Source of the DNA: Ruegeria atlantica
GTDB taxonomy: Bacteria; Pseudomonadota; Alphaproteobacteria; Rhodobacterales; Rhodobacteraceae
DNA: 64,000 nt
NCBI RefSeq assembly: GCF_013033965.1
Contig: NZ_WQFE01000005.1
Location: 178,168-242,167 of the forward strand
Reading direction: 5' to 3'
Under the pieces are notes generated by a model that saw only the letters and a program-made list of their open reading frames with translations, was not told where the DNA came from and did no database searches. The position numbers and the translations under genes are program-made. The first letter of the stretch is position 1. Each line of letters begins with the position of its first letter. Shown piece by piece: positions 1 to 64,000 of the stretch.

Positions 1-259
1 GGAACAGCAGATAAGCGACGCCTGTCCACCGGATCACGTCAAACAACCAGGGCATCGTCGCCACAGCTGCCCCCAGCCCGAGCCCCGCGATCAGAACATG
101 AACCATTGACCCGGTAGAAATCCCCGCACTGGCCGCAATTGCCGGCCGCGCGCCCGAGCGCAGGCCTTGTCCAAAGCAAAACATCATATCCGCCCCGGGC
201 GTGAAATTCAGGGCAATCGCCGCCGGGATAAATGCCAACAGCGTGACCGGCTCAATCAT
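1..259 (-). CDS. LysE/RhtB-family amino-acid exporter, N-terminal part (cut by window edge)
   Basis: Reading the minus strand from the ATG at 259 gives about 86 residues before the window ends. The start [20 protein letters not shown], followed by PGADMMFCFGQGLRSG, is the typical first helix and conserved N-F-T-P-G motif of LysE/RhtB translocators, inner-membrane proteins that export amino acids such as lysine, threonine or homoserine lactones. A second hydrophobic stretch follows (STGSMVHVLIAGLGLGAA). The ATG overlaps the stop of the phosphoesterase gene by 4 bp, so it is the third gene of a minus-strand operon. The C-terminal two thirds are not visible and the substrate cannot be told. Confidence 0.85.
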   Translation of the reverse strand, partial: MIEPVTLLAFIPAAIALNFTPGADMMFCFGQGLRSGARPAIAASAGISTGSMVHVLIAGLGLGAAVATMPWLFDVIRWTGVAYLLF

Positions 260-855
260 ATGGCGACCTCGAACCAGTTTACGGTGGGGCCGAGGTTTGC
301 AATCTGGGTAACACCGATTGAACCGCGATACCCCCAGCTATCATGGATATGGCCGCACAGGGCCAGTTGCGGCTGCAACCGCTCTATCGCGTCGCGAATG
401 GCAGCGGACCCGATAGCTTCGCCCATCGATGTCAGGTCGCCATGCCCCTTGGGCGGCGAATGCGCGACCAGAATGTCAGCCGTATCGCAGCGGTCCAGCA
501 ACTCAGCCGCTTCGGCGTCGGTCAGATCGCAGGACCAGTCGCCGAACGGTGTGACCGGCACTCCGTATCCAAGGCCGAACAGTCGCAACCCGTCGACTGT
601 CATCCCAGTGCCGTGCAATACGTGCACCCCTTCGGGCGCGGCGTCGGCCAGTTCCTCAGCGCTTTCGGCATTGCCAGGTACCACGACCATTGCAGCGGAA
701 ATGCCCGCAAGCATGGTCATCGCGTCATCCAGCCCGTGTCGTCTGTTGCAGAAATCCCCTGCTCCGATAACCAGATCGGCTTCGGCGCTGGCGACCACAA
801 GATCGGCGGCGCGGCTGCTTGCCAGATGCAGGTCCGAAAATGCGAGGATTTTCAT
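256..855 (-). CDS. Calcineurin-like metallophosphoesterase
   Basis: A 199-residue protein starting [11 protein letters not shown]. The two-metal phosphoesterase signature is in order: D-x-H (SDLHL), GD (GAGDFCN), a GNxE box (PGNAE in place of GNHE), a histidine in [11 protein letters not shown], and GHIH near the C-terminus. These residues bind the dinuclear metal site and cleave phosphoester bonds; the natural substrate is unknown. I chose the ATG at 855 because it begins exactly at the conserved first strand and overlaps the upstream stop by 4 bp; longer starts would run into the glycosylase gene. It is co-transcribed with the glycosylase upstream and the LysE exporter downstream. Confidence 0.88.
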
Positions 856-1625
856 GCTTTGCCCTCCAACCATGCTTTCAACTCGAGCAAATCGGCCCAT
901 GCCTGCCGTTTCATCAGCGGCTGGCGCAACAAGTAAGCGGGGTGGAACATCGGGATCACTGGCAAGTCCAGCGCTTGATCCCATTGACCGCGCAGTCGCG
1001 TGATCCCCCGTTTGCCCAGAACGGCCTGACAGCTAATATTGCCCATCACGACCAGGACCTCGGGTTTGGCCAAAGCCACATGCCGCTCAAGAAACGGCTT
1101 CAACATGCCGATCTCTTCGGGCTTGGGATCCCGGTTCTGCGGCGGCCGCCACGGAAGGACGTTGGTAATATAGGCGTTTTCTGCCCGGTTCAGATCAATC
1201 GCAGCCAACATGCGGTCCAGCAATTGCCCGGCCCGCCCGACAAAGGGCTTACCCTCGCGGTCCTCATCCCGACCCGGAGCCTCTCCGATAATCATCACCC
1301 GCGCCCCCGGCGTGCCATCGGCAAAAACCAACTGCCGCGCGCCGCGTTTCAGCTCGCAGTAGTCAAACGCACCCATCGCCGCCTGCAACTGATCCAGCGA
1401 CCCTGCGGCCTGAGCCGCAGATTTCGCAACCGCAACCGGATCAACCTGTTTGGGCTTTTCCGGCGCGGTCTGAGCTTTTGCGGGCTTCTTGGATTTGGGT
1501 GCGGTGTCAGGCAGCCCATAGCGGTCAATCGGCGCATCACCGATTGCATCCGTTGCGCCCAACTCAATCTGCCATTCAAGCAGCGCCCGCGCGGTATGAT
1601 AATCCAAAGCCGATTCCATACCCAT
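852..1625 (-). CDS. Uracil-DNA glycosylase family protein (family 4-like)
   Basis: A 257-residue protein of the uracil-DNA glycosylase superfamily that resembles the SPO1 DNA-polymerase-related group. Visible motifs are [20 protein letters not shown] (uracil-binding/catalytic loop), [13 protein letters not shown], and [10 protein letters not shown] (the H-P-[SA] loop). It would remove uracil from DNA as the first step of base-excision repair. The N-terminal 90 residues are Ala/Pro/Lys-rich and look like a linker. The start at 1625 has an AGGTGG ribosome-binding site 8 nt upstream; an ATG 6 bp further in (1619) is possible. Only one cysteine is seen in the first cluster position (DYCELK), so a family-4 iron-sulphur cluster is not assured. 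Confidence 0.85.
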
Positions 1626-1704
1626 CAATCTAACCACCTTTTGAACGAGGGAAAGCAGATAGACCTTGATCGGACGAACCATCGCACCGACCATTGGCCT
1701 ATTC

Positions 1705-2307
1705 ATGGTGTGTGTTTTGCGATTCCTTTTTCTCAGTTTGCTGCTGACCGTCCTCAGCGGTCCGGCTACTGCGCAATTTCAGGACAGATACGGCCAATGC
1801 CGTGCCGGCCAATTCAAATGTGGCAGTACCTGTTGTTCGGGCGGCCAAAGATGCAGCTTTGACGGGCACTGTATTCCCTTAGGCGGCACCTATTGCGGCG
1901 GAGGCAGAACCTGTGGTCCGTTTGAGCGCTGCGTTGCAGGCGGCACACGATGCGCTCCGGCCGGGCAAAACAAGTGCAGATCGCGCTTGGACTGCCCCGG
2001 CGGCAGCATTTGCAACGCCCGTGGGGAATGCGAGAAGATAACACCCGACATTCAGGAACTGCCCTCTCTGACATGTGACGACGGCCGTATTTGCGGATCC
2101 GGATCGTCCTGCCTGCCAGGCGGAGGATGCTCGCGCCCTGGCTGGTATCTTTGTGAAAAAACCGGGTCACAGTGCCGTCAGGGGTTCAAGTGTTCGAAAA
2201 ATCAGGGATGTGTTCCCGTCAAGGCTATCGATTGCGGTTATGGCAAGTGGTGCAAGCCCGGTGAACAATGCCTGCCCGAAGGCGGATGCGAGAAACTACC
2301 CGAGTAA
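1705..2307 (+). CDS. Secreted cysteine-rich repeat protein, unknown function
   Basis: The 200-residue product starts with a clear Sec signal peptide ([19 protein letters not shown], then PATA before a likely cut). The mature part of roughly 177 residues has 26 cysteines. They fall into six successive modules of about 20 residues with the spacing C-x5/6-C-x5-C-x4/5-C, for example [20 protein letters not shown] and [20 protein letters not shown]; the first module carries two extra cysteines. This is a small disulphide-knotted extracytoplasmic protein. I do not recognise a named family. The ATG at 1705 is chosen for the signal peptide; a TTG at 1666 is the alternative. It stands alone between the divergent glycosylase gene and pyrB. 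Confidence 0.8.
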
Positions 2308-2378
2308 TCTAATCCTTAGGTTGCCTTGCGCAGCGCGTCTTCCTATAAGCGGCCCGATTGTCAGACAGGAGCCCGCCC

Positions 2379-3314
2379 ATGCGTTTCGCCCATCGTCACC
2401 TTCTTGGCATCGAGCACCTGTCGCAATCCGATATCACCGCCATCCTTGATCTCGCCGAGAAATACGTCGACATGAACCGTCAGTCGACCAAGCATTCCGA
2501 CGTGCTGTCGGGGCTGACACAGATTAACATGTTCTTCGAAAACTCGACCCGCACGCAGGCCAGTTTCGAAATCGCGGGCAAGCGTCTGGGCGCGGACGTG
2601 ATGAATATGGCGATGCAGGCCAGCTCGATCAAAAAGGGCGAGACGCTGATCGACACGGCCATGACGCTGAATGCAATGCACCCAGACCTGTTGGTGGTAC
2701 GCCATCCACATTCAGGTGCCGTTGATCTGTTGGCGCAGAAAGTGAATTGCGCGGTACTGAATGCCGGCGATGGTAAGCACGAACACCCGACGCAGGCTCT
2801 GCTGGATGCTTTGACCATTCGTCGTGCCAAGGGTCGCCTGCACCGGCTGAACATTGCGATCTGCGGCGATGTCGCTCATTCCCGCGTTGCACGGTCAAAC
2901 CTGATCCTGCTGGGTAAGATGGAAAACCGTATTCGCCTGATCGGGCCGCCGACATTGGTTCCGTCGCAATTCGCAGATTTTGGGGCCGAAATTTACGACG
3001 ACATGAACGAAGGTCTAAAGGACGTCGACGTCGTCATGATGCTGCGCCTTCAGAAAGAGCGGATGGACGGCGGCTTTATCCCATCAGAGCGGGAATACTA
3101 CCACCGCTATGGCCTCGACGCTGCGAAACTGGCACAGGCCAAACCCGACGCCATCGTCATGCACCCCGGTCCGATGAACCGCGGGGTCGAGATTGACGGA
3201 ACATTGGCAGACGACATCAACCGATCCGTCATTCAGGAACAGGTCGAAATGGGTGTCGCCGTTCGCATGGCCGCGATGGAGCTGCTGGCCCGTAACCTGC
3301 GTGAGGCCGCATGA
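2379..3314 (+). CDS. pyrB: Aspartate carbamoyltransferase catalytic subunit
   Basis: The 311-residue enzyme joins carbamoyl phosphate and aspartate to make carbamoyl aspartate, the committed step of pyrimidine synthesis. The carbamoyl-phosphate loop is [16 protein letters not shown], the [12 protein letters not shown] motif follows, and the aspartate-binding loop is near the end ([12 protein letters not shown]). Length fits the family. The ATG at 2379 has an ACAGGAG ribosome-binding site. It opens an operon in which every junction overlaps by 1-17 bp: pyrB, three small membrane proteins, a dihydroorotase-like gene, plsY and a small protein. No pyrI regulatory subunit is present; in many bacteria PyrB associates with a dihydroorotase or pseudo-dihydroorotase instead. 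Confidence 0.97.
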
Positions 3315-3829
3315 GTGATCTGATCGTCGCCCCCCACGAGCATGGCGTTCTGCGCCTGTTTCACCTCGACATGCGTCCGGAAGAGGCGAAGTTCCTGCGT
3401 GAACCCGGTGCCGCCGATCAGATTCTGGGCGTCGAAGGTCTTGATCCGGCACAGATTGACGTCTTTCCGGTCTCTGACCTCGAGGATTTAGGTCTTTTTG
3501 GCTATTTGAACGAAGGCTGTGGCGTATCCAAAGATCAGCTGGACCGTGCAGCATTGGAAGGCGTAGAAGGCTGGGTCATGGTTCTGCGCAGCGCCGCTTT
3601 TGGTGGTCGTGCTGCCACGTTGCGACCGGATTCCAAGGTGCACCTGATCGGCCTGTACACCGAAGAAGCGACAAACTGGACCGGCGGTGCGATTGAAACC
3701 GAAAGCGCCAAACCGTTCTCTACTCCTCAATCTGTGCCACAAGACGACCAGCCCCGCCGCATAGGTTCGGCTGTTTTGGCGGTCATAGCGCTGGCGGTCA
3801 TCGGAGGCATCTTGTGGCTGATCCTGTGA
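3311..3829 (+). CDS. Conserved hypothetical protein with C-terminal membrane anchor
   Basis: A 172-residue protein starting at an ATG that overlaps the pyrB stop by 4 bp, so it is translationally coupled. Residues 1 to about 125 are soluble and contain two similar-looking segments ([18 protein letters not shown] and [18 protein letters not shown]); then a Pro/Gln linker and one transmembrane helix at the extreme C-terminus ([20 protein letters not shown]). The topology suggests a tail-anchored inner-membrane protein facing the cytoplasm. I recognise it only as the usual companion of pyrB in Rhodobacteraceae; no function is known to me. Confidence 0.8.
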
Positions 3830-4200
3830 CATTTTCCCCCGACAGGGGCGCGTATATCCGCACCAATACGTGGCTGGCCGCCGGGGCCATGGCCGTTGCG
3901 ATGATCGTGCTGTGGCTGATCGGCAACCCGTATGTCTGGACCGGAGCCCCCGCCGGTCTTGCCGCAGTTGGCGCGCGCGCATGGTATCTGGCCTCGGAGG
4001 AACTGACCGTCAGTTGGCAAATGTCCGAAACGAGTCTCACCGGTCCCGGACCGCGCGTTGTACCGCTGAACCAGATCCAGTCGGTCAACATCATGGGCAG
4101 CTTTGTTCAGATCGTCACCAAGGGCGGCGACAAACATCTAATCAAGTATCAGGCTGACCCCGCCGCCACCAAAGCCGCCATTGAAAGGGCGATTGGATGA
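3814..4200 (+). CDS. Small membrane protein with PH-like C-terminal domain
   Basis: A 128-residue protein from a GTG start at 3814 with GGAGG 6 nt upstream, overlapping the preceding gene by 16 bp. Two hydrophobic segments (about residues 20-38 and 44-60) are followed by a short beta-rich domain with the pattern PRVVPLNQIQSVNIMGSFVQ, typical of bacterial PH-domain (bPH) membrane proteins. It is followed by a similar two-helix plus PH-like protein, so the two may form a hetero-oligomer. Function is unknown; family assignment is by pattern only. Confidence 0.75.
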   Translation: MADPVTFSPDRGAYIRTNTWLAAGAMAVAMIVLWLIGNPYVWTGAPAGLAAVGARAWYLASEELTVSWQMSETSLTGPGPRVVPLNQIQSVNIMGSFVQIVTKGGDKHLIKYQADPAATKAAIERAIG

Positions 4201-4658
4201 CCGGTGCCAACGAGGATTGGTGGCACGCACGGATTCCCGATGGGGAAGCTGTGCTGTGGGCGGGCCGCCCGGATCAGGGGTATTTCCCACCTCGGTTTGC
4301 CTGGGCGTATAAGGGCATGCTCGTTCTTTTCGCGACACTTTGGCTGGCAAGCCCGTGGCTCTTTGACACCGTCCGGGATTTTTGGAAGTTGTTTTTCTGC
4401 ACAATCGGGTTTTGGTTTGTGCTGTGGGCCGATCGGTTTGCCCGGTCACAGCGTGTTTATGTCGTGACCAAGGAAAATGCGTGGAAACTCAACAAGGATC
4501 TCAAATCAAAGTCCCTAAAAATCGACCGGTTTCTGAACTTTCGTTCCGGCCGCCGAGCGGTGCTTTTTTCTCGCCACCCTTTTTTTGCATTTGAACATCT
4601 GTCCGACCCGGATGCCGCATTGGCGGCACTGCACCAAGCCCAAGAGGCCTCGAAATGA
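4197..4658 (+). CDS. Small membrane protein, PH-like
   Basis: The 153-residue protein begins with the motif MTGANEDWWHARIPDGEAVL, two transmembrane helices follow (about residues 41-55 and 64-78), and then a beta-rich cytoplasmic domain (QRVYVVTKENAWKLNKDL, SLKIDRFLNF). The pattern [L]xxGEx[V]LWxGRPDQG before two helices is common in bacterial PH-domain membrane proteins. It overlaps the gene before it and the dihydroorotase-like gene after it by 4 bp each, so it is made with the pyrimidine enzymes. Function unknown. Confidence 0.78.
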   Translation: MTGANEDWWHARIPDGEAVLWAGRPDQGYFPPRFAWAYKGMLVLFATLWLASPWLFDTVRDFWKLFFCTIGFWFVLWADRFARSQRVYVVTKENAWKLNKDLKSKSLKIDRFLNFRSGRRAVLFSRHPFFAFEHLSDPDAALAALHQAQEASK

Positions 4659-5935
4659 CTGCTGTACTCTTCTCAAACGCCCGCCTGATCGACCCGGAGA
4701 CCGGGACGGACGGCCTTGGCTGGTTGCATGTATCCGATGGCCAGATTGCCGCGCGCGGCAAAGGGGCTGCCCCGGCGCTGGATGGTGAGGTCATAGATTG
4801 CAACGGGCAATGCCTTGCGCCCGGCATCGTCGATATCGGCGTCAAGGTCTGCGAACCGGGTGAGCGGCACAAGGAAAGCTATAAGTCCGCCGGTCTGGCC
4901 GCCGCAGCCGGGGGCGTGACCACCATCGTCACCCGTCCCGATACCAGCCCTGCTATCGACACGCCGGAAACCTTGGAATTCGCAACCAGGCGAGCGCAGG
5001 CCGACGCACCTGTCAATGTCCTGCCTATGGCGGCGCTGACCAAGGGCCGCGAAGGGCGCGAGATGACCGAGATCGGGTTCCTGCAGGATGCCGGGGCCGT
5101 GGCCTTCACCGATTGCGACCATGTCGTCGCCAATACCAAGGTGTTTTCCCGCGCTCTGACCTATGCCCGCGCCTGCGGTGCGCTGGTCATCGCCCACCCA
5201 CAAGAACCCATCCTCAGCAATGGTGCCGCAGCCACCAGCGGCAAGTTCGCCGTTCTGCGGGGCCTGCCTGCGGTGTCACCCATGGCCGAACGGATGGGGC
5301 TGGATCGCGACATTGCGCTGCTTGAGATGACCGGGGCCGCTTATCACGCCGACCAGATCACCACCGCCCGCGCCCTACCCGCGCTGGAGCGGGCCAAGCG
5401 GAATGGTCTGGACATCACTGCCGGCACCTCGATCCACCACCTGACCCTGAATGAGCTGGACGTGGCGGACTATCGTACCTTCTTCAAGGTCAAGCCGCCG
5501 CTGCGATCCGAGGATGACCGGCAAGCGGTGATCGAAGCGGTTCGTGCCGGGTTGATCGACACGATCAGCTCGATGCACACGCCGCAGGACGAAGAAAGCA
5601 AGCGCCTGCCATTTGAAGAGGCGGCCTCGGGCGCGGTGGCGCTTGAAACGCTGCTACCTGCCGCTCTGCGCCTGTATCACGCCGGACAATTGGATTTGCC
5701 TACGCTGTTTCGTGCGATGGCCCTGAATCCGGCAAAAAGGTTAGGTCTGGACAGCGGCCGCCTGTCCGAAGGGGCACCTGCCGATCTGGTGCTTTTCGAC
5801 CCGGATGTGCCCTTTGTGCTGGACCGGTTTTCGTTAAAATCGAAATCCCAGAACACACCGTTTGACGGCCAGCGGATGCAGGGTAAGGTCACCGCAACTT
5901 TTGTTGCAGGCCAAGAAGTCTACCGGAGACCCTGA
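4655..5935 (+). CDS. Dihydroorotase-like protein lacking the metal ligands (PyrC/PyrX type)
   Basis: A 426-residue amidohydrolase-fold protein colinear with class I dihydroorotases: PGIVDIGVKVCEPGE (60s), NVLPMAALTKGREG, VNPPLR-like KVKPPLRSEDD, and NTPFDGQRMQGKV near the C-terminus. The catalytic residues are largely gone. The HxH ligands are Gly62/Lys64, the substrate arginine is Cys66, the histidine of the HVST motif is Gln234 (YHADQITT), and the aspartate of the ATDHAPH motif is Met307 (SSMHTPQ); only His181 remains. This pattern fits the inactive pyrC'/PyrX partners that scaffold aspartate carbamoyltransferase in some bacteria. The cell would then need another dihydroorotase elsewhere. 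Position in an operon with pyrB supports the scaffold role; that role is inference. Confidence 0.85.
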   Translation: MTAVLFSNARLIDPETGTDGLGWLHVSDGQIAARGKGAAPALDGEVIDCNGQCLAPGIVDIGVKVCEPGERHKESYKSAGLAAAAGGVTTIVTRPDTSPAIDTPETLEFATRRAQADAPVNVLPMAALTKGREGREMTEIGFLQDAGAVAFTDCDHVVANTKVFSRALTYARACGALVIAHPQEPILSNGAAATSGKFAVLRGLPAVSPMAERMGLDRDIALLEMTGAAYHADQITTARALPALERAKRNGLDITAGTSIHHLTLNELDVADYRTFFKVKPPLRSEDDRQAVIEAVRAGLIDTISSMHTPQDEESKRLPFEEAASGAVALETLLPAALRLYHAGQLDLPTLFRAMALNPAKRLGLDSGRLSEGAPADLVLFDPDVPFVLDRFSLKSKSQNTPFDGQRMQGKVTATFVAGQEVYRRP

Positions 5936-6540
5936 TGCCCCTCATTGACAGTACGACGACCCAACTGATCCTCTGGGCAGCATTTGCGTATCTGATGGGG
6001 TCGATTCCATTTGGCATGGTCCTGGCCAAGGTGATGGGGCTGGGCAATCTGCGTAACATCGGATCGGGCAATATCGGCGCAACCAATGTTTTGCGGACTG
6101 GCAACAAGACCGCCGCAGCCCTGACCCTGATCTTCGACGCGGCAAAAGGCGCGGTTGCCGTTCTGGTGGCGCGTGCCCTTGCCGGTGAGGATGCCGCGCA
6201 GATTGCAGCGCTGGCCGCCCTTTTGGGCCATTGCTTTCCAATCTGGCTGGGTTTCAAGGGTGGCAAAGGGGTCGCCACCTTTCTGGGTATCTGGCTGGCG
6301 CTGGACTGGCGCGTTGGCGTGGCCTGCTGCCTGACCTGGCTGGTTGCTGCTGCGATCTGGCGTATCTCGTCGCTTGCGGCACTTGCAGCGGCGGGCATGT
6401 CCATTTTCTGGGTCCTTCTGCTGACGGGCTCTCAAACGCTGGTTCTGGCGGGTATCCTGACCATGCTGGTCTATTGGCGCCACAGCGCGAATATTGCCCG
6501 CATCAAATCCGGCACTGAACCTAAAATCGGACAGTCTTGA
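5935..6540 (+). CDS. plsY: Glycerol-3-phosphate acyltransferase PlsY
   Basis: A 201-residue inner-membrane enzyme that transfers the acyl group of acyl-phosphate to glycerol 3-phosphate, the first step of phospholipid synthesis. The three PlsY motifs are present: GSIPFGMVLAKVMGLGNLR with GSGNIGATNVLR (motif 1), GHCFPIWLGFKGGKGVATFL (motif 2) and the C-terminal HSANIARIKSGTEPKIG (motif 3). Five hydrophobic segments fit the family. The ATG overlaps the preceding stop by one base (TGATG). Confidence 0.96.
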   Translation: MPLIDSTTTQLILWAAFAYLMGSIPFGMVLAKVMGLGNLRNIGSGNIGATNVLRTGNKTAAALTLIFDAAKGAVAVLVARALAGEDAAQIAALAALLGHCFPIWLGFKGGKGVATFLGIWLALDWRVGVACCLTWLVAAAIWRISSLAALAAAGMSIFWVLLLTGSQTLVLAGILTMLVYWRHSANIARIKSGTEPKIGQS

Positions 6541-6803
6541 GCGCCTCTGACGCCTTCCTGAGCGCCTTTTTCGCCATCCCCATGGGGTCTTCGACCGGCC
6601 ATGCTCATGGCAGGCGGTATATCGTCAGTCGAACGGAGTTTTCCGACGGCAAGTCTCAGAAACTTGTCGCTCATGCATTGGACGGTGGCGACTATATCAG
6701 CCTGAATCTTTATCTGACGAACAACGGATATCTTCTTCGCCCCTGCGAAATGCCAGCGGAGAAAGTAACCGAATTCGTTCTGGGTTTCGCAGTCAAAAAC
6801 TGA
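6537..6803 (+). CDS. Small conserved hypothetical protein after plsY
   Basis: An 88-residue soluble protein that starts at a TTG overlapping the plsY stop by 4 bp; this start preserves the whole N-terminus (MSASDAFLSAFFAIPMG) that related proteins seem to share. Internal ATG at 6582 is the alternative but has no ribosome-binding site. The sequence is a mix of beta-like segments (RRYIVSRTEF, YISLNLYLTNNGYLLRP) with no motif I can name. Probably the last gene of the pyrB operon. Confidence 0.65.
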   Translation: MSASDAFLSAFFAIPMGSSTGHAHGRRYIVSRTEFSDGKSQKLVAHALDGGDYISLNLYLTNNGYLLRPCEMPAEKVTEFVLGFAVKN

Positions 6804-6961
6804 ACCCGACTCTGCATTTGTGAACAGTGCCTATTCGCTCTCGCACATTCACAATTGATTGCTTTGAACGTGATGAGCCGCCTGCCCACTTGGGTTCTGT
6901 GACGACCAATTGCGGGTCTCACGGACAAAAAACTCCAAGGTTGTCTCGGCGCAATTTTCTG

Positions 6962-6973
6962 CGTCACGTGACG
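6962..6973. promoter_or_regulatory. 12-bp perfect palindrome upstream of the YHS gene
   Basis: CGTCACGTGACG is a perfect palindrome 24 bp before the start codon of the YHS-domain gene. It could be an operator; a 12-bp palindrome also occurs by chance in a window this size, so the call is weak. Confidence 0.25.
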
Positions 6974-6997
6974 GCCTCTTCACGAAAGGTGAAAACA

Positions 6998-7471
6998 ATG
7001 AACAAGTTCAAATCTCTTATCGGCGGCGTCGCGCTGTCTGTTGCTATCGCAGGTTCGGCTCTGGCGGCCGGTGTTGAACTGAACGCAAGCTCGACCGGTT
7101 TGGCCTTGCAGGGCTACGATCCGGTTGCATACTTCACCGAAGGTCAACCGACCAAAGGTGACTACCGCATCACCACTCTGCACAACGACGCGATGTACCG
7201 CTTTGCAAATGAAGAGAACAAAGCCGCGTTCGAAGAGAACCCAGAGGCATATCTGCCTGCATACGGTGGGTATTGCGCTTTCGGTGCCGCGATGGGCTTC
7301 AAATTTGATGGCGACCCGACCTACTGGAAGATCGTCGACAACAAGCTGTACCTGAACTTGTCGCAAGACATCCAACAGCGCTGGGAAGGCGACATCCCTG
7401 GCTTTATCGATCAAGCCAGCGCCAACTGGGAAAACATCGCCGACAAGACCCCGGCAGAACTGCAGCAATAA
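6998..7471 (+). CDS. Exported YHS-domain protein
   Basis: A 157-residue protein with a signal peptide (MNKFKSLIGGVALSVAIAGS, cut near ALAAG) followed by a YHS domain: LQGYDPVAYFTEGQPTKGDY and the YGGYCAFGAAMG core. Proteins of this type are common in Rhodobacteraceae; the YHS fold is thought to bind metal, often copper or mercury, but no activity is assigned. The ATG at 6998 has a GAAAGGTG ribosome-binding site and begins directly at the signal peptide; upstream in-frame codons are non-coding in character. It is a single-gene unit followed by a strong hairpin. Confidence 0.88.
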   Translation: MNKFKSLIGGVALSVAIAGSALAAGVELNASSTGLALQGYDPVAYFTEGQPTKGDYRITTLHNDAMYRFANEENKAAFEENPEAYLPAYGGYCAFGAAMGFKFDGDPTYWKIVDNKLYLNLSQDIQQRWEGDIPGFIDQASANWENIADKTPAELQQ

Positions 7472-7493
7472 TTCGCTGACAGAAATCGCTAAA

Positions 7494-7519
7494 TCGGCGG
7501 CAGATCTCTCTGCCGCCGA
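7494..7519 (+). terminator. Hairpin terminator after the YHS gene
   Basis: Perfect 11-bp stem TCGGCGGCAGA / TCTGCCGCCGA with a TCTC loop, 22 bp after the stop codon. The following T tract is weak (TCGTCGTTT). Confidence 0.7.
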
Positions 7520-7743
7520 TCGTCGTTTGAAACGTCCATTTTGGCTGCCTACCTATTTGCAAAGGACAAGAACCACTCATGCCTCACCGGCCCTAAAAAC
7601 GCAGGCACGCGTCGATGAGCGATGAATTGGGATCGGAGTAGCCGAACAAACTGTGATCCGGCCGCAGCGCCGGGCCGTAGTGACCATTACAGACAGCGAG
7701 CAGCAAAGCTCTTCTGGAACGTTTTGAACGGAAGGAATACAGC

Positions 7744-8277
7744 ATGAAAGCAAGGATCATTCTTGCCGCAGCAGCCGCAACGCTTGCCGCAGGCTCTGCC
7801 ATTGCACAATCCTCGGGCGATTGGACCGGTTTTTATGCCGGTGGCCAGTTTGGTTACGCCGATATCGACACAAACGTGTCAGGGGCCAGCGGTGATGGCA
7901 CGATAGGCGGTATCATCCTGGGCTACGACTATGACCTTGGAGACTGGGTTGTGGGCGGCGGTTTCGATTATGACTGGACCGGGATTGACCTGACCCCGGG
8001 CATCGAGGTCGAAGACGTTTGGCGCATCAAGGCGCGCGCTGGCTACAAAGTCACGCCCACGGGTCTGCTGTACGGTGTTGGCGGTTACGCCAAAGCCGGA
8101 ACCAATAGTCTGGGCAGCGACGACGGCTGGTTCCTGGGCGCGGGCTATGAACAGATTGTTGCGCCCAATGTCAGCGTCGGCGGCGAAATCCTGTATCATG
8201 AATTCAGCAACTTTGACTCATCGGGCATCGACGTGGATGCCACCACAGTACAGATCCGCGCGGCCTATCGTTTCTAA
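7744..8277 (+). CDS. Outer-membrane beta-barrel protein (opacity/OmpW-like porin family)
   Basis: The 177-residue protein has a signal peptide (MKARIILAAAAATLAAGSAI, then AQS) and then DWTGFYAGGQFGYADID, the characteristic opening of small 8-stranded barrel proteins of alphaproteobacteria. Alternating hydrophobic strands follow, ending in a C-terminal phenylalanine (VQIRAAYRF), the signal for barrel assembly. Likely an outer-membrane structural protein; no enzymatic motif. GGAAGG lies upstream of the ATG. Transcribed alone and convergent with the quinone oxidoreductase gene. Confidence 0.88.
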   Translation: MKARIILAAAAATLAAGSAIAQSSGDWTGFYAGGQFGYADIDTNVSGASGDGTIGGIILGYDYDLGDWVVGGGFDYDWTGIDLTPGIEVEDVWRIKARAGYKVTPTGLLYGVGGYAKAGTNSLGSDDGWFLGAGYEQIVAPNVSVGGEILYHEFSNFDSSGIDVDATTVQIRAAYRF

Positions 8278-8296
8278 ATACACGCGCTGTTTCGTC

Positions 8297-8322
8297 GGAC
8301 CCGGCCTCGATCAGCCGGGTCC
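8297..8322. terminator. Bidirectional hairpin between convergent genes
   Basis: GGACCCGGC / GCCGGGTCC, a 9-bp stem with an 8-nt loop, lies between the barrel-protein gene and the convergent quinone oxidoreductase gene. Confidence 0.6.
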
Positions 8323-8330
8323 ACGTGTTT

Positions 8331-9314
8331 CTACAGCTCCAAGACCGTGCTGCCGGTCGTCTGGCGGGCCTCAAGCGCCCGATGAGCCTCGGCCACGTCT
8401 TCGAGCGGAAATCGCTGGTCGATATGAATCTTGACCTCGCCGCCTTCGACTTTTCCGAACAACCGCCGCGCCATTGCCTGACAGACGGAATGGTCAGCGA
8501 TGTGAGTAAACAATGTCGGCCGGGTGATTTTCAACGAGCCTTTCTTGCCCAGAATGCCGATATCCATCAATGGAACTGGCCCCGATGCGTTCCCGAATGA
8601 GATCATCATTCCCAAAGGTTTCAGGCAGTCCAGGGAGCCATTGAACGTATCCGCGCCGATGGAGTCCATCACCACATCCACCCCCTTGCCGCCGGTTATT
8701 TCGGCCACACGCTCGGCAAAATCCTCAGTCCGGTAGTTGATACAATGCGCAGCCCCGTTGAACTGCGCAAGGCTGCATTTCTCATCCGTTCCGGCCGTCC
8801 CGATCAGGGTTATTCCCTCGGATTTCGCCCATTGGCAAGCAATCAGGCCAACGCCGCCAGCCGCAGCGTGAAACAGAACCGTATCCCCCCGTTTCAAAGG
8901 CGTTGTCCGGTGAAACAGATACTCCACCGTCATCCCCTTGAGCATCATCGCCGCTGCCGCATCAAAGGAAATCCCTTCGGACAATGGGCATACCTGCGCC
9001 GCAGGCATAACGCGTGCCTCGCAATAGGCACCCGCAGGGGCGGCGGCGTAAGCCGCGCGCTGGCCCGGCGTCAAATGGGTGACGCCTTCACCAACGGCTT
9101 CGATCACGCCCGCAGCTTCCATGCCCAGCGCATGCGGTAACTCCAACGGGTACAACCCGGTGCGCTGATAGACATCAATAAAGTTCAGCCCGCAGGCCCG
9201 GTGGCGGATGCGAACCTCACCAGGTCCGGGATCGCCCAAAGGCCGGTCTTCGATCTTCAAAACTTCGGGGCCGCCGTGTTCATGAATGACGACGGTTCTT
9301 GCCGTTTGCTGCAT
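8331..9314 (-). CDS. qorA: NADPH:quinone oxidoreductase, MDR superfamily
   Basis: A 327-residue zinc-free medium-chain reductase. The N-terminal GroES-like half contains GPGEVRIRHRACGLNFIDVY and GMEAAGVIEAVGEGV; the Rossmann half has HAAAGGVGLIACQWAK, the AxxGVG nucleotide loop, and GKGVDVVMDSIG. This matches the QOR/zeta-crystallin group that reduces quinones with NADPH. The quinone-reductase assignment is by family; the true electron acceptor is not readable. The start has an AGGAGGT-like site (the complement of ACCTCCT next to the ATG). Monocistronic. Confidence 0.9.
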   Translation of the reverse strand: MQQTARTVVIHEHGGPEVLKIEDRPLGDPGPGEVRIRHRACGLNFIDVYQRTGLYPLELPHALGMEAAGVIEAVGEGVTHLTPGQRAAYAAAPAGAYCEARVMPAAQVCPLSEGISFDAAAAMMLKGMTVEYLFHRTTPLKRGDTVLFHAAAGGVGLIACQWAKSEGITLIGTAGTDEKCSLAQFNGAAHCINYRTEDFAERVAEITGGKGVDVVMDSIGADTFNGSLDCLKPLGMMISFGNASGPVPLMDIGILGKKGSLKITRPTLFTHIADHSVCQAMARRLFGKVEGGEVKIHIDQRFPLEDVAEAHRALEARQTTGSTVLEL

Positions 9315-9412
9315 GCTGACCTCCTGTTGCCTGACGCCAAGCTAACACGACTGTGAAACAGGGCAATTGGTAGGTTTTCGCTGCCGCGCAACCACAACGC
9401 GAAAAACTGTGC

Positions 9413-9457
9413 TATACTAAGGTCTGAGCGTTGCCGGCTGGTCCGGCCAAAGGCAAC
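9413..9457 (+). promoter_or_regulatory. Possible -10 box and leader hairpin of the DUF2189 gene
   Basis: TATACT at 9413-9418 sits about 87 bp before the DUF2189 start; no good -35 is seen. It is followed by a GTTGCC / GGCAAC hairpin (9430-9435 with 9452-9457) with an inner GGC/GCC pairing. Suggestive only. Confidence 0.3.
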
Positions 9458-9504
9458 CAACGCCGGATTCACCCCGCTGCGCATTGGCATAGGGAGGGGT
9501 CAAG

Positions 9505-10362
9505 ATGGCCAAAACCATTGGAAATCCGATCAGTTGGGCCGCACGAAACATCGGCGCGACCGGCGATCATATCACCGAAAGCGTGAACCGCATCGGCAGC
9601 GCGGATACGCAGCACCTGCCACAGGTGCAAACCCTGACAATGCAGGACCTGAAGGCCTGTTTGCAGGCCGGGTATAATGATTTCCTTGAAACGCGGGCTG
9701 ATGCCATTTTCATCGTTCTGATTTACCCGGTCGCAGGTCTGTTGATGTTCGGGTTCGGCCTGAACCGCAATATGGTTCCTCTGCTGGCACCACTGATCAT
9801 GGGATTTGCGCTTGTAGGTCCAATCGCCGCCGTTGGCCTTTATGAAATCAGCCGCAAACGCGAACTGGGCGGCGAAGTACATTGGCTGGACGCATTTGGC
9901 GTCTTCCGATCACCGTCCTTCGGGGCAATTCTGGCTTTGGGGTTCTATCTGGTCATGCTGCTGCTGGTCTGGCTGATGGTCGCGCAAAGCATCTATGTGC
10001 ATACGCTAGGGCCTGATCTGCCAACCTCGTTCGGAGCCTTCGTGACTCAGGTCTTCACCACGGGCGCAGGCTGGTCGATGATCATCTTTGGCAATGCGAT
10101 CGGCTTCCTCTTTGCGCTGGTCGCACTAGCGGTCAGCGTCGTCAGCTTTCCGCTGCTTCTGGACCGGCCGGTTGGCCTGCCAGTGGCGGTCGTCACGTCT
10201 GTCCGGGTGTTGCGTCAAAACCCTGGTGTCATCCTGGCATGGGGGTTCATCGTGGCGGCCCTGTTGATCATCGGAGCCATCCCGATGCTGCTGGGACTGA
10301 TTGTTGTCATGCCAGTTCTGGGCCACGCAACCTGGCATCTGTACCGCCGTGCAGTGGCCTGA
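9505..10362 (+). CDS. DUF2189 integral membrane protein
   Basis: A 285-residue protein with a soluble N-terminus of about 65 residues and six hydrophobic helices after it (for example FIVLIYPVAGLLMFGFGL and ILALGFYLVMLLLVWLMVAQ). The sequence MGFALVGPIAAVGLYEISR and the C-terminal PVLGHATWHLYRRAVA are typical of DUF2189. Function is unknown; in some bacteria such proteins lie near cytochrome oxidase genes, which is not the case here. The ATG at 9505 has a GGGAGGGG ribosome-binding site. Confidence 0.9.
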   Translation: MAKTIGNPISWAARNIGATGDHITESVNRIGSADTQHLPQVQTLTMQDLKACLQAGYNDFLETRADAIFIVLIYPVAGLLMFGFGLNRNMVPLLAPLIMGFALVGPIAAVGLYEISRKRELGGEVHWLDAFGVFRSPSFGAILALGFYLVMLLLVWLMVAQSIYVHTLGPDLPTSFGAFVTQVFTTGAGWSMIIFGNAIGFLFALVALAVSVVSFPLLLDRPVGLPVAVVTSVRVLRQNPGVILAWGFIVAALLIIGAIPMLLGLIVVMPVLGHATWHLYRRAVA

Positions 10363-10370
10363 TGGGAAAC

Positions 10371-10391
10371 AGCGCGGGATATACCCGCGCT
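10371..10391. terminator. Bidirectional hairpin between convergent genes
   Basis: AGCGCGGG / CCCGCGCT, 8-bp stem, ATATA loop, followed by TGTAGTTT on the plus strand. It sits in the 35-bp gap between the DUF2189 gene and the convergent oxidoreductase. Confidence 0.65.
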
Positions 10392-10397
10392 TGTAGT

Positions 10398-11384
10398 TTA
10401 GTCGGAGACCTTGAGGACAATCTTGCCGATATGACCCGAGCTTTCCATGCGCGCATGGGCGGCCGACGCCTCGGCCAGATCGAACTCACTGTCCATGACG
10501 GGGGCCACCTTCCCGGCCTCCAGCAATGGCCAGACGGCCTCGCCCAGATCCTGCGCGATCTTCGCCTTCGCCAGATCGCTTTGTGGCCGCAAAGTGCTGC
10601 CGGTCAGCGTCAGGCGTTTGACCATCATCATCGCAAAATTCAACTCGACTTTTGGCCCTTGCAGGAACGCGATCTGAACCAGACGGCCATCCTCGGCCAG
10701 GGCCTTGACGTTACGTGGGATGTAATCACCACCGACCATATCAAGGATCAGGTTCGCCCCACCCTCGGCGCGCATGACGCCAACGAAATCCTCATCGCGG
10801 TAGTTGATTGCCTTCTCGGCGCCAAGTTTTACGCAAGCTTCACATTTTTCGGCAGACCCCGCGGTTGCAAACACCCGCGCGCCAAACGCATTCGCCAACT
10901 GGATCGCCGTTGTGCCTATACCGCTGGACCCGCCATGGACCAAAAACCGTTCACCCGCCTTCAATCCACCGCGGGTGAACACATTGGACCAGACCGTAAA
11001 GAAGGTTTCGGGCAGACAGGCGGCCTCTTTCAATCCCATGCCCTTTGGAACCGGCAGGCAATGCGCGGCAGGCGTCGCCACGTATTCCGCATAGCCGCCA
11101 CCGGGCAACAATGCACAAACCTGATCGCCAATTGCCAATCCGGCAACACCGGCACCAACGGCAACAATCTCGCCCGAAGCCTCAAGCCCCGGCAAATCGC
11201 TGGCACCCGGAGGCGGGTCGTATGCCCCGGCGCGCTGCAATGCATCGGGCCGGTTTACCCCCGCATAGGCGACTTTCAGAATAACCTGACCGGTTTGAGG
11301 TTCGGGCACAGGGCGTTCCGTCAGTTGCAAAACGTCCGGGCCACCGGGTTTGGTGATTTCGACAGCGCGCATCATCTGGGTCAT
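10398..11384 (-). CDS. NAD(P)H quinone oxidoreductase, PIG3-like MDR family
   Basis: A 328-residue medium-chain reductase of the TP53I3/PIG3 type: MRAVEITKPGGPDVLQL, VAYAGVNRPDALQRAGAYDP, PGLEASGEIVAVG, FLVHGGSSGIGTTAIQLANA (nucleotide loop), and GGANLILDMVGGDYIPRN. It reduces quinones with NAD(P)H and has no zinc ligands. I chose the ATG at 11384 because AAGGAG lies 8 nt upstream; ATG 12 bp further in is possible. It shares only about a third of its residues by eye with the qorA-like gene at 8331, so they are distinct subfamilies, not a duplication. Confidence 0.88.
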   Translation of the reverse strand: MTQMMRAVEITKPGGPDVLQLTERPVPEPQTGQVILKVAYAGVNRPDALQRAGAYDPPPGASDLPGLEASGEIVAVGAGVAGLAIGDQVCALLPGGGYAEYVATPAAHCLPVPKGMGLKEAACLPETFFTVWSNVFTRGGLKAGERFLVHGGSSGIGTTAIQLANAFGARVFATAGSAEKCEACVKLGAEKAINYRDEDFVGVMRAEGGANLILDMVGGDYIPRNVKALAEDGRLVQIAFLQGPKVELNFAMMMVKRLTLTGSTLRPQSDLAKAKIAQDLGEAVWPLLEAGKVAPVMDSEFDLAEASAAHARMESSGHIGKIVLKVSD

Positions 11385-11439
11385 GGGCAAATCTCCTTTG
11401 CCCAATGCCTAGCAGGCAAATTCTGGAAGGCCCAGACGC

Positions 11440-12132
11440 TTACTTGCGAGGATTCAGCATGCCCGGCAAATCGGCTCGCATTTTCATCGGCGGTTTGACC
11501 TGACCCGCCAGCCAGTTCGGAACCGCAAGAAACGGTTTGAACAGCGGGTTACCATTCACCTGCGCCTTGATCTTTTCGAACTGCATGACGTTGTCTATAC
11601 GCCGATCCAGAAATTCCCATGTTTTCTGATGATCCGGAGAGTCGTCGCCCAGCCAGAACAGCAGGGTCGAGGAATAGACGCCCGACAATGTCGCCCGTTT
11701 CGTGTACCAGTTCATATCGTCCGATGTATCGCCCAGCGTGTCCCAGATCAGATCGCAGGTCTGCCACAGCGCTTTTGCCCCATCGGCTGCGTGGGTGGGC
11801 AAAGAAAACAAGGTCATGCCCCGGCGCACAAGCTCTTTATCTGGAACCGCCTCAAGCCGGAACCGGACGGCCGCAGCGATTCGGTCGCGAAACTTCAGCT
11901 CGCTCAGGTCCGCGGATTTCAGTCGATCTTCCATCGCTGCGTCACCGCGCGCGTGAAAAGCCAGCGCCAGATCAACCGCGCCACGCGGACAGATCGCGCG
12001 CGCTAGTGTGTCATCCATATCGCAATCCAAGATAGCCGCGCGAAAGCTGGCTTCTGACCAGCCGTCAAACGGCACATGGATCAGAATCGCGTCCAACAGT
12101 TGTTGCTTGGCGTCTTCATAAGTGGTGGTCAT
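11440..12132 (-). CDS. COQ9 family protein, ubiquinone biosynthesis
   Basis: A 230-residue protein. The N-terminal half resembles a TetR-like helical fold (HVPFDGWSEASFRAAILDCD, ICPRGAVDLALAFHARGD), and the C-terminal half carries the COQ9 signature, for example WDTLGDTSDDMNWYTKRATL and GVYSSTLLFWLGD. COQ9 binds lipid and helps hydroxylation and deamination steps of ubiquinone synthesis in mitochondria and alphaproteobacteria. The ATG at 12132 has GGAG 8 nt upstream. It is divergent from rpsU. Confidence 0.93.
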   Translation of the reverse strand: MTTTYEDAKQQLLDAILIHVPFDGWSEASFRAAILDCDMDDTLARAICPRGAVDLALAFHARGDAAMEDRLKSADLSELKFRDRIAAAVRFRLEAVPDKELVRRGMTLFSLPTHAADGAKALWQTCDLIWDTLGDTSDDMNWYTKRATLSGVYSSTLLFWLGDDSPDHQKTWEFLDRRIDNVMQFEKIKAQVNGNPLFKPFLAVPNWLAGQVKPPMKMRADLPGMLNPRK

Positions 12133-12161
12133 GGCGGTTCTCCGGTTCTCGGGGCCAGTAC

Positions 12162-12190
12162 TAGACAAGATAGAGGCGCTTTGCTATACG
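12162..12190 (+). promoter_or_regulatory. Probable sigma-70-type promoter of rpsU
   Basis: TAGACA (12162-12167), a 17-bp spacer, then TATACG (12185-12190), 53 bp before the rpsU start. Good spacing and position make this the likely promoter. Confidence 0.5.
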
Positions 12191-12243
12191 GCCAACTCCT
12201 GCAATTTCCTTGCAACTCTATCTAGAAAGGTGGTGACAACCAC

Positions 12244-12450
12244 ATGCAGGTTAGTGTTCGCGACAATAACGTCGATCAGGCGCTTCGTGCCCTGAAGAAA
12301 AAGCTGCAGCGCGAAGGCGTGTTCCGTGAAATGAAGCTTAAGCAACATTTCGAGAAACCGTCCGAGAAAAAAGCGCGCGAGAAGGCTGAAGCGATCCGTC
12401 GTGCCCGTAAACTGGCACGTAAGAAAGCACAGCGCGAAGGTTTGCTCTAA
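12244..12450 (+). CDS. rpsU: 30S ribosomal protein S21
   Basis: A 68-residue, strongly basic protein starting [20 protein letters not shown], the hallmark of bS21, with a helical Arg/Lys/Ala tail. S21 sits on the 30S platform near the 3' end of 16S rRNA and helps initiation. GAAAGGTGGTGA precedes the ATG. Single gene with its own promoter and terminator; the 293-bp stretch after it to the CAP gene holds the terminator and otherwise nothing I recognise. Confidence 0.98.
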
Positions 12451-12488
12451 AACCTCGCTCGTCCAGCTTTGGATGACACTATTTGACG

Positions 12489-12525
12489 ACCCCCGAGGCA
12501 TCGCCCGGGGGTTTGTCGTTTTTGG
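12489..12525 (+). terminator. Rho-independent terminator of rpsU
   Basis: ACCCCCG / CGGGGGT stem (12489-12495 with 12506-12512), 10-nt loop, followed by TTGTCGTTTTT. Confidence 0.8.
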
Positions 12526-12743
12526 GGTCGGATGATTTATGCCGACTCGGGCCGCCCACGCGCGACAACCTGCCATTTCCCCTTCAGCAACATTTTGCCC
12601 GGCATTTTGCAGCGCAGCGAATCTCGTGACGGTAGCGCCGCGCCGCCAAAACTCGCCTCCGAACACTCCATCCCTATGAACACAGCACCCGGCCTTTGTA
12701 ACTGGCGCGGTCTACCACGACAAAAAACCAATCGGAGGCAATA

Positions 12744-13874
12744 ATGTCGACTGCAAGTAGTATCGAACGAGAAATGCTGGCGCTTATCAACCAAGAGCGC
12801 ACATCCCGCGGGCTGGACCCCTTACAGCTTGAAACCCGCCTGAACGACTCGTCCGAGGATCACAGCGAATGGATGCTGGAAACGGACAGGTTCAGCCACA
12901 CAGGCTCGGGCGGTTCCAGCGCCACGCAGCGGATGGAAATGGCTGGGTTCGATTTCTCGGGCAACTGGCGCTCAGGTGAAAACATCGCTTGGCAATCCGA
13001 ACGCGGCGCGCCCGGTATCAGCGATGATGTCGCGCAGCTTCATCAGAACCTGATGAACAGCCCCGGCCACCGTGCGAATATTCTGAACCCCGATTTCAAA
13101 TACATCGGAATCGGCATTGAAACCGGCGATATGCAGGGTTTCGACGCTGTGATGGTGACGCAGAACTTCGCCACCACCCAGGGTGAGGTCATGCTGGATA
13201 ACGGCTCAGCCACGCCGCCAGCCCCAACGCCTCCGGTTGAGGAAACCCCGCAGCCCGAAGAGCCCGTGGCGGAAGTACCTGACCCCGAGGTTACCGAGCC
13301 CGAGGAACCAGTAGCCGAAACACCGGATACCGACACCGAGGAACCGACACCCGAAACGCCTAACACCGATGTCACCGAGACCGAGGAGCCGGAACCCGAA
13401 ACACCCGACACCGACGTCACTGAGACCGAGGAGCCGGAACCCGAAACACCCGACACCGATGTCACTGAGACCGAGGAACCGGAACCCGAAACACCCGACA
13501 CCGATGTCACTGAGACCGAGGAACCGGAACCCGAAACACCCGACACCGATGTCACCGAGACCGAGGAGCCGGAGCCGGAAACGCCTGGAACGGAAGAACC
13601 CGAAGAATTTGCGTGTTTCGACGTGCAGGAGTTTCTGGCGGAGATCCGGGCATTCGTCCAATCGATTCAGGCTCAGTTCGACCAATTCGATTGGAACGAC
13701 ACGGACTATGCTGATGCAGAACCCGAAGCCGACGATTTCGATATGGTGATGAATGGCGACAACAACCCGGCGGGCGATGTTGAGACCACTTGCTCTGACA
13801 TGTCCGGCGACGGTTCAGGCGATGTCTTTGTGTTCACATATTATGATTTCGACTGCATGATGGACGCCGCTTAA
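12744..13874 (+). CDS. CAP (SCP/PR-1) domain protein with acidic Thr/Pro/Glu tandem repeat
   Basis: A 376-residue protein. Residues 6-150 are a CAP domain: EREMLALINQERTSRGLDPL, LNDSSEDHSEWML, FSHTGSGG, GENIAWQSE, LMNSPGHRANILNPDF and the closing VTQNFA. The two His/two Glu CAP cavity residues are present. Then comes a region of about 130 residues of Pro/Glu/Thr/Asp, including five near-identical 15-residue units (ETPDTDVTETEEPEP), and a C-terminal 90-residue segment with four cysteines and many Asp. There is no N-terminal signal peptide; the acidic, aromatic C-terminus would suit type I secretion, as in other roseobacter CAP proteins. Function unknown. GGAGG lies before the ATG. Confidence 0.88.
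   Translation: MSTASSIEREMLALINQERTSRGLDPLQLETRLNDSSEDHSEWMLETDRFSHTGSGGSSATQRMEMAGFDFSGNWRSGENIAWQSERGAPGISDDVAQLHQNLMNSPGHRANILNPDFKYIGIGIETGDMQGFDAVMVTQNFATTQGEVMLDNGSATPPAPTPPVEETPQPEEPVAEVPDPEVTEPEEPVAETPDTDTEEPTPETPNTDVTETEEPEPETPDTDVTETEEPEPETPDTDVTETEEPEPETPDTDVTETEEPEPETPDTDVTETEEPEPETPGTEEPEEFACFDVQEFLAEIRAFVQSIQAQFDQFDWNDTDYADAEPEADDFDMVMNGDNNPAGDVETTCSDMSGDGSGDVFVFTYYDFDCMMDAA
13353..13577 (+). repeat. Tandem repeat, five units of 45 bp, in frame
   Basis: Five head-to-tail 45-bp copies, each encoding ETP[DN]TDVTETEEPEP. Copies differ at a few third-codon positions only (for example GAG/GAA, GTCACC/GTCACT), and the first has Asn for Asp. A sixth, degenerate partial copy (ETPGTEEPEE) follows and looser versions precede it. 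Units are whole codons, so copy number can change without a frameshift. Confidence 0.92.
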
Positions 13875-13884
13875 CGCGTCTTAC

Positions 13885-13916
13885 GGTGCGAGGCCGGGGC
13901 AGCCTTGCCTCGCACC
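13885..13916. terminator. Bidirectional hairpin between CAP gene and ppk2
   Basis: GGTGCGAGGC / GCCTCGCACC, perfect 10-bp stem with a 12-nt loop, in the 60-bp gap between convergent genes. Confidence 0.65.
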
Positions 13917-13934
13917 ACTTTCTACTTCCGAAAT

Positions 13935-14873
13935 TCAGTAGACTTTTGGAACATATAGCTCGTCCGGCAAAATCCGGCGTTCATATTCGGGGTTATACTT
14001 CCGATCTGGCAAATCGACCTTTTCCTGCGGTACGTCCGAATACGGAATCTTTGTCAGCAGATGCTCTATGCAATTCAGGCGTTCGCGCTTTTTGTCATTG
14101 CCTTCCACGATGTACCAGGGCGCTTCGGGAATGTTCGTGCGGAACAACATATCCTCTTTAGCCTTGGTGTAGGATTCCCACCGAATGCGCGACTCCAGAT
14201 CCATCGGGGACAGCTTCCACTGCTTCATCGGATCGTGAATGCGCATCAGGAATCGCAACTGTTGCTCTTCATCGGTGATTGAGAACCAGTATTTCAACAG
14301 GATGATACCTGACCGCACCAGCATCCGTTCGAATTCGGGAACGTCCTGAAAGAACTGTTCGACCTGATCTTCGCTGGCGAATCCCATAACCCGTTCGACG
14401 CCAGCCCGGTTGTACCAGGACCGGTCAAACAGAACGATTTCACCGGCTGCAGGCAGATGCGGCACATAGCGTTGGAAATACCATTGGCTTTGTTCCCGAC
14501 GGCTCGGCGCGGGCAAGGCGACCACGCGAGCAACACGCGGGTTCAGTCGCTGGGTAATCCGCTTGATCACCCCTCCTTTTCCGGCGCTGTCGCGACCTTC
14601 GAACAGGATGCACACCTTGGCACCGGTGTGTTGAACCCAATCCTGAACCCGGATCAGTTCAGCCTGCAATCGCAACAGGTTTCGGAAATAGACCTTGCGG
14701 TCCAACATGTCGGGATGCTGATCCTTATAGATCTTGCGAACTTCCATCGACAGCATCGGCTCGCTGAACTCAATCTCGAAATCTTCATCCAGCGTGTCTT
14801 CCAACTCGGCTTCCAGCCAGTCTTTTGGGGCATCGTTGTGTTCGTAAGCCAAGATCTGCTCCTTATCAGTCAA
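13935..14873 (-). CDS. ppk2: Polyphosphate kinase 2
   Basis: A 312-residue PPK2. The Walker A is EGRDSAGKGGVIKRIT, the Walker B FDRSWYNRAGVERVMGF, and the lid region RREQSQWYFQRYVPHLP; the C-terminal WKLSPMDLESRIRWESYTKA is conserved too. The enzyme moves phosphate between polyphosphate and nucleotides (NDP or NMP); the class cannot be settled by eye. The outer start is TTG at 14873. A second TTG at 14852 has AAGGAG 6 nt upstream and may be the true start (about 305 residues). Convergent with the CAP gene. Confidence 0.92.
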   Translation of the reverse strand: MTDKEQILAYEHNDAPKDWLEAELEDTLDEDFEIEFSEPMLSMEVRKIYKDQHPDMLDRKVYFRNLLRLQAELIRVQDWVQHTGAKVCILFEGRDSAGKGGVIKRITQRLNPRVARVVALPAPSRREQSQWYFQRYVPHLPAAGEIVLFDRSWYNRAGVERVMGFASEDQVEQFFQDVPEFERMLVRSGIILLKYWFSITDEEQQLRFLMRIHDPMKQWKLSPMDLESRIRWESYTKAKEDMLFRTNIPEAPWYIVEGNDKKRERLNCIEHLLTKIPYSDVPQEKVDLPDRKYNPEYERRILPDELYVPKVY

Positions 14874-15095
14874 CGGGTTCCGACCATACCCAGAAAGTGT
14901 AACCGCCTGATGTCACCAGAATAATTGATGAAAGCTCCACGCTGGTCCGATTGCAGTTCGGCGCGGGGTCGAGGAAACAGGCAGATGTACGGTCTTTCCC
15001 CATAATTGAACCGACCCGCGCCGGGATACAAGCGTCAGATTTGAACCAATGCTGGCAGGCTGATCACGCTCATCGAGCCCACACCAACCTGACAC

Positions 15096-15554
15096 TCACA
15101 CCGGCAGGGCCGTCGTTTTGAACACTGTGCGCAATGCAAACGAGCTTTGCATCTGCGCCACCCCGGGAAGCCGCGAAAGGTACTGACGGTGAATTCGGGC
15201 GAAATCCTCGGTATTTTCGGCGACAACCTTCAGGATATAGTCCGCCGTTCCGGCCATAAGGTGACATTCAAGAACGTCGGGAATACGCGCCACCGCTTTT
15301 TCGAACGCATCCAAAAGCTCTTCGGCCTGTCCTTGCAGTGTAATCTCGACAAACACCGTGGTTGGGACGTTCATCTTGCGTGCATCCAGCAGTGCGACGT
15401 AATTGCGAATGTACCCTTCGGCCTCAAGCCGCTGGACACGCCGGTGACAGGCCGAAGGCGACAAGTTCACCTGATCTGACAGTTCAGCATTCGACATTCT
15501 GCCGTTGCGTTGCAGGGCGGCCAGAATCTTTCTATCTGTCGTGTCAAGGCTCAT
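15096..15554 (-). CDS. Lrp/AsnC family transcriptional regulator (probable ald regulator)
   Basis: A 152-residue protein starting MSLDTTDRKILAALQRNGRM with an N-terminal winged helix (SDQVNLSPSACHRRVQRLEA) and a RAM/AsnC ligand-binding domain (VFVEITLQGQ, ECHLMAGTADYILKVVAENT). It is divergent from the alanine dehydrogenase gene with a 138-bp gap, the arrangement of AldR-type regulators that respond to alanine or other amino acids. The ATG at 15554 has AAAGGAC 8 nt upstream. A palindrome in the shared gap is a candidate binding site. The 222-bp gap to ppk2 holds nothing I recognise. Confidence 0.92.
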   Translation of the reverse strand: MSLDTTDRKILAALQRNGRMSNAELSDQVNLSPSACHRRVQRLEAEGYIRNYVALLDARKMNVPTTVFVEITLQGQAEELLDAFEKAVARIPDVLECHLMAGTADYILKVVAENTEDFARIHRQYLSRLPGVAQMQSSFALRTVFKTTALPV

Positions 15555-15652
15555 TCGCGCAAGTCCTTTGCGGGTTTTATTAATAATACAGGAAAATCTC
15601 CCAAAGAAAAACCAATTCCCGGGCAGAGTTTCACAGAAATTGCATCCCGAAT

Positions 15653-15669
15653 TGCCCATAATTTGGGCA
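15653..15669. promoter_or_regulatory. Palindromic operator candidate upstream of ald
   Basis: TGCCCA-TAATT-TGGGCA: 6-bp arms around an AT-rich 5-bp centre, 24 bp before the ald start codon. The size and AT-rich centre fit Lrp-family sites, and it lies between ald and its divergent Lrp-type gene. Confidence 0.55.
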
Positions 15670-15692
15670 GTTTATGAATGGAGGAGCAAAAC

Positions 15693-16811
15693 ATGAAAAT
15701 CGGTTGCCCCAAGGAAATCAAACCCCAGGAATTCCGTGTTGGCATGACCCCCAACGCTGCGCAAGAAGCTGTAGCGCGCGGCCACGAGGTCATCATTGAA
15801 ACCAATGCCGGCATGGGTTCCGGCTTTGACAACGACTCGTATGTCGCTGCAGGTGCCCGCATCGTCGACACCGCCGAAGAAGTGTTTGCGACCGCAGACA
15901 TGATCGTAAAGGTCAAAGAACCTCAGGCGGTCGAGCGTAAGATGCTGCGCGAAGGCCAGTTGCTGTTCACCTACCTGCACCTGGCTCCCGATCCAGACCA
16001 GACCCATGACCTGCTGGCGTCGGGCTGCACCGCAATCGCCTATGAGACGGTAACCGATTCCAAAGGTGGCCTGCCGCTGCTGGCGCCAATGTCCGAAGTT
16101 GCCGGTCGTCTGGCACCTCAGGTTGGTTCGTGGACCCTGCAAAAGGCCAATGGCGGCCGCGGCGTTCTGATGGGCGGCGTTCCTGGTGTTGGCCCTGCAA
16201 AAGTCATCGTTATCGGCGGCGGCGTTGTGGGCACCCACGCAGCTAAGATCGCTGCGGGTATGGGCGCGGATGTCACCGTATTGGACCGCTCGCTACCACG
16301 CCTGCGTTACCTCGACGACGTCTTCGGCGGCACGTTCAAAAGCCAGTACTCGACAGCCGGTGCTACCGCCGAACTGATCCAGGATGCCGACATGGTCATC
16401 GGTGCAGTTCTGATCCCGGGCGCTGCGGCACCCAAACTGATCTCGCGCGCACAGCTGTCCACCATGAAACCCGGTGCGGTTCTGGTTGACGTTGCAATTG
16501 ACCAGGGCGGCTGCTTTGAAACCTCCAAAGCGACCACCCATGCCGATCCGATCTACGAAGTTGACGGTGTGATGCATTACTGCGTGGCCAACATGCCGGG
16601 CGCAGTTGCGCGCACATCGACCATCGCACTGGGCAATGCGACCATGCCGTTCATGCTGTCTCTGGCAAGCAAAGGCTGGAAGAAAGCATGTCAGGACGAT
16701 CCGCACCTGCTGGCAGGTCTGAACGTACATGCCGGTCAGTTGACATATGAGGCCGTAGGTACCGCGCTGGGTCTGGACGTTGTCTCGCCCGAGGCAATCG
16801 TCAACGCCTGA
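15693..16811 (+). CDS. ald: Alanine dehydrogenase
   Basis: A 372-residue NAD-dependent enzyme interconverting L-alanine and pyruvate plus ammonia. The start MKIGCPKEIKPQEFRVGMTP, the pyruvate-site lysine in IVKVKEP, the catalytic histidine in YLHLAPD, and the dinucleotide loop VIGGGVVGTHAAKIA are all present. The ATG at 15693 has a GGAGGAG ribosome-binding site. It supports growth on alanine and is likely controlled by the divergent Lrp-type regulator. Followed by two hairpin terminators. Confidence 0.97.
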   Translation: MKIGCPKEIKPQEFRVGMTPNAAQEAVARGHEVIIETNAGMGSGFDNDSYVAAGARIVDTAEEVFATADMIVKVKEPQAVERKMLREGQLLFTYLHLAPDPDQTHDLLASGCTAIAYETVTDSKGGLPLLAPMSEVAGRLAPQVGSWTLQKANGGRGVLMGGVPGVGPAKVIVIGGGVVGTHAAKIAAGMGADVTVLDRSLPRLRYLDDVFGGTFKSQYSTAGATAELIQDADMVIGAVLIPGAAAPKLISRAQLSTMKPGAVLVDVAIDQGGCFETSKATTHADPIYEVDGVMHYCVANMPGAVARTSTIALGNATMPFMLSLASKGWKKACQDDPHLLAGLNVHAGQLTYEAVGTALGLDVVSPEAIVNA

Positions 16812-16832
16812 AGCACTCCCGCCCCTGAAAGG

Positions 16833-16895
16833 AGCCGCTGAAGCGGCTGCTTTTCAGCGTTGGGCATGGCGGCGCGCCTTTGGCGCGCCGCTTTT
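16833..16895 (+). terminator. Two tandem terminator hairpins after ald
   Basis: First hairpin: AGCCGC-TGAA-GCGGCT (16833-16848) followed by GCTTTTC. Second: GCGGCGCGCC-TTT-GGCGCGCCGC (16869-16891), a perfect 10-bp stem followed by TTTT. Confidence 0.8.
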
Positions 16896-16920
16896 CGTTC
16901 CCGGTACAAGACGTGAAGCC

Positions 16921-16953
16921 TAAAAAAAGAAACGCCGCGCTGAAAGCGCGGCG
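16921..16953 (-). terminator. Rho-independent terminator of the mscS-like gene
   Basis: On the minus strand a CGCCGCGC / GCGCGGCG 8-bp stem (16933-16953) is followed by a long T run (complement of TAAAAAAAGAAA at 16921-16932). It lies 55 bp past the stop of the mechanosensitive channel gene. Confidence 0.85.
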
Positions 16954-17007
16954 CCAGGCCCAACCGGAGGAGGGCATTTCCAATGCCCGCGCGATGGGCG
17001 GGAGAAT

Positions 17008-17814
17008 TTACCCTTCTTTGTGAATCTCCACCGAATGTGGGTAGGGAATCGAAACGCCCTTGGCGTCAAACGCTTCCTTCACAGCTTTGGTTGTCTCGAA
17101 CTTGACGTCCCAGTAATCCGCTGCCGCGCACCACAGGCGCGCTGTCAGATCGACTGAGCTGTCGCCCAGATTTGTCACACGCACCCAAGGTTCCGGATCA
17201 CTGTGGATACGATCGTCCGCCTTGGCGACATCCAGAATGATCTTCATCGCCTCGTCAGCGCTGTCGCCATAATCGATGCCGAACACCAGATCGACACGTC
17301 GCGTGTCATGAGCCGAGTAATTGGTGATGATCGATCCCCAGGACTGTCCGTTCGGAACGATGATCTGAACGTTGTCCGGCGTCACCAGTTCAGTCGTGAA
17401 CAGGTTCAGGTCCTTAACTGTACCTGCAGTTCCACCAATATCCACATACTGACCCAGCTTGTAGGGGCGGAAGACGACAAGCATGACACCTGCAGCAAGA
17501 TCGCTGAGCGTCCCCTGAAGGGCCAAACCGATGGCCAGCGATGCAGCACCCAGAATGGCAACGATGCTTGTTGCCTGAATCCCAAAAATGCCCAGCACTG
17601 CAACCAGCACCATGGCCAGTATGACCCACTTCACCAGACTGGCTACAAAATTCCCAAGCGTCTGATCAATATGCGGCGTCGCATTGATCCGGCGCCGGAC
17701 CATGCCCGCAATGGCACCAGCTACGATCCAGCCAAGGATCAGTACGATCAGCGCCTTGACCGCGCTTATGATCAGCGGGGCGAATGCACCCACCTGTGTT
17801 ACGACCTCATCCAC
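17008..17814 (-). CDS. mscS: Small-conductance mechanosensitive channel, MscS family
   Basis: About 268 residues: three N-terminal transmembrane helices, then the pore helix and beta domain. The pore-lining stretch is AASLAIGLALQGTLSDLAAG, followed by FRPYKLGQYVDIGG and VPNGQSWGSIITNYS, all diagnostic of MscS. The channel opens under membrane tension and releases solutes on osmotic downshock. Start choice: AAGGAG lies 6 nt before the GTG at 17814, but directly abuts the ATG at 17820, so GTG is preferred; the two differ by two residues. Confidence 0.93.
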   Translation of the reverse strand: MDEVVTQVGAFAPLIISAVKALIVLILGWIVAGAIAGMVRRRINATPHIDQTLGNFVASLVKWVILAMVLVAVLGIFGIQATSIVAILGAASLAIGLALQGTLSDLAAGVMLVVFRPYKLGQYVDIGGTAGTVKDLNLFTTELVTPDNVQIIVPNGQSWGSIITNYSAHDTRRVDLVFGIDYGDSADEAMKIILDVAKADDRIHSDPEPWVRVTNLGDSSVDLTARLWCAAADYWDVKFETTKAVKEAFDAKGVSIPYPHSVEIHKEG

Positions 17815-18030
17815 GCGCATCTCCTTTCGATTCACGGCAAACCCGCGGCGTCGGCGCGGGATTGGCGGAATAGTGGTCCAAGAGAGAGCTTTGGTCTAGG
17901 TGCGAGATACACGGGTTTTCCCCGTTGTTCCCACATACACAGGCCCTGACCGGGTACGCACAGCCCAGAGGCTGGCAAGACAGGACAGCCATGCCTAACT
18001 ATTGCAAGCAACCCATAACAGGAGCACCCC

Positions 18031-18729
18031 ATGCTGGACACCGCATCACACCCGATCACCGCCCGTTGGCCCGCTCAGTTTCCGGACAGGATTCAACTGT
18101 ATTCCTTCCCAACGCCAAATGGGGTCAAAGCGTCGATCATGCTGGAAGAAACCGGCCTGCCCTATGAACCCCATCTGGTCACGCTCTCGGATTCGGATGT
18201 CAAAAGCCCCGAGTTCCTATCGTTGAATCCCAACAACAAGATACCTGCGATCATCGACCCGAATGGTCCGGATGGCACACCCATAAGTCTGTTCGAAAGC
18301 GGAGCGATCCTGCTGTACCTCGCCGAGAAAAGCGGGAAGTTTCTGGGTCAGACCAATGCGGATAAGCACCGGGTCACCCAATGGGTGATGTTCCAGATGG
18401 GTGGCATCGGTCCGATGTTCGGGCAACTGGGCTATTTCCACAAATTCGCAGGCAGCGAGATCGAAGACCCGCGCCCGCGCGAGCGTTACGTGAACGAGGC
18501 CAAACGGCTGCTGAATGTCTTGAACCAACAGCTGGAGGGTCAGGAATGGATTGCCGGTGAATACTCGATTGCCGATATCGCAATCGCACCGTGGCTGCGC
18601 GGGCTCGAGTTCTACAATGCCCATGACCTTGTCGGCTGGGAAGACCACGCAAATCTGGTGGCCTATCTCGACCGGTTCCTGGAACGCCCCGCTGTGCAGA
18701 AAGGCTTGGTTACGCCACCCCGGGACTGA
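18031..18729 (+). CDS. Glutathione S-transferase family protein (YfcG/YghU-like)
   Basis: A 232-residue protein with an N-terminal thioredoxin-fold domain (IQLYSFPTPNGVKASIMLEE; LNPNNKIPAIIDP; the glutathione-binding LFESGAILLYLAEK) and a C-terminal helical domain. TPNGVK rather than a Ser/Cys active site, and the insert PNGPDGTPISL, resemble the Nu-class disulphide-bond oxidoreductases YfcG and YghU. Likely uses glutathione to reduce disulphides or peroxides. ACAGGAG precedes the ATG. Its last 20 bp overlap the convergent GMC oxidoreductase gene. Confidence 0.9.
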   Translation: MLDTASHPITARWPAQFPDRIQLYSFPTPNGVKASIMLEETGLPYEPHLVTLSDSDVKSPEFLSLNPNNKIPAIIDPNGPDGTPISLFESGAILLYLAEKSGKFLGQTNADKHRVTQWVMFQMGGIGPMFGQLGYFHKFAGSEIEDPRPRERYVNEAKRLLNVLNQQLEGQEWIAGEYSIADIAIAPWLRGLEFYNAHDLVGWEDHANLVAYLDRFLERPAVQKGLVTPPRD

Positions 18730-20317
18730 TCGCGTCCGCGATCTTTTCGGCGATCATGATGGTGGGTGCATTTGTATTGCCGCCGATCAAGGTGGGCATG
18801 ACCGATGCATCCACCACTCGCAAACCTTCCATCCCACGAACACGTCCCTCGGTATCCACAACGGCCATATCATCGACGCCCATCTTGCAGGTTCCAACCG
18901 GGTGATAGATCGTGTCTGCCCGGTTACGGATATCGGCCTCCAACGCATCGTCACTGCCGTCATGGGCATAAAGGCGCTTCTTCCGCCAGGGTTCCAGAGG
19001 CTCGGCTTCGAGAATTGACTCCATGATACGCGCTCCGCGTTTCAACAGCTCCAGATCACGGTCATCGCTGAGGTAAGCTGGGTCAATGCGCGGCGGCTCT
19101 CCGGCCCGGTCCGTGTTTAGACCCACGCTGCCCCGGCTGTACGGGCGCAATACACAAACATGGCACGAAAACCCGTGTGGCAAGTGAATCTTGCGCATGT
19201 GGTCGTCAACGATACCGACAACAAAATGCAGCTGAAGATCTGGCTTGGCAGTGGATGGGTCAGATTTAACAAACGCGCCGCCCTCGGCAAAGGGGGTAGC
19301 GAACAGGCCCGCTCCGGTGCGACGCCAATCCAAACCCGCCTTGGCCAGATTCCACAACCCACCCGGTGTCAGCCCGACAACGTCCTTACGTTTCGAATGA
19401 TAGCTCAGGACATAGTCAAGATGGTCCTGCAGATTCTGACCTACTCCGGGCAAGTCATGCAGGACAGGGATGCCGTGCTGTTTCAACTCTGCCTCGGGCC
19501 CGATCCCGGACAGCATCAGCAATTGCGGCGAGCCAAACGCACCGCTGGAAAGGATGACTTCCCGGCGGGCGCGAACTTCAACCGACTTACCCTTTTGACG
19601 CAGCAGCACACCGGATGCACGCTTTTCATCCAACAGAATCTTCTGGGCTTCTGCCCGTGTCATGATTGTCAAATTCTGTCGCGTCGCAACGCCCCTTAAA
19701 TAGGCCGCAGCCGCCGAGCAACGCTCTCCCTTATGCGCACCGTCGTGAAACTGCGTGACCTGATACAGGCCCGCACCTTCCTGTTCCGGTCCATTGAAAT
19801 CGTCCGTCTGGCGAATTTGTTGTTGGCCGCAGGCCTCTACAAACGCATGAGAGATGGCACGTGGCTCAGACTGGTCCGACACTTGCAAGGGGCCGTCTGC
19901 ACTGTGAAGGCCATCCGCGCCGCGCGCATTGCCCTCGGCCTTGCGAAAGTAGGGCAACACGTTTTCCCAATCCCAACCTTCGCATCCCAAATCCGCCCAT
20001 TCATCATAGTCGCTGGGATGACCGCGCACATAGAGCATGGCGTTGATCGCCGATGAGCCCCCTAATGCCTTACCGCGCGGCTGAAACCCCTTCCTGCCGT
20101 TCAATCCGGGTTGGGGCACGGTTTGAAAAGCCCAGTTGTTCAGCTTGGGTCGCCCCGAAACCATGGCCGCCACGAGGGCCGGAGCCCGGATCAACAGGTC
20201 TTCACCCGCTCCGCCCGCCTCAATCAGGCAAACGCTCGTGTCCGGATGTTCGCTAAGACGCGCGGCCATTACACAGCCGGCGGATCCGCCACCTACGACA
20301 ACATAATCGAATTCCAT
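18710..20317 (-). CDS. GMC family oxidoreductase (choline/alcohol dehydrogenase-like)
   Basis: A 535-residue FAD enzyme. The FAD loop is VVVGGGSAGCVMAARLSE, GMC signature 1 lies in RGKALGGSSAINAMLYVRG, signature 2 in SSGAFGSPQLLMLSGIGP, and the catalytic histidine in IYHPVGTCKMG with the second active-site Asn in GGNTNAPTIMIAE. This matches BetA/AlkJ-type dehydrogenases of choline or primary alcohols. Not linked here to betB or betI, so choline is not assured. The gene converges with the GST gene, overlapping 20 bp. Confidence 0.9.
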   Translation of the reverse strand: MEFDYVVVGGGSAGCVMAARLSEHPDTSVCLIEAGGAGEDLLIRAPALVAAMVSGRPKLNNWAFQTVPQPGLNGRKGFQPRGKALGGSSAINAMLYVRGHPSDYDEWADLGCEGWDWENVLPYFRKAEGNARGADGLHSADGPLQVSDQSEPRAISHAFVEACGQQQIRQTDDFNGPEQEGAGLYQVTQFHDGAHKGERCSAAAAYLRGVATRQNLTIMTRAEAQKILLDEKRASGVLLRQKGKSVEVRARREVILSSGAFGSPQLLMLSGIGPEAELKQHGIPVLHDLPGVGQNLQDHLDYVLSYHSKRKDVVGLTPGGLWNLAKAGLDWRRTGAGLFATPFAEGGAFVKSDPSTAKPDLQLHFVVGIVDDHMRKIHLPHGFSCHVCVLRPYSRGSVGLNTDRAGEPPRIDPAYLSDDRDLELLKRGARIMESILEAEPLEPWRKKRLYAHDGSDDALEADIRNRADTIYHPVGTCKMGVDDMAVVDTEGRVRGMEGLRVVDASVMPTLIGGNTNAPTIMIAEKIADAISPGVA

Positions 20318-20391
20318 GGACGCCTCTCCCCTACTGCCCTAACTGACGGTAGGAAGCACCCGGAATTCAGGCAAGTCAAACGTAGCGTACG

Positions 20392-20838
20392 TTACTTTGG
20401 CAACGCGCCCGTCAGAACATATCGCAGCACTTCAACGACTTGGCCCGGTTCTTCGGCCACGGCGAGCGCGGCAGCGTCCACTTCCTTCAGCGCGTGTTGA
20501 TGATCGGGACCGTGTAGCACGATCAGCGATTTCCCCAGCGCCGCAGCATATCCCGCATCAAAGGCCGCGTTCCACTGTTTGTACTTTTCACCGAACCGGA
20601 CCACGACCACATCGGCATCCGCGATACCCTTACGCGTGCGGATCGCGTTGACCATCGCGCCCTTGTGGTCGTGCCAATACTTGTTCGGCTCGGCCCCAAG
20701 GATGGCCACACCACAATCGTCGCTGGCGGCGTGATCGGTCACAGGGCTGTTGAACGTGATATCCAGACCCTGAGCCCCCTCGATGATCTGTTCCCGCCAA
20801 TCGGTGTGAATTTCGCCTGATAGGTAAACGTTCAGCAT
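20392..20838 (-). CDS. YtoQ family protein
   Basis: A 148-residue protein with the start MLNVYLSGEIHTDWREQI and the conserved ILGAEPNKYWHDHKGAMVNA, ADVVVVRFGEKYKQWNAAFD and GYAAALGKSLIVLHGPDHQH blocks of the YtoQ family, which has a nucleoside 2-deoxyribosyltransferase-like (TIR/NDT-like) fold. The GE and E of an NDT-type active site are suggested (GEIHTD, FGEKYKQWN), but activity is untested to my knowledge. The ATG at 20838 has GAGGAG 7 nt upstream. Separated from pheT by a hairpin. Confidence 0.88.
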   Translation of the reverse strand: MLNVYLSGEIHTDWREQIIEGAQGLDITFNSPVTDHAASDDCGVAILGAEPNKYWHDHKGAMVNAIRTRKGIADADVVVVRFGEKYKQWNAAFDAGYAAALGKSLIVLHGPDHQHALKEVDAAALAVAEEPGQVVEVLRYVLTGALPK

Positions 20839-20860
20839 CTTTTTGCTCCTCACAACCAAA

Positions 20861-20882
20861 GAAAGGGCGCGACCGCCCTTTC
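20861..20882 (-). terminator. Hairpin terminator after pheT
   Basis: GAAAGGGCG / CGCCCTTTC, 9-bp stem, 4-nt loop, 39 bp past the pheT stop on the minus strand; T-rich stretch TTTGGTTG follows. Confidence 0.65.
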
Positions 20883-20920
20883 ATCTTTTCAAAAATACTC
20901 CCACCGGAGGCGGTAAGGCA

Positions 20921-23317
20921 TCACCCGCGCAGAACGCCTCCGGTGGCTTTGGTGACCTTGGCGATGATCTTCTCGGCTACCGCTTCGATGTCTTTTTCCT
21001 TCAGGGTTGCGTCCGTTGGTTGCAGGCGCACCGTGATGGCCAGAGACTTCTTGCCGTCACCGAGGCTACCGCCGATAAATTCGTCAAACACGCGCACGTC
21101 TTCGATCAGGGCTTTGTCGGCACCTGCTGCGGCGTTCACCAGCGTCAGCGCCTCGACGCCTTCGTCCACAACAAAGGCAAAGTCCCGCTCGACTGCTTGA
21201 AGGTCGCGCAATTCCAGAGCGGCACGGGTCGCACCGGATTTTCTGGGCTGAGGCACTTCTTCCGGCCAGATGGTGAAGGCCATTGCAGGACCTTTGACAT
21301 CCATAGCCTGAAGGATACGCGGGTGCAGTTCTCCAAAGACACCCAGCACTTTTTTCGGACCCAGACAGATCTTTCCGTGACGGCCCGGATGCCACCAGGC
21401 ATCACCATCCCGCAGAATCTGAACTTTGACGGGCGCGCCTATGGCGGCCAGGACGGCCTCGGCGTCGGCCTTTGCATCAAACACGTCAACCGGGCGCGAC
21501 GCACCGTGCACGTCTTTGGGACCATTGCGCCCGACCAACAGGCCGGTGATCTGGGTTTTCTGATCGCCGGGCTCGCCGTCATAGAACACCGGGCCGACCT
21601 CAAACAGGGCCACATCCGCATAGCCACGGGCCTGATTGCGGGCAGCAGCCTGCAACAAGCCAGGCAGCAAATCCGGGCGCATATGGCTCATTTCCGACGA
21701 GATCGGATTTTCCAACTGCGTGGCCTCATCTCCGCCACCGAACAACGCGGCCGAGGCCTGATCGATGAAGGTATAGCTGACGCACTCATTGTACCCCAAC
21801 GCCGCACAGGTACGACGCGCCATCGACTGACGGCGTTGTGTCGGGGTCATCACCGGCTTAGGGATGCCGTCGGTTACGCGTGGCAAAGGTTTGCCTTGCA
21901 GTTTGGTCAGGGAGGCAATCCGCGCAACCTCTTCCACCAGATCCGCTTCGCCCATGATGTCGGGACGCCAGCTGGGGACGTGCGCCATCTCGCCTTCCAG
22001 ACGGAAACCCAGGCGGGTCAGGGTCTGGCGTTGCTCGCTTTCGGGGATGTCCATGCCAACCAGTGACTGCACCCGCGCCGAGTCCAGCTTGTAAGCCCGC
22101 GCATGGTTCGGCGCTTTGCCCGCCTCAACCACCTTGGATACTTCACCGCCACAGATATCCAGGATCATCTGCGTCGCGTGTTCCAGCCCTTCCAGAGTGT
22201 ATTCAGGGTCAACGCCACGTTCAAAGCGATATCGCGCGTCGGAATTGATCTTCAGCGCTCGACCCGTCAGCGCAATCTGAACATGATCCCAGAACGCGCT
22301 TTCAAGAAACACATTCACTGTCTCTTCAGTACAACCGGTTTCCTCACCACCCATGATACCCGCGATGGACTCGGGACCTTTGTCATCCGAAATCACCATC
22401 ATGCCGGGCTGCAGGGTGTATTCCTTCTCATCCAGCGCCACCAGCTTTTCACCGCCTTTGGCACGGTGAACACGCAGGTTGCCCTGCACCTTGTCTGCAT
22501 CGAACACGTGCAGCGGGCGGTTCTGATCGAAGGTCATGTAGTTGGTGATATCGACCAAGGCCGAGATCGGACGCAGACCGATCGCCTTCAACTGATCCTG
22601 CAGCCATTGCGGGCTGGGGCCGTTCTTGACGCCCTTGATCAGACGACCGGTGAAATGCGGCGCGCCGTCCAGCGTATCCTCATCAATTGTCACCTTGATC
22701 GGGCTTTCGAAATCACCCGGCACCGGCACATAATCACGCTCTTTCAGCGTACCGACACCGCGCGCGGCCAGATCGCGCGCGATGCCTGCGACGCCCAACG
22801 CGTCGGGACGGTTCGGCGTGATCGCGATCTCGATCATCGGATCGACCTTCGCCGGTTCATTCTCGACCAGCCAATCAACGAACTTGTCGCCTACCTCGCC
22901 CGAGGGCAGTTCGATGATACCATCATGCTCGTCCGACAGCTCCAGCTCGCGTTCGGACGCCATCATGCCAAAGCTTTCGACACCGCGAATTTTGCCGACG
23001 CTGATCGTCAGGTCCAGACCCGGGATATACATACCCGGTTTGCAGACAACGACAGTGATACCCTCGCGCGCGTTGGGGGCACCACAGATGATCTGCAGAT
23101 CGCCCTCATCGGTTGCAACCGTGCAAACGCGTAACTTGTCCGCATCCGGATGCTTTTCCGCGTGTTTCACATAGCCCAGCGTAAAGCCCGCCAGACGGTC
23201 CGCAGGGTTCACGATCTCTTCGACTTCCAGTCCAAGATCGGTCAGCGTCTCTGCAATCTCATCCACCGACGCATCGGTATCGAGGTGGTCTTTCAGCCAG
23301 GAAAGGGTGAATTTCAT
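20921..23317 (-). CDS. pheT: Phenylalanyl-tRNA synthetase beta subunit
   Basis: A 798-residue subunit of normal length. It starts MKFTLSWLKDHLDTDASVDE; an EMAP/tRNA-binding domain follows (about residues 39-150, with VCTVATDEGDLQIICGAPNA), then the B3/B4 editing region (DITNYMTFDQNRPLHVFDAD), B5 helix-turn-helix, the catalytic-like core (RPDLLPGLLQAAARN), and the C-terminal ferredoxin-fold anticodon-binding domain (VERDFAFVVDEGVEALTLVN). With PheS it charges tRNA-Phe and edits Tyr-tRNA. Unusually it is separated from pheS by three genes. Confidence 0.98.
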   Translation of the reverse strand: MKFTLSWLKDHLDTDASVDEIAETLTDLGLEVEEIVNPADRLAGFTLGYVKHAEKHPDADKLRVCTVATDEGDLQIICGAPNAREGITVVVCKPGMYIPGLDLTISVGKIRGVESFGMMASERELELSDEHDGIIELPSGEVGDKFVDWLVENEPAKVDPMIEIAITPNRPDALGVAGIARDLAARGVGTLKERDYVPVPGDFESPIKVTIDEDTLDGAPHFTGRLIKGVKNGPSPQWLQDQLKAIGLRPISALVDITNYMTFDQNRPLHVFDADKVQGNLRVHRAKGGEKLVALDEKEYTLQPGMMVISDDKGPESIAGIMGGEETGCTEETVNVFLESAFWDHVQIALTGRALKINSDARYRFERGVDPEYTLEGLEHATQMILDICGGEVSKVVEAGKAPNHARAYKLDSARVQSLVGMDIPESEQRQTLTRLGFRLEGEMAHVPSWRPDIMGEADLVEEVARIASLTKLQGKPLPRVTDGIPKPVMTPTQRRQSMARRTCAALGYNECVSYTFIDQASAALFGGGDEATQLENPISSEMSHMRPDLLPGLLQAAARNQARGYADVALFEVGPVFYDGEPGDQKTQITGLLVGRNGPKDVHGASRPVDVFDAKADAEAVLAAIGAPVKVQILRDGDAWWHPGRHGKICLGPKKVLGVFGELHPRILQAMDVKGPAMAFTIWPEEVPQPRKSGATRAALELRDLQAVERDFAFVVDEGVEALTLVNAAAGADKALIEDVRVFDEFIGGSLGDGKKSLAITVRLQPTDATLKEKDIEAVAEKIIAKVTKATGGVLRG

Positions 23318-23395
23318 TGCACGGGGCCTTTTTTGGCAAACATCCAGTCGGCACAGGCAATGGCAAAGATTACGCCAAGGTGCAAGCGCTGTAAG

Positions 23396-24202
23396 TCACG
23401 GATAGGTAGGGGTGCGGCCCAAAAGCTCATCCAGTTGCCGTCCGATCCAGCCGTGTGGGATGAAATGCCCGCCGGGATGCGTATCCAGCGCAATCTGACC
23501 GTGCGCGCAGTCGGTCCATTCCACCCGACTGAGCGTCAGGATCGGTACCACGCTCCAATCCCCGCGCGGGGTGGCGGTTTCGCAGCCGAATTTTTGCCGC
23601 CACAGCGCCACGGGATAGGTCGTATCCCCACCCGGCCCAAAAGGGAAATCCATCACTTTGTCGCCGGTCCCATGCACATGGCGTACCTGCGCCGGAGCTT
23701 GTGGGCAGTCCTCGGTCTGGCGAATGGTGCCGGCGATGCCCAGAAGCGCGGCGGTGTCATTGCCCGACTGGCAGACATAGCGCCACGCCATCGCACCACC
23801 AAAAGAATAGCCCGAGATAAAGATGCGATCCGGGTCAATCGGGTAGCGTTGGGCCACATCCTCAAGCACCCGGTCGGCAAAAGGCACATCGCGCGTATCG
23901 GATGTCCAGAAATCCCAGCTTTTGCCTAACCCGTTTGGGGCCACCAGCAAAACACCACGTAGTTTGGTCGCGCCAGCGATCCGCTCATGGTTCACCACCA
24001 CGGTGCCCTGCCGCGCCCAGCCGTGGAAGTGCAGCAACACCGGCAGAGGCGTTTCGCCATCCCACCCGTCAGGCTCCAGCACATGATACGAGCGGTCGCC
24101 GACCTGACAGGCAGTATCGCCGTGGCACGTGTCCCCTCGGGGCGCAAAGGCATAGGCGACGGAGGCGGTCATCAAAAAAAGGCTGAGCAGTCGGTAAATC
24201 AT
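23396..24202 (-). CDS. Secreted alpha/beta-hydrolase, LpqC/PHB-depolymerase-like esterase
   Basis: A 268-residue protein with a signal peptide (MIYRLLSLFLMTASVAYA). The serine nucleophile is in SGYSFGGAMAWRY (G-x-S-x-G), the oxyanion region is PVLLHFHGWARQG, and the Asp and His of the triad are probably in HVHGTGDKVMDFP and DTHPGGHFIPHGW. The layout matches CE1/LpqC polyhydroxybutyrate depolymerase-like esterases that cleave short polyesters or feruloyl esters in the periplasm or outside. Five or more cysteines suggest disulphides. It lies inside the pheS-pheT interval on the same strand. Confidence 0.85.
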   Translation of the reverse strand: MIYRLLSLFLMTASVAYAFAPRGDTCHGDTACQVGDRSYHVLEPDGWDGETPLPVLLHFHGWARQGTVVVNHERIAGATKLRGVLLVAPNGLGKSWDFWTSDTRDVPFADRVLEDVAQRYPIDPDRIFISGYSFGGAMAWRYVCQSGNDTAALLGIAGTIRQTEDCPQAPAQVRHVHGTGDKVMDFPFGPGGDTTYPVALWRQKFGCETATPRGDWSVVPILTLSRVEWTDCAHGQIALDTHPGGHFIPHGWIGRQLDELLGRTPTYP

Positions 24203-24270
24203 CCGATGAACCCTAGCGAGCCTGCGCCCGCTGTCACGTCACAACCCCGTGGGAGATTGTGACAAGTGGC

Positions 24271-24402
24271 GCCGTCGCCAGACCGCGGGGTGGCGATCTT
24301 TGGGTTGTGGTGGGCGGTTTATTCTGGCCAAGTCCGTGTTACGTTCAAACGGAGCGCTGGCGGAGACAAATCGCCAGCCCGTGCGGGCGGTCTGGCGATG
24401 GC
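24271..24402. repeat. Inverted repeat and hairpin in the pheS-pheT interval
   Basis: GCCGTCGCCAGACCGC (24271-24286) and GCGGTCTGGCGATGGC (24387-24402) are inverted copies matching at 15 of 16 positions. Between them is a local hairpin GCTGGCG / CGCCAGC (24356-24362, 24372-24378). This 228-bp gap upstream of the esterase gene has no ORF I support. It could be a regulatory RNA structure or the trace of a small mobile element. Confidence 0.5.
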
Positions 24403-24430
24403 GCGGCGGCCTGTCGGCCTTGTTCCACGC

Positions 24431-24727
24431 CTATTTCTTAAAACGATCAATTAGCTTCTTAGTTTTCCACAACTGTGCATCTCTGTCTCGCACCGCTTGA
24501 TCTCGTTTTTCCCAAACCTTCTGATTTGCCATCATGAAAAGGAATGAAAATGGCGAAGACGCGAGTAAAATTAGAGCGCTCAACCATCCTGGCAGAAAAC
24601 TCGCAAGCACACAAAAGAGAACGAACCATCCACAGAGAATTACATTTCCCACCCAGCGACTATTTCGGGAAGAGAACGCGAAACTCCAATCATAGAATTT
24701 CGAAAAACAAAGCCCCAGTAGATACAC
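24431..24727 (-). CDS. Small two-helix membrane protein, unknown
   Basis: A 98-residue protein from a GTG at 24727, only 3 bp past the stop of the preceding small gene, with GGTGG 6 nt upstream. A hydrophobic stretch of two helices (NVILCGWFVLFCVLASFLPG and LSALILLASSPFSFLFMMAN) is followed by a charged helix (WEKRDQAVRDRDAQLWKTKK). Base composition is visibly AT-richer than the neighbours. I do not recognise it. It and the next gene share the plan of two helices plus a charged tail. Confidence 0.5.
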   Translation of the reverse strand: MYLLGLCFSKFYDWSFAFSSRNSRWVGNVILCGWFVLFCVLASFLPGWLSALILLASSPFSFLFMMANQKVWEKRDQAVRDRDAQLWKTKKLIDRFKK

Positions 24728-24730
24728 TAT

Positions 24731-25042
24731 CTACCACCACTTCCAAAAACTGCTGTTCTGTTTATTGATCAGGTCATTGGTTTTCTCTCTTTGAATCCTG
24801 TCGCGCAGGAGGAAACTTCCTGTCCGCATGAATTCAAGCCCAGCAATAAGAATGCCCGGCAGAAACAAAAACGCGGACGCGAAAAAAGCGATCAGAACGG
24901 CAGTCGAGTCGCTTTCCCAAACCCACGATGCGAGCGTTGGCAACACAAACAGCGCAAGAAGCAAGCATAACAGCCAAGGCAACGGGTGGTTGGAAACCCT
25001 ACGTTTCCACCAATCGCGATATGCTGTTAGCCAGTCGTCCAA
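24731..25042 (-). CDS. Small two-helix membrane protein, unknown, directly after pheS
   Basis: From the TTG at 25042, 8 bp past the pheS stop, the frame gives 103 residues beginning MDDWLTAYRDWWKRRVSN (TTG read as Met). Two hydrophobic helices (LPWLLCLLLALFVLPTLASW and VLIAFFASAFLFLPGILIAG) precede a basic tail. A GTG at 25117 would start it inside pheS and is less likely. Sequence is AT-richer than pheS. No family recognised; possibly acquired together with the gene that follows it. Confidence 0.45.
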   Translation of the reverse strand: MDDWLTAYRDWWKRRVSNHPLPWLLCLLLALFVLPTLASWVWESDSTAVLIAFFASAFLFLPGILIAGLEFMRTGSFLLRDRIQREKTNDLINKQNSSFWKWW

Positions 25043-25050
25043 TGATCTCT

Positions 25051-26124
25051 CTAACGGCTCAAACCACCATGCAGGTTCGGCATATCCAGCGCCGCAAACC
25101 CATAGTGACGTAACCACCGCAAATCGGAATCAAAGAACGCCCGCAAATCGGGAATGCCGTATTTCAACATCGCCAGACGGTCGATGCCGATGCCAAAGGC
25201 AAAGCCCTGATAGACCTCAGGATCAATCCCACCGGCGGCGATCACCTTGGGGTGGACCATGCCGGAACCCAGAATCTCCATCCAGTCGTCGCCCTCGCCG
25301 ATCTTCAGCTGACCGTTGTCCCAGGAACAGCGGATATCGACCTCAGCCGATGGCTCGGTGAAGGGGAAGTGCGAGGCGCGGAAGCGCAGTTCGACATCGT
25401 CGACCTCGAAGAACGCCTTCACGAACTCTTCCAGAACCCATTTCAGGTTCGCCATCGAGATGTCCTTGTCAATGGCCAGCCCCTCGACCTGATGGAACAT
25501 CGGCGTGTGCGTCTGGTCATAATCGGCGCGGTATACACCGCCCGGACAGATCACGCGGATCGGCGCGCCCTGTTTCTCCATCGAGCGTATCTGCACCGGA
25601 GACGTATGGGTGCGCAACACATGCGGCGGGCGATTGTCGCCCTCGGCGCGGTGCATGTAGAACGTGTCCATCTCGGCCCGTGCAGGATGGTGGCCGGGGA
25701 TGTTCAGGGCGTCGAAATTATGCCAGTCGGTCTCAATCCGCGGCCCTTCGGCCACCGAGAAACCCAGTTCGGCAAAAATCGCGGTCAGTTCCTCGGTCGC
25801 CTGGCTGACCGGGTGGATCGAGCCCTGACGGCGCGCGCGGGTCGGCAGGGTGACGTCCAGCCATTCGGTGCGCAGACGCTCATCCAGCGCGGCATCGGCA
25901 AGCGCGGCCTTCTTGGCAGACAGGGCCGAGTTGATCTCATCCTTCAGGGCATTCAGCGCGGGGCCTGCAACCTGGCGTTCTTCGGGCGTCATCTTGCCCA
26001 GCTCACGCATCTTCAGCGCGACTTCGCCCTTTTTGCCGACGGCCGCGACACGGATCGCTTCGAGCGCGTTTTCGTCGCCTGCATCGGCGATCTGACCCAG
26101 ATATTTTGCCTTAAGATCGTCCAT
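25051..26124 (-). CDS. pheS: Phenylalanyl-tRNA synthetase alpha subunit
   Basis: A 357-residue class II synthetase subunit with an N-terminal coiled-coil tRNA-binding region (residues 1-90) and the catalytic core: motif 1 near [14 protein letters not shown], motif 2 [14 protein letters not shown], and motif 3 [19 protein letters not shown]. It activates phenylalanine. Full length. It is followed on the same strand by two small membrane proteins and an esterase before pheT, instead of directly by pheT. Confidence 0.98.
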
Positions 26125-26189
26125 GACGGTTCCCTGAATGCTGTTGAGGCTCTGCTATCACAGCAGTCCGCGAAAGCAAGAGGGGCGGA

Positions 26190-27257
26190 TCAGATCGCCC
26201 GCAGCATTGCCGCTTGTGGGCCGCACTGCACCGGGCGAATGGTCGGCCCATAGCTGCGCGGACGGTCTCGAAGCTCGGGGAACAGGGCAAACAGCTCGTC
26301 CGCGGTTTCGCGATCAAGGTTCGACAGGGCTTGCGCGCCGGGAAAGAAGCTTTCCGAGATCATGCCAGAGGTCGACACCAGCTGATGCCGGTCAAAGAAC
26401 AGGTGGACATAGTGGACAATGTCACAAGGTGCCGATGTGATGGTGATGTCGTTGATCAGCGACTTGGCCGCAACGAGCACCTCATCTTCGCCAAACAGCA
26501 GCTGAGCCTGCCAGCCTGAGACCAACAGACGGTGTTGAGGCGAGACGTAAACATCCCGTTCAGCGCCCAACGTTCCAGAACGGATCTGAACGGGTGCGAA
26601 ACGTCCCTGCCCCGAAACGGTTCGCCCGCCCGCCCAGCGAATGGCACAGGCACCATCATCCTGCGTCACCACCAGGTCGCCCGGCCCAAGAGTTTCAACC
26701 CGACGCGGGCCATTTGGCGTATCCACCAAAGTGCCCGCAGTGAAACACGGCGCGCCGGTATCGCCCGGCGACAGCGGCGCATATACCAGTGTGTCGGGGT
26801 CGGGCTGGTTGAATTGCAAGGTCGTTGTGGTCTGGTTCGGCCCCACAAGAACCGGAAGGTTTTCCGACGTTTCGCCCGCGGCCAACCCGTTTTGGGCAAC
26901 GATATTCGTGGTTCCGCCACCGATATCATAGAAATCAATGACCTCGCCCGTGGACGTATTGGTCAAAGCATAAGCTTCGTAGTTGTTCGGACCACCACCA
27001 TTGGGATCCGTCAGCAGGATCGGAAAGAAATCCGCTGAGATTACAAAGACCTGTTCATTGTTGTCAGGGTCTATCGAAACCTGAACCGACGGGTGGTCCA
27101 GCGGGATCTCGATCCCGACTTGACCATTCGCCTGATAGAACGACACAGTATAATTCGCCGGGTCCTCATCGGATCTCAGCGCTACCTCAAGAAACTCCGA
27201 AACACCGCTTTGCGCGGCGTAGGCGTTGGAATAGTGCAGTTCGCTGATACGGGCCAT
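26190..27257 (-). CDS. Hint-domain protein with N-terminal lamin-tail-like domain
   Basis: A 355-residue protein. Residues 1-165 are beta-rich and start ARISELHYSNAYAAQSGVSE, with EFLEVAL, similar to lamin-tail-like extracellular domains. Residues from 170 are a Hint (Hedgehog/intein) domain: PCFTAGTLVDTPNGPRRVET with the nucleophile Cys, GPGDLVVTQDDG, and VSPQHRLLVSGW (block G histidine). No C-terminal Asn/extein is apparent, so it may self-process only as a Hedgehog-like unit or not at all. Such proteins are abundant in Rhodobacteraceae and usually lack a Sec signal, as here; type I secretion is possible. Substrate and function unknown. Confidence 0.88.
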   Translation of the reverse strand: MARISELHYSNAYAAQSGVSEFLEVALRSDEDPANYTVSFYQANGQVGIEIPLDHPSVQVSIDPDNNEQVFVISADFFPILLTDPNGGGPNNYEAYALTNTSTGEVIDFYDIGGGTTNIVAQNGLAAGETSENLPVLVGPNQTTTTLQFNQPDPDTLVYAPLSPGDTGAPCFTAGTLVDTPNGPRRVETLGPGDLVVTQDDGACAIRWAGGRTVSGQGRFAPVQIRSGTLGAERDVYVSPQHRLLVSGWQAQLLFGEDEVLVAAKSLINDITITSAPCDIVHYVHLFFDRHQLVSTSGMISESFFPGAQALSNLDRETADELFALFPELRDRPRSYGPTIRPVQCGPQAAMLRAI

Positions 27258-27376
27258 GACGTCATCACGCTCGGGAATATCCAGCCAAGCATAGTCGATA
27301 CACCCTGCCGAATAGCAAGGTCACATCGAGTTAATCGGCAAATACTCTCCTAATAGCAACACGCATCAGAGACAGC

Positions 27377-28747
27377 TCAGTAACTGAAATCGGGATAAAT
27401 CCGGGTCAGATCGCCGTTCCAGTCGCCATTGTAGTGGTCCAACAACTCATCCGCCGGAACCTTGCCGGTCTCGATGCTGTCTTTCAGCGCGTTCAGGAAA
27501 TGCGTTTCATCCGGCACTAGTCCACCTGCGCCGGGGAAGGCGCGGGATTTCAAACCGGCATCGGCAATCGAGACCACTTCGCGCGCCAGATCATGCATGT
27601 TGATGTCGCCGACCTGTGCTTGCAGCCCGTCTCTGGCAGCCGCAACGCGCAATTCTTCGCGTGTCTCGGCATCCCAGCCTTTGACCAGTTCCCAGGCCGC
27701 ATCCAGCGCGCCCTGATCGTATGTCAAACCGACCCAAAACGCGGGCAAGGCACACAGGCGGCGCCACGGGCCACCATCAGCGCCGCGCATTTCCATGAAC
27801 TTCTTGATCCGCGCCTCGGGGAAGGCGGTAGTCAGGTGATCTGCCCAATCAGACAGTGTCGGTGTTTCGCCTGGCAAAGCAGGCAGTTTGCCTTGCAGAA
27901 AGTGCCGGAAGGACTGTCCCAGCGCGTCGATATACTTGCCGTCGCGATAGACGAAATACATCGGCACATCCAAGGCGTATTCCACCCAGGCTTCGAATCC
28001 GAATCCGTCCTCGAACACAAAGGGCAGCATGCCGGTGCGCGCGTCATCCAGATGCCGCCAGATATAGCTGCGCCAGCTTTTCTGGCCGTTGGGCTTGCCT
28101 TCAAAGAACGGCGAATTGGCGAACAGAGCGGTTGCCACTGGCTGCAATGCCAGTGCGACGCGCAGTTTCTGCACCATGTCGGCCTCGGACCCAAAGTCGA
28201 TGTTGACCTGAACCGTACACGTCCGACGCATCATCGACCGGCCCATGGTGCCGACCTTTTCCATATAGTCATTCATCAACCGGTAACGCCCTTTGGGCAT
28301 CAGCGGCATTTCTTCATGCGTCCAGATCGGAGCGGCCCCAAGGCCGATGAACCCAACGCCGATCTTGTCAGCAATGTCCTTCACGTCACGCAGATGTGCG
28401 TTCACCTCGTCACAGGTTTCGTGAATGGTCTCGAGCGGCGCGCCGGACAGCTCCAACTGCCCGCCGGGTTCCAAGGATACATTGGCCCCGTCCTTTTCCA
28501 GCCCGATCAGCTTGCCGGCCTCTTCCACCGGGTCCCAGCCGTGCAGATCGCGCAGCCCCTGCAGCACGGCGAGAATCGAGCGTTCACCTTCGAAGGGCAG
28601 CGGCTTCAGCGTGTCCTTGCAATAACCGAACTTCTCGTGCTCGGTTCCGATACGCCAATCCTGTTTGGGCTTGCAGCCTGATTCCAGATATTCGGCCAGT
28701 TGCTCATGGCGTTCGATCGGTCCGCCGCCGGACTGGGGGATGGACAT
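27377..28747 (-). CDS. gshA: Glutamate-cysteine ligase, plant/alphaproteobacterial type
   Basis: A 456-residue GshA. It starts MSIPQSGGGPIERHEQLAEY, with WRIGTEHEKFGY (ATP/glutamate site), ANVSLEPGGQLELSGAPL, and MMRRTCTVQVNIDFGSE. These are the features of the plant-like class that is regulated by disulphides in plants. It makes gamma-glutamylcysteine, the first step of glutathione synthesis; the glutathione-using GST at 18 kb fits. Single gene on the minus strand, 119 bp past the Hint gene start. Confidence 0.95.
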   Translation of the reverse strand: MSIPQSGGGPIERHEQLAEYLESGCKPKQDWRIGTEHEKFGYCKDTLKPLPFEGERSILAVLQGLRDLHGWDPVEEAGKLIGLEKDGANVSLEPGGQLELSGAPLETIHETCDEVNAHLRDVKDIADKIGVGFIGLGAAPIWTHEEMPLMPKGRYRLMNDYMEKVGTMGRSMMRRTCTVQVNIDFGSEADMVQKLRVALALQPVATALFANSPFFEGKPNGQKSWRSYIWRHLDDARTGMLPFVFEDGFGFEAWVEYALDVPMYFVYRDGKYIDALGQSFRHFLQGKLPALPGETPTLSDWADHLTTAFPEARIKKFMEMRGADGGPWRRLCALPAFWVGLTYDQGALDAAWELVKGWDAETREELRVAAARDGLQAQVGDINMHDLAREVVSIADAGLKSRAFPGAGGLVPDETHFLNALKDSIETGKVPADELLDHYNGDWNGDLTRIYPDFSY

Positions 28748-28811
28748 GAACCGTGCTCCGATCCTGATGTGTCTGTCGTTCGGTCTTTCGTGGTCTTAAA
28801 CCGCGCCAGTG

Positions 28812-29339
28812 TCAATGCAGCCGCAAGTGGGCTGGACGCGAAGGTGTGCGTTCCCAGATAACCACCGGATGCGTCGCGCCACCGTTCAGTTCCGACAGCA
28901 TTTGTTCGGTTTTCAATCCCGGAAGCGCTGAGAAGACGTCAAACAGTGCTTCGGCCCCTTCCGCATTCACAGGAATGTGAAGCGTCGGCTGCCCCGGCTG
29001 ATCCAAAACCCAATGCGCCGGAGCCGATGTCGGGTCCAGCGCGAGCCGCTCGATTTCACGTGTCGCAACGATACCGCCCGTCAGCGGCCCAAGATAGGTG
29101 ATCTGGCCTTCGTCGATTGTCACCAGACCGGGGCCACCTGCACCTGTCCGGAACCGGCCACGCTGAACACCAACAACAGCCAGCGCCACCGAGACCGCGA
29201 TCAGTACCCACCCCAGCCAACCCAGCAATCCACCGGGCCCGCTGATCCAACTGAGGCCGACCAACAGAACGACGCCAGCGATCAGAACTTCGCGCCAGCG
29301 CCAAAGGGCCAGTTTGGCTTCGGGTCGGATGAAACTCAT
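28812..29339 (-). CDS. Conserved membrane protein, unknown
   Basis: A 175-residue protein with two adjacent helices (VLIAGVVLLVGLSWISG and LGWVLIAVSVALAVVGV) followed by a soluble beta domain (GLVTIDEGQITYLGPLTGGI, IERLALDP, EALFDVFSALPGL). It overlaps the GNAT gene by 4 bp and so belongs to the rsmE-GNAT operon. Conserved in roseobacters in my recollection, without known function. Confidence 0.78.
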   Translation of the reverse strand: MSFIRPEAKLALWRWREVLIAGVVLLVGLSWISGPGGLLGWLGWVLIAVSVALAVVGVQRGRFRTGAGGPGLVTIDEGQITYLGPLTGGIVATREIERLALDPTSAPAHWVLDQPGQPTLHIPVNAEGAEALFDVFSALPGLKTEQMLSELNGGATHPVVIWERTPSRPAHLRLH

Positions 29340-30184
29340 GCCGTATCCTCGGGGTTTTTGAACAGAATCAGGGAATAGTGGCCGGCTGGCCTGAACCCAA
29401 TAGCTATATAGGCACGCGCAGCAGCATCGCTAGCGGCAAATAGAACAGCGCGGGCTGCGCCATTTCTATGAGCTTCTTGTAGATGCAGCGCCACTGCCAG
29501 TCGCGCATATCCGCTGCCACGCAAGCCCGGCGGGGTATACACACCTCCGATCTGGACGACCTCGGGCAAGCGGGCATTGAACCCGGTCATGGCAACCGGC
29601 TGCCCATCCATCAACAACGCCCGGTGCGAGTCACGCTCAATATAGGCAGCGATATCGGTCTTCGCCTGCTCGTGCGCACGCTCGGCGTCGAAGTCCATCG
29701 CTTCGATCAGATAACTCTGCCGCCAGCCTTCGGAGATGTTCCGGTCCAGATGGCCAAGTGGCACAAGGTCAGCCCCGGTCACGTCGGGCATCACGATCTG
29801 ATCCAAATCCAAAGTAAAACCCGGCTCGTCACTGTTCAGCGTTGCGGGCCTGCCTTCCCAGCCTGCAAGCCGCATGACCCGGCGGGCCTGCGTGGCCTCG
29901 GCCGCGATGCCAAACAGTTTACGCCCTCGGATCAGGCGAATCGCCTGGCTTAGTTCATCATCCGAGCATTCGGGGCATTGCGGCAGGACCATGCCTTCGT
30001 TTGTGATCCCGAAAACGTCACGCGGACCATCACCCATGGTCCACAAGTTCACGGCACGCGGATCCGAACCACGCAAACCGAAATCCCGCAAGTTAGCCAA
30101 TGGGAACATGGACGTCTGGATACGTTGGAAGAGAAACCTGTCAATCTCGGGAACGTCTTCTTCCCTCGCCTCCCGCCAAGTCAC
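29336..30184 (-). CDS. GNAT family N-acetyltransferase
   Basis: A 282-residue protein with two GNAT-like halves. The second carries the acetyl-CoA loop VVQIGGVYTPPGLRGSGYAR and a beta-bulge region (AVLFASDAAARAYIAIGFRP). The start is a GTG at 30184 that overlaps the rsmE stop as GTGA and has TTAGGAG 7 nt upstream; a longer ATG-initiated reading would run 30 bp into rsmE and lacks a site. Substrate unknown. Confidence 0.87.
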   Translation of the reverse strand: MTWREAREEDVPEIDRFLFQRIQTSMFPLANLRDFGLRGSDPRAVNLWTMGDGPRDVFGITNEGMVLPQCPECSDDELSQAIRLIRGRKLFGIAAEATQARRVMRLAGWEGRPATLNSDEPGFTLDLDQIVMPDVTGADLVPLGHLDRNISEGWRQSYLIEAMDFDAERAHEQAKTDIAAYIERDSHRALLMDGQPVAMTGFNARLPEVVQIGGVYTPPGLRGSGYARLAVALHLQEAHRNGAARAVLFAASDAAARAYIAIGFRPAGHYSLILFKNPEDTA

Positions 30185-30906
30185 GCCCAATCTCCTAATG
30201 CCTGCTGCCACATCGTCATCGCCGCTACAGCAGCTGTGTCCGCGCGCAGTATGCGCGGACCCAGGCTGACCACATGCGCATAGGGTAACGCCACCAACCG
30301 CGCGCGCTCGCGGTCGGAAAAGCCACCTTCGGGCCCGATCAGAATAGCCCAGGGTTGATCCTTGTCATTGGTCGCAAGACGCAGGACCGAACCAACCTCA
30401 GCCTCATCACAGAACATCAGTTGCCGACCCTCGGGCCAGCTATCCAGCACCCGATCAAGCCGCTGAAGGTCGGTGACTTCGGGCACATAGGTGCCCCCGC
30501 ATTGCTCGGCCGCCTCGACCGCATGGGCCTGCAGGCGGTCCTGACGGATGCGTTCGGAATTGGTGAACTCGGTCTGCACGGGCATGATCCGCGCCGCGCC
30601 CATTTCCGCTGCTTTTTCAACGATGAAGTCGGTGCGCGCCTTCTTGATCGGCGCGAACAGAAGCCACAGGTCGGGCGGCAATTGCAACGGTTTGGTCTGG
30701 TCCACGCAAGTTAGAATGCCACCCCGTTTGCCAGCCTCGGCAACCTCGGCCAGCCACTCTCCGTCCTGCCCGTTGAACAGGGCGACTTGCCCACCAACGA
30801 CCAGACGCATGACGCCGAACAGATAGTGGGCCTGCTCGCGCGTCAAAGGAACCGATTGCCCCTGCCCCAGTGGGTGCTCTACATACAGTCTAATCTTTGC
30901 ACTCAT
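30181..30906 (-). CDS. rsmE: 16S rRNA (uracil-1498-N3)-methyltransferase RsmE
   Basis: A 241-residue SPOUT-fold methyltransferase. An N-terminal PUA-like domain (RLYVEHPLGQGQSVPLTREQ) is followed by IKKARTDFIVEKAAEMGAAR, NSERIRQDR, and the trefoil-knot SAM site ILIGPEGGFSDRER and SLGPRILRADTAAVAAM. It methylates U1498 of 16S rRNA. First gene of a three-gene operon. Its start codon is only 12 bp from the divergent ubiA start. Confidence 0.96.
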   Translation of the reverse strand: MSAKIRLYVEHPLGQGQSVPLTREQAHYLFGVMRLVVGGQVALFNGQDGEWLAEVAEAGKRGGILTCVDQTKPLQLPPDLWLLFAPIKKARTDFIVEKAAEMGAARIMPVQTEFTNSERIRQDRLQAHAVEAAEQCGGTYVPEVTDLQRLDRVLDSWPEGRQLMFCDEAEVGSVLRLATNDKDQPWAILIGPEGGFSDRERARLVALPYAHVVSLGPRILRADTAAVAAMTMWQQALGDWA

Positions 30907-30918
30907 GAGACCTTACAT

Positions 30919-31881
30919 ATGCAAGGCAATGCCCCAACACCAGACGGACAAGTTGCCGACGCTGTCAGCGGCAACTGGGTCGATTCACATGCACCCGCTT
31001 TTGCCCGTCCATACTTGCGCCTTTCTCGCGCAGACCGGCCCATTGGAACATGGTTGCTGTTGATTCCCTGCTGGTGGGGGTTGGCGCTGGCCATGCTCAG
31101 CGATGGCAACCCCCGGTGGGAGGATATGTGGATCGCCATCGGCTGCGCGTTCGGGGCATTTCTGATGCGCGGCGCGGGTTGTACCTGGAACGACATTTCC
31201 GACCGCGAATTTGACGGTCAGGTGGAGCGCACCCGATCCCGCCCGATTCCATCGGGTCAGGTCAGCGTGCGGCAGGCGTTGATCTGGATGGGGCTACAAT
31301 GCCTGCTGGCGCTGATGATTCTGCTGACCTTCAACCAGGCCGCAATTGCGATGGGCGTGCTGTCGCTGCTGCCCGTGACGATCTATCCTTTCGCCAAGCG
31401 CTTCACCTGGTGGCCACAGGTGTTTCTGGGTTTGGCTTTCAACTGGGGCATCCTGCTGGCCTGGGCTGCGCACACGGGAACCGTGGGTATACCCGCGATC
31501 ATGTTATATCTGGCCGGGATCGCATGGACGCTGTTCTACGACACGATCTACGCCCATCAGGACGCCGAAGATGACGAGCTGATCGGGATCAAGTCCACGG
31601 CCCGGCTGTTTGGAACCGACACCGCGCGATGGTTGAAGTATTTTCTGGTGGCCACCGTCGCTTTGTTGGGGCTGGCAATCATCGACGCAGCAACCACGCA
31701 GGCTTCGCTTGTCGCTTTGGTCGTCGCGTTGGCGGGACCCTGGGCGATGGGGTGGCACATGGCCTGGCAACTGCGTGGACTTGATATTGAGGACAACGCC
31801 AAACTGCTGCAATTGTTCCGCGCCAACCGCGACACCGGCCTTATTCCGCTGATCTTCCTCTGCGTCGCCTTGTTGCTCTGA
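30919..31881 (+). CDS. ubiA: 4-hydroxybenzoate polyprenyltransferase
   Basis: A 320-residue membrane enzyme that attaches the polyprenyl tail to 4-hydroxybenzoate in ubiquinone synthesis. The two Asp-rich motifs are present: CTWNDISDREFDGQVERTRS and FYDTIYAHQDAEDDELIGI, with eight or nine helices. The ATG at 30919 has no strong ribosome-binding site and the 5' region lies over the divergent rsmE start, so the transcript leader must be very short or begin inside rsmE. COQ9 at 11.4 kb is in the same pathway. Confidence 0.95.
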   Translation: MQGNAPTPDGQVADAVSGNWVDSHAPAFARPYLRLSRADRPIGTWLLLIPCWWGLALAMLSDGNPRWEDMWIAIGCAFGAFLMRGAGCTWNDISDREFDGQVERTRSRPIPSGQVSVRQALIWMGLQCLLALMILLTFNQAAIAMGVLSLLPVTIYPFAKRFTWWPQVFLGLAFNWGILLAWAAHTGTVGIPAIMLYLAGIAWTLFYDTIYAHQDAEDDELIGIKSTARLFGTDTARWLKYFLVATVALLGLAIIDAATTQASLVALVVALAGPWAMGWHMAWQLRGLDIEDNAKLLQLFRANRDTGLIPLIFLCVALLL

Positions 31882-31946
31882 TTGCACCTCGGCCTAGGCC
31901 TCTGTAAGAGTTCTGCACACTCACCCGTGGAGTCGATTGTTCGCAC

Positions 31947-33881
31947 ATGCGCCTGCCTTATGTCTTCGTCGTTACGTTTGTCTTCCTTGCATCCGCCGGG
32001 TTGTCCTTGCTGGCGGCAAGCTATGCTGTGACAAAGGTCGAAGAAGCCTCGGAATTCGCGGTGCGTCGCGCGCTGGATCTGAAAGGCCACGACTGGGCCG
32101 AGGTCCAGTCGGACGGGCTGCGCGTGGTTCTGACCGGCACCGCCTCGGATGAAGCCACACGGTTCAACGCTCTGACGGCCGCCGGAACCGAAGTTGACAC
32201 CTCGCGCGTCATTGATGAAATGGAGGTCGCGCCCACAACACAGTTGGCGCCCCCTCGCTTTTCAGCCGAAATTCTACGCAATGACAGCGGAATATCGGTT
32301 ATTGGCCTGATCCCGGTCAGTGAAGATCGCGACGCGTTAACAGACAGGTTGCGAAGGCTGAATGACGGGCCTGTATCTGATTTGCTGGAAACCGCCGACT
32401 ATCCAAAGCCCAAAGGCTGGGACGATGCGCTTGCCTACGCGGTTGAGGCGCTGGCCCGGTTGCCACGGGCTAAAATCTCGGCCAGCCCCGGGCTAGTGAA
32501 AGTTACAGCGATTGCCGACAGCCAGCAGGAAAAGGAGCGGCTGGAGCAAGAGCTGACGCGTGCAGCGCCGCCCAGCCTGCGCATTGGCCTTTCCATTTCG
32601 GCGCCGCGTCCGGTCATTACCCCTTTTACCGTGCGCTACCTGATCGACGAAGATGGCGGGCGGTTCGACGCCTGCTCGGCCCAGGACGAACAGGCGCGGG
32701 ACCGGATTGTCTCGGCGGCACGGGATGCAGGGCTGACCGGACCTTATTCCTGCACCATCGGTTTGGGTGAACCCTCACCCCGCTGGCCTGATGCCGCCGT
32801 ACTGAGCATTCGAGCCCTATCGGAAATTGGTCAGGGTACGGTTACCTTGTCAGATGCGGATATCACTCTGGTCGCAGCCGAAGGCACTGGTACCGCAGTG
32901 TTCGACCAAGTGATCGGCGAGCTGGAAAATGCGCTGCCCGAGGTCTTTGCCCTGCACGCGGTTCTGCCGGAACCCGAAGCGGAAGACCAATCCGGCCCGC
33001 CCGAATTCTCTGCAACGCGCAGCCCCGAAGGATTGGTGCAAATGCGCGGCCGATTGGGGGATGAAACCTTGCGCGACATGGTCGACAGCTATGCCCGCGC
33101 CGCCTTTGGTTTCGAACACGTTCATACTGCAACCCGCATCGCCCCCGACCTGCCCGCCGATTGGCCCATTCGCGTCCTCAGCGGGCTTGAGGCGTTGTCG
33201 CAACTGCACAATGGCGCGCTGACCGTGACGCCGGACGAGGTAATTCTGAGCGGGGTCAGCCATGATCCCAAAACCCGGGCTGATATTTCAGGACTATTGT
33301 CGGGCAAACTTGGCGAAGCGCAGGACTTCAGCCTGTCAATTACCTATCAAAAACCACCTGAACCCGCCGACAAACTGCCCGATCCGGATGTTTGCGAAGA
33401 GCGTATCGCAGAGGTTCAGTCAGGTTCGAAAATCGCTTTTGAACCGGGCTCGGCGACGGTCGCTGCTGACTCGCGCGATACAGTCAACCGGATTGCCGAC
33501 ATTCTCCGGGAATGCGGGCCCATCCGGTTGGAAATTCAAGGCCACACCGACAGTCAGGGCCGCGAAGAAATGAATCAGCAGCTAAGCCAGTCGCGGGCAC
33601 AATCCATCCTCAACGAGTTGCGTGCACGGCGTGTACCGACCGCCAGCTATACCGCCATGGGCTATGGTGAAACGCAGCCGATCGCCGACAATGACACTGA
33701 GGAAGGGCGCGAGGAAAACAGACGCATCGATTTCCGCCTGATCCGGCCCGAACCTACCACCGAGTCCCAAACCGCGCTGGAAGCGATGGAGGACGAAACC
33801 GAGACGTCACAGGACGCAGAGGCCGAGGCCGAAGCCGCGGAAACAGACACGGAAACAGACTCGGCCGCAGGGGACCAGTAA
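31947..33881 (+). CDS. OmpA-family peptidoglycan-binding protein with membrane anchor
   Basis: A 644-residue protein. An N-terminal signal anchor (YVFVVTFVFLASAGLSLLAA) is followed by about 480 residues with several BON-like repeats (for example VQSDGLRVVLTGTASDEATR and DEVILSGVSHDPKT), then a C-terminal OmpA domain: GSKIAFEPGSATVAADSRDT, IQGHTDSQGREEMNQQLSQS, ending GREENRRIDFRLI, and an acidic tail rich in Glu/Thr/Ala. The OmpA domain binds peptidoglycan; the anchor may stay in the inner membrane. A small coiled-coil membrane protein follows 1 bp later. Confidence 0.88.
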   Translation: MRLPYVFVVTFVFLASAGLSLLAASYAVTKVEEASEFAVRRALDLKGHDWAEVQSDGLRVVLTGTASDEATRFNALTAAGTEVDTSRVIDEMEVAPTTQLAPPRFSAEILRNDSGISVIGLIPVSEDRDALTDRLRRLNDGPVSDLLETADYPKPKGWDDALAYAVEALARLPRAKISASPGLVKVTAIADSQQEKERLEQELTRAAPPSLRIGLSISAPRPVITPFTVRYLIDEDGGRFDACSAQDEQARDRIVSAARDAGLTGPYSCTIGLGEPSPRWPDAAVLSIRALSEIGQGTVTLSDADITLVAAEGTGTAVFDQVIGELENALPEVFALHAVLPEPEAEDQSGPPEFSATRSPEGLVQMRGRLGDETLRDMVDSYARAAFGFEHVHTATRIAPDLPADWPIRVLSGLEALSQLHNGALTVTPDEVILSGVSHDPKTRADISGLLSGKLGEAQDFSLSITYQKPPEPADKLPDPDVCEERIAEVQSGSKIAFEPGSATVAADSRDTVNRIADILRECGPIRLEIQGHTDSQGREEMNQQLSQSRAQSILNELRARRVPTASYTAMGYGETQPIADNDTEEGREENRRIDFRLIRPEPTTESQTALEAMEDETETSQDAEAEAEAAETDTETDSAAGDQ

Positions 33882-33882
33882 G

Positions 33883-34203
33883 TTGAACAGAATCGAATTC
33901 ATCATCGCCACCGCCGTCATACTGTTTGCCGCCTTTTGCATGGGGTGGTTTGCCAACTGGCTGGCCCATCGCCTGTCGCGTGTTCGCCAAAGCGACGTCG
34001 CCGACCTGGACCGCATGAGTCAGGAGTTGCATGAGGCCGAGGAAACCCGGGATCAGGCAATCACGTACTTGCAGCAGCGTGAGGCTGAGTTGACTAACCA
34101 ACTGACCCAGACCGAGGCGGAGCTGGCCGCGGCGATGGACGGCCTGCGTGCGGCCCGGCAAGATGCGGAAGAACTACGCGGACGTATCAACAACGCGGAC
34201 TGA
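33883..34203 (+). CDS. Small membrane protein with coiled coil
   Basis: A 106-residue protein from a TTG at 33883, just after the OmpA-family stop (TAAGTTG). One N-terminal helix (FIIATAVILFAAFCMGWFAN) is followed by a long heptad-rich helix of about 65 residues (DLDRMSQELHEAEETRDQAI, QREAELTNQLTQTEAELAAA). Tight coupling suggests it works with the OmpA-family protein in the envelope. No named family. Confidence 0.8.
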   Translation: MNRIEFIIATAVILFAAFCMGWFANWLAHRLSRVRQSDVADLDRMSQELHEAEETRDQAITYLQQREAELTNQLTQTEAELAAAMDGLRAARQDAEELRGRINNAD

Positions 34204-34299
34204 GCACAGGACCTCGTGCTCGATTGTTTGGAACTGCAGCCTAGTCCGGGCAGATTATCTTCGGTGTGGTGGGACACTCGCCTGATCCGTCGGCCTCAT

Positions 34300-34743
34300 C
34301 TACCAACGCTTCAACGCGTCTTCGTCCTCGTCTTTTGCGGCAACCCACTCCGCACCCGAGTTGGTGATCTCTTTCTTCCAGAACGGGGCGCGGGATTTCA
34401 GGTAGTCCATCAGGTATTCCGCCGCCTCGAACGCGTCCTTGCGGTGCCGGGCGGCGGTGGCCACCATCATGATCCGGTCGCCCGGGGCCAGACGTCCGTG
34501 GCGGTGGATCACCAGAACATCGCCCAGCGACCAGCGGCTCTGTGCCTCTTCTGCGATTTTGGTCAGCGCGCGTTCGGTCATGCCGGGGTAATGTTCGATC
34601 TCCATCACATCCAGTTCGCCTGATGCAAGGTCCCGCACAACGCCTGTGAAGGTCACGATAGCCCCATTCGCATCGTCGCCAGCAGCAAAGGTATTGGCCT
34701 CGGCCCCCAGATCGAATTCTTCTTCCTGAACCGCGATGCGCAT
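34300..34743 (-). CDS. moaE: Molybdopterin synthase catalytic subunit
   Basis: A 147-residue MoaE. GAIVTFTGVVRDLASGE, LEIEHYPGM-like EIEHYPGMTERAL, VIHRHGRLAPGD and the catalytic lysine segment SRAPFWKKE are present. With MoaD it inserts sulphur into precursor Z to make molybdopterin. It lies 4 bp after moaD in the pgsA-moaD-moaE operon. Confidence 0.97.
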   Translation of the reverse strand: MRIAVQEEEFDLGAEANTFAAGDDANGAIVTFTGVVRDLASGELDVMEIEHYPGMTERALTKIAEEAQSRWSLGDVLVIHRHGRLAPGDRIMMVATAARHRKDAFEAAEYLMDYLKSRAPFWKKEITNSGAEWVAAKDEDEDALKRW

Positions 34744-34747
34744 GGCG

Positions 34748-34993
34748 TCAGCCGCCAGTCATTGGCGGAAAAAACGCCACTTCACGCACGCCGACAAGTG
34801 ATGCGTCGAAATCGGATAGTTCCTGATCCAAAGCGACGCGCAATGCGGACAGGTCCGCAAATGCGGCGGCATAGCGATCTTCACGCGCGCTTAGTTCAGC
34901 AACCAGATCGGATACGGTCGCGGCCTCGGTCTCGATCCGTTCTTTCGGCAGACCGATCCGTTCGCGCACCCAGGCAAAATACAGCACGTCCAT
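34748..34993 (-). CDS. moaD: Molybdopterin synthase sulphur carrier subunit
   Basis: An 81-residue ubiquitin-fold protein: VLYFAWVRERIGLPKERIE and the essential C-terminal Gly-Gly (FFPPMTGG), which is thiocarboxylated and donates sulphur to MoaE. Three bp after pgsA. Confidence 0.96.
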   Translation of the reverse strand: MDVLYFAWVRERIGLPKERIETEAATVSDLVAELSAREDRYAAAFADLSALRVALDQELSDFDASLVGVREVAFFPPMTGG

Positions 34994-34996
34994 CCC

Positions 34997-35665
34997 TTAG
35001 CTCTCCTTCAGGTGGGGCATGGCTTTACGTAGGTAATCATAGCCGGTGATCAATGTCAGCGCGGCAGCAATCCACAGCAACCACAAGCCAATCCGGCCAG
35101 ACCAGAACATCGCTTCAAGATGCCAGCGCATATGATTGAGGTCTTCCAACTGACCCGTCAGGACCAGATCCATCGTAGCGGCATCCATGCCGAACGTGGC
35201 CATCACAAAATAGTGCTCGAAAATCCCCTGCGAAAACAGAATAGCAATCGCCACCATCTGCGCGGTCGTTTTCCATTTTGCCAGTTTTGTGACCTTCAGC
35301 GTCCCGGCCGTATCGCCCAGATATTCGCGCAGGCCTGAGACGAATACCTCACGGAACAGGATGACCGTGGCTGGCAGCACCAGCCAGGGCGTCCAGTGTT
35401 CTGTCGAATAGCCCACAAGGATCATCAGCGCGATCACCACCATCGCCTTGTCGGCAATCGGGTCCAGCATGGCGCCAATCTTGGTTTCCTGTTTCCATGC
35501 CCGCGCCAGATAGCCATCGAACCAGTCGGTAATCGCGGCGGTCAGGAACAGGATCAGCGCAAACCAGTCGGCATAGGGTCTGGTGAAATACAGAAACATT
35601 ACGGCCAGACCGGGCGCGGCCAGCAGCCGCAGGACGGTCAGGATATTCGGCAGGTTCCACTTCAT
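34997..35665 (-). CDS. pgsA: CDP-diacylglycerol-glycerol-3-phosphate 3-phosphatidyltransferase
   Basis: A 222-residue membrane enzyme making phosphatidylglycerol phosphate. It starts MKWNLPNILTVLRLLAAPGL and carries the CDP-alcohol phosphotransferase motif in TDWFDGYLARAWKQETKIGA with MLDPIADK (D-G-x2-A-R-x8-G-x3-D-x3-D). The ATG at 35665 starts exactly at the conserved N-terminus; the open frame upstream is antisense noise. First gene of an operon with moaD and moaE. Confidence 0.95.
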   Translation of the reverse strand: MKWNLPNILTVLRLLAAPGLAVMFLYFTRPYADWFALILFLTAAITDWFDGYLARAWKQETKIGAMLDPIADKAMVVIALMILVGYSTEHWTPWLVLPATVILFREVFVSGLREYLGDTAGTLKVTKLAKWKTTAQMVAIAILFSQGIFEHYFVMATFGMDAATMDLVLTGQLEDLNHMRWHLEAMFWSGRIGLWLLWIAAALTLITGYDYLRKAMPHLKES

Positions 35666-35842
35666 GAAACGGACCCTACATTGCCGGTCGGGGACAGAAA
35701 AGACGGGGCGGAAAAAAACTGCACCGATCACAGAGGCTTGGTCAAAGCGCCGCAGCCGGGCGCGGCACCGGTTATTGGCCTTGGCCTCGGGGCGGATTGC
35801 CGTCAGAGTGCCGCCGATCAGGCCCAATGGCAAAGACGACCC

Positions 35843-36727
35843 ATGACTCCGAATATTAAGACCGACGCGCGCGCAAACCTGATCGGTAGCGCGTGGATGA
35901 TTGGTGCGATGGCATGTTTCGCACTGGAGGACGCGCTGCTGAAGGCGGCCGCGATTGCCCTGCCCATCTGGCAGATCCTGGTCCTTTTCGGTCTCGGTGG
36001 TGCGGTGGTCTTTGCTTGTGTCGCCACCGCGCGGGGCACGCGGTTGCTGCAACCAGATGTGCTGTCGCCTGCGATGAAAATCCGTGCCGTTTTCGAAATT
36101 CTTGGGCGGTTACTCTATGTTCTCGCCATCACGCTGACTCCCTTGTCATCAGCAACTGTCATCCTGCAGGCCACCCCTTTGGTGGTCGTCGCCTGTGCCG
36201 CGCTTCTGTTCGGCGAGACCGTCGGCTGGCGACGGTGGAGCGCCATCTTTGTTGGCCTGATCGGCGTTGTGATCATCATCCAACCGACCGGAGACAGCTT
36301 CACCATCCTGTCCTTGCTGGCTGTGCTGGGGATGCTTGGCTTTGCTGGTCGCGATCTCGCTAGTAGAGCCGCCCCTGCCAGTCTTGGAACCGAAGTGCTG
36401 GGTTTCTATGGCTTTGTCAGCGTGATTGTCGCTGGGATTGCCTACAGCTTTTGGGAACAGGCCCCCATCGCACCGGTGCCAGTGACCACAAGTCTGCATC
36501 TTGCCGGGGCAGTTATCCTAGGCGCAATCGCATATACGTCCTTGATGAAAGCCATGCGGACCGGAGAGGTCTCCGCCGTCACACCCTTCCGCTATTCGCG
36601 TCTGTTGTTCGGAGTCGCCCTGGGCGTGGTCTTCTTTGGCGAGGATCTGGATCAGACGATGTGGATCGGCAGCGTGCTGATCGTGGCCTCGGGCCTGTAT
36701 ATCCTGTGGCGTGGACGCAAGGCCTAG
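35843..36727 (+). CDS. EamA/DMT-family transporter
   Basis: A 294-residue protein with ten helices in two EamA repeats: first [20 protein letters not shown] and [20 protein letters not shown]; second [20 protein letters not shown] and [17 protein letters not shown]. Drug/metabolite-type exporters of this family move amino acids or other small solutes; the substrate is unknown. It is inserted opposite to uvrC and pgsA, and its TAG stop shares the palindrome CTAG with the stop of uvrC. Confidence 0.9.
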
Positions 36728-38598
36728 CCCTTGTCGTGGAAGAAGTCATAGACCTTCTGCGCCAAACCGGCTGAGATCCCTTCCACCGCTTTCAAATCCG
36801 CCAGATTGGCCCGGCTTACAGCCTTGGCGCTGCCGAAATGTGCCAGCAAAGCCCGTTTGCGGGCCGCCCCCACACCCGGGATTTCATCCAGCGGCGTCGC
36901 CCCGACGGCTTTGGCGCGTTTCGCGCGGTGGGTGCCGATTGCAAACCGGTGCGCCTCGTCCCGTAGTCGCTGGATGAAGTATAGCACCGGATCGTTTCGT
37001 TTGAGCGCAAATGGGCGCTGTCCGGTTCGGTGGAACTCTTCCTTGCCATGATCACGGTCGACGCCTTTTGCAACGCCAACCATCGGAATGTCTTCGACCC
37101 CATGCTCGACCATGATCTCTCGCACTGCACTCACTTGCCCAGCGCCGCCGTCAATCAGCAACAGGTCGGGCCACAACCCCTTGTCACGATCCGGGTCTTC
37201 CTTTTGTAGCCGGGTAAATCGGCGGGTCAGAACCTCTTTCATCATCCCGAAATCGTCACCGGGGGTCAGATCATCACCCCGAATGTTGAACTTTCGATAG
37301 GCGTTTTTCATGAACCCCTCGGGACCAGCGACAATCATCCCGCCAACAGCGTTGGTCCCCTGGATATGAGAGTTATCGTAAACCTCGATCCGGTTCGGCG
37401 GACCGTCCAGGTCAAATGCCTCGGCCACACCGCGCAGCAGCTTGGCCTGCGTGGCGCTTTCCGACATCCGACGGGCCAGAGATTCCCGCGCATTACGCAA
37501 GGCACCGGCAATCAATTCCTGTTTCTCACCGCGCTGAGGCACAAGGATTTCAACCTTGCGCCCTGCCTTTTCGCTTAACGCCTCTTGCATCAGGTCGGCA
37601 TTTTCAATGGCGTCCGACAAGATCAGTTGCCGGGGCGGCTCCTTGTTGTCGTAGAACTGACCAAGGAATGCCTCCATCGCCTCGGCCGCAGACACATCCA
37701 CACCGACACGAGGATAGAAATCCTTGTTTCCCCAGTTCTGATTGGCACGGATGAAGAACACCTGAACACAGGCCTGCCCGCTGTCCATATAAAGGCCGAT
37801 CACATCCGCCTCGGCCACGCCGCGCGGGTTGATGCCCTGAGAGGTCTGCACCTGCGTCAGCGCGCGGATGCGATCACGCAGTCCGGCTGCACGTTCGAAC
37901 TCCATTGCCTCGGACGCGGCCATCATCTGTTCTGCCAGTTCCTCCTGCACTTTGGTCGACCGCCCGGACAGGAACCGCTCGGCATCTTTCACGCTTTCGC
38001 GGTAGTCCCCATCCGAAATCAGACCAACGCACGGCCCCGAGCACCGCTTGATCTGATAGAGCAGGCAGGGTCGCGTGCGGCTGTCGAACATCGAGTCCGA
38101 ACAGTTCCGCAACAGAAATGCCTTCTGCAGCTGGTTCAGCGTACGATTGACCGCTCCCGCACTGGCGAAGGGACCGAAATAGGCACCCTTTTCCTTCTTC
38201 GCGCCACGGTGCTTCTTGATCTGCGGAAAGGCATGGTCCTTGGCGACCAGAATATTGGGAAAGCTTTTGTCGTCCCGCAGCAGCACGTTGTATTTAGGCT
38301 TGAGCTGCTTGATCAAGTTCTGCTCAAGCAGCAGCGCCTCGGTCTCGGTCCGCGTAGTCAGGAACATCATCGAAGCTGTCGCCGCGATCATCCGCTCAAT
38401 TCGCCCCGAATGCCCCGGCCGCGCATAGTTCGACACCCGCGCCTTGAGGTTGCGCGCTTTGCCGACATACAGCACACGGCTGTCCGCATCCAACATCCGA
38501 TACACCCCCGGTGAACTGTCCAGCGTCTTCACATAACGCTGAATACAGGCATAGCCGGTCAGTTGAGTATCGGGGATTGGGTCGCTGTCTGTTGTCAT
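36724..38598 (-). CDS. uvrC: Excinuclease ABC subunit C
   Basis: About 624 residues. GIY-YIG nuclease domain ([20 protein letters not shown]), the cysteine-rich segment [20 protein letters not shown] motif region ([20 protein letters not shown]), the RNase-H-like 5'-incision domain ([33 protein letters not shown]), and C-terminal helix-hairpin-helix motifs. It makes both cuts in nucleotide-excision repair. Start at 38598 (MTTDSD) is preferred; ATG at 38625 is the alternative and neither has a strong site. Confidence 0.95.
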
Positions 38599-38625
38599 TT
38601 GCCTGAGATATGATTCTCTGACCAT

Positions 38626-38888
38626 GGCTGCAATCTTGTGGCCCTCAGATCAAGAGAAAACAAATCCACGGTTTCTGTGGATAAGTGTGAAGATAAGTTT
38701 CCGTGCTTGGCGAAATTCCCTTGAATCATTAAGGATTCCTTGATTTGCACAAAAATTAAGCAAATATTTAACCTGTTGTTTTTGTTTGAAATATTTTAAT
38801 TCACAAGGCAAGTGCATGAAAAAAAAGACATTTTTGTAACGCGAAGGTAACAGAACCGAGAGCGGTGCAAAACTTGCAGCAGTTTTAC
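38626..38888. other. AT-rich intergenic region upstream of uvrC
   Basis: This 263-bp gap is markedly AT-rich compared with everything around it, especially 38700-38840, with A and T runs (GAAATATTTTAATT, GAAAAAAAAGAC). It includes a small inverted repeat ATCCAC / GTGGAT (38664-38669, 38677-38682). It separates uvrC from the SDR gene upstream on the same strand and probably holds the uvrC promoter. A 90-codon reading frame across it looks spurious. Confidence 0.5.
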
Positions 38889-39668
38889 CTATTCCAAGCC
38901 CAGAACGTCCGGAGTTTTCCACCCCAGATGCTGACCTCCGTCAACGCACAATAGTTGGCCTGTGACCGCATGCGCATCCAGGAAATAGCCCAGGGCGGCA
39001 GTGATATCGGACGGGTTCGACCCGCGTTCCAGAACCGTGTTTGCGCGCTGCGCGCTGAAGTGTTCTTCGCTTTGCCGGTGGCCCTGCATCGTCGGACCCG
39101 GCCCGATCGCGTTAACCCGTATCGACGGCGAGAGCGCCTGAGCTGCGGTCCGGGTCAGGGCCCACAGGCCCATCTTGGCAATCGTATAGGTCATGAATTC
39201 AGGCGTGAGCTTGCGCACCCGCATATCCACCATGTTAACGATCAGACCGGTGGCAACGGGCTCGCCCGCCTCGTCCGTGCCCGGTTTCAGCCCCTGCGCG
39301 GCCATCGCCTGCGTCAGCACGAATGGAGCGCGCAGATTGCTGTCGAGGTGCCGGTCCCAGCTTTGCCGTGTGGCGGATTGAAGGTTGTCGTATTCAAAGA
39401 TCGACGCGTTGTTCACCAGGCAGGTGATCGGCCCACCCAACGCCTCAGCCGCGCGCGGCAACAGGGTTTCGACCTGCGCCTCATTCAGCAGATCGGCCTG
39501 CATGGCAACCGCGTTTCGCCCAAGCGCCTGCACCTCGGCCACGGTTTCAGCAGCTGGTTGTTCCGACGTCGCATAATGCACGGCGACGTCATATCCACGT
39601 TTAGCCAGATACAGGGCCATTGCGCGGCCAAGACGGATACCTGCACCGGTCACCAATGCTCGGGCCAT
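38889..39668 (-). CDS. Pteridine-reductase-like short-chain dehydrogenase
   Basis: A 259-residue SDR. The cofactor loop is ALVTGAGIRLGRAMALYLAK, NNAS at 86-89, and the active-site pair Tyr161-x3-Lys165 (MTYTIAKMGLWAL). The usual catalytic Ser is Asp148 (LIVNMVDMRVRK), the substitution seen in PTR1-type pteridine reductases, whose NMVD...YTxAK pattern is very similar; HYATSEQPA after the second strand suggests NADPH. It may reduce dihydropterins or dihydrofolate, as FolM does. No folate genes adjoin it; substrate assignment is by motif. Ends in a hydrophilic tail. Confidence 0.8.
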   Translation of the reverse strand: MARALVTGAGIRLGRAMALYLAKRGYDVAVHYATSEQPAAETVAEVQALGRNAVAMQADLLNEAQVETLLPRAAEALGGPITCLVNNASIFEYDNLQSATRQSWDRHLDSNLRAPFVLTQAMAAQGLKPGTDEAGEPVATGLIVNMVDMRVRKLTPEFMTYTIAKMGLWALTRTAAQALSPSIRVNAIGPGPTMQGHRQSEEHFSAQRANTVLERGSNPSDITAALGYFLDAHAVTGQLLCVDGGQHLGWKTPDVLGLE

Positions 39669-39689
39669 GGATTTCCCCCTATCTTCCGA

Positions 39690-40652
39690 TCACGCCAACA
39701 GCGAGACGATGTACACCGCATACAGCAGCGTCAACAGCAGACCCCAGCTGCGCGTGATATCTTTCTTTAAGAATACGAATGGGATCAACAGTAGCGATGC
39801 GCCCAGCATGACCCACAGATCGAAACGCAGAAACTCCGGGTCGACCGGGATACGTCCGAATAGCGTGGCGATGCCGACAATGGCCAAAAGGTTGAACATG
39901 TTCGACCCGATCACGTTACCCAACGCGACATCGGCCTGTCTGCGCAGGGCCGCCATGACCGTCGTTGCGAGTTCCGGCAGGGATGTTCCAACTGCGATCA
40001 GTGTCAGGCCGATAATCGTTTCGCTGACACCATAGGTCCGAGCGATAATCGTGGCGTTGTCAACCAGCAGATGCGCGCCCATCGGCAGACCAATCAGGCC
40101 CAGGACCAAGTAGATCGAAAGCTTCCAATATGGCATGTCCGGATCGGCCTCTTCCAGGCCTTCAAGCTCATCCTCTTCCGCACAGGCCTCGCCGCAAGCT
40201 TTGCGATGTGCATGCGCCTCGCGGAACGCGTTGAGCAGGACCAGACCCAAAGCAGCAAGCAGTATCGCGCCACTGGCCAGATTGAACACACCGCAAAATG
40301 CCAATCCAATGAACAACACAGTGGCCAGCAGCATGAAAACATAGTTCTTTCGACTGTCACATTCGCTGGTGTGCAAGGTGGCAAGCAATGCCGGCAGGCC
40401 CAGAACCAACAGAATGTTCGCCGTGTTAGACCCAACCACGTTACCCAGCGCGATCCCTGGCGCGTTTTCCTTGATCGCGCTGATCGCGATCAACAATTCG
40501 GGGGCCGAGGTTCCAAAGGCCACAATGGTCAGGCTGACGATCAAGGCAGGTACGCCCAGACGCAGGCTCAGGTTAACTGCGCCGCGCACCAAAGCATCAC
40601 CTGCCAGCAGCAGGATCAGCAATCCAAGGCCGGATAACAGCCATGCCGTCAT
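39690..40652 (-). CDS. Calcium/sodium antiporter (YrbG/CaxA-type, K+-dependent NCKX-like)
   Basis: A 320-residue protein with two alpha repeats, each with the exchanger signature: SLTIVAFGTSAPELLIAISA with GNVVGSNTANILLVLG, and GLTLIAVGTSLPELATTVMA with GNVIGSNMFNLLAIVG. About ten helices with an acidic cytoplasmic loop (EEDELEGLEEADPD) at the middle. Exports Ca2+ against Na+. Downstream of a small zinc-ribbon-like protein (4-bp overlap). Confidence 0.94.
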   Translation of the reverse strand: MTAWLLSGLGLLILLLAGDALVRGAVNLSLRLGVPALIVSLTIVAFGTSAPELLIAISAIKENAPGIALGNVVGSNTANILLVLGLPALLATLHTSECDSRKNYVFMLLATVLFIGLAFCGVFNLASGAILLAALGLVLLNAFREAHAHRKACGEACAEEDELEGLEEADPDMPYWKLSIYLVLGLIGLPMGAHLLVDNATIIARTYGVSETIIGLTLIAVGTSLPELATTVMAALRRQADVALGNVIGSNMFNLLAIVGIATLFGRIPVDPEFLRFDLWVMLGASLLLIPFVFLKKDITRSWGLLLTLLYAVYIVSLLA

Positions 40653-40819
40653 GTACGGCCTCCTTTTTCGCAGGCGCAGGGGCCTTTACCGATCCTGAAT
40701 CGCTTACAGCGCGGGCATCTTGCAGATTGCAGCCTTTTCTGCCCCGGAAAGCGCAGCTTGCCGAACATCGCCAGGACACCCATGGCGATCAGAAAAAGGG
40801 TGACAATCTTAATAATCAC
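40649..40819 (-). CDS. Small membrane protein with four-cysteine tail
   Basis: A 56-residue protein from a GTG at 40819, 1 bp beyond the stop of the peptidase gene (TGACGTG), so probably translationally coupled. One helix (IIKIVTLFLIAMGVLAMFGK) is followed by a basic tail with CPRCKRFRIGKGPCAC, a possible zinc ribbon. This type of short protein recurs beside S49 peptidase genes in alphaproteobacteria in my recollection. It overlaps the antiporter start by 4 bp. Too short for most gene calls, but coupling on both sides and the cysteine pattern support it. Confidence 0.7.
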   Translation of the reverse strand: MIIKIVTLFLIAMGVLAMFGKLRFPGQKRLQSARCPRCKRFRIGKGPCACEKGGRT

Positions 40820-40820
40820 G

Positions 40821-41618
40821 TCACAAACCAAAGCGCGCGTAGGCCGCCCGCTCCTCAAGCCCGGTTATTGCGTCCTGGGCCAAAGAGGCCCCAAACCGCG
40901 ACCAGATCGGTTTGCGCAGACCATAGCGGCGGAACTTCACCTTGTCGCCGAACCGCTCCTGCATTTTCGGCTTCAGATGCGCAACGCCTTCGATCAAGCC
41001 CAGCTCCTGCGCGCGTCGGGCCAGCCAGACTTCGCCCGTGAATAGGTCCGCGTTCTGATCCAACTTGTCGCCACGGCGGGTTTTGACATGGTTAATGAAG
41101 TTGTCGTGGATATCGCCCAAAAGGCCTTGCAGCCGCGCGACATCCTCTTCCTTTTCCGGCGCAAACGGGTCGAGCATCGATTTAGACCGGCCTGCGGTAT
41201 GCACCCGCCGTTCGATCCCCTGCCGCGCCAAAAACACATGCGCACCGAACCCGGCCGAAATCACGCCGATCGACCCCAGGACCGAGCTGTCGTCGGCCCA
41301 AATCTCGTCAGCGGCCGCAGCCAGCCAATACCCGCCCGAGGCCGCGACATCCTCGACAAAGGCGATGACCGGCACGTCCAGCTCATCCGACAGCCGTCGG
41401 ATACGTGCCCCGATCAAAGAGCTTTGCACAGGCGAGCCGCCGGGCGAATTGATCTCAAGCGCCACGGCGGCGGGTTTACCTTTGCGAAACGCCTTTTCCA
41501 GAACGGGGGCCAGTGCGGTGTCGTTCAACGACCCGCGCCCTGCCATTCCGATGGCGCCCGACAATCGAACCACGGCCACCAGGGGCTGTTTATTGACAAA
41601 CGGAAGGCTGAGTTTCAT
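40821..41618 (-). CDS. S49 family serine peptidase (SppA/SohB-like)
   Basis: A 265-residue protein. The nucleophile Ser lies in VAASGGYWLAAAADEIWA and the general-base Lys in AGRSKSMLDPFAPE, the Ser/Lys dyad of signal-peptide peptidases; VALEINSPGGSPVQSS is the conserved core strand. There is no clear N-terminal transmembrane helix, so it may be a cytoplasmic or peripheral member. The ATG at 41618 is the first residue of the conserved domain. Followed by the 56-residue cysteine-tail protein. Confidence 0.9.
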   Translation of the reverse strand: MKLSLPFVNKQPLVAVVRLSGAIGMAGRGSLNDTALAPVLEKAFRKGKPAAVALEINSPGGSPVQSSLIGARIRRLSDELDVPVIAFVEDVAASGGYWLAAAADEIWADDSSVLGSIGVISAGFGAHVFLARQGIERRVHTAGRSKSMLDPFAPEKEEDVARLQGLLGDIHDNFINHVKTRRGDKLDQNADLFTGEVWLARRAQELGLIEGVAHLKPKMQERFGDKVKFRRYGLRKPIWSRFGASLAQDAITGLEERAAYARFGL

Positions 41619-41738
41619 GGGTGCCGATGTAGAGTGCAGGTCTGCGCTAAACAAGGGAGTGTTCGGGCCTAAGACGCGACGTGAACCAATTTCACACACA
41701 TGGAGGGCAAAAATGCAACGCACCGCCCGGCCCAAACC

Positions 41739-42500
41739 TTAGCTGCGGATGCGCCAGCCTGTTTTGAAAATCCACCCAATTAACGCCAAACAAATTCCGG
41801 TGAAAGCCAGAATCGCCAACAGACTGAATCCGATCGGAACATCCGCCAGACCATAGAACGACCAGCGGAACCCGGAGATCAGGTAAACAACCGGGTTGAA
41901 CAAGGTGATCGTCTGCCAGACGGGTGGCAGCATCGAGATCGAATAGAAGGTGCCGCCCAGAAAGATCAGCGGCGTAACGACCAGTTGAGGCACCAAAGAC
42001 ATCTGCTCAAAATTGCTGGCCCAGATACCAATGATAAAGCCCAGCAGTGAAAAGCTGAGACAAGACAGGATAAGGAAGGCGGCCATCGCAAAAGGATGTT
42101 CGATGCGTATGTCCACGAAGAACGTGGCCGTGACAAGAATCACGAGCCCGACAAACAGCGACTTTGTGGCCGCAGCCCCGACATAGCCGATGACGATTTC
42201 GATAAAGTTAATCGGGGCGGACAGCAACTCGTAGATCGTACCCAGAAACTTAGGAAAGTAGATCCCGAATGACGCGTTCGAGATGGCCAGCATCACAACG
42301 GACAGCATGATCAGCCCGGGCACGATGAACGCACCATAGGATACGCCCTCAACCTCTTGAATGCGGCTGCCGATGGCAGTGCCAAAGACCACAAAGTACA
42401 AGGAGGTCGAAAGGACCGGAGACAGAAAGCTCTGCGCCAGTGTGCGGAAGAACCGGGCCATCTCAAACCGGTATATGGCTGCGACTGCGGACCAGTTCAT
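41739..42500 (-). CDS. ABC-2 type transporter permease
   Basis: A 253-residue protein with six helices and the ABC-2 signature: [53 protein letters not shown], and [17 protein letters not shown]. Overlaps the ATPase gene by 4 bp; together they form a two-gene exporter. Substrate unknown. Confidence 0.93.
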
Positions 42501-43426
42501 GGGGACTCTCCGGACACAAGATTCACGAAAATCTCCTCCAGGCTCGACTGCCGGGTCTGCACGTCGCGCAAAACAAGCCCCGCCTGCGCTACATCATTCA
42601 GCAACGTGGTGATCCCGGTGCGGTCTGCGTGCGTGTCATAGGTATACACCAGCGCGTCACCATTACCGTTCAGCGTCAGATTGTGCGCGGTCAGACTCTC
42701 AGGAATGGCCTGGATAGGATCGGTCAGCATAACTTCGATCTGTTTTTTGCCCATTTGGGCCATCAGGGTGTCTTTGTCCTGTACCAACCGCAGCTCACCC
42801 TTATCAATGACACCCACCCTGTCGGCGATGGCTTCGGCCTCTTCGATGTAATGTGTTGTCAGGATAATGGTGACCCCGGCTTGTTTCAGCTCGGCCACGA
42901 TCTCCCACATGTCCTTGCGCAATTCCACATCCACACCGGCAGTCGGCTCATCCAGAAACAGCACGCGTGGCTCATGCGCCAGCGCCTTGGCAATCAGCAC
43001 CCGACGCTTCATGCCGCCGGACAATTCCTTGATCGCATTCTTGCGCTTGTCCCACAGCGACAACTTGCGCAGAATCTCTTCGATCCGGGCATTGTCGCTG
43101 CTGTATCCGAACAGACCCCGCGAGAACCGAACCGTGTTCCAAACCTTTTCAAACGGCTCAAGCGCGATTTCCTGCGGCACCAACCCGATCATCCGGCGCG
43201 CGGCACGGAACTCGGTTTGGATATCGTGCCCACCAACCGTGACGGTGCCCGAAGTCGGTGTGGTTATACCGCACACCGTGGAAATCAACGTCGTCTTTCC
43301 GGCCCCATTTGGGCCAAGCAACGCCAGAATTTCGCCCTGTTCGATATCCAAAGACACCCCTTTGAGCGCCTCAAAACCATCGGCATAGGACTTACGCAAA
43401 TCCCTGATGGACAGAATAGTTGTCAT
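42497..43426 (-). CDS. ABC transporter ATP-binding protein (ABC-2 partner)
   Basis: A 309-residue ATPase: Walker [20 protein letters not shown]-loop [13 protein letters not shown], signature [15 protein letters not shown], Walker [16 protein letters not shown], and the H-loop in [13 protein letters not shown]. The C-terminal 80 residues are the DrrA/NodI-type extension. The ATG at 43426 has AGGG 7 nt upstream. Paired with the ABC-2 permease. Confidence 0.95.
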
Positions 43427-43580
43427 GCATGTTCCCTGTTCTGGCGGGGACACTACCCCGTCAAATCGGTACAGAACAGGTCAATTCCGCACATTGTTCT
43501 GCGCATTTTTGTGGTCGCGGTCGGGTCACGCTTGCAATCGCCGGACATCCCCGAAAACCTGCGCGGAAAGGAGAGAGACC

Positions 43581-44690
43581 ATGCTCAGCGGAATTCGGAT
43601 CATTGAAATTGAAGGATTGGGGCCAGGCCCTTTCGCGGCCATGCTGCTGGCCGATCTGGGCGCGGACGTCATTACGATCCACCGCAAGGGGCAGCCTATC
43701 GTGCCGGGCATGCCCGAGCAATCCGTCCTGGACCGCGGCAAACGCTCAATTGATCTGAATCTGAAGGATGCTGCCGATGTGGACATCGCCAGGCGTCTGA
43801 TCACTTCCGCCGACGCGCTGATCGAAGGATTCCGCCCCGGCGTGATGGAAAAATTGGGGCTGGGTCCCGGCACGTTCGCCGCGTCAAACCCCAAGTTGGT
43901 CTATGGACGCATGACCGGATGGGGTCAGGACAGCCCGCTATCCCAAACGGCGGGGCATGATCTTAACTATATCTCTCTGTCCGGAGCACTGTGGTACGCC
44001 TCGACCGCAGGGCAACCCCCGCTAACCCCTGCGACTCTGGTCGGGGATATCGGCGGAGGCGCGATGTATCTTGTCGCAGGCATTCTGGCCGGAATCCTCA
44101 ACGCGCAGCGAACGGGGCAAGGTACTATTGTCGATGCCGCCATCTATGACGGTTCAGCCCATATGATGAACCTACTGATGAGTATGCGCCAAACCGGCAA
44201 CCTGTCCGAAACACGCGGTCACAGTCTGCTGGACGGCCCGCATTGGAGCCGCACTTACGCTTGCTTGGACGGGGGGTTCGTGACCGTCCAGTGTCTTGAA
44301 CCCAAATTCTATGCCGAATTCCTAAAAAAGCTGGGACTCACCGACGATCCCGAATTCCAAAAACAGTATGTTCCGGCACTTTGGCCCAAACTCACACAGC
44401 GGCTCTCGGACTTATTCGCCAACAAACCCCGCGACCACTGGGCCACCATGTTCCAGGGCTCCGACGCCTGCGTCGCGCCTGTACTCGACCCTGTTGAAGC
44501 ACAGGCCCATCCCATGAACACCGAGCGCCAAACCTGGATCGAACATAGCGGCGCATTACAAGCTGCAGCCGCGCCCCGCTTCTCAGCCCAGGCTTGGCAA
44601 TCGAAATCCAGCCCGCGCCGAGGCGAACACAAGCAGGACATTCTCGATGAACTGTCCGCCAATGCCCCTCGCGATCCTTCATCTGGCTAA
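43581..44690 (+). CDS. CaiB/BaiF family CoA transferase (alpha-methylacyl-CoA racemase-like)
   Basis: A 369-residue family III CoA enzyme: GIRIIEIEGLGPGPFAAMLL, GADVITIHRK, LVYGRMTGWGQDSPLSQTAG with the catalytic Asp of GHDLNYISLSGAL, and RTGQGTIVDAAIYDGSAHM. The EGLGPGPFAAM start and GHDLNY motif point to alpha-methylacyl-CoA racemase. GGAAAGGAGAGAG precedes the ATG at 43581. Single gene, convergent with hemE. Confidence 0.9.
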   Translation: MLSGIRIIEIEGLGPGPFAAMLLADLGADVITIHRKGQPIVPGMPEQSVLDRGKRSIDLNLKDAADVDIARRLITSADALIEGFRPGVMEKLGLGPGTFAASNPKLVYGRMTGWGQDSPLSQTAGHDLNYISLSGALWYASTAGQPPLTPATLVGDIGGGAMYLVAGILAGILNAQRTGQGTIVDAAIYDGSAHMMNLLMSMRQTGNLSETRGHSLLDGPHWSRTYACLDGGFVTVQCLEPKFYAEFLKKLGLTDDPEFQKQYVPALWPKLTQRLSDLFANKPRDHWATMFQGSDACVAPVLDPVEAQAHPMNTERQTWIEHSGALQAAAAPRFSAQAWQSKSSPRRGEHKQDILDELSANAPRDPSSG

Positions 44691-44707
44691 AAATATCTCG
44701 GGGTGAA

Positions 44708-44739
44708 TTGGCCGAAGGCCAAGAGGGGCTGGCCCCTCT
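44708..44739 (+). terminator. Two hairpins between the CoA transferase gene and hemE
   Basis: TTGGCC-GAA-GGCCAA (44708-44722) and AGAGGGG-CTGG-CCCCTCT (44722-44739) lie back to back in the 47-bp convergent gap; the second reaches the hemE stop codon. No T run follows. Confidence 0.5.
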
Positions 44740-45781
44740 ACGCGTTCCGCCACGATCGCACCGTGTCGATCATCAGCTGAACATTTTCAGGATCTGCATC
44801 AGGCGTGATCCCGTGGCCCAGATTGAAGATATGCGGCCCTTTCGAGAACGCCTCGACAATGCGCCGTGTCTCATCCACCAGGGCCTGACCACCCGTCACC
44901 ATGTGCGACGAGGCCAGATTGCCCTGAACGCACCCATTCACCTGCACACGCTCGGCGGCCCAATCCGGCGACACCGAGTTGTCAAGTGCGACGCAATCCA
45001 CGCCGGTGGACTTGGCAAAACCGATGTAACCATCACCTGCCTCGCGTGGGAAGCCGATCACCGGGATGCTCGGATGGCGCTGCTTGATAGCCTGTGTGAT
45101 CACACGGCAAGGCTCGACCGCATATTTCTGAAAGGCATCGCCCTTCAGAGACCCGGCCCAGCTATCGAAGATTTTGACAACCTCGGCACCGGCCTCAATC
45201 TGCGCCGAGAGATATTCAATCGTGGCCAGCGTGATCCGCTCGAGTAACGCTTCGAACAAGGCCGTGTTTTCTTCGCGCAAGGCATGGGCCGGACCCTGAT
45301 CTGGCGTACCGCGACCGGCGATCATGTAGGTCGCCACTGTCCACGGCGCACCTGCAAACCCGATCAGTGTCGTCTCAGACGGCAATTCGCGCGACAGGAT
45401 GCGCACGGTTTCGTAAACGGGTGACAGGGTCTCGTGAATTTCTTCAACCGGCTTCAGCGCGTCAAAATCGGGTTGCTGCGTGATCGTCGACAGGCGTGGC
45501 CCTTCGCCGGTGACAAACCACAGATCCGCGCCCAGCGCCTGCGGCACCAACAGAATATCGGCAAACAGAATCGCCGCGTCGAACCCATAACGACGGATCG
45601 GCTGCAACGTCACCTCGGCCGCCAGTTCGGGATTATAGCACAAAGACAAGAAATCCCCGGCCTGTGCCCGGGTTGCGCGATATTCCGGCAGATAACGCCC
45701 CGCCTGCCGCATCATCCAGATTGGTGGCACGTCCTGCACCTCACCCGCCAGTGCCCGCAGCAGTTTCTTTGTCTCGGCCAT
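44738..45781 (-). CDS. hemE: Uroporphyrinogen decarboxylase
   Basis: A 347-residue enzyme of haem synthesis that removes four carboxyl groups from uroporphyrinogen III. Signature 1 is [17 protein letters not shown] and signature 2 [15 protein letters not shown]. The ATG at 45781 has GGGGAC upstream. It diverges from hemC across 107 bp, so the two haem genes may share a control region. Confidence 0.97.
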
Positions 45782-45888
45782 CTTTGTCCCCAATCGTCTG
45801 GTTTGCCGCAACGGGTCGTGCCTCAGTGGCAATTTGTCAAGCTCTGCCCCCATTGTCAGGGCAATGTGACGCGACTAAAGCTGTGCAC

Positions 45889-46848
45889 ATGACACTGACC
45901 CTGCCAACCCCCGCATCACCGCTCAAGATCGGCACTCGTGGCTCACCGCTGGCGCTGGCACAAGCCTATGAAACCCGTGAACGGCTGGGCAACGCCTTTG
46001 CTCTGCCTGATGAGGCGTTCGAGATTGTGGTGATCAAAACCACCGGCGACAACCGCGCCATGATCGACGCGGACCGCCCACTGAAAGAGATCGGCAACAA
46101 GGGCCTGTTCACCAAGGAAATCGAAGAAGCGATGCTGCGCGGGGATATCGACATCGCGGTGCATTCCACCAAGGACATGCCGGTCGAACAGCCCGAGGGT
46201 CTGGTGCTGGATACGTTCCTGCCGCGCGAAGACGTAAGGGATGCGTTTATCTCGCCCGGCCTGAACTCAATTCGCGACCTTGCGCAGGGCGCGGTGGTGG
46301 GTACCTCATCCCTGCGGCGGAAGGCACAACTGCTGAACCGTCGCCCGGACCTGAACGTGGTCGAGTTTCGGGGCAACGTGCAAACGCGCCTCAAAAAGCT
46401 GTCGGATGGCGTGGCCGATTGCACGTTTCTGGCCATGGCAGGTATCCGGCGTCTGAATATGGATCAGGTTCCCGCGACTGCCATTGCCGTCGAGGACATG
46501 CTGCCCGCCATCGCTCAAGGCACGATCGGCATCGAACGCCGCGCCAGTGATTCTCGTGCCGCCGAAATGCTGGAAGCCATCCACCACGCCGAGACCGGTC
46601 TGAGGCTGGCGGCGGAACGCGCATTGCTGGCCGCATTGGACGGATCCTGCGAAACGCCAATCGCGGGACTGGCCGAGATACAAGGTGATGAACTACGCCT
46701 TCGTGGTGAGGTTTTGCGCCCTGATGGGTCCGAGTCGATAGCCGAAGACGCCACCGGAGCGGTGTCTGACGGCCCGCAGATAGGTCGCGCCATGGCAGAA
46801 TCCTTATTGAAACAGGCCGGTCCGAGATTTTTTGAGTGGAAAATCTAA
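45889..46848 (+). CDS. hemC: Hydroxymethylbilane synthase (porphobilinogen deaminase)
   Basis: A 319-residue enzyme joining four porphobilinogens. KIGTRGSPLALAQAYETRER at the start, STKDMPVEQPEG, GTSSLRRKAQLLNRRPDL, RGNVQTRLKK and the dipyrromethane-cofactor cysteine in LDGSCETPIAGL. The ATG at 45889 begins next to the conserved first strand. The gap after the stop (46849-47076) holds a short AGTGAA-CTAC-TTCACT hairpin, a T7 run, and a terminator hairpin; no gene seen. Confidence 0.97.
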   Translation: MTLTLPTPASPLKIGTRGSPLALAQAYETRERLGNAFALPDEAFEIVVIKTTGDNRAMIDADRPLKEIGNKGLFTKEIEEAMLRGDIDIAVHSTKDMPVEQPEGLVLDTFLPREDVRDAFISPGLNSIRDLAQGAVVGTSSLRRKAQLLNRRPDLNVVEFRGNVQTRLKKLSDGVADCTFLAMAGIRRLNMDQVPATAIAVEDMLPAIAQGTIGIERRASDSRAAEMLEAIHHAETGLRLAAERALLAALDGSCETPIAGLAEIQGDELRLRGEVLRPDGSESIAEDATGAVSDGPQIGRAMAESLLKQAGPRFFEWKI

Positions 46849-47023
46849 AAAAGTTTATGAAAAGTGAACTACTTCACTGAGACGGCCGCATTGATCCGGC
46901 ATAAAGTGTTTATACCGATTGAGAAGTCGGGTCGGCCTCGAAATAGTCGAAAGTTTTTTTAGTCCGTTCTCTTTTAAGTGGTATTCGAGGGGGCGAGGCC
47001 AGACCCGGAAATCCAATCAGTAA

Positions 47024-47051
47024 GGGCCGCTGTCAGAAATGACGGCGGCCC
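47024..47051. terminator. Hairpin between hemC and the aminotransferase gene
   Basis: GGGCCGCTGTC / GACGGCGGCCC, 11 pairs including one G-T, loop AGAAAT, 26 bp past the aminotransferase stop on the minus strand. Could serve both convergent genes. Confidence 0.65.
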
Positions 47052-47076
47052 ACTTAGTTTCAAAGCCTTTTAGTCT

Positions 47077-48354
47077 TCAGCCAGCGCTGATTGCCTGAAC
47101 CGCTTTTTCAACGGCCATCCGCGTCTGTTCCAGATCGGCCTGAGTCACGGCCAGCGACGGATAAAGCTTGCCGGGGGATTTGAATATCCCATGAACGCGC
47201 AGCGTATCGTTATAGACAGCATTGCGACGGGGATCGTCATGCTTGGCGCTACGGTAGTCTCGGCAGTCCGCTTCGGTGAAATAGATGTCGAACAGTGTTT
47301 CGTCACCGCAAACCCGATGCGGAATACCGGCTTCGCTCAGTGCCTCCACCTGCATCTGTTGCAATTCGGCCCCGATTTCACGCAAGCGATCATACACCCC
47401 GTCACGCCGCAAGATCTCCATTGTCTTCAGCCCGGCGACCGAGGCGACCGGGTTACCTGACAGCGTGCCCAATTGCATCAACCAACCTTCCTCGCCGACT
47501 TGTGCCTTGTCGAAATGCTTCATGATCTCGGCGCTTGCACCCGTCGCGGCCAGAGGGAACCCACCGCCAGTGATTTTGCCCAGAGTGCAGATATCAGGCG
47601 TCACGCCATACTTCTCCTGTGCACCACCATAGGCCAGGCGGAACCCTGTGACGATTTCATCGAAAATGAGCAGAACATTGTGTTTATCGCAAAGATCTCG
47701 CAATCCCTGAAGGTATCCGGGCATCGGAGGGATGATTCGTTGCAGCGGCTCGACCATAATTGCAGCAATGTCATCATGTTCATCCAGCAGGTTGGCAACA
47801 GCTTCCAGATCGTTGAACGGTGCGATCAGCATCTGCTCGGCGACGCCTTCGGGGATGCCGGCGCTGTCAGGTACGGCCTGCGGGAAATTAACATTGCGGC
47901 TGGGGGCAAGGCTCATCTGTGCCTCGGCGCTCATCCCGTGATAGCCGCCTTCGAATTTCAGGATCTTGTTGCGCCCCGTATAAGCCCGCGCCAAACGGAT
48001 CGCGTACATGTCCGCCTCACCGCCTGAGGCGACAAAACGCATCTGCTCGCAACAGGGCACAGCATCGACGATGGCCTCGGCCAGTTCAATGCCCTTGGCG
48101 TTGTTGGCAAAGAACGTCATGCCTTTGGGCAGTTGTTCGAGAACGGCTTCCATCACTTCGGGGTGGCCATGGCCCAGCAACATCGGGCCAGAGCCGATCA
48201 GGTAGTCGATATACTCGTTGCCATCCTCATCCCAGACATGGCTGCCTTCGCCGCGGGAAATGATGATGCCCGGGTCGAAATTGCCGAACCCTCCGGCGGG
48301 CAGAACCTCGTTTGCGCGGGTAATCCATTCGGATTGGGTGTTGATTTTCAGCAT
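47077..48354 (-). CDS. Class III aminotransferase, glutamate-1-semialdehyde aminomutase-like
   Basis: A 425-residue PLP enzyme. GHGHPEVMEAVLEQLPKG, VASGGEADMYAIRLARAYTG, KFEGGYHGMSAE, LIFDEIVTGFR, and the PLP lysine in CTLGKITGGGFPLAA are all present, with GTLSGNPVASVAGL as in HemL. Given the catabolic operon it closes, it is more likely an aminotransferase on an amino-acid-like intermediate than the tetrapyrrole enzyme, although hemE and hemC are next to it. Start at 48354 is 1 bp past the stop of the enolase-superfamily gene, with GGAG 10 nt upstream. Last gene of the seven-gene operon. Confidence 0.85.
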   Translation of the reverse strand: MLKINTQSEWITRANEVLPAGGFGNFDPGIIISRGEGSHVWDEDGNEYIDYLIGSGPMLLGHGHPEVMEAVLEQLPKGMTFFANNAKGIELAEAIVDAVPCCEQMRFVASGGEADMYAIRLARAYTGRNKILKFEGGYHGMSAEAQMSLAPSRNVNFPQAVPDSAGIPEGVAEQMLIAPFNDLEAVANLLDEHDDIAAIMVEPLQRIIPPMPGYLQGLRDLCDKHNVLLIFDEIVTGFRLAYGGAQEKYGVTPDICTLGKITGGGFPLAATGASAEIMKHFDKAQVGEEGWLMQLGTLSGNPVASVAGLKTMEILRRDGVYDRLREIGAELQQMQVEALSEAGIPHRVCGDETLFDIYFTEADCRDYRSAKHDDPRRNAVYNDTLRVHGIFKSPGKLYPSLAVTQADLEQTRMAVEKAVQAISAG

Positions 48355-48355
48355 G

Positions 48356-49459
48356 TCAAACGATCTCCAATATTGGCAGGCCAAGGACTTCGAGGTCTGG
48401 TACAACACCTAGCCCCGGACCTTCGGGCGGCGCAATCCGGCCGCTGTCACGGTTTGGTGCGTCCGGACAAATGCGCGGAGATACATACGAGGACAAGTCG
48501 CAGGTGTTCATCAACGACCCGTGCGGGGTCGAAGCCGCAAAATGCAGCGACGCGGCGGTCACGATATCCGAGCCCCAGGTGCATTCGGCGCAGATTTCGG
48601 CACCGAAATGCACCGTCAAATCACGTGCACGCCGCATGGCCGACAAGCCGCCGAACTTGGACAGTTTCAAGGCGACGGCATCCATGCAGCCAAGCTCATG
48701 GGCGCGCTGCAACGACGCCAGATCATGCGCGTTCTCGTCAATCTTCATCGGATGACCAGTAGCCTGCCGCACAGCAGCGCAGTCCTCAAGCGTTTTACAG
48801 GGCTGTTCCAGCATCACATCCAGATGCGCCACCGCCCGACCCGTTCGCGTCGCCTGCAGCCGCGATGCACCGCAGTTCCAATCGCCATACACCAGCGGCC
48901 CCGGCCCGACGGCCTCGCGCACTTTGGTCAGTCGTTCGGCATCGGCCTGCCAGTCACCCTCGACCCCCAGCTTGACCTGAAACTGACGAATGCCGGTCTG
49001 GTAGGCCGTCTTGGCGATCCGCGCCATTTCATCCGGCGCAACGCATGTGATCGAGTGGTAAAGCGGCATATCCCGCCGCGTCCGTCCGCCCAGCAGCGCG
49101 TAAACCGGTTGGCCGGTGGCCTTTCCGAATAAGTCCCACAGGGCAATATCGACAATGGACTTCGCATAGCGGTGCCCTTGCAAAAACCCGTCCAGCTTGC
49201 GCATCGGCGCATCCACCCCGAACGGGGACATACCCAAAATCTCGGGGGCCATCTCGGCAATCGCACCCGGCACACCACCCGCGTAAGCAGGCAGGTAATG
49301 CGGGATCGGGCAGACCTCGCCCCATCCAGTCAAGCCGGTATCCGTCTCAAGGCACAGAATATGAGAGGTCACAGTCGCGCAGGTTTTACCTTCAGCCATG
49401 TGATAGGTCTCATGGCTCGTCAGATCGACAGACCAGAGCGTTATCCCGGAGATCCTCAC
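48356..49459 (-). CDS. Mandelate racemase/muconate lactonizing enzyme family protein (1)
   Basis: A 367-residue enolase-superfamily enzyme: N-terminal capping domain (LETDTGLTGWGEVCPIPHYL) and a barrel with Lys163 (FQVKLG), metal ligands Asp193 (YGDWNCG), Glu218 (LEQPCKT) and Asp241 (KIDENAHDL), and Lys265 (ALKLSKFGG). The two opposed lysines fit a 1,1-proton transfer (racemase/epimerase). The ligand spacing and the LEQPC motif resemble the 4-hydroxyproline-betaine 2-epimerase HpbD, but overall identity by eye is moderate, so the substrate is open. Overlaps the next enolase gene by 4 bp. Confidence 0.87.
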   Translation of the reverse strand: MRISGITLWSVDLTSHETYHMAEGKTCATVTSHILCLETDTGLTGWGEVCPIPHYLPAYAGGVPGAIAEMAPEILGMSPFGVDAPMRKLDGFLQGHRYAKSIVDIALWDLFGKATGQPVYALLGGRTRRDMPLYHSITCVAPDEMARIAKTAYQTGIRQFQVKLGVEGDWQADAERLTKVREAVGPGPLVYGDWNCGASRLQATRTGRAVAHLDVMLEQPCKTLEDCAAVRQATGHPMKIDENAHDLASLQRAHELGCMDAVALKLSKFGGLSAMRRARDLTVHFGAEICAECTWGSDIVTAASLHFAASTPHGSLMNTCDLSSYVSPRICPDAPNRDSGRIAPPEGPGLGVVPDLEVLGLPILEIV

Positions 49460-50562
49460 TGATAGGTCCTGACAGGATCGCCCAGCGCATCCTCATCCGG
49501 GTGCACGCCAAGCCCTGGCGAATCCGGCAAATGTAGGTGCCCGTCAATATTACGCGGACCACGGCCCCCGGCGATATCGACGGTGATCATGTCCTGACAG
49601 GCCCAGACGGCACGGCAATTGTCGTCCGGGATGGTGGCCGCCAGATGCAGCGCCTCGGTATCAGCCAGAACCGATCCGCCTGTGGCCATCACGAACATGT
49701 CGATCCCATGCGCCAGCGCGATATCCCGCATCCTTGCAGCCTTGGTCAGCCCGCCAACGCGGTTCAGTTTGATACCAAACACCTCGGCCAGCCCATCGCG
49801 GGCAATCCGCGCAGCGTCCTGCAGGGTCACCAGGCTCTCATCCACGGAAACGGGCGAGGCATGACGGCCCGAAATTGCTGCGATGTCGTCCAGTGACTCG
49901 CCGGGTTGTTCGAATGTGACGTTCAGGTCCTCGCAGGCACTCATCACTCGCAGGGCTTGCTGGCGGGTCCAGCCACGGTTGACGTCATAGAGTACGATCT
50001 CTTCCGGTCGTCGGATGCTTTCCACATCGCGCACTCGGGCAATGTCACGCTCCACATCACCACCGATCTTCACCGAATGGGCGACATAGCCGCGGCTGCG
50101 ATAGCGTTCCATGACCTCGCGGGTTTCATCTACCGTTTTGGCCCCAACCGAGGATGCAATCGGGCGCGGCGTCCGTGATCCACCGCCCATCAGGTCGGCA
50201 ATCGGCAGTCCCGCCGCTTGCCCGGCAATGTCCCAGCAGGCCATATCGATCGGGCTTTTGGCATAGAGGTGGCCGGGCAAGGCGATATCCATCGCCCGTT
50301 CCACATCCAGCACCCGACGCGGATCAAGGCCCAGAATGAATGGCGCCATCGTCTCGATCCCCGCGCGAATGCCCGGGCCATGCGCGGGTACATAGGTATG
50401 CCCCCATGGGGTACCCTCGCCCCAACCAATCAGGCCACTATCCGTTTCAACCTTGACCAGCGTTGCATCCAGCACTTCGAACTTCAGCCGGCCGCCGCAC
50501 AACCAATATGGATGCTCGAGCGGCAGATCGACATGATAGACCGAGATTCGGGTAATTTTCAT
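49456..50562 (-). CDS. Mandelate racemase/muconate lactonizing enzyme family protein (2)
   Basis: A 368-residue enolase-superfamily enzyme with the start MKITRISVYHVDLPLEHPYW and capping loop VKVETDSGLIGWGEGTPWG. Catalytic Lys165 (SVKIGG), ligands Asp193 (LYDVNRGW), Glu218 (TFEQPGES), Asp241 (SVDESLV), and Lys265 (GIKLNRVGG). It shares the same ligand numbering as its neighbour but differs in most other positions, so the two are diverged paralogues with probably different substrates. Overlaps the cupin gene by 4 bp. Confidence 0.87.
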   Translation of the reverse strand: MKITRISVYHVDLPLEHPYWLCGGRLKFEVLDATLVKVETDSGLIGWGEGTPWGHTYVPAHGPGIRAGIETMAPFILGLDPRRVLDVERAMDIALPGHLYAKSPIDMACWDIAGQAAGLPIADLMGGGSRTPRPIASSVGAKTVDETREVMERYRSRGYVAHSVKIGGDVERDIARVRDVESIRRPEEIVLYDVNRGWTRQQALRVMSACEDLNVTFEQPGESLDDIAAISGRHASPVSVDESLVTLQDAARIARDGLAEVFGIKLNRVGGLTKAARMRDIALAHGIDMFVMATGGSVLADTEALHLAATIPDDNCRAVWACQDMITVDIAGGRGPRNIDGHLHLPDSPGLGVHPDEDALGDPVRTYQ

Positions 50563-50843
50563 TTCAGTTCCACTTCAACAAAGGACATCGGTTCGTCCCC
50601 GGCATTGATGACATTGTGCTCGACGCCCTCGTCACGGCGGTAGGCGGTTCCCGCAGGAACCAAAACTTCGTTGACAGAGCCGTCGGGCAATTCCAGCCGC
50701 ATATGGCAATCGGTTATGGCTGTGATGACGTAATCCATCGAATGACGGTGCCACCCGGTTTCGGCATCAGGCGCAAAGTCAAATCGCGTCACCCGCACGC
50801 GGGCGTCATCGATCATCTGGGTTGCAACGGCTTGCGGTCTCAT
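50559..50843 (-). CDS. Small single-domain cupin
   Basis: A 94-residue cupin: FDFAPDAETGWHRHSMDYVI supplies the first metal-binding motif (G-x-H-x-H) and VEHNVINAGDEPMSFVEVEL the second histidine. It resembles the short BauB-like cupins near beta-alanine and amine catabolic genes. May be an isomerase, lyase or sensor; unknown. A 98-bp gap separates it from the DddQ-like gene upstream; it overlaps the next enolase gene by 4 bp. Confidence 0.82.
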   Translation of the reverse strand: MRPQAVATQMIDDARVRVTRFDFAPDAETGWHRHSMDYVITAITDCHMRLELPDGSVNEVLVPAGTAYRRDEGVEHNVINAGDEPMSFVEVELK

Positions 50844-50941
50844 AGGCTGACTTCCTCAATCGGTTCACGCAGCATGGCACAACGACACCGGCCCGCCCAC
50901 GTAGGGAAGGCCAATCTGACAGACAGGGACAGGCGTTATTT

Positions 50942-51520
50942 TCATGCGGCATCCATTTGCGGCAAATCGTTCAACCCCTGACCTCGCCAAAGGACGAAAG
51001 TCAGAATTGGCTCATCGGTTGTGGTCATCGCATGGCTTTGCCAGCTGCGGTGATGCCGTGTCCGGTTGGGACCGACGTAAGTCTCGTCACCTTCGACGCG
51101 GAACCTCGCCCCGCCGCCTACGACCAAATACAGTTCCTCGGCCTGATGGCTGTGCCAATCATAATTCAAACCGGCCCCCCAATAGGCAACGTAACCGCGT
51201 AATTGGGTCGAGTGGAAATGCCCGGTGGGGCCGAACAATTCGTAATAGCCGTAGCGGTTGAGGAAATCGGCTCCGACCTCTTCCTCGGTATAGGTATGTT
51301 TCCATTGCGCCAGATGCGCAGTTGCCTTTATCGCGTCGGACAAGGATCGCGTCGAGCGCTCGGTCGGGAACTCGGTTTGCTGAACCAATTCCACCGCCGG
51401 AATTTGGTTTGGTTCCAGACCCGCCGCCATAAGGTCATCGGGCCAGGCACTAAAGGCTGAAAGCTCGGGATTCGATTGGTGAAGCTGTCGGGCGGCCTCA
51501 AGAACATCGTTCATTGTCAT
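50942..51520 (-). CDS. dddQ: DddQ-like DMSP lyase (cupin)
   Basis: A 192-residue cupin, the same length as DddQ of Ruegeria lacuscaerulensis. The DddQ active-site set falls at identical positions: Tyr120, His123, His125, Glu129 and Tyr131 in [14 protein letters not shown], and His163 in SWQSHAMTT. Four of these (His125, Glu129, Tyr131, His163) bind the metal in the published structure, and Tyr residues act as base. DddQ cleaves dimethylsulphoniopropionate to DMS and acrylate in the cytoplasm. Non-lyase members of this cupin group exist, so activity needs proof. The ATG overlaps the MDR stop by 4 bp. Confidence 0.8.
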
Positions 51521-52599
51521 GGGATCACCACGATGTTTCCGGTGTGTTTCTTTGCGATGAACGCAGCCTGCGCCTCGCGCAATTCTTCCAACGGATAGGT
51601 TGCGGCCAGCGCAGGTTTGATCTCACCAGCTTCAATATACTTCACCAGATTCTGCATCACCTGTGGGTCAATCACGGTCGAGCCCGTGAAGGTCAGGTCG
51701 CGCAAATAGAACGTACGCAGGTCGAATTCGACCATCGGCCCGGCAATCGCGCCTGAACAGGTATAGCGCCCGCCGCGCTCCAGAATGTCGATCAGGTGTG
51801 GCCAGTAAGGGCCACCAACCACGTCAGCGACAACGGTGATCCTTTCATCCCCAAGGGCAGCACGCAGGTTATCCGGAGCGCGCGGCAAGATAACGTCCGG
51901 CCCCAAGACCGCCACATCCGCATGTTTCGCCTCTGACGCCAGTGCGATAACGCGCGCGCGTCGGCGCTTGGCCAATTGCACCAGGGCACCACCGACCCCT
52001 CCCGAGGCGCCGGGAACCAGGACGGTGTCGGCGTCGGTTACGTTGGCGCGGGTCAGCATACCTTCGGCGGTCGAATAGGAACAGGAGAACGTGGCCAGTT
52101 CGGCATCCGACAGATCGGATCGGATCGGCACCGCGTTTACGGCCAGCGTTGTGGCGTACTCGGCAAACCCCCCGTCCCGTTCCGAGCCGAAATAGCCGGT
52201 TTTGTCCTTGTTTGCCGGATCGGTGGGATCGTGCAGCCAGCCGTCCGTTATGACACGTTGTCCAATACGCGCGCTGTCGACACCCTCTCCCACGGCGACG
52301 ATTTCCCCGCAGATGTCAGCCCCCTGAATTCGGGGGAAAGTAATCGGAGCGCCACCCCATGTCGGATCTTCCTCTCCGACATCCTCGAACGCTCCGCCGG
52401 TGGTGGCATCAGTGACCGTTTTGGAATACCAGCCCGAACGTGTGTTGACGTCGGTGTTGTTCAGACCGCAGGCCGCAACCTTGATCAGCACCTCTCCGGC
52501 AGCGGGTTCAGGGCGTGGCCAGTCCTCATGCAATATCATTTGATCCAAACCGCCATGACCCATCGTGACCATCGCTTTCATTTTGTCAGGCAGGCTCAT
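51517..52599 (-). CDS. MDR-family zinc-type alcohol dehydrogenase-like protein
   Basis: A 360-residue medium-chain dehydrogenase/reductase. GroES-like half with [20 protein letters not shown] and [18 protein letters not shown]; Rossmann half with [20 protein letters not shown] and [20 protein letters not shown]. The usual catalytic zinc cysteine seems present (ACGLNNTD) but the second ligand pair is unclear, so it may be a quinone/enoyl reductase rather than an alcohol dehydrogenase. In a DMSP setting an acrylate- or acryloyl-type reductase is a possible role; inference only. Overlaps dddQ by 4 bp and the FAD/GcvT gene by 1 bp. Confidence 0.85.
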
Positions 52600-55052
52600 T
52601 ATGCAGTCTCCAGAATGGCGTCGGTACGAGGCAGCAGGCTTTCGGGATCATAGGCGGGTTCGCCCAGAACACGAGCTGCGCGCGGTTTGCCGTGAATTAC
52701 AACTTGCAACTCGGTCCCGGCAGTGGCCGCCTCGGGTTTGACGTAGGCAAAGGCGAGGATCTTGCCGACGGTATGGCCATAAGCCACCGAGGCGGTCGAG
52801 CCTACGACCGTGCCGTTCAACATGACAGCTTCGCCACCGTGGCCGTCAATCTCGCCATCCGGGGCGATCTCAAGGTATGCGCAAACCCAAGGCAGGTCAG
52901 TGTTCAGGGTCTTGTCCTTGCCCAGATAGTCCTTGTCTGTTCGGGCAAAGCGCAGCACGTCGGCCTCGGCCAAAGTGACCTCGTTGGTCAACTCGCCCGC
53001 GCCTTTGAAGCCCTTTTCCATCCGCATCACGTTCATGGCAAAGCTGCCATAGTCGGTGATGCCATACGCCTCACCCGCGGCCCAAAGCGCGTTGTAGACG
53101 TCGAGGCAGGCGGCGTTGGGCATGTGCAATTCCCAGCCCAACTCACCAGCATAGGACATGCGGAAGGCCCAAACTTTGTGACCGGCGATGGTGATTTCCT
53201 GCGCGGACAGCCAGCGGAACACGGCATTGGTCAGGTCGGCTTCGGTGCAGCGGGCCAGCACGTCACGTGACCGGGGGCCGTTTAGCGACAGGGCAGACCA
53301 GTCAGCCGACAGGGCGGTGATCTGCACATCCTCATTCGCGCGCTGCTGCGCCAGATGATCCAGCAGGCGTTGCTCGAAGAATGCGGCGCAGACCAGATAG
53401 AAGCGGTCTTCGGCCATGCGGACGATGGTCGTCTCCAACTCGATCCGGCCACGGCGGTTCAGCATGTGGGTCAGTGTGATAGAGCCGACCTTTTGCGGCA
53501 TCCGGTTGGCGGTCAACCGATCCAGCAGAGCGTAAGCATCCGGTCCCGAAACCTCGACCTTAGTGAAGGCGGTGACATCCATGATGCCGACGCTTTCGCG
53601 CACCGCTTTGACCTCAGCCGCAACCATATCGTCTGCGGGTGTACGTCGGAAGGAATAGTGATCGCGCTGCGCCACACCGTCCCGCGCGAACCAACGGGGG
53701 CGCTCAAAACCATAGATCTCTTCATGCACCGCACCCTTGGATTTCAGCAGCTCGTACAAAGGCGACGGTTTGATTGGGCGCCCCTCCAAACGGTTGAAAT
53801 GCGGGAAAGGGATCTCGTGGCGCAGGCAATAGTCCTCCTCGGCCTTGATCACCTGCCAATCCTTGGTCGCATAGCTGCCGAAACGGCGCGGATCGAACTC
53901 ACGCATAGAGATATCCGCTGCCCCATGCACCATCCAGCGTGCCAGCTCGCGGGTCAGCCCCGGCCCCCAGCCGATGCCGATCTGCGTTCCGCAGCAGCAC
54001 CAGTAATTCCGCACACCCGGTGCAGGCCCGATCAACGGGTTACCATCTGGCGGGTGCGAGATCGCCCCATGCACATCGCGCTGAATGCCCAGCTCGGCAA
54101 AGATCGGCATCCGGTTCAGGCTTTCCTCAAGCCACGGCATCACCCGGTCATAATCCGCGTCGAACAGCCAGTTCTCGTATTCCCAGGGGCAATGGTCATG
54201 CCAGACTGAGTTCGGGTTCTCTTTCTCGTAGATCCCGATCAGCCCGCGCTGTTGCTCCATCCGGATATAGCCCGAGACTTTACGGTCATCACGGATCACC
54301 GGCAGTTCCTTGTCCAGGTTCTGGAACTCGGGCACCGGCTCGGTCACGAAATAGTGGTGGGTCATAGAAGTCATGGGCAGTTGCAGCCCCGACCATTCGC
54401 CCATCTGACGGGCATAGGTGCCGCCGGCGTTTACAACATGCTCGCAGGTGATGGTGCCCTGCTCGGTCTCAACCACCCACTCGCCATTGTCGGCCTGCGT
54501 GATGTTGGTGGCGCGGCAGTTACGGAAGATGCGCACACCTTTCTGACGCGCGCCGGTTGCCATCGCCATCGTTACATTGGTCGGATCGACATGCCCGTCA
54601 TCCGGCGTGTGCAGCGCGCCCAGAACGCCTTCGAGGTTGTAGAACGGGTGCAACTCGGCCACCCTCTCGGGCCCCACCAGTTCGATGTTGAACCCTAGCG
54701 ACCGGCCCACCGACAGCGTGTGGCGCAGCCAATCCATCTCGTCCTCGGTATAGGCCAGACGGAAAGACCCGCAGCCATGCCACGTGACCGGCTGGCCGGT
54801 TTCGGCCTCCAGCTGACCGGAATAGAGACCAATGTTGTAGTCGACACATTTGCCCAGCCCAAAGCTTGAAGTCGAATGCGTGATCTGCCCCGCCGCGTGC
54901 CATGTGCTGCCACTGGTCAGCTCGGCCTTTTCCAGCAGGACGGTATCCTCGCCCCACCCTTCGTGCGCCAGATGATAGGCCAGACCGACCCCCATGACGC
55001 CGCCTCCGACGATGACCACGCGGGCATGTGACGGCAGTTCGTTCCCGGACAT
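52599..55052 (-). CDS. FAD-dependent dehydrogenase fused to GcvT domain (dimethylglycine/sarcosine dehydrogenase-like)
   Basis: An 817-residue two-domain protein. Residues 1-420 are a DAO-type FAD oxidoreductase (ARVVIVGGGVMGVGLAYHLA; ELTSGSTWHAAGQITHSTSS, where the His/Trp region covalently binds FAD in relatives). Residues 430-817 are a GcvT-like tetrahydrofolate domain (RRTPADDMVAAEVKAVRESV, SYAGELGWELHMPNA, RMEKGFKGAGELTNEVT). Such enzymes oxidatively demethylate N-methyl groups and hand formaldehyde to THF. The substrate is likely dimethylglycine, sarcosine or a related N-methyl amine. First gene of the operon and divergent from rpiR. Not DmdA: that has no FAD domain. Confidence 0.9.
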   Translation of the reverse strand: MSGNELPSHARVVIVGGGVMGVGLAYHLAHEGWGEDTVLLEKAELTSGSTWHAAGQITHSTSSFGLGKCVDYNIGLYSGQLEAETGQPVTWHGCGSFRLAYTEDEMDWLRHTLSVGRSLGFNIELVGPERVAELHPFYNLEGVLGALHTPDDGHVDPTNVTMAMATGARQKGVRIFRNCRATNITQADNGEWVVETEQGTITCEHVVNAGGTYARQMGEWSGLQLPMTSMTHHYFVTEPVPEFQNLDKELPVIRDDRKVSGYIRMEQQRGLIGIYEKENPNSVWHDHCPWEYENWLFDADYDRVMPWLEESLNRMPIFAELGIQRDVHGAISHPPDGNPLIGPAPGVRNYWCCCGTQIGIGWGPGLTRELARWMVHGAADISMREFDPRRFGSYATKDWQVIKAEEDYCLRHEIPFPHFNRLEGRPIKPSPLYELLKSKGAVHEEIYGFERPRWFARDGVAQRDHYSFRRTPADDMVAAEVKAVRESVGIMDVTAFTKVEVSGPDAYALLDRLTANRMPQKVGSITLTHMLNRRGRIELETTIVRMAEDRFYLVCAAFFEQRLLDHLAQQRANEDVQITALSADWSALSLNGPRSRDVLARCTEADLTNAVFRWLSAQEITIAGHKVWAFRMSYAGELGWELHMPNAACLDVYNALWAAGEAYGITDYGSFAMNVMRMEKGFKGAGELTNEVTLAEADVLRFARTDKDYLGKDKTLNTDLPWVCAYLEIAPDGEIDGHGGEAVMLNGTVVGSTASVAYGHTVGKILAFAYVKPEAATAGTELQVVIHGKPRAARVLGEPAYDPESLLPRTDAILETA

Positions 55053-55098
55053 GATTTTTCCTCTTCCCGAGTCGCGTTTCTGCTCGACAGGCTAATTC

Positions 55099-55143
55099 CA
55101 CAAATGTACCATCGTCAATCATGAATGACACAAATGTATCATC
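55099..55143. promoter_or_regulatory. Direct-repeat operator candidate between the FAD/GcvT gene and the RpiR regulator
   Basis: CACAAATGTACCATC (55099-55113) and CACAAATGTATCATC (55129-55143) match at 14 of 15 positions and lie 30 bp apart, about three helical turns. The first is in the 68-bp divergent gap, the second overlaps the first codons of the regulator gene. On the minus strand TTGACG precedes the first copy and may be a -35 box. Probably the RpiR binding sites. Confidence 0.6.
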
Positions 55144-56008
55144 CTCCGTTCTCGACCGCCTGAGCCAGGAGTGGGACGCCCTCACCCCCGAGGCGCAGAA
55201 AGCCGCGCGTTACGTGCTGGAAAACCCAACGGACGTTGGGGTTTCAACCGTGCGCGAGATTGCCGAGGCCGCCAATGTCAAACCCAATACATTCGTGCGC
55301 ATGGCCCGGCAGGTTGGGTTCGACGGGTACGAGGATTTCCGCGCCCCTTTCCGCGACGCGATTCGGAAAGGCACCGTGTCGTTCCCCGACCGCGCCCGCT
55401 GGCTGCAGGATATCGGTAAGTCAGGGGAGTTGGGCGGGCTTTACGCCGATATGGTCGGGGCTGCGATCCGCAATATCGAAGAGACCTTCGCCGGGATCGA
55501 CGCCGCGACCCTGAAAGCGGCGGCCGAAGGTATCTGGAACTGCCGGCAGATTTTCACGCTGGGCGTGGGCGTCAACAATTCGAACGCGCGTAACTTCACT
55601 TACCTTGCCTCAACGGGGATGAAGCAGTTCCACGCCATCCCGCGCCCCGGCTCGACCCCGGTGGATGATTTGGCATGGGCGGACCAGCAGGACGTACTGA
55701 TCGCGATCACCTGCCACCCCTACCGGACTGAGGTGATCGAGGCCGTCAAACTGGCCCGCGAACAGGGCCTGACCGTCGTTGGTATTTCCGACAGTCTGGC
55801 CAGCCCGGTGATCCTGAATGCCCATCACGGCTTTGTCGTCGCCGCGGACACACCGCAATTCTTCCCGTCTTCCGTCTCAACCATCGCCCTGCTGGAAACG
55901 CTGCTGTCCTTCGTGATTGCTGTTTCCAGCGATGAGATCGTTGAACGGGTGGAACGGTTTCATCTTCGCCGCCACCAACTTGGCCTCTATGCGGAAGAAC
56001 CAGAATGA
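55121..56008 (+). CDS. RpiR/MurR-family transcriptional regulator with SIS domain
   Basis: A 295-residue regulator: N-terminal HTH_6 domain (RYVLENPTDVGVSTVREIAE, AANVKPNTFVRMARQVGFDG) and a SIS domain (IFTLGVGVNNSNARNFTYLA, DVLIAITCHPYRTEVIEAVK). RpiR proteins usually sense phosphosugars, but roseobacter members govern amine and osmolyte catabolism operons. It is divergent from the FAD/GcvT operon and translationally coupled to the Rieske gene (4-bp overlap), so it likely controls both sides, including itself, through the direct repeats. Confidence 0.9.
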   Translation: MNDTNVSSSVLDRLSQEWDALTPEAQKAARYVLENPTDVGVSTVREIAEAANVKPNTFVRMARQVGFDGYEDFRAPFRDAIRKGTVSFPDRARWLQDIGKSGELGGLYADMVGAAIRNIEETFAGIDAATLKAAAEGIWNCRQIFTLGVGVNNSNARNFTYLASTGMKQFHAIPRPGSTPVDDLAWADQQDVLIAITCHPYRTEVIEAVKLAREQGLTVVGISDSLASPVILNAHHGFVVAADTPQFFPSSVSTIALLETLLSFVIAVSSDEIVERVERFHLRRHQLGLYAEEPE

Positions 56009-57093
56009 ACGCACCCCCGACCCACTCACTGGACGCGCGATACTATACCGACCCCGCGATTTTCGAGCAGGAGATACAGGGCCTTCTGGCCCGAACATGG
56101 CAGTTTGCAGGGCACGTGGCGCAAGTCCGGGAACCCGGCGACTATTTTGCTTTTGAAATCGCCGGGCAAAACCTGTTCTGTATTCGCGGCCGCGACGGTG
56201 AAATCCGCACCTTCTACAACGTCTGCCAACACCGCGCGCATGAGATGGTCACAGGCGCGGGCAACACCCGTGTTGTCGTCTGCCCATATCACGCCTGGAC
56301 TTATGAGCTGACCGGCCAGCTGCGCGCGGGACCCAACATCAAATCCGTCCCGGGCTTTGACCGCAGCACCATCTGCCTGACTTCTGTCCGAACTGAAATC
56401 TTCAATGGCTTCATCTTCGTCAATCTCGACGACGACGCCGCCCCGATGGATGAATGGTACCCCGGCGTGCGTGAGGAAATCCGCGCGTTCGTTCCCCATA
56501 TTGACGATCTGGAACCGCTGGAATGGGTCGAGATCCCGGAAAACTGCAACTGGAAGGTCAGCATCGAGAACTACTCGGAATGCTACCACTGCCCGACCAA
56601 TCACCCGACCTTTGCCGAAGGCGTGGTCAAGCCCGAAACCTATGACATCCAGCCCGACGCAGGCGGCGGCTATGTCCTGCGCCACACGACGGAATGTCAG
56701 AGCCTCGACAAGATGACCTATCCCATCGACCTGTCAGTGCCACATGCGGGCGACTATCAGTCATGGTTCCTGTGGCCGATGTTCTCGTTCCAATGCTACC
56801 CCGGCAATGTGCTGAACACCTATCACTGGCGCGCGATTGATGCCGATCACTGCACCGTCTGGCGCGGCTGGTACACCGAAGGCGGCTCGGAAAGTGCGGT
56901 GATCCGGCAACTGGCGGTACAGGACCGTGAAACCACGGTCGAGGAAGACATCCACCTCGTCGAAAGCGTTCACCGCGGCCTGAAATCCCGAGGCTACCGC
57001 CCCGGCCCGCTTGTGCTGGATCCCGGTTGCGGTGTGATGTCAGAGCATTCGATCGCTCGCTTGCAGCAATGGATGCGCGAGGCGGTGGAGTAA
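56005..57093 (+). CDS. Rieske-type oxygenase alpha subunit (carnitine/betaine monooxygenase-like)
   Basis: A 362-residue protein with a Rieske 2Fe-2S motif CQHRAHEMV ... CPYHAWTY (C-x-H-x15-17-C-x2-H) and a non-haem iron site in ENYSECYHCPTNHPTF with a downstream acidic ligand. The last third (LVESVHRGLKSRGYRPG) closely resembles CntA/GbcA/YeaW-type enzymes that attack quaternary amines such as carnitine, glycine betaine or stachydrine. These need a separate reductase, which is not in this window. It may open the path that the FAD/GcvT enzyme continues. Coupled to rpiR. Confidence 0.88.
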   Translation: MNAPPTHSLDARYYTDPAIFEQEIQGLLARTWQFAGHVAQVREPGDYFAFEIAGQNLFCIRGRDGEIRTFYNVCQHRAHEMVTGAGNTRVVVCPYHAWTYELTGQLRAGPNIKSVPGFDRSTICLTSVRTEIFNGFIFVNLDDDAAPMDEWYPGVREEIRAFVPHIDDLEPLEWVEIPENCNWKVSIENYSECYHCPTNHPTFAEGVVKPETYDIQPDAGGGYVLRHTTECQSLDKMTYPIDLSVPHAGDYQSWFLWPMFSFQCYPGNVLNTYHWRAIDADHCTVWRGWYTEGGSESAVIRQLAVQDRETTVEEDIHLVESVHRGLKSRGYRPGPLVLDPGCGVMSEHSIARLQQWMREAVE

Positions 57094-57214
57094 TTCTGAA
57101 CCCTCAAAAAAGTGACGCACCGAACTTGGTCGGACGGGTACAGTCCCGGACGAACCCAGGTTATGATCGCATTCACGAACACCGCGCAAGGCAATGAAGA
57201 ACCGGAGACCATAC

Positions 57215-57598
57215 ATGGCTGATATTTTCGACGAAGACCTGTTCCTGAAAGGCCTGGAACAGCGCAAGAATACGCTTGGCGCGGAATATGTGGAAAAGAA
57301 CCTGGAGGCGGCAGATGACTTTACCCGCCCGTTTCAGGAGGCCATGACCGCGTGGTGTTGGGGGTTTGGCTGGGGCGATGACGTGATTGACCCCAAGACT
57401 CGATCGATGATGAACCTGTCCATGATCGGCGCGTTAGGCAAAATGCATGAATGGGAAATTCACTGCAAAGGCGCGATCAACAACGGCGTCTCGCCCGAGG
57501 AAATCCGTGCCATCATCCACGTGATCGGGATTTACTGCGGCGTTCCACAAGCGCTGGAGTGTTTCCGCGTTGCGCGAAAGGTTCTGGCAGGAACCTGA
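57215..57598 (+). CDS. Carboxymuconolactone decarboxylase family protein
   Basis: A 127-residue all-helical protein: LGAEYVEKNLEAADDFTRPF, DPKTRSMMNLSMIGALGKMH, and IRAIIHVIGIYCGVPQALEC. The fold is that of PcaC/AhpD proteins. It lacks the AhpD CxxC pair, so it is closer to the decarboxylase/isomerase branch; function unknown. The ATG at 57215 has GGAG upstream. It follows the Rieske gene by 121 bp and is closed by a strong terminator, ending this transcription unit. Confidence 0.85.
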   Translation: MADIFDEDLFLKGLEQRKNTLGAEYVEKNLEAADDFTRPFQEAMTAWCWGFGWGDDVIDPKTRSMMNLSMIGALGKMHEWEIHCKGAINNGVSPEEIRAIIHVIGIYCGVPQALECFRVARKVLAGT

Positions 57599-57624
57599 CC
57601 CAGTGGCTACTACGTCCTTAAATT

Positions 57625-57651
57625 AAGCGGTCGTTTTGGCCGCTTTTTTTT
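57625..57651 (+). terminator. Rho-independent terminator after the CMD-family gene
   Basis: AGCGGTC / GGCCGCT stem (one G-T pair), loop GTTTT, followed by a run of eight T's. It lies between convergent genes. Confidence 0.88.
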
Positions 57652-57662
57652 GCACGCCAAGG

Positions 57663-58265
57663 TTACTCGAGCGACACCCACAGCACTTTCGCATCTTCTT
57701 CACTGGTCGAAATACACCCGTGCCCCATCCCGCTGTCATAATAAAGCGAGTCGCCAGCTTTCATCGGCAATGGGCGATAATGCTCTGATACAAAGATCAG
57801 CTCACCACTGATGACATACATGAACTCTTCGCCCGTGTGCCGAATCCAAGTGTCAAACTCGGACAGGTCACGCGCCTTGATCGTCGCAATGTAAGGCAGC
57901 ATCCGCTTGCTGGTTAGCTCGGGACATAGCAATTCGTGCAAATAGGTCGGCGTGCTTTTTATCTCGCCTTCACCTTTCGGGGTAAAGTCGCGCCTTCCCG
58001 AAATCCCCGATTGCCCGGACTGCAGAAACAGCTGCGGCGTGCTCATATCGAGCGCCTGCGTCAGCCTGCGCACGATGTCGAAACTCGGCCGCGTCTGGTT
58101 GTTTTCGATCTTCGATAAAGTGGACCGACCGATTCCCGCCGCGCGTCCGGCTTCCTCCAAAGTCCAGCCTTTTGCGCGCCGCGCATCGCGAATGGACCGC
58201 CCCAGAACCTCACCTTCGTCCTGATCTTCCGGAGAAGAAACATCATTTCGGGTTTCGTCGCCCAT
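57663..58265 (-). CDS. XRE-family regulator with C-terminal cupin domain
   Basis: A 200-residue regulator: HTH (SIRDARRAKGWTLEEAGRAA, GIGRSTLSKIENNQTRPSFD) at about 22-80 and a cupin sensor domain (IRHTGEEFMYVISGELIFV, AGDSLYYDSGMGHG) at 115-200. XRE-cupin proteins sense small metabolites such as amines or amino acids. It is divergent from glyA with a 147-bp gap that holds a palindrome over the glyA -10 box, so it probably controls the glyA unit. Confidence 0.92.
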   Translation of the reverse strand: MGDETRNDVSSPEDQDEGEVLGRSIRDARRAKGWTLEEAGRAAGIGRSTLSKIENNQTRPSFDIVRRLTQALDMSTPQLFLQSGQSGISGRRDFTPKGEGEIKSTPTYLHELLCPELTSKRMLPYIATIKARDLSEFDTWIRHTGEEFMYVISGELIFVSEHYRPLPMKAGDSLYYDSGMGHGCISTSEEDAKVLWVSLE

Positions 58266-58338
58266 AAAAATCTCCCTGTTTTACCGAAGGTTACAGATAT
58301 CCCCCAAGCCACACAACTTCACAAATGCGAGAAATATG

Positions 58339-58370
58339 TTGCCTTAAGTGCATTAATTCCACTATAGGAA
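58339..58370 (+). promoter_or_regulatory. glyA promoter with overlapping palindromic operator
   Basis: TTGCCT (58339-58344), 17-bp spacer, CTATAG (58362-58367). The palindrome TTCC-ACTATA-GGAA (58357-58370) covers the -10 box, so bound protein would block RNA polymerase. The divergent XRE-cupin protein is the likely ligand. Confidence 0.6.
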
Positions 58371-58412
58371 ACAAAATTTCGTACTGAGGATTCGGTGCTG
58401 GAGGAGGAACTC

Positions 58413-59666
58413 ATGTTCAAAACGTCGCTTACCGAAGCTGATCCGGTTATTGCCGCGTCAATTGCGCGAGAAGGCAAACGTCAGGCTGAACAGATCGAAT
58501 TGATCGCGTCCGAGAACATCGTCTCGCAGGCCGTGATCGACGCACAGGGATCGGTCCTGACCAACAAATACGCTGAAGGCTATCCCGGTCGACGGTACTA
58601 TGGCGGCTGCGAATATGTGGACGAAGTTGAATCCGAGGCCATTGATCGTCTGAAACAGCTGTTTGGCTGCGAATACGCAAACGTTCAGCCGCATTCGGGT
58701 GCGCAGGCCAACGGCGCCGTCAAATTGGCCCTGCTCAGCCCCGGCGACACGATTTTGGGCATGTCGCTGGATGCAGGTGGCCACCTGACGCACGGTGCCA
58801 AACCCGCGCAATCCGGCAAATGGTTCCGCCCGGTTCAGTACGGTCTGACAGACGCAGGTCTGATTGACTATGACCAAGTCGAGGAACTGGCCAAGGCTGA
58901 AAAGCCGCAACTGATCATCGCAGGCGCATCCGCTTATTCGCAAAAGATCGACTTTGCCCGTTTCCGCGCCATTGCCGACGAAGTCGGTGCATGGCTGCTG
59001 GCCGACATGGCCCATATTGCCGGTCTGGTCGCCACGGGTCTGCACCCTTCGCCCGTCGGCCACGCACATGTCGTGACATCGACCACACATAAAACCCTGC
59101 GCGGTCCGCGCGGTGGGATCATCCTGACCAATGACGAGGCGCTGGCGAAAAAGATCAATTCCGCCGTTTTCCCCGGCCTTCAGGGCGGCCCCCTGATGCA
59201 CGTGATCGCCGGCAAAGCTGTCGCATTTGGCGAGGCGCTGAAGCCGGACTTTAAGAACTACATGCAACGCGTTGTGGATAGCGCATCGGCGCTGGCAAAC
59301 GTCATGATGGCGCGCGGATGTGACATCGTCTCAGGCGGCACGGAAAACCACCTGATGCTGGTCGACCTGCGCCCGCTGGGCGTGACTGGCAAAGATGCCG
59401 AAGCCGCGCTGGAGCGTGCCGGGTTCACGTGCAACAAGAACAGCGTGCCGGGCGATCCGGAAAAACCTACCGTGACCAGCGGCATCCGTTTGGGAACCGC
59501 TGCAGGCTGCAGCCGCGGCTTTGGTCCGGAAGAGTTCAAACAGATCGGTCACCTGATCGGTGATGTGCTGGACGCTCTGGCCCAGTCGTCGGAAGGCAAC
59601 GCGAAAATCGAATCCGAAACCCGCGAAAAAGTCCGCGCTCTCTGCGCCAGTTACCCGATCTACTGA
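58413..59666 (+). CDS. glyA: Serine hydroxymethyltransferase
   Basis: A 417-residue PLP enzyme interconverting serine and glycine with tetrahydrofolate. [40 protein letters not shown], the PLP lysine in [17 protein letters not shown], and [15 protein letters not shown] are all family features. The ATG at 58413 has GGAGGAG. The following genes lpdA and lipA are close (11 and 14 bp), suggesting one transcript. It may be a second glyA dedicated to amine catabolism; only one copy is in view. Confidence 0.97.
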
Positions 59667-59677
59667 AAGACCACGAA

Positions 59678-61060
59678 ATGAGCATCTACGACCTAATCGT
59701 CATCGGGGGCGGACCCGGCGGATACGTTGCAGCGATCCGCGCTGCACAACTGGGACTGAAAGTGGCTTGCGTTGAAGGCCGCGGTTCGCTTGGCGGAACC
59801 TGTCTGAATGTGGGGTGCATACCCTCCAAAGCGTTGCTGACCTCCTCGGCCAAATATGCCGAGCTTGCACATCTCTCCTCCCATGGCATTGCTGTCGAGG
59901 GGGCCAGCATCGATCTGAGCTCGATGATGGGTCGAAAGGACAAGATCGTCGGCGATCTGACCAAGGGCATTGCGTTCCTGTTCAAGAAAAACGGTGTCGA
60001 TCTGATCGAGGGCTGGGCCAGCATCCCCTCTGACGGGCAGGTCAAAGTTGGCGACGATATTTACGAAGCCAAAAACATCCTGATCGCCACCGGTTCCGAG
60101 CCAACCCCGCTAAACGGGATCGAGATTGACGAGCAGGACATCCTGAGCTCGACCGGAGCAATCGCGCTGGACGCTGTACCCGAACATCTGGTTGTCGTCG
60201 GTGCTGGGGTTATCGGGTTGGAGCTTGGGCAGGTCTGGTCCCGACTGGGCGCCAAGGTGACGGTAGTTGAATATCTGGACCGCGTCCTGCCCGGAATTGA
60301 CGGCGAGATCGCGAAGCTCGCGCAGCGCGCCTTGTCCAAGCGTGGCTTGAAGTTCCAACTGGGACGCGCATTGAAAACCATCGACAAGACCAACGTTGGG
60401 CTGACGCTGAAATTGGACCGGGTCGGCAAAGACAAGGAAGAGGTGATCGAGGCTGACAAGGTCCTGATCGCCGTCGGACGCCGCCCCGTAACGCGCGGGC
60501 TTGGGCTGGAAGATCTGGGGATAGCCTTTGACCCGCGCGGCTTTATTCAGGTGGACACGTCGTTCCGCACCTCAGTCCCCGGCATTTATGCGATCGGCGA
60601 TTGTGTCCCCGGCCCGATGCTTGCCCACAAGGCTGAAGAAGACGGCGTCGCCTGTGTCGAGATGCTGGCAGGTGATTCCGGGCATGTGGATTACAATACC
60701 GTTCCTGGCGTTGTGTATACGGACCCTGAGGTCGCCTCGGTCGGTCTGACCGAGGAAGCGCTGAAAGAGGCCGGGACCGAGTATTCGGTCGGTAAGTTTG
60801 CCTTCATGGCCAACTCACGTGCGCGCTCGACCGGTGAGACAGACGGCGCGGTCAAGGTTCTGGCCGACCCGAAAGGCAACATCCTGGGCGCGCATATCTG
60901 TGGTGCACACGGCGGTGACCTGATCGCTGAACTGGTTTTGGCTATGTCCAAGGGCGCCACCGTCGCCGAAGTCGCCGCAACCTGTCACGCGCACCCGGCA
61001 ATGGGCGAGGCCGTCAAAGAAGCCTGCCTCGACGCCATGGGCCGCGCAATCCACGCCTGA
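59678..61060 (+). CDS. lpdA: Dihydrolipoyl dehydrogenase
   Basis: A 460-residue flavoprotein: FAD loop [20 protein letters not shown], redox cysteines Cys42 and Cys47 in [18 protein letters not shown] loop [20 protein letters not shown], and the C-terminal [13 protein letters not shown]. It is the E3 (L protein) that reoxidises lipoamide in the 2-oxoacid dehydrogenases or glycine cleavage. Its position between glyA and lipA, with gcvT to come, suggests the glycine-cleavage system. Confidence 0.96.
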
Positions 61061-61074
61061 GAGGGAACAGCCAG

Positions 61075-62019
61075 ATGACCATCCAGCTTCGCACCCGCCA
61101 CCCGGAAAAAGCCAAGAAGGCTGACAGCGTCATCCCTCGAAAGCCCAAGTGGATTCGCAAGAAAAAGATCGACGGGCCCGAATATTACGAGACCCGTCGG
61201 CTGATGCGCGACCACAACCTGGCAACAGTCTGCGAAGAGGCCGCCTGCCCCAATATTGGCGAATGCTGGTCCAAGCGCCACGCAACCATGATGATCATGG
61301 GTGAGGTCTGCACGCGGGGCTGTTCCTTCTGCAATGTGGCGACAGGTCGCCCGGATGCGCTGGATGTGTTCGAACCAGGCCGCGTCGCGGCAGCGGTGAA
61401 AAAGCTGGGCCTGCGCCATGTGGTGATCACATCCGTGGACCGCGATGATCTGGATGATGGCGGGGCGAACCATATCGCCCAGACGATCCGCGCCGTGCGG
61501 CACCAGAACCCCGGCACCACGGTCGAGGTTCTGACCCCCGACTTTCTTGGCAAAGGCGATGCGGCGGATGTGGTGTTTGAAGCGGCACCAGACGTGTTCA
61601 ACCACAATCTGGAAACTGTTCCGCACCTGTATCCAACGGTGCGCCCTGGCGCGCGCTATTATACATCTCTGCGCCTCTTGGACGATGCCAAGCGCGCCAA
61701 CCCCGAGATTTTCACTAAATCCGGCCTGATGGTTGGCCTGGGCGAAAGCCTGAACGACGTACGACAGGTGATGGACGATCTGCGCGCGGCTCAGGTCGAT
61801 TTTCTGACTGTCGGCCAATACCTGCAGCCAACCCCGAAACATCACCCGATTGACCGGTTCTGGTCACCGGAAGAGTTCGCCCAACTGGAACAGATCGCAA
61901 GGTCCAAGGGCTTTTTGCATGTGTCGACGACCCCGCTGACACGTTCGTCGTTCCACGCCGACGAAGACTTTACCGCCCTAAAGCAGGCCCGCCAGCGGGC
62001 CATCGCCAACGGGGCATAA
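61075..62019 (+). CDS. lipA: Lipoyl synthase
   Basis: A 314-residue radical-SAM enzyme inserting two sulphurs into octanoyl chains. The auxiliary cluster is in [15 protein letters not shown] and the SAM cluster in [10 protein letters not shown], with the C-terminal Arg-Ser-Ser ([11 protein letters not shown]). It supplies the lipoyl group needed by the glycine-cleavage H protein, which fits its place between lpdA and gcvT. Confidence 0.97.
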
Positions 62020-62044
62020 ACCAAACGCAAATGGGAGGGAAACC

Positions 62045-63415
62045 ATGGAAGCGTTAAATTCAATCGTAGGAGCCATCAATGGCGTCGTATGGGGGCCGCT
62101 GATGCTGGTCCTCATCCTTGGCGTCGGCTTCTTCCTGCAGGTAGGGCTGAAATTCATGCCGATCCTGCGCATTGGCACAGGCTTCAAGCTTTTGTTTGCA
62201 GGCCGTGAGGGTCAGGGCGATGGGCAAATCAGCCCGTTCAACGCGCTGATGACCTCGCTGTCGGCGACCATCGGTACCGGCAACATCGCCGGTGTGGCTA
62301 CTGCTGTCTTCCTGGGCGGTCCGGGCGCTTTGTTCTGGATGTGGATGACCGCCCTGGTGGGCATGGCCACCAAATATGCCGAGGCCGTCTGCGCGGTGAA
62401 ATACCGTGAAAAAGACGAGCTCGGTAACTTTGTTGGCGGCCCGATGTACTACATCAAAAACGGCCTCGGCGCAAAATGGGCCTGGCTGGGTGTTGCCTTT
62501 GCCTTGTTCGGCGCAATCGCGGCCTTCGGGATCGGTAACGGCGTACAGGCAAACGGTGTTGCTCAGGTTCTGGAATCGAACTTCGGCGTGAACACCTCTG
62601 TCACTGGCGTTGTCCTGATGGTGCTGACCGCAGCCGTTATTCTGGGTGGCATTACCCGCATCGGTGCGGTTGCCGGTAAATTGGTTCCGGCCATGGCAAT
62701 TGCCTACATCATCGCTGGCCTGCTGGTTCTGATCATCAACATCGGTGAGATTGGCAACGCGCTGTCGCTTGTCTTCACCTATGCCTTCACTCCTTCGGCG
62801 GCCGAAGGTGGTTTCGCAGGTGCAGCCGTTTGGGCCGCGATCCGGTTTGGTGTGGCACGGGGCGTGTTCTCGAACGAAGCCGGTCTGGGCTCGGCTCCGA
62901 TCGCGCACGCAGCAGCCGAGACCAAAGGTCCGGTCAACCAAGGCCTGATCGCGATGCTGGGTACGTTCATCGACACCATCATCGTCTGCTCGATCACCGG
63001 TCTGGCAATCATCTCGACCGGCGCATGGACCTCGGGTGAATCGGGCGCTGCCCTGACCTCTCTGGCCTTTGCGACCTCTCTGCCGGGTGGCGGTCACCTG
63101 ATCGCAATCGCTCTGTCGATCTTTGCCTTCACCACCATCCTTGGCTGGTCGTTCTATGGCGAGAAATGCGTCGAGTTCTTGCTGGGCGTCAAATCCCTGC
63201 TCCCCTACCGCATCCTGTGGATCGTCGCGATCTACTTCGGCGCAACTGCGGATCTGGGCTTTGTCTGGCTGTTGGCGGATACGCTGAACGCCATGATGGC
63301 CATCCCGAACCTGATCGCCCTGGCCCTGTTGAGCCCGATCGTCTTCAAACTGACGAAAGAGTTCTTCGCCTCGGGTGGCAAGTCCGAAGAACCGGGCGGA
63401 ACACCTGCCGAGTAA
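62045..63415 (+). CDS. Sodium:alanine/glycine symporter, AGCS family
   Basis: A 456-residue transporter with about eleven helices. Family features include SPFNALMTSLSATIGTGNIA, TAVFLGGPGALFWMWMTALV, and GVFSNEAGLGSAPIAHAAAE. AGCS proteins bring in alanine, glycine or D-alanine with Na+. Location beside glycine-cleavage genes suggests glycine uptake. GGGAGGG is the ribosome-binding site. A GC-rich hairpin follows the stop. Confidence 0.95.
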   Translation: MEALNSIVGAINGVVWGPLMLVLILGVGFFLQVGLKFMPILRIGTGFKLLFAGREGQGDGQISPFNALMTSLSATIGTGNIAGVATAVFLGGPGALFWMWMTALVGMATKYAEAVCAVKYREKDELGNFVGGPMYYIKNGLGAKWAWLGVAFALFGAIAAFGIGNGVQANGVAQVLESNFGVNTSVTGVVLMVLTAAVILGGITRIGAVAGKLVPAMAIAYIIAGLLVLIINIGEIGNALSLVFTYAFTPSAAEGGFAGAAVWAAIRFGVARGVFSNEAGLGSAPIAHAAAETKGPVNQGLIAMLGTFIDTIIVCSITGLAIISTGAWTSGESGAALTSLAFATSLPGGGHLIAIALSIFAFTTILGWSFYGEKCVEFLLGVKSLLPYRILWIVAIYFGATADLGFVWLLADTLNAMMAIPNLIALALLSPIVFKLTKEFFASGGKSEEPGGTPAE

Positions 63416-63433
63416 TCCGGCCCTTAGAAAAAA

Positions 63434-63456
63434 CGGGGGGCCAGCCCGGCCCCCCG
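63434..63456 (+). terminator. GC-rich hairpin after the AGCS gene
   Basis: CGGGGGGCC / GGCCCCCCG, 9-bp stem, AGCCC loop, 18 bp past the stop; weak T tract (CCTTTG). May only partly stop transcription into uspA and gcvT. Confidence 0.6.
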
Positions 63457-63494
63457 CCTTTGAAACAGAATTCCATATCTCGAGGAGAGACGTG

Positions 63495-63917
63495 ATGGCC
63501 ACGAAAATCCTGCTGCCCATTGATCACACCGACGACCGCTCGTGGAAACTGGCCCTGCCGGTCGCACTGGAACAGGCGAAATTCTACGGTGCCGAACTGC
63601 ATGCGGTTGCCGTCATCCCCGAGATCATCCAGCTGCCGAACCTGCCGGCCAATTATGGTGCAGGCGCCAAAGACCACGTGCGCAATGCGGTTCAGGCCAT
63701 ACTGGATCATGCCAATGCCTCCGACGTTACAATTCACGTCGAAGAAGGCAGTGTCTACCGCGAAATCCTGAAGCTGGCCTACAAAGACGGCTTTGATCTG
63801 ATCGTCATGGCGTCGACCAAAGGCGATTTTCCGAATTATGAAATTGGCCCGAACCTGGCCCGCGTCGTGCGCAACGCGCACTGCACTGTGATGGTCGTTC
63901 GTGACCAGTCCCGCTGA
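63495..63917 (+). CDS. Universal stress protein UspA family
   Basis: A 140-residue UspA: MATKILLPIDHTDDRSWKLA at the start and the nucleotide-binding loop DLIVMASTKGDFPNYEIGPN followed by VRNAHCTVMVVRDQS. GxxG-type spacing (STKGDF) suggests ATP binding is changed. GAGGAGAG precedes the ATG at 63495. It sits between the symporter and gcvT. Confidence 0.9.
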   Translation: MATKILLPIDHTDDRSWKLALPVALEQAKFYGAELHAVAVIPEIIQLPNLPANYGAGAKDHVRNAVQAILDHANASDVTIHVEEGSVYREILKLAYKDGFDLIVMASTKGDFPNYEIGPNLARVVRNAHCTVMVVRDQSR

Positions 63918-63933
63918 TTGAAAGGTTAGAGAA

Positions 63934-64000
63934 ATGACCGAATTAAAGCGCACTCCCCTTTACGACTTACATGTTGAGTTGGGAGGTAAGTTGGTTGATT
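63934..64000 (+). CDS. gcvT: Aminomethyltransferase (glycine-cleavage T protein), N-terminal start only
   Basis: The first 22 residues before the window ends are MTELKRTPLYDLHVELGGKL, then VD. This is the canonical opening of GcvT (LKxTPLYxLHxxLGGKxVxF). It transfers the aminomethyl C1 unit of glycine to tetrahydrofolate. AGAGAAATG supplies the start. Rest is outside the window. Confidence 0.8.
   Translation, partial: MTELKRTPLYDLHVELGGKLVD

Follow-up and report, generated by a model that had tools for sequence, protein, structure and literature searches.

Organization of the locus

The gene dddQ is used as a marker for oceanic dimethyl sulfide production. In Ruegeria atlantica (assembly GCF_013033965.1) it is packed among genes for a predicted N-demethylase, enolases and an aminotransferase, and the question arises which compound such a locus breaks down and what DddQ contributes to it. 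The analysed stretch, called here the window, comprises 64,000 nt (178,168-242,167 of contig NZ_WQFE01000005.1) and all positions given below refer to it.

The original prediction described seven minus-strand genes at 47077..55052, and the family of each was confirmed by searches against Pfam and for structural relatives (Table 1). The gene set stood but the unit had been drawn too small: the divergent arm at 55121-57598, encoding the RpiR regulator, the Rieske oxygenase and CMD, also belongs to it, which makes a ten-gene, two-armed cluster. The coordinates bore out the predicted junctions, with a 1-bp overlap between FADGcvT and MDR, 4-bp overlaps between MDR and DddQ, CUP94 and ENO1, and ENO1 and ENO2, and a spacing of +98 bp between DddQ and CUP94. 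The gap between ENO2 and AT3 is 1 bp, given the internal ATG at 48354 as the likely start of AT3, whose open frame extends to 48408.

Table 1. Features of the two-armed cluster, in window positions
Feature	Description	Part	Position	Strand	Evidence
AT3	class III aminotransferase, glutamate-1-semialdehyde aminomutase group	core	47077..48354	-	PF00202, 219.8 bits
ENO2	MR/MLE enolase superfamily	core	48356..49459	-	PF13378; nearest solved chain 4mgg, 266 bits
ENO1	second MR/MLE enolase	insert	49456..50562	-	3eez, 742 bits
CUP94	94-aa single-domain cupin (Cupin_2)	insert	50559..50843	-	PF07883, 39.2 bits
ENO3 scar	deletion scar of a third enolase		50840..50945	-	98-bp gap aligned to ENO3 ends of relatives
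DddQ	cupin of the DMSP lyase family	insert	50942..51520	-	PF16867, 70.6 bits; 4la2, E 2e-88
MDR	medium-chain reductase/dehydrogenase	insert	51517..52599	-	PF08240/PF13602; PIG3, 133.5 bits
FADGcvT	dimethylglycine dehydrogenase-type FAD + GcvT fusion, predicted N-demethylase	core	52599..55052	-	PF01266 + PF16350 + PF01571 + PF08669
Promoter/operator	putative divergent promoter/operator region		55053..55138	.	alignment of 80 intergenic regions
RpiR	HTH + SIS regulator	core	55121..56008	+	PF01418 + PF01380
Rieske	Rieske oxygenase alpha subunit, predicted first N-demethylation	core	56005..57093	+	PF00355 + PF00848; 6y8j, 213 bits
CMD	carboxymuconolactone-decarboxylase-like	Rieske arm	57194..57598	+	PF02627

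Conserved core and optional insert

The cluster was compared with 80 named loci of relatives, 74 of which extend as far as the aminotransferase gene. The gene order recurs across many genomes, but the seven genes are not all fixed. A core of RpiR-Rieske / FADGcvT-ENO2-AT3 emerged from the 80 loci (RpiR in 79, Rieske in 78, ENO2 in 73 of the 74 operons reaching AT3), with CMD present in 62. The remaining genes form an insert that is optional: ENO1 or its variant ENO1b occurs in 50 of the 74 operons, MDR in 47, DddQ and the third enolase ENO3 in 32 each and CUP94 in 17. MDR is accompanied by ENO1 in 46 of 47 cases and ENO3 always by MDR (32/32), and in the 20 operons free of the insert the mapped genes are FADGcvT-ENO2-AT3 only. 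The proposal of one fixed pathway of seven genes, linking DMSP lyase to N-demethylation, was therefore abandoned, DddQ being a gene of the insert.

Core and insert are separable. In two congeneric genomes (G248 and G076) the array RpiR-MDR-DddQ-ENO3-(CUP94)-ENO1-AT3 forms a block that lacks FADGcvT, Rieske and ENO2, and these three lie together on a different contig. Among 17 more distant loci (FAD-GcvT proteins at 47-80 %) AT3 was found by FADGcvT in 12, seven of which (L201-L205, L207, L209) had no mapped enolase. In L098 and L101 AT3 was unmapped although the stretch continues; thus neither the enolase step nor the AT3 step is universal. The plasmid records comprised four with FADGcvT at 68 % or more, and no DddQ was found on plasmids at E 1e-20.

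An arylmalonate-decarboxylase-like and a sulfotransferase-like gene make up a pair present in 28 and 27 of the 80 loci, respectively. The former occurs with MDR in all 24 operons counted, and its Pfam match scored 24.9 against a cut-off of 25.9. The pair sits elsewhere in the genome of the window and is not claimed as a part of the pathway.

Enolases and the remnant of ENO3

ENO1 and ENO2 were assigned to the MR/MLE group by PF13378/PF02746, and up to three or four enolase paralogues occur per operon. In ENO2 the lysines are K163 and K265 and the metal ligands D193, E218 and D241. The metal ligands and both lysines are kept in all ENO1 (51/51) and ENO3 (34/34) proteins and in all 73 ENO2 proteins, apart from K163, found in 72 of them. 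The same five residues are shared with 4mgg, 4e8g and 2pmq, solved relatives of ENO1-3 which we take to be cis-3-hydroxyproline dehydratase and betaine epimerases. At the column of the 4e8g Trp, ENO1 has Trp (51/51), ENO2 has Cys (73/73) and ENO3 has Thr, as in 4mgg. The operon enolases differ from these three in the Cys of ENO2, in the number of paralogues per operon and in the NCBIfam scores of ENO1 and ENO2: the best match of both is the hydroxyproline dehydratase model NF043002 (cis-3-hydroxy-L-proline dehydratase), at 314.8 and 331.5 bits, respectively, under the cut-off of 500.

These likenesses recall a pathway of the HpbD type for hydroxyproline betaine or proline betaine, in which the enolases would serve as 2-epimerases or 3-hydroxyproline dehydratases on cyclic betaines. 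The solved relatives, the Trp of ENO1, the best-scoring model and the DapA-like and KGSA-dehydrogenase-like genes beside the core in one relative (L198) all fit it. However, both enolases fall below the model cut-off, a ring amine needs no class III aminotransferase, and a proline-type oxidase or deaminase was absent among the ten genes scanned, so that this pathway is considered unlikely. Two further solved structures, 3eez and 2rdx, are apparent orthologues of ENO1 and ENO3 (689 bits for the latter); their molecule names state the superfamily only and no function, and the locus supplies a context for them.

The junction of 98 bp is present as predicted, and its alignment to the ENO3 ends of relatives (best in L074) identifies it as the deletion scar of ENO3. 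A 26-codon start stub, which matches ENO3 at 12 of 18 residues, opens within the stop codon of DddQ. The C-terminal end of ENO3 is left as a frame that closes with ...EPIEEVSL* (ENO3 ends in EPIEEFRL) and runs into the start of CUP94.

A predicted route for a betaine-type substrate

The nearest solved chain of the Rieske protein is carnitine monooxygenase CntA (6y8j), whereas its score with the GbcA model NF058607, 156.9 bits, lies far below the cut-off of 670. The nearest solved chain of FADGcvT is dimethylglycine dehydrogenase (4pab, 526 bits, matched residues 7-802), with the domain order DAO + FAO_M + GCV_T + GCV_T_C across the full length. In contrast to the systems of these two relatives, the predicted demethylases are coupled here to enolases and to a class III aminotransferase. 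AT3 itself scored below the cut-offs of the hemL models (PRK00062, 385 vs 398; TIGR00713, 366 vs 527).

Genes for an aldehyde dehydrogenase, for a transporter and for a Rieske reductase are absent from the ten-gene cluster in the window; genes of these kinds were found in relatives. A BCCT transporter (502 bits, cut-off 27) lies between the aldehyde dehydrogenase and CMD genes in L261, with a relative (75 %) at the same position in L144; of the 216 stretches longer than 4 kb, two contain BCCT. HcaD-like Rieske reductases occur in L261 and L263, ETF genes in L263 and a BKACE gene near the core in L206. GbdR-like regulators lie near the core in L206, L261 and L263 (260-280 bits) and, weakly, in L266 (78), all below the cut-off of 480. 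Single relatives bear BCCT, POT-type, Opp-type or SBP3-type systems. Among 12 clusters of unknown proteins present in at least five loci, inspection by eye revealed no recurring uptake system beside the operon; the only ABC ATPase/permease pair (named by eye) that recurs among clusters in at least five loci belongs to the Ruegeria neighbourhood beyond hemC. The transporters, Rieske reductases and GbdR-like regulators of some relatives support a betaine-type substrate. The lack of a recurring uptake system, the functions missing from the cluster in the window and the loci lacking a mapped enolase or AT3 count against a betaine-degrading cluster.

A plain operon for glycine betaine, choline or carnitine degradation would account for the CntA-like Rieske protein, the DMGDH-like FAD-GcvT protein and the BCCT, GbdR-like and BKACE neighbours. 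It is nevertheless improbable: the GbcA score is low, glycine betaine offers neither the alpha stereocentre nor the leaving group that would call for several enolases, and 13 other full-length FAD-GcvT paralogues in the genome could serve glycine betaine. Both the glycine-betaine and the hydroxyproline models remained far from their cut-offs. The early suggestion of an N-methylated compound, here a carboxylate, and a route beyond DMSP cleavage alone or the plain glycine-betaine pathway agrees with the kinship of the two demethylases and with the betaine-type neighbours.

Taken together, the cluster probably breaks down a betaine-type (quaternary ammonium) carboxylate by means of the core and the optional insert, DddQ being a likely accessory side-branch lyase. 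The first N-methyl group would be removed by the Rieske oxygenase and the following ones by FADGcvT, with transfer of the carbon to folate. The enolases would take the proton from the carbon adjacent to the carboxylate, which would lead either to inversion at this centre or to loss of a beta leaving group. AT3 would take away the freed amine, and the oxidation could be completed by an aldehyde dehydrogenase, which 34 of the 80 relatives encode in the Rieske arm. DddQ, by alpha-proton abstraction and beta-onium expulsion, might provide a short cut for good beta leaving groups (DMSP or a nitrogen analogue), and MDR may act on an unsaturated compound formed by DddQ or by ENO1/ENO3.

A more specific candidate is a beta-amino acid betaine with a branched skeleton, for example the DGTA head group. 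It would undergo demethylation, transamination of CH2-NH2 and oxidation, while beta-oxygen or beta-onium groups would be eliminated by the enolases and DddQ. DGTA is an algal betaine lipid whose head group has a chiral carbon by the carboxylate, beta-onium and beta-oxygen leaving groups and, after demethylation, a terminal amine. This structure would suit the combined chemistry of enolase, DddQ, aminotransferase and aldehyde dehydrogenase. However, there is no direct sequence evidence for the compound and the recurring clusters showed neither a lipase nor an ether-cleaving enzyme, so that this substrate has a low probability.

The role of DddQ

DddQ belongs to the cupin DMSP lyase family: the PF16867 score exceeds the cut-off of 27, the best-matching solved chains are those of DddQ (4la2/5jso, E 2e-88), and the catalytic residues Y120, H123, H125, E129, Y131 and H163 (listed according to the accessible part of PMC4437653) are all kept, as they are in each of the 35 DddQ-type proteins from the named loci. 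Despite the intact catalytic residues, conservation is lowest for DddQ in 24 of 25 operons. Of 10 comparisons of DddQ, 8 gave finite omega values, which were 0.07-0.12 (the two with saturated synonymous sites being omitted). The other five genes had medians of 0.03-0.05, with individual values reaching 0.085. DddQ omega is thus higher but still low, which fits purifying selection with a weaker constraint, and positive selection was rejected as the source of the divergence. In L073 and L075 DddQ is the only measured gene with saturated synonymous sites, which suggests that the dddQ allele was replaced there.

In 28 of 39 loci around DddQ matches the surroundings are those of this operon; DddQ adjoins MDR in 27 of the 39, 26 of them in the operon. 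The accessible part of PMC3338564 likewise describes MDR genes linked to dddQ in two roseobacters, R. pomeroyi and Roseovarius nubinhibens, but it names MDR alone, with no mention of demethylases, enolases, an aminotransferase, a divergent arm or the optionality of dddQ. In the literature surveyed, of which this source was available in part, the dddQ-MDR link was the only feature of the operon found described.

These data bear on the simplest reading, a DMSP-catabolic operon: DMSP would be split by DddQ into dimethyl sulfide and acrylate, the acrylate product would be reduced by MDR, and the remaining genes would be bystanders. DddQ is closely related to the enzyme tested from R. lacuscaerulensis and has all six residues, and the genome encodes a DmdA scoring above the cut-off, hence the cell likely meets DMSP. 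In addition, the available part of PMC5395565 reports a 97 % lower DMS output of the R. pomeroyi dddQ mutant, a phenotype that speaks for a real DMSP role of DddQ. On the other hand, DddQ is missing from 42 of the 74 operons while ENO2, Rieske and RpiR stay. MDR scored 39.8 bits with the AcuI model NF051456 (cut-off 440), and an MDR from a dddQ cluster failed to correct acrylate sensitivity, according to the same accessible part of PMC3338564. The operon as a whole is therefore very unlikely to be devoted to DMSP. In favour of the betaine reading, the available parts of two papers also give a Km for DMSP of 22 mM for a relative's enzyme (PMC5395565) and a modest induction by DMSP of dddQ with dddP, 1-4 fold vs 40 fold for dddW (PMC4437653).

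Because dddQ is variably present or absent within a conserved, predicted betaine cluster, its natural job here likely belongs to betaine utilization, either instead of or in addition to the breakdown of DMSP. A cupin DMSP lyase and lyase-like family is reportedly the subject of a 2018 study by Lei et al. (cited in PMC8163506), as its title indicates, and some of its members are said to have no known function. This family holds DddQ, and the association with a betaine operon adds a concrete alternative role. dddQ is counted worldwide as a DMSP lyase gene. A bolder version, in our opinion less likely than not, is that in most roseobacters DddQ arose and functions as a nitrogen-betaine lyase (for a beta-onium or beta-oxygen leaving group) within a modular betaine operon, acting for example on the head group of an algal betaine lipid or on a beta-amino acid betaine. 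DMSP cleavage would then be a side activity, and dddQ counts from ocean surveys would reflect the use of betaines no less than the production of dimethyl sulfide. Should most dddQ genes be optional members of a betaine operon, dddQ abundance may not report DMSP cleavage, and the question of the native substrate, raised by the weak kinetics, would become testable with defined partner enzymes and a list of betaines.

Substitution of DddQ by DddP was considered for L207, where an M24 protein encoded codirectionally between AT3 and the CMD-aldehyde dehydrogenase genes is nearest to DddP (304 vs a cut-off of 600). It was given little weight; the M24 family is broad, being found in 77 of 385 genomes of the class, often in multiple copies.

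The putative operator

RpiR might control this locus only. Scans for promoters and terminators remained at chance level (3 found vs 4.1 expected and 9 vs 9.2) and were not used. Upstream of FADGcvT, at 55100-55138, TACATTTGT occurs twice, 30 bp apart. This is the sole such pair in the genome (one match, 0 for the reversed control), and the search for a regulon through the putative RpiR operator led nowhere. The copy nearer to FADGcvT varies in relatives, reading TACAAATGT or TATTTTTGT among the 30 of 80 regions listed.

Gene content of the operon

Gene coordinates and domain searches bore out the original prediction of a minus-strand operon of seven genes from named families, and the searches confirmed all seven names. 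Adjacent genes overlap by 1–4 bp, apart from a single 1-bp gap and a single 98-bp gap. DddQ scored 70.6, above the DMSP_lyase gathering score of 27, and its best solved relatives were DddQ chains (4la2, E 2e-88). The closest solved structure was carnitine monooxygenase for the Rieske protein (6y8j, 213 bits) and dimethylglycine dehydrogenase for the FAD-GcvT fusion FADGcvT (4pab, 526 bits). No description of the operon was found in the literature searched, the reach of which excluded most subscription papers.

Directly beyond the CMD gene lies an HTH-cupin regulator, followed by genes resembling glyA, lpd and lipA by eye; among the 80 named loci (L-numbers) this regulator was mapped only in L074, L077, L085, L086 and L088.

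Features of the operon and of related loci (window positions unless a contig, C, or a locus, L, is given)
Feature	Position	Strand
FADGcvT, MDR (medium-chain reductase/dehydrogenase), DddQ, CUP94 (94-aa cupin), ENO1 and ENO2 (MR/MLE enolases), AT3 (class III aminotransferase)	47077-55052	minus
RpiR regulator, Rieske oxygenase, CMD (carboxymuconolactone-decarboxylase-like) protein; divergent arm		plus
HTH-cupin regulator	57663-58265	minus
DmdA (DMSP demethylase), own genome	C23:385097-386194 (L183)	
Arylmalonate-decarboxylase-like and sulfotransferase-like pair, own genome	L216 (C47:171001-191000), from 8195	
Paralogous locus, own genome: FAD-GcvT, 158-aa cupin, MDR, homocysteine S-methyltransferase, AraC-type regulator (by eye), second FAD-GcvT	L215 (C47:72001-92000), 2192-11079	
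DddP-like M24 protein, distant relative	L207:3010-4272	

A conserved core with an optional insert

FADGcvT was used to scan genome contigs, and the best 80 of the 375 relatives found were kept, mapped and counted; the counts cover the 80 relatives nearest to the window, and these loci share ancestry and are not independent. RpiR was present in 79/80 and the Rieske gene in 78/80, followed by CMD (62/80), a BADH-like aldehyde dehydrogenase (34/80), an arylmalonate-decarboxylase-like protein (28/80) and a sulfotransferase-like protein (27/80). The last two form a pair in the Rieske arm of many relatives, and the window's genome has this pair elsewhere.

No AT3 match was found downstream in 6/80 loci, of which L090, L100, L125 and L137 stop short and L098 and L101 continue without AT3. 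These six were excluded, and the remaining 74 loci contained ENO2 in 73 cases, ENO1 (including the variant ENO1b) in 50, MDR in 47, DddQ in 32, the third enolase ENO3 in 32 and CUP94 in 17. FADGcvT, ENO2 and AT3 were the sole mapped genes in 20/74. ENO1 accompanied MDR in 46/47 loci and ENO3 never occurred without MDR (32/32). It follows from these counts that DddQ is one of a set of optional genes inserted between FADGcvT and ENO2. The seven genes are all present but do not make up one fixed pathway; the operon is modular, with a core and an optional insert.

In relatives with ENO3, the gene begins at the end of DddQ and finishes at the start of the next gene. Part of the window's 98-bp gap aligns to the ENO3 start and its right end to the ENO3 end, most clearly with L074 (scores 41 and 35) among eight relatives compared; in L085 and L088 the ENO3 tail alone was clear (30), and several other gap alignments were weak or fell elsewhere. 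In translation, 12/18 positions were identical to the ENO3 start MKITRIRIYQTGLPYVGG, and EPIEEVSL* is the counterpart of the ENO3 end EPIEEFRL. The gap is therefore the scar of an internal deletion in ENO3. Gaps of 87–91 bp occur at the same place in L077, L084, L086 and L087, all without ENO3, and L123 has 151 bp of dissimilar sequence there.

DddQ as an accessory gene

DddQ matches, mostly weak, were found in 118 of 292 genomes of the order. Of the 41 genomes ranking highest besides the window's own, all but G034 (skipped) had the surroundings of one DddQ match mapped; among these 40 places, one on a 3.2-kb contig was excluded. Of the resulting 39 loci from best-ranked genomes, 28 lie inside the operon, and the 11 outside it encode more distant DddQ-like proteins. 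DddQ adjoins MDR in 27/39 loci, 26 of them inside the operon; in the 27th (L065), MDR-DddQ is divergent from GST-CMD without the core. Outside the operon, L058 and L066 have a DddQ-type cupin beside two Rieske oxygenase genes, a second DddQ-like/Rieske association.

The six residues described as essential in DddQ (PMC4437653) were conserved in 35/35 DddQ-type proteins of the named loci. In the 25 loci holding all eight genes, DddQ was the least conserved in 24, with a median identity to the window of 73% versus 88–95% for the others.

In published work an MDR gene is linked to dddQ in R. pomeroyi and to dddQ1/dddQ2 in Roseovarius nubinhibens, and such an MDR failed to correct the acrylate sensitivity of an E. 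coli mutant (PMC3338564); other reports give a Km of 22 mM for DddQ and a 97% decrease in DMS production in a dddQ mutant (PMC5395565), and modest induction of dddP and dddQ (PMC4437653). In the window's genome a route of DMSP use exists outside the operon, since DmdA is encoded elsewhere (694.7 bits, cut-off 410). The so-called DMSP lyase DddQ is an accessory in a modular operon that probably serves betaines, a class with good support. That a nitrogen betaine is the native substrate of DddQ itself is a live but tentative hypothesis.

Indications of the substrate class

In 17 distant loci (L198-L214, FADGcvT 47–80%), AT3 lay by FADGcvT in 12, of which 7 lacked a mapped enolase. Near the core were found GbdR-like regulators (L206, L261, L263 and weakly L266, every score below cut-off), HcaD-like Rieske reductases (L261, L263), BCCT transporters (L261, L144), ETF genes with an Opp-type binding protein (L263, Mesorhizobium plasmid), a POT-type ABC transporter 33 bp past AT3 (L266, Roseovarius plasmid), and a DapA-like/KGSA-dehydrogenase-like pair with an SBP3-type ABC transporter (L198). 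These neighbours point to betaine-type compounds as a class and fix no single compound.

K163, D193, E218, D241 and K265 were conserved in the enolases (K163 of ENO2 in 72/73). At the column of the 4e8g Trp, ENO1 has Trp (51/51), whereas ENO2 has Cys (73/73) and ENO3 Thr (34/34), the residue of 4mgg. In HpbD, the matching residue is the one in cation-pi contact with the nitrogen of the betaine. Judged by this column, the substrate of ENO1 may be quaternary, and that of ENO2 and ENO3 demethylated or differently placed.

Separate modules and related loci

Two genomes of the window's genus (G248, G076) carry RpiR-MDR-DddQ-ENO3-(CUP94)-ENO1-AT3 beside hemC/hemE (named by eye), and FADGcvT, Rieske and ENO2 are missing from that locus. 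FADGcvT (82–83%) and Rieske (84–85%) lie together on a separate contig with ENO2 and CMD. In G248 this second locus also carries RpiR, MDR (52%) and genes for an aldehyde dehydrogenase and a BCCT transporter, and the class III aminotransferase encoded there differs from AT3; in G076, RpiR, MDR and AT3 were looked for there and none was found. Mixed ancestry was seen in L136 (Rieske 97% versus ENO2 67%) and in L091, L092 and L095 (FADGcvT 90–91% versus Rieske 70–71%). Among 72,556 plasmid records, FADGcvT of at least 68% identity occurred in four, together with Rieske, and no DddQ was found at E 1e-20.

In L207, a distant operon relative, an M24 protein closest to the DMSP lyase DddP, below the DddP cut-off, is encoded co-directionally between AT3 and CMD-aldehyde dehydrogenase; its meaning is uncertain because the M24 family is broad. 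The cupin-MDR-FADGcvT trio was found again in the window's own genome, in the paralogous locus L215, whose genes stand in a row, with a DMSP_lyase match below cut-off for the cupin and 44% identity between the two MDR proteins. The same genome has fourteen full-length or near-full-length FAD-GcvT (dimethylglycine-dehydrogenase-like) genes, a large repertoire for N-methyl compounds.
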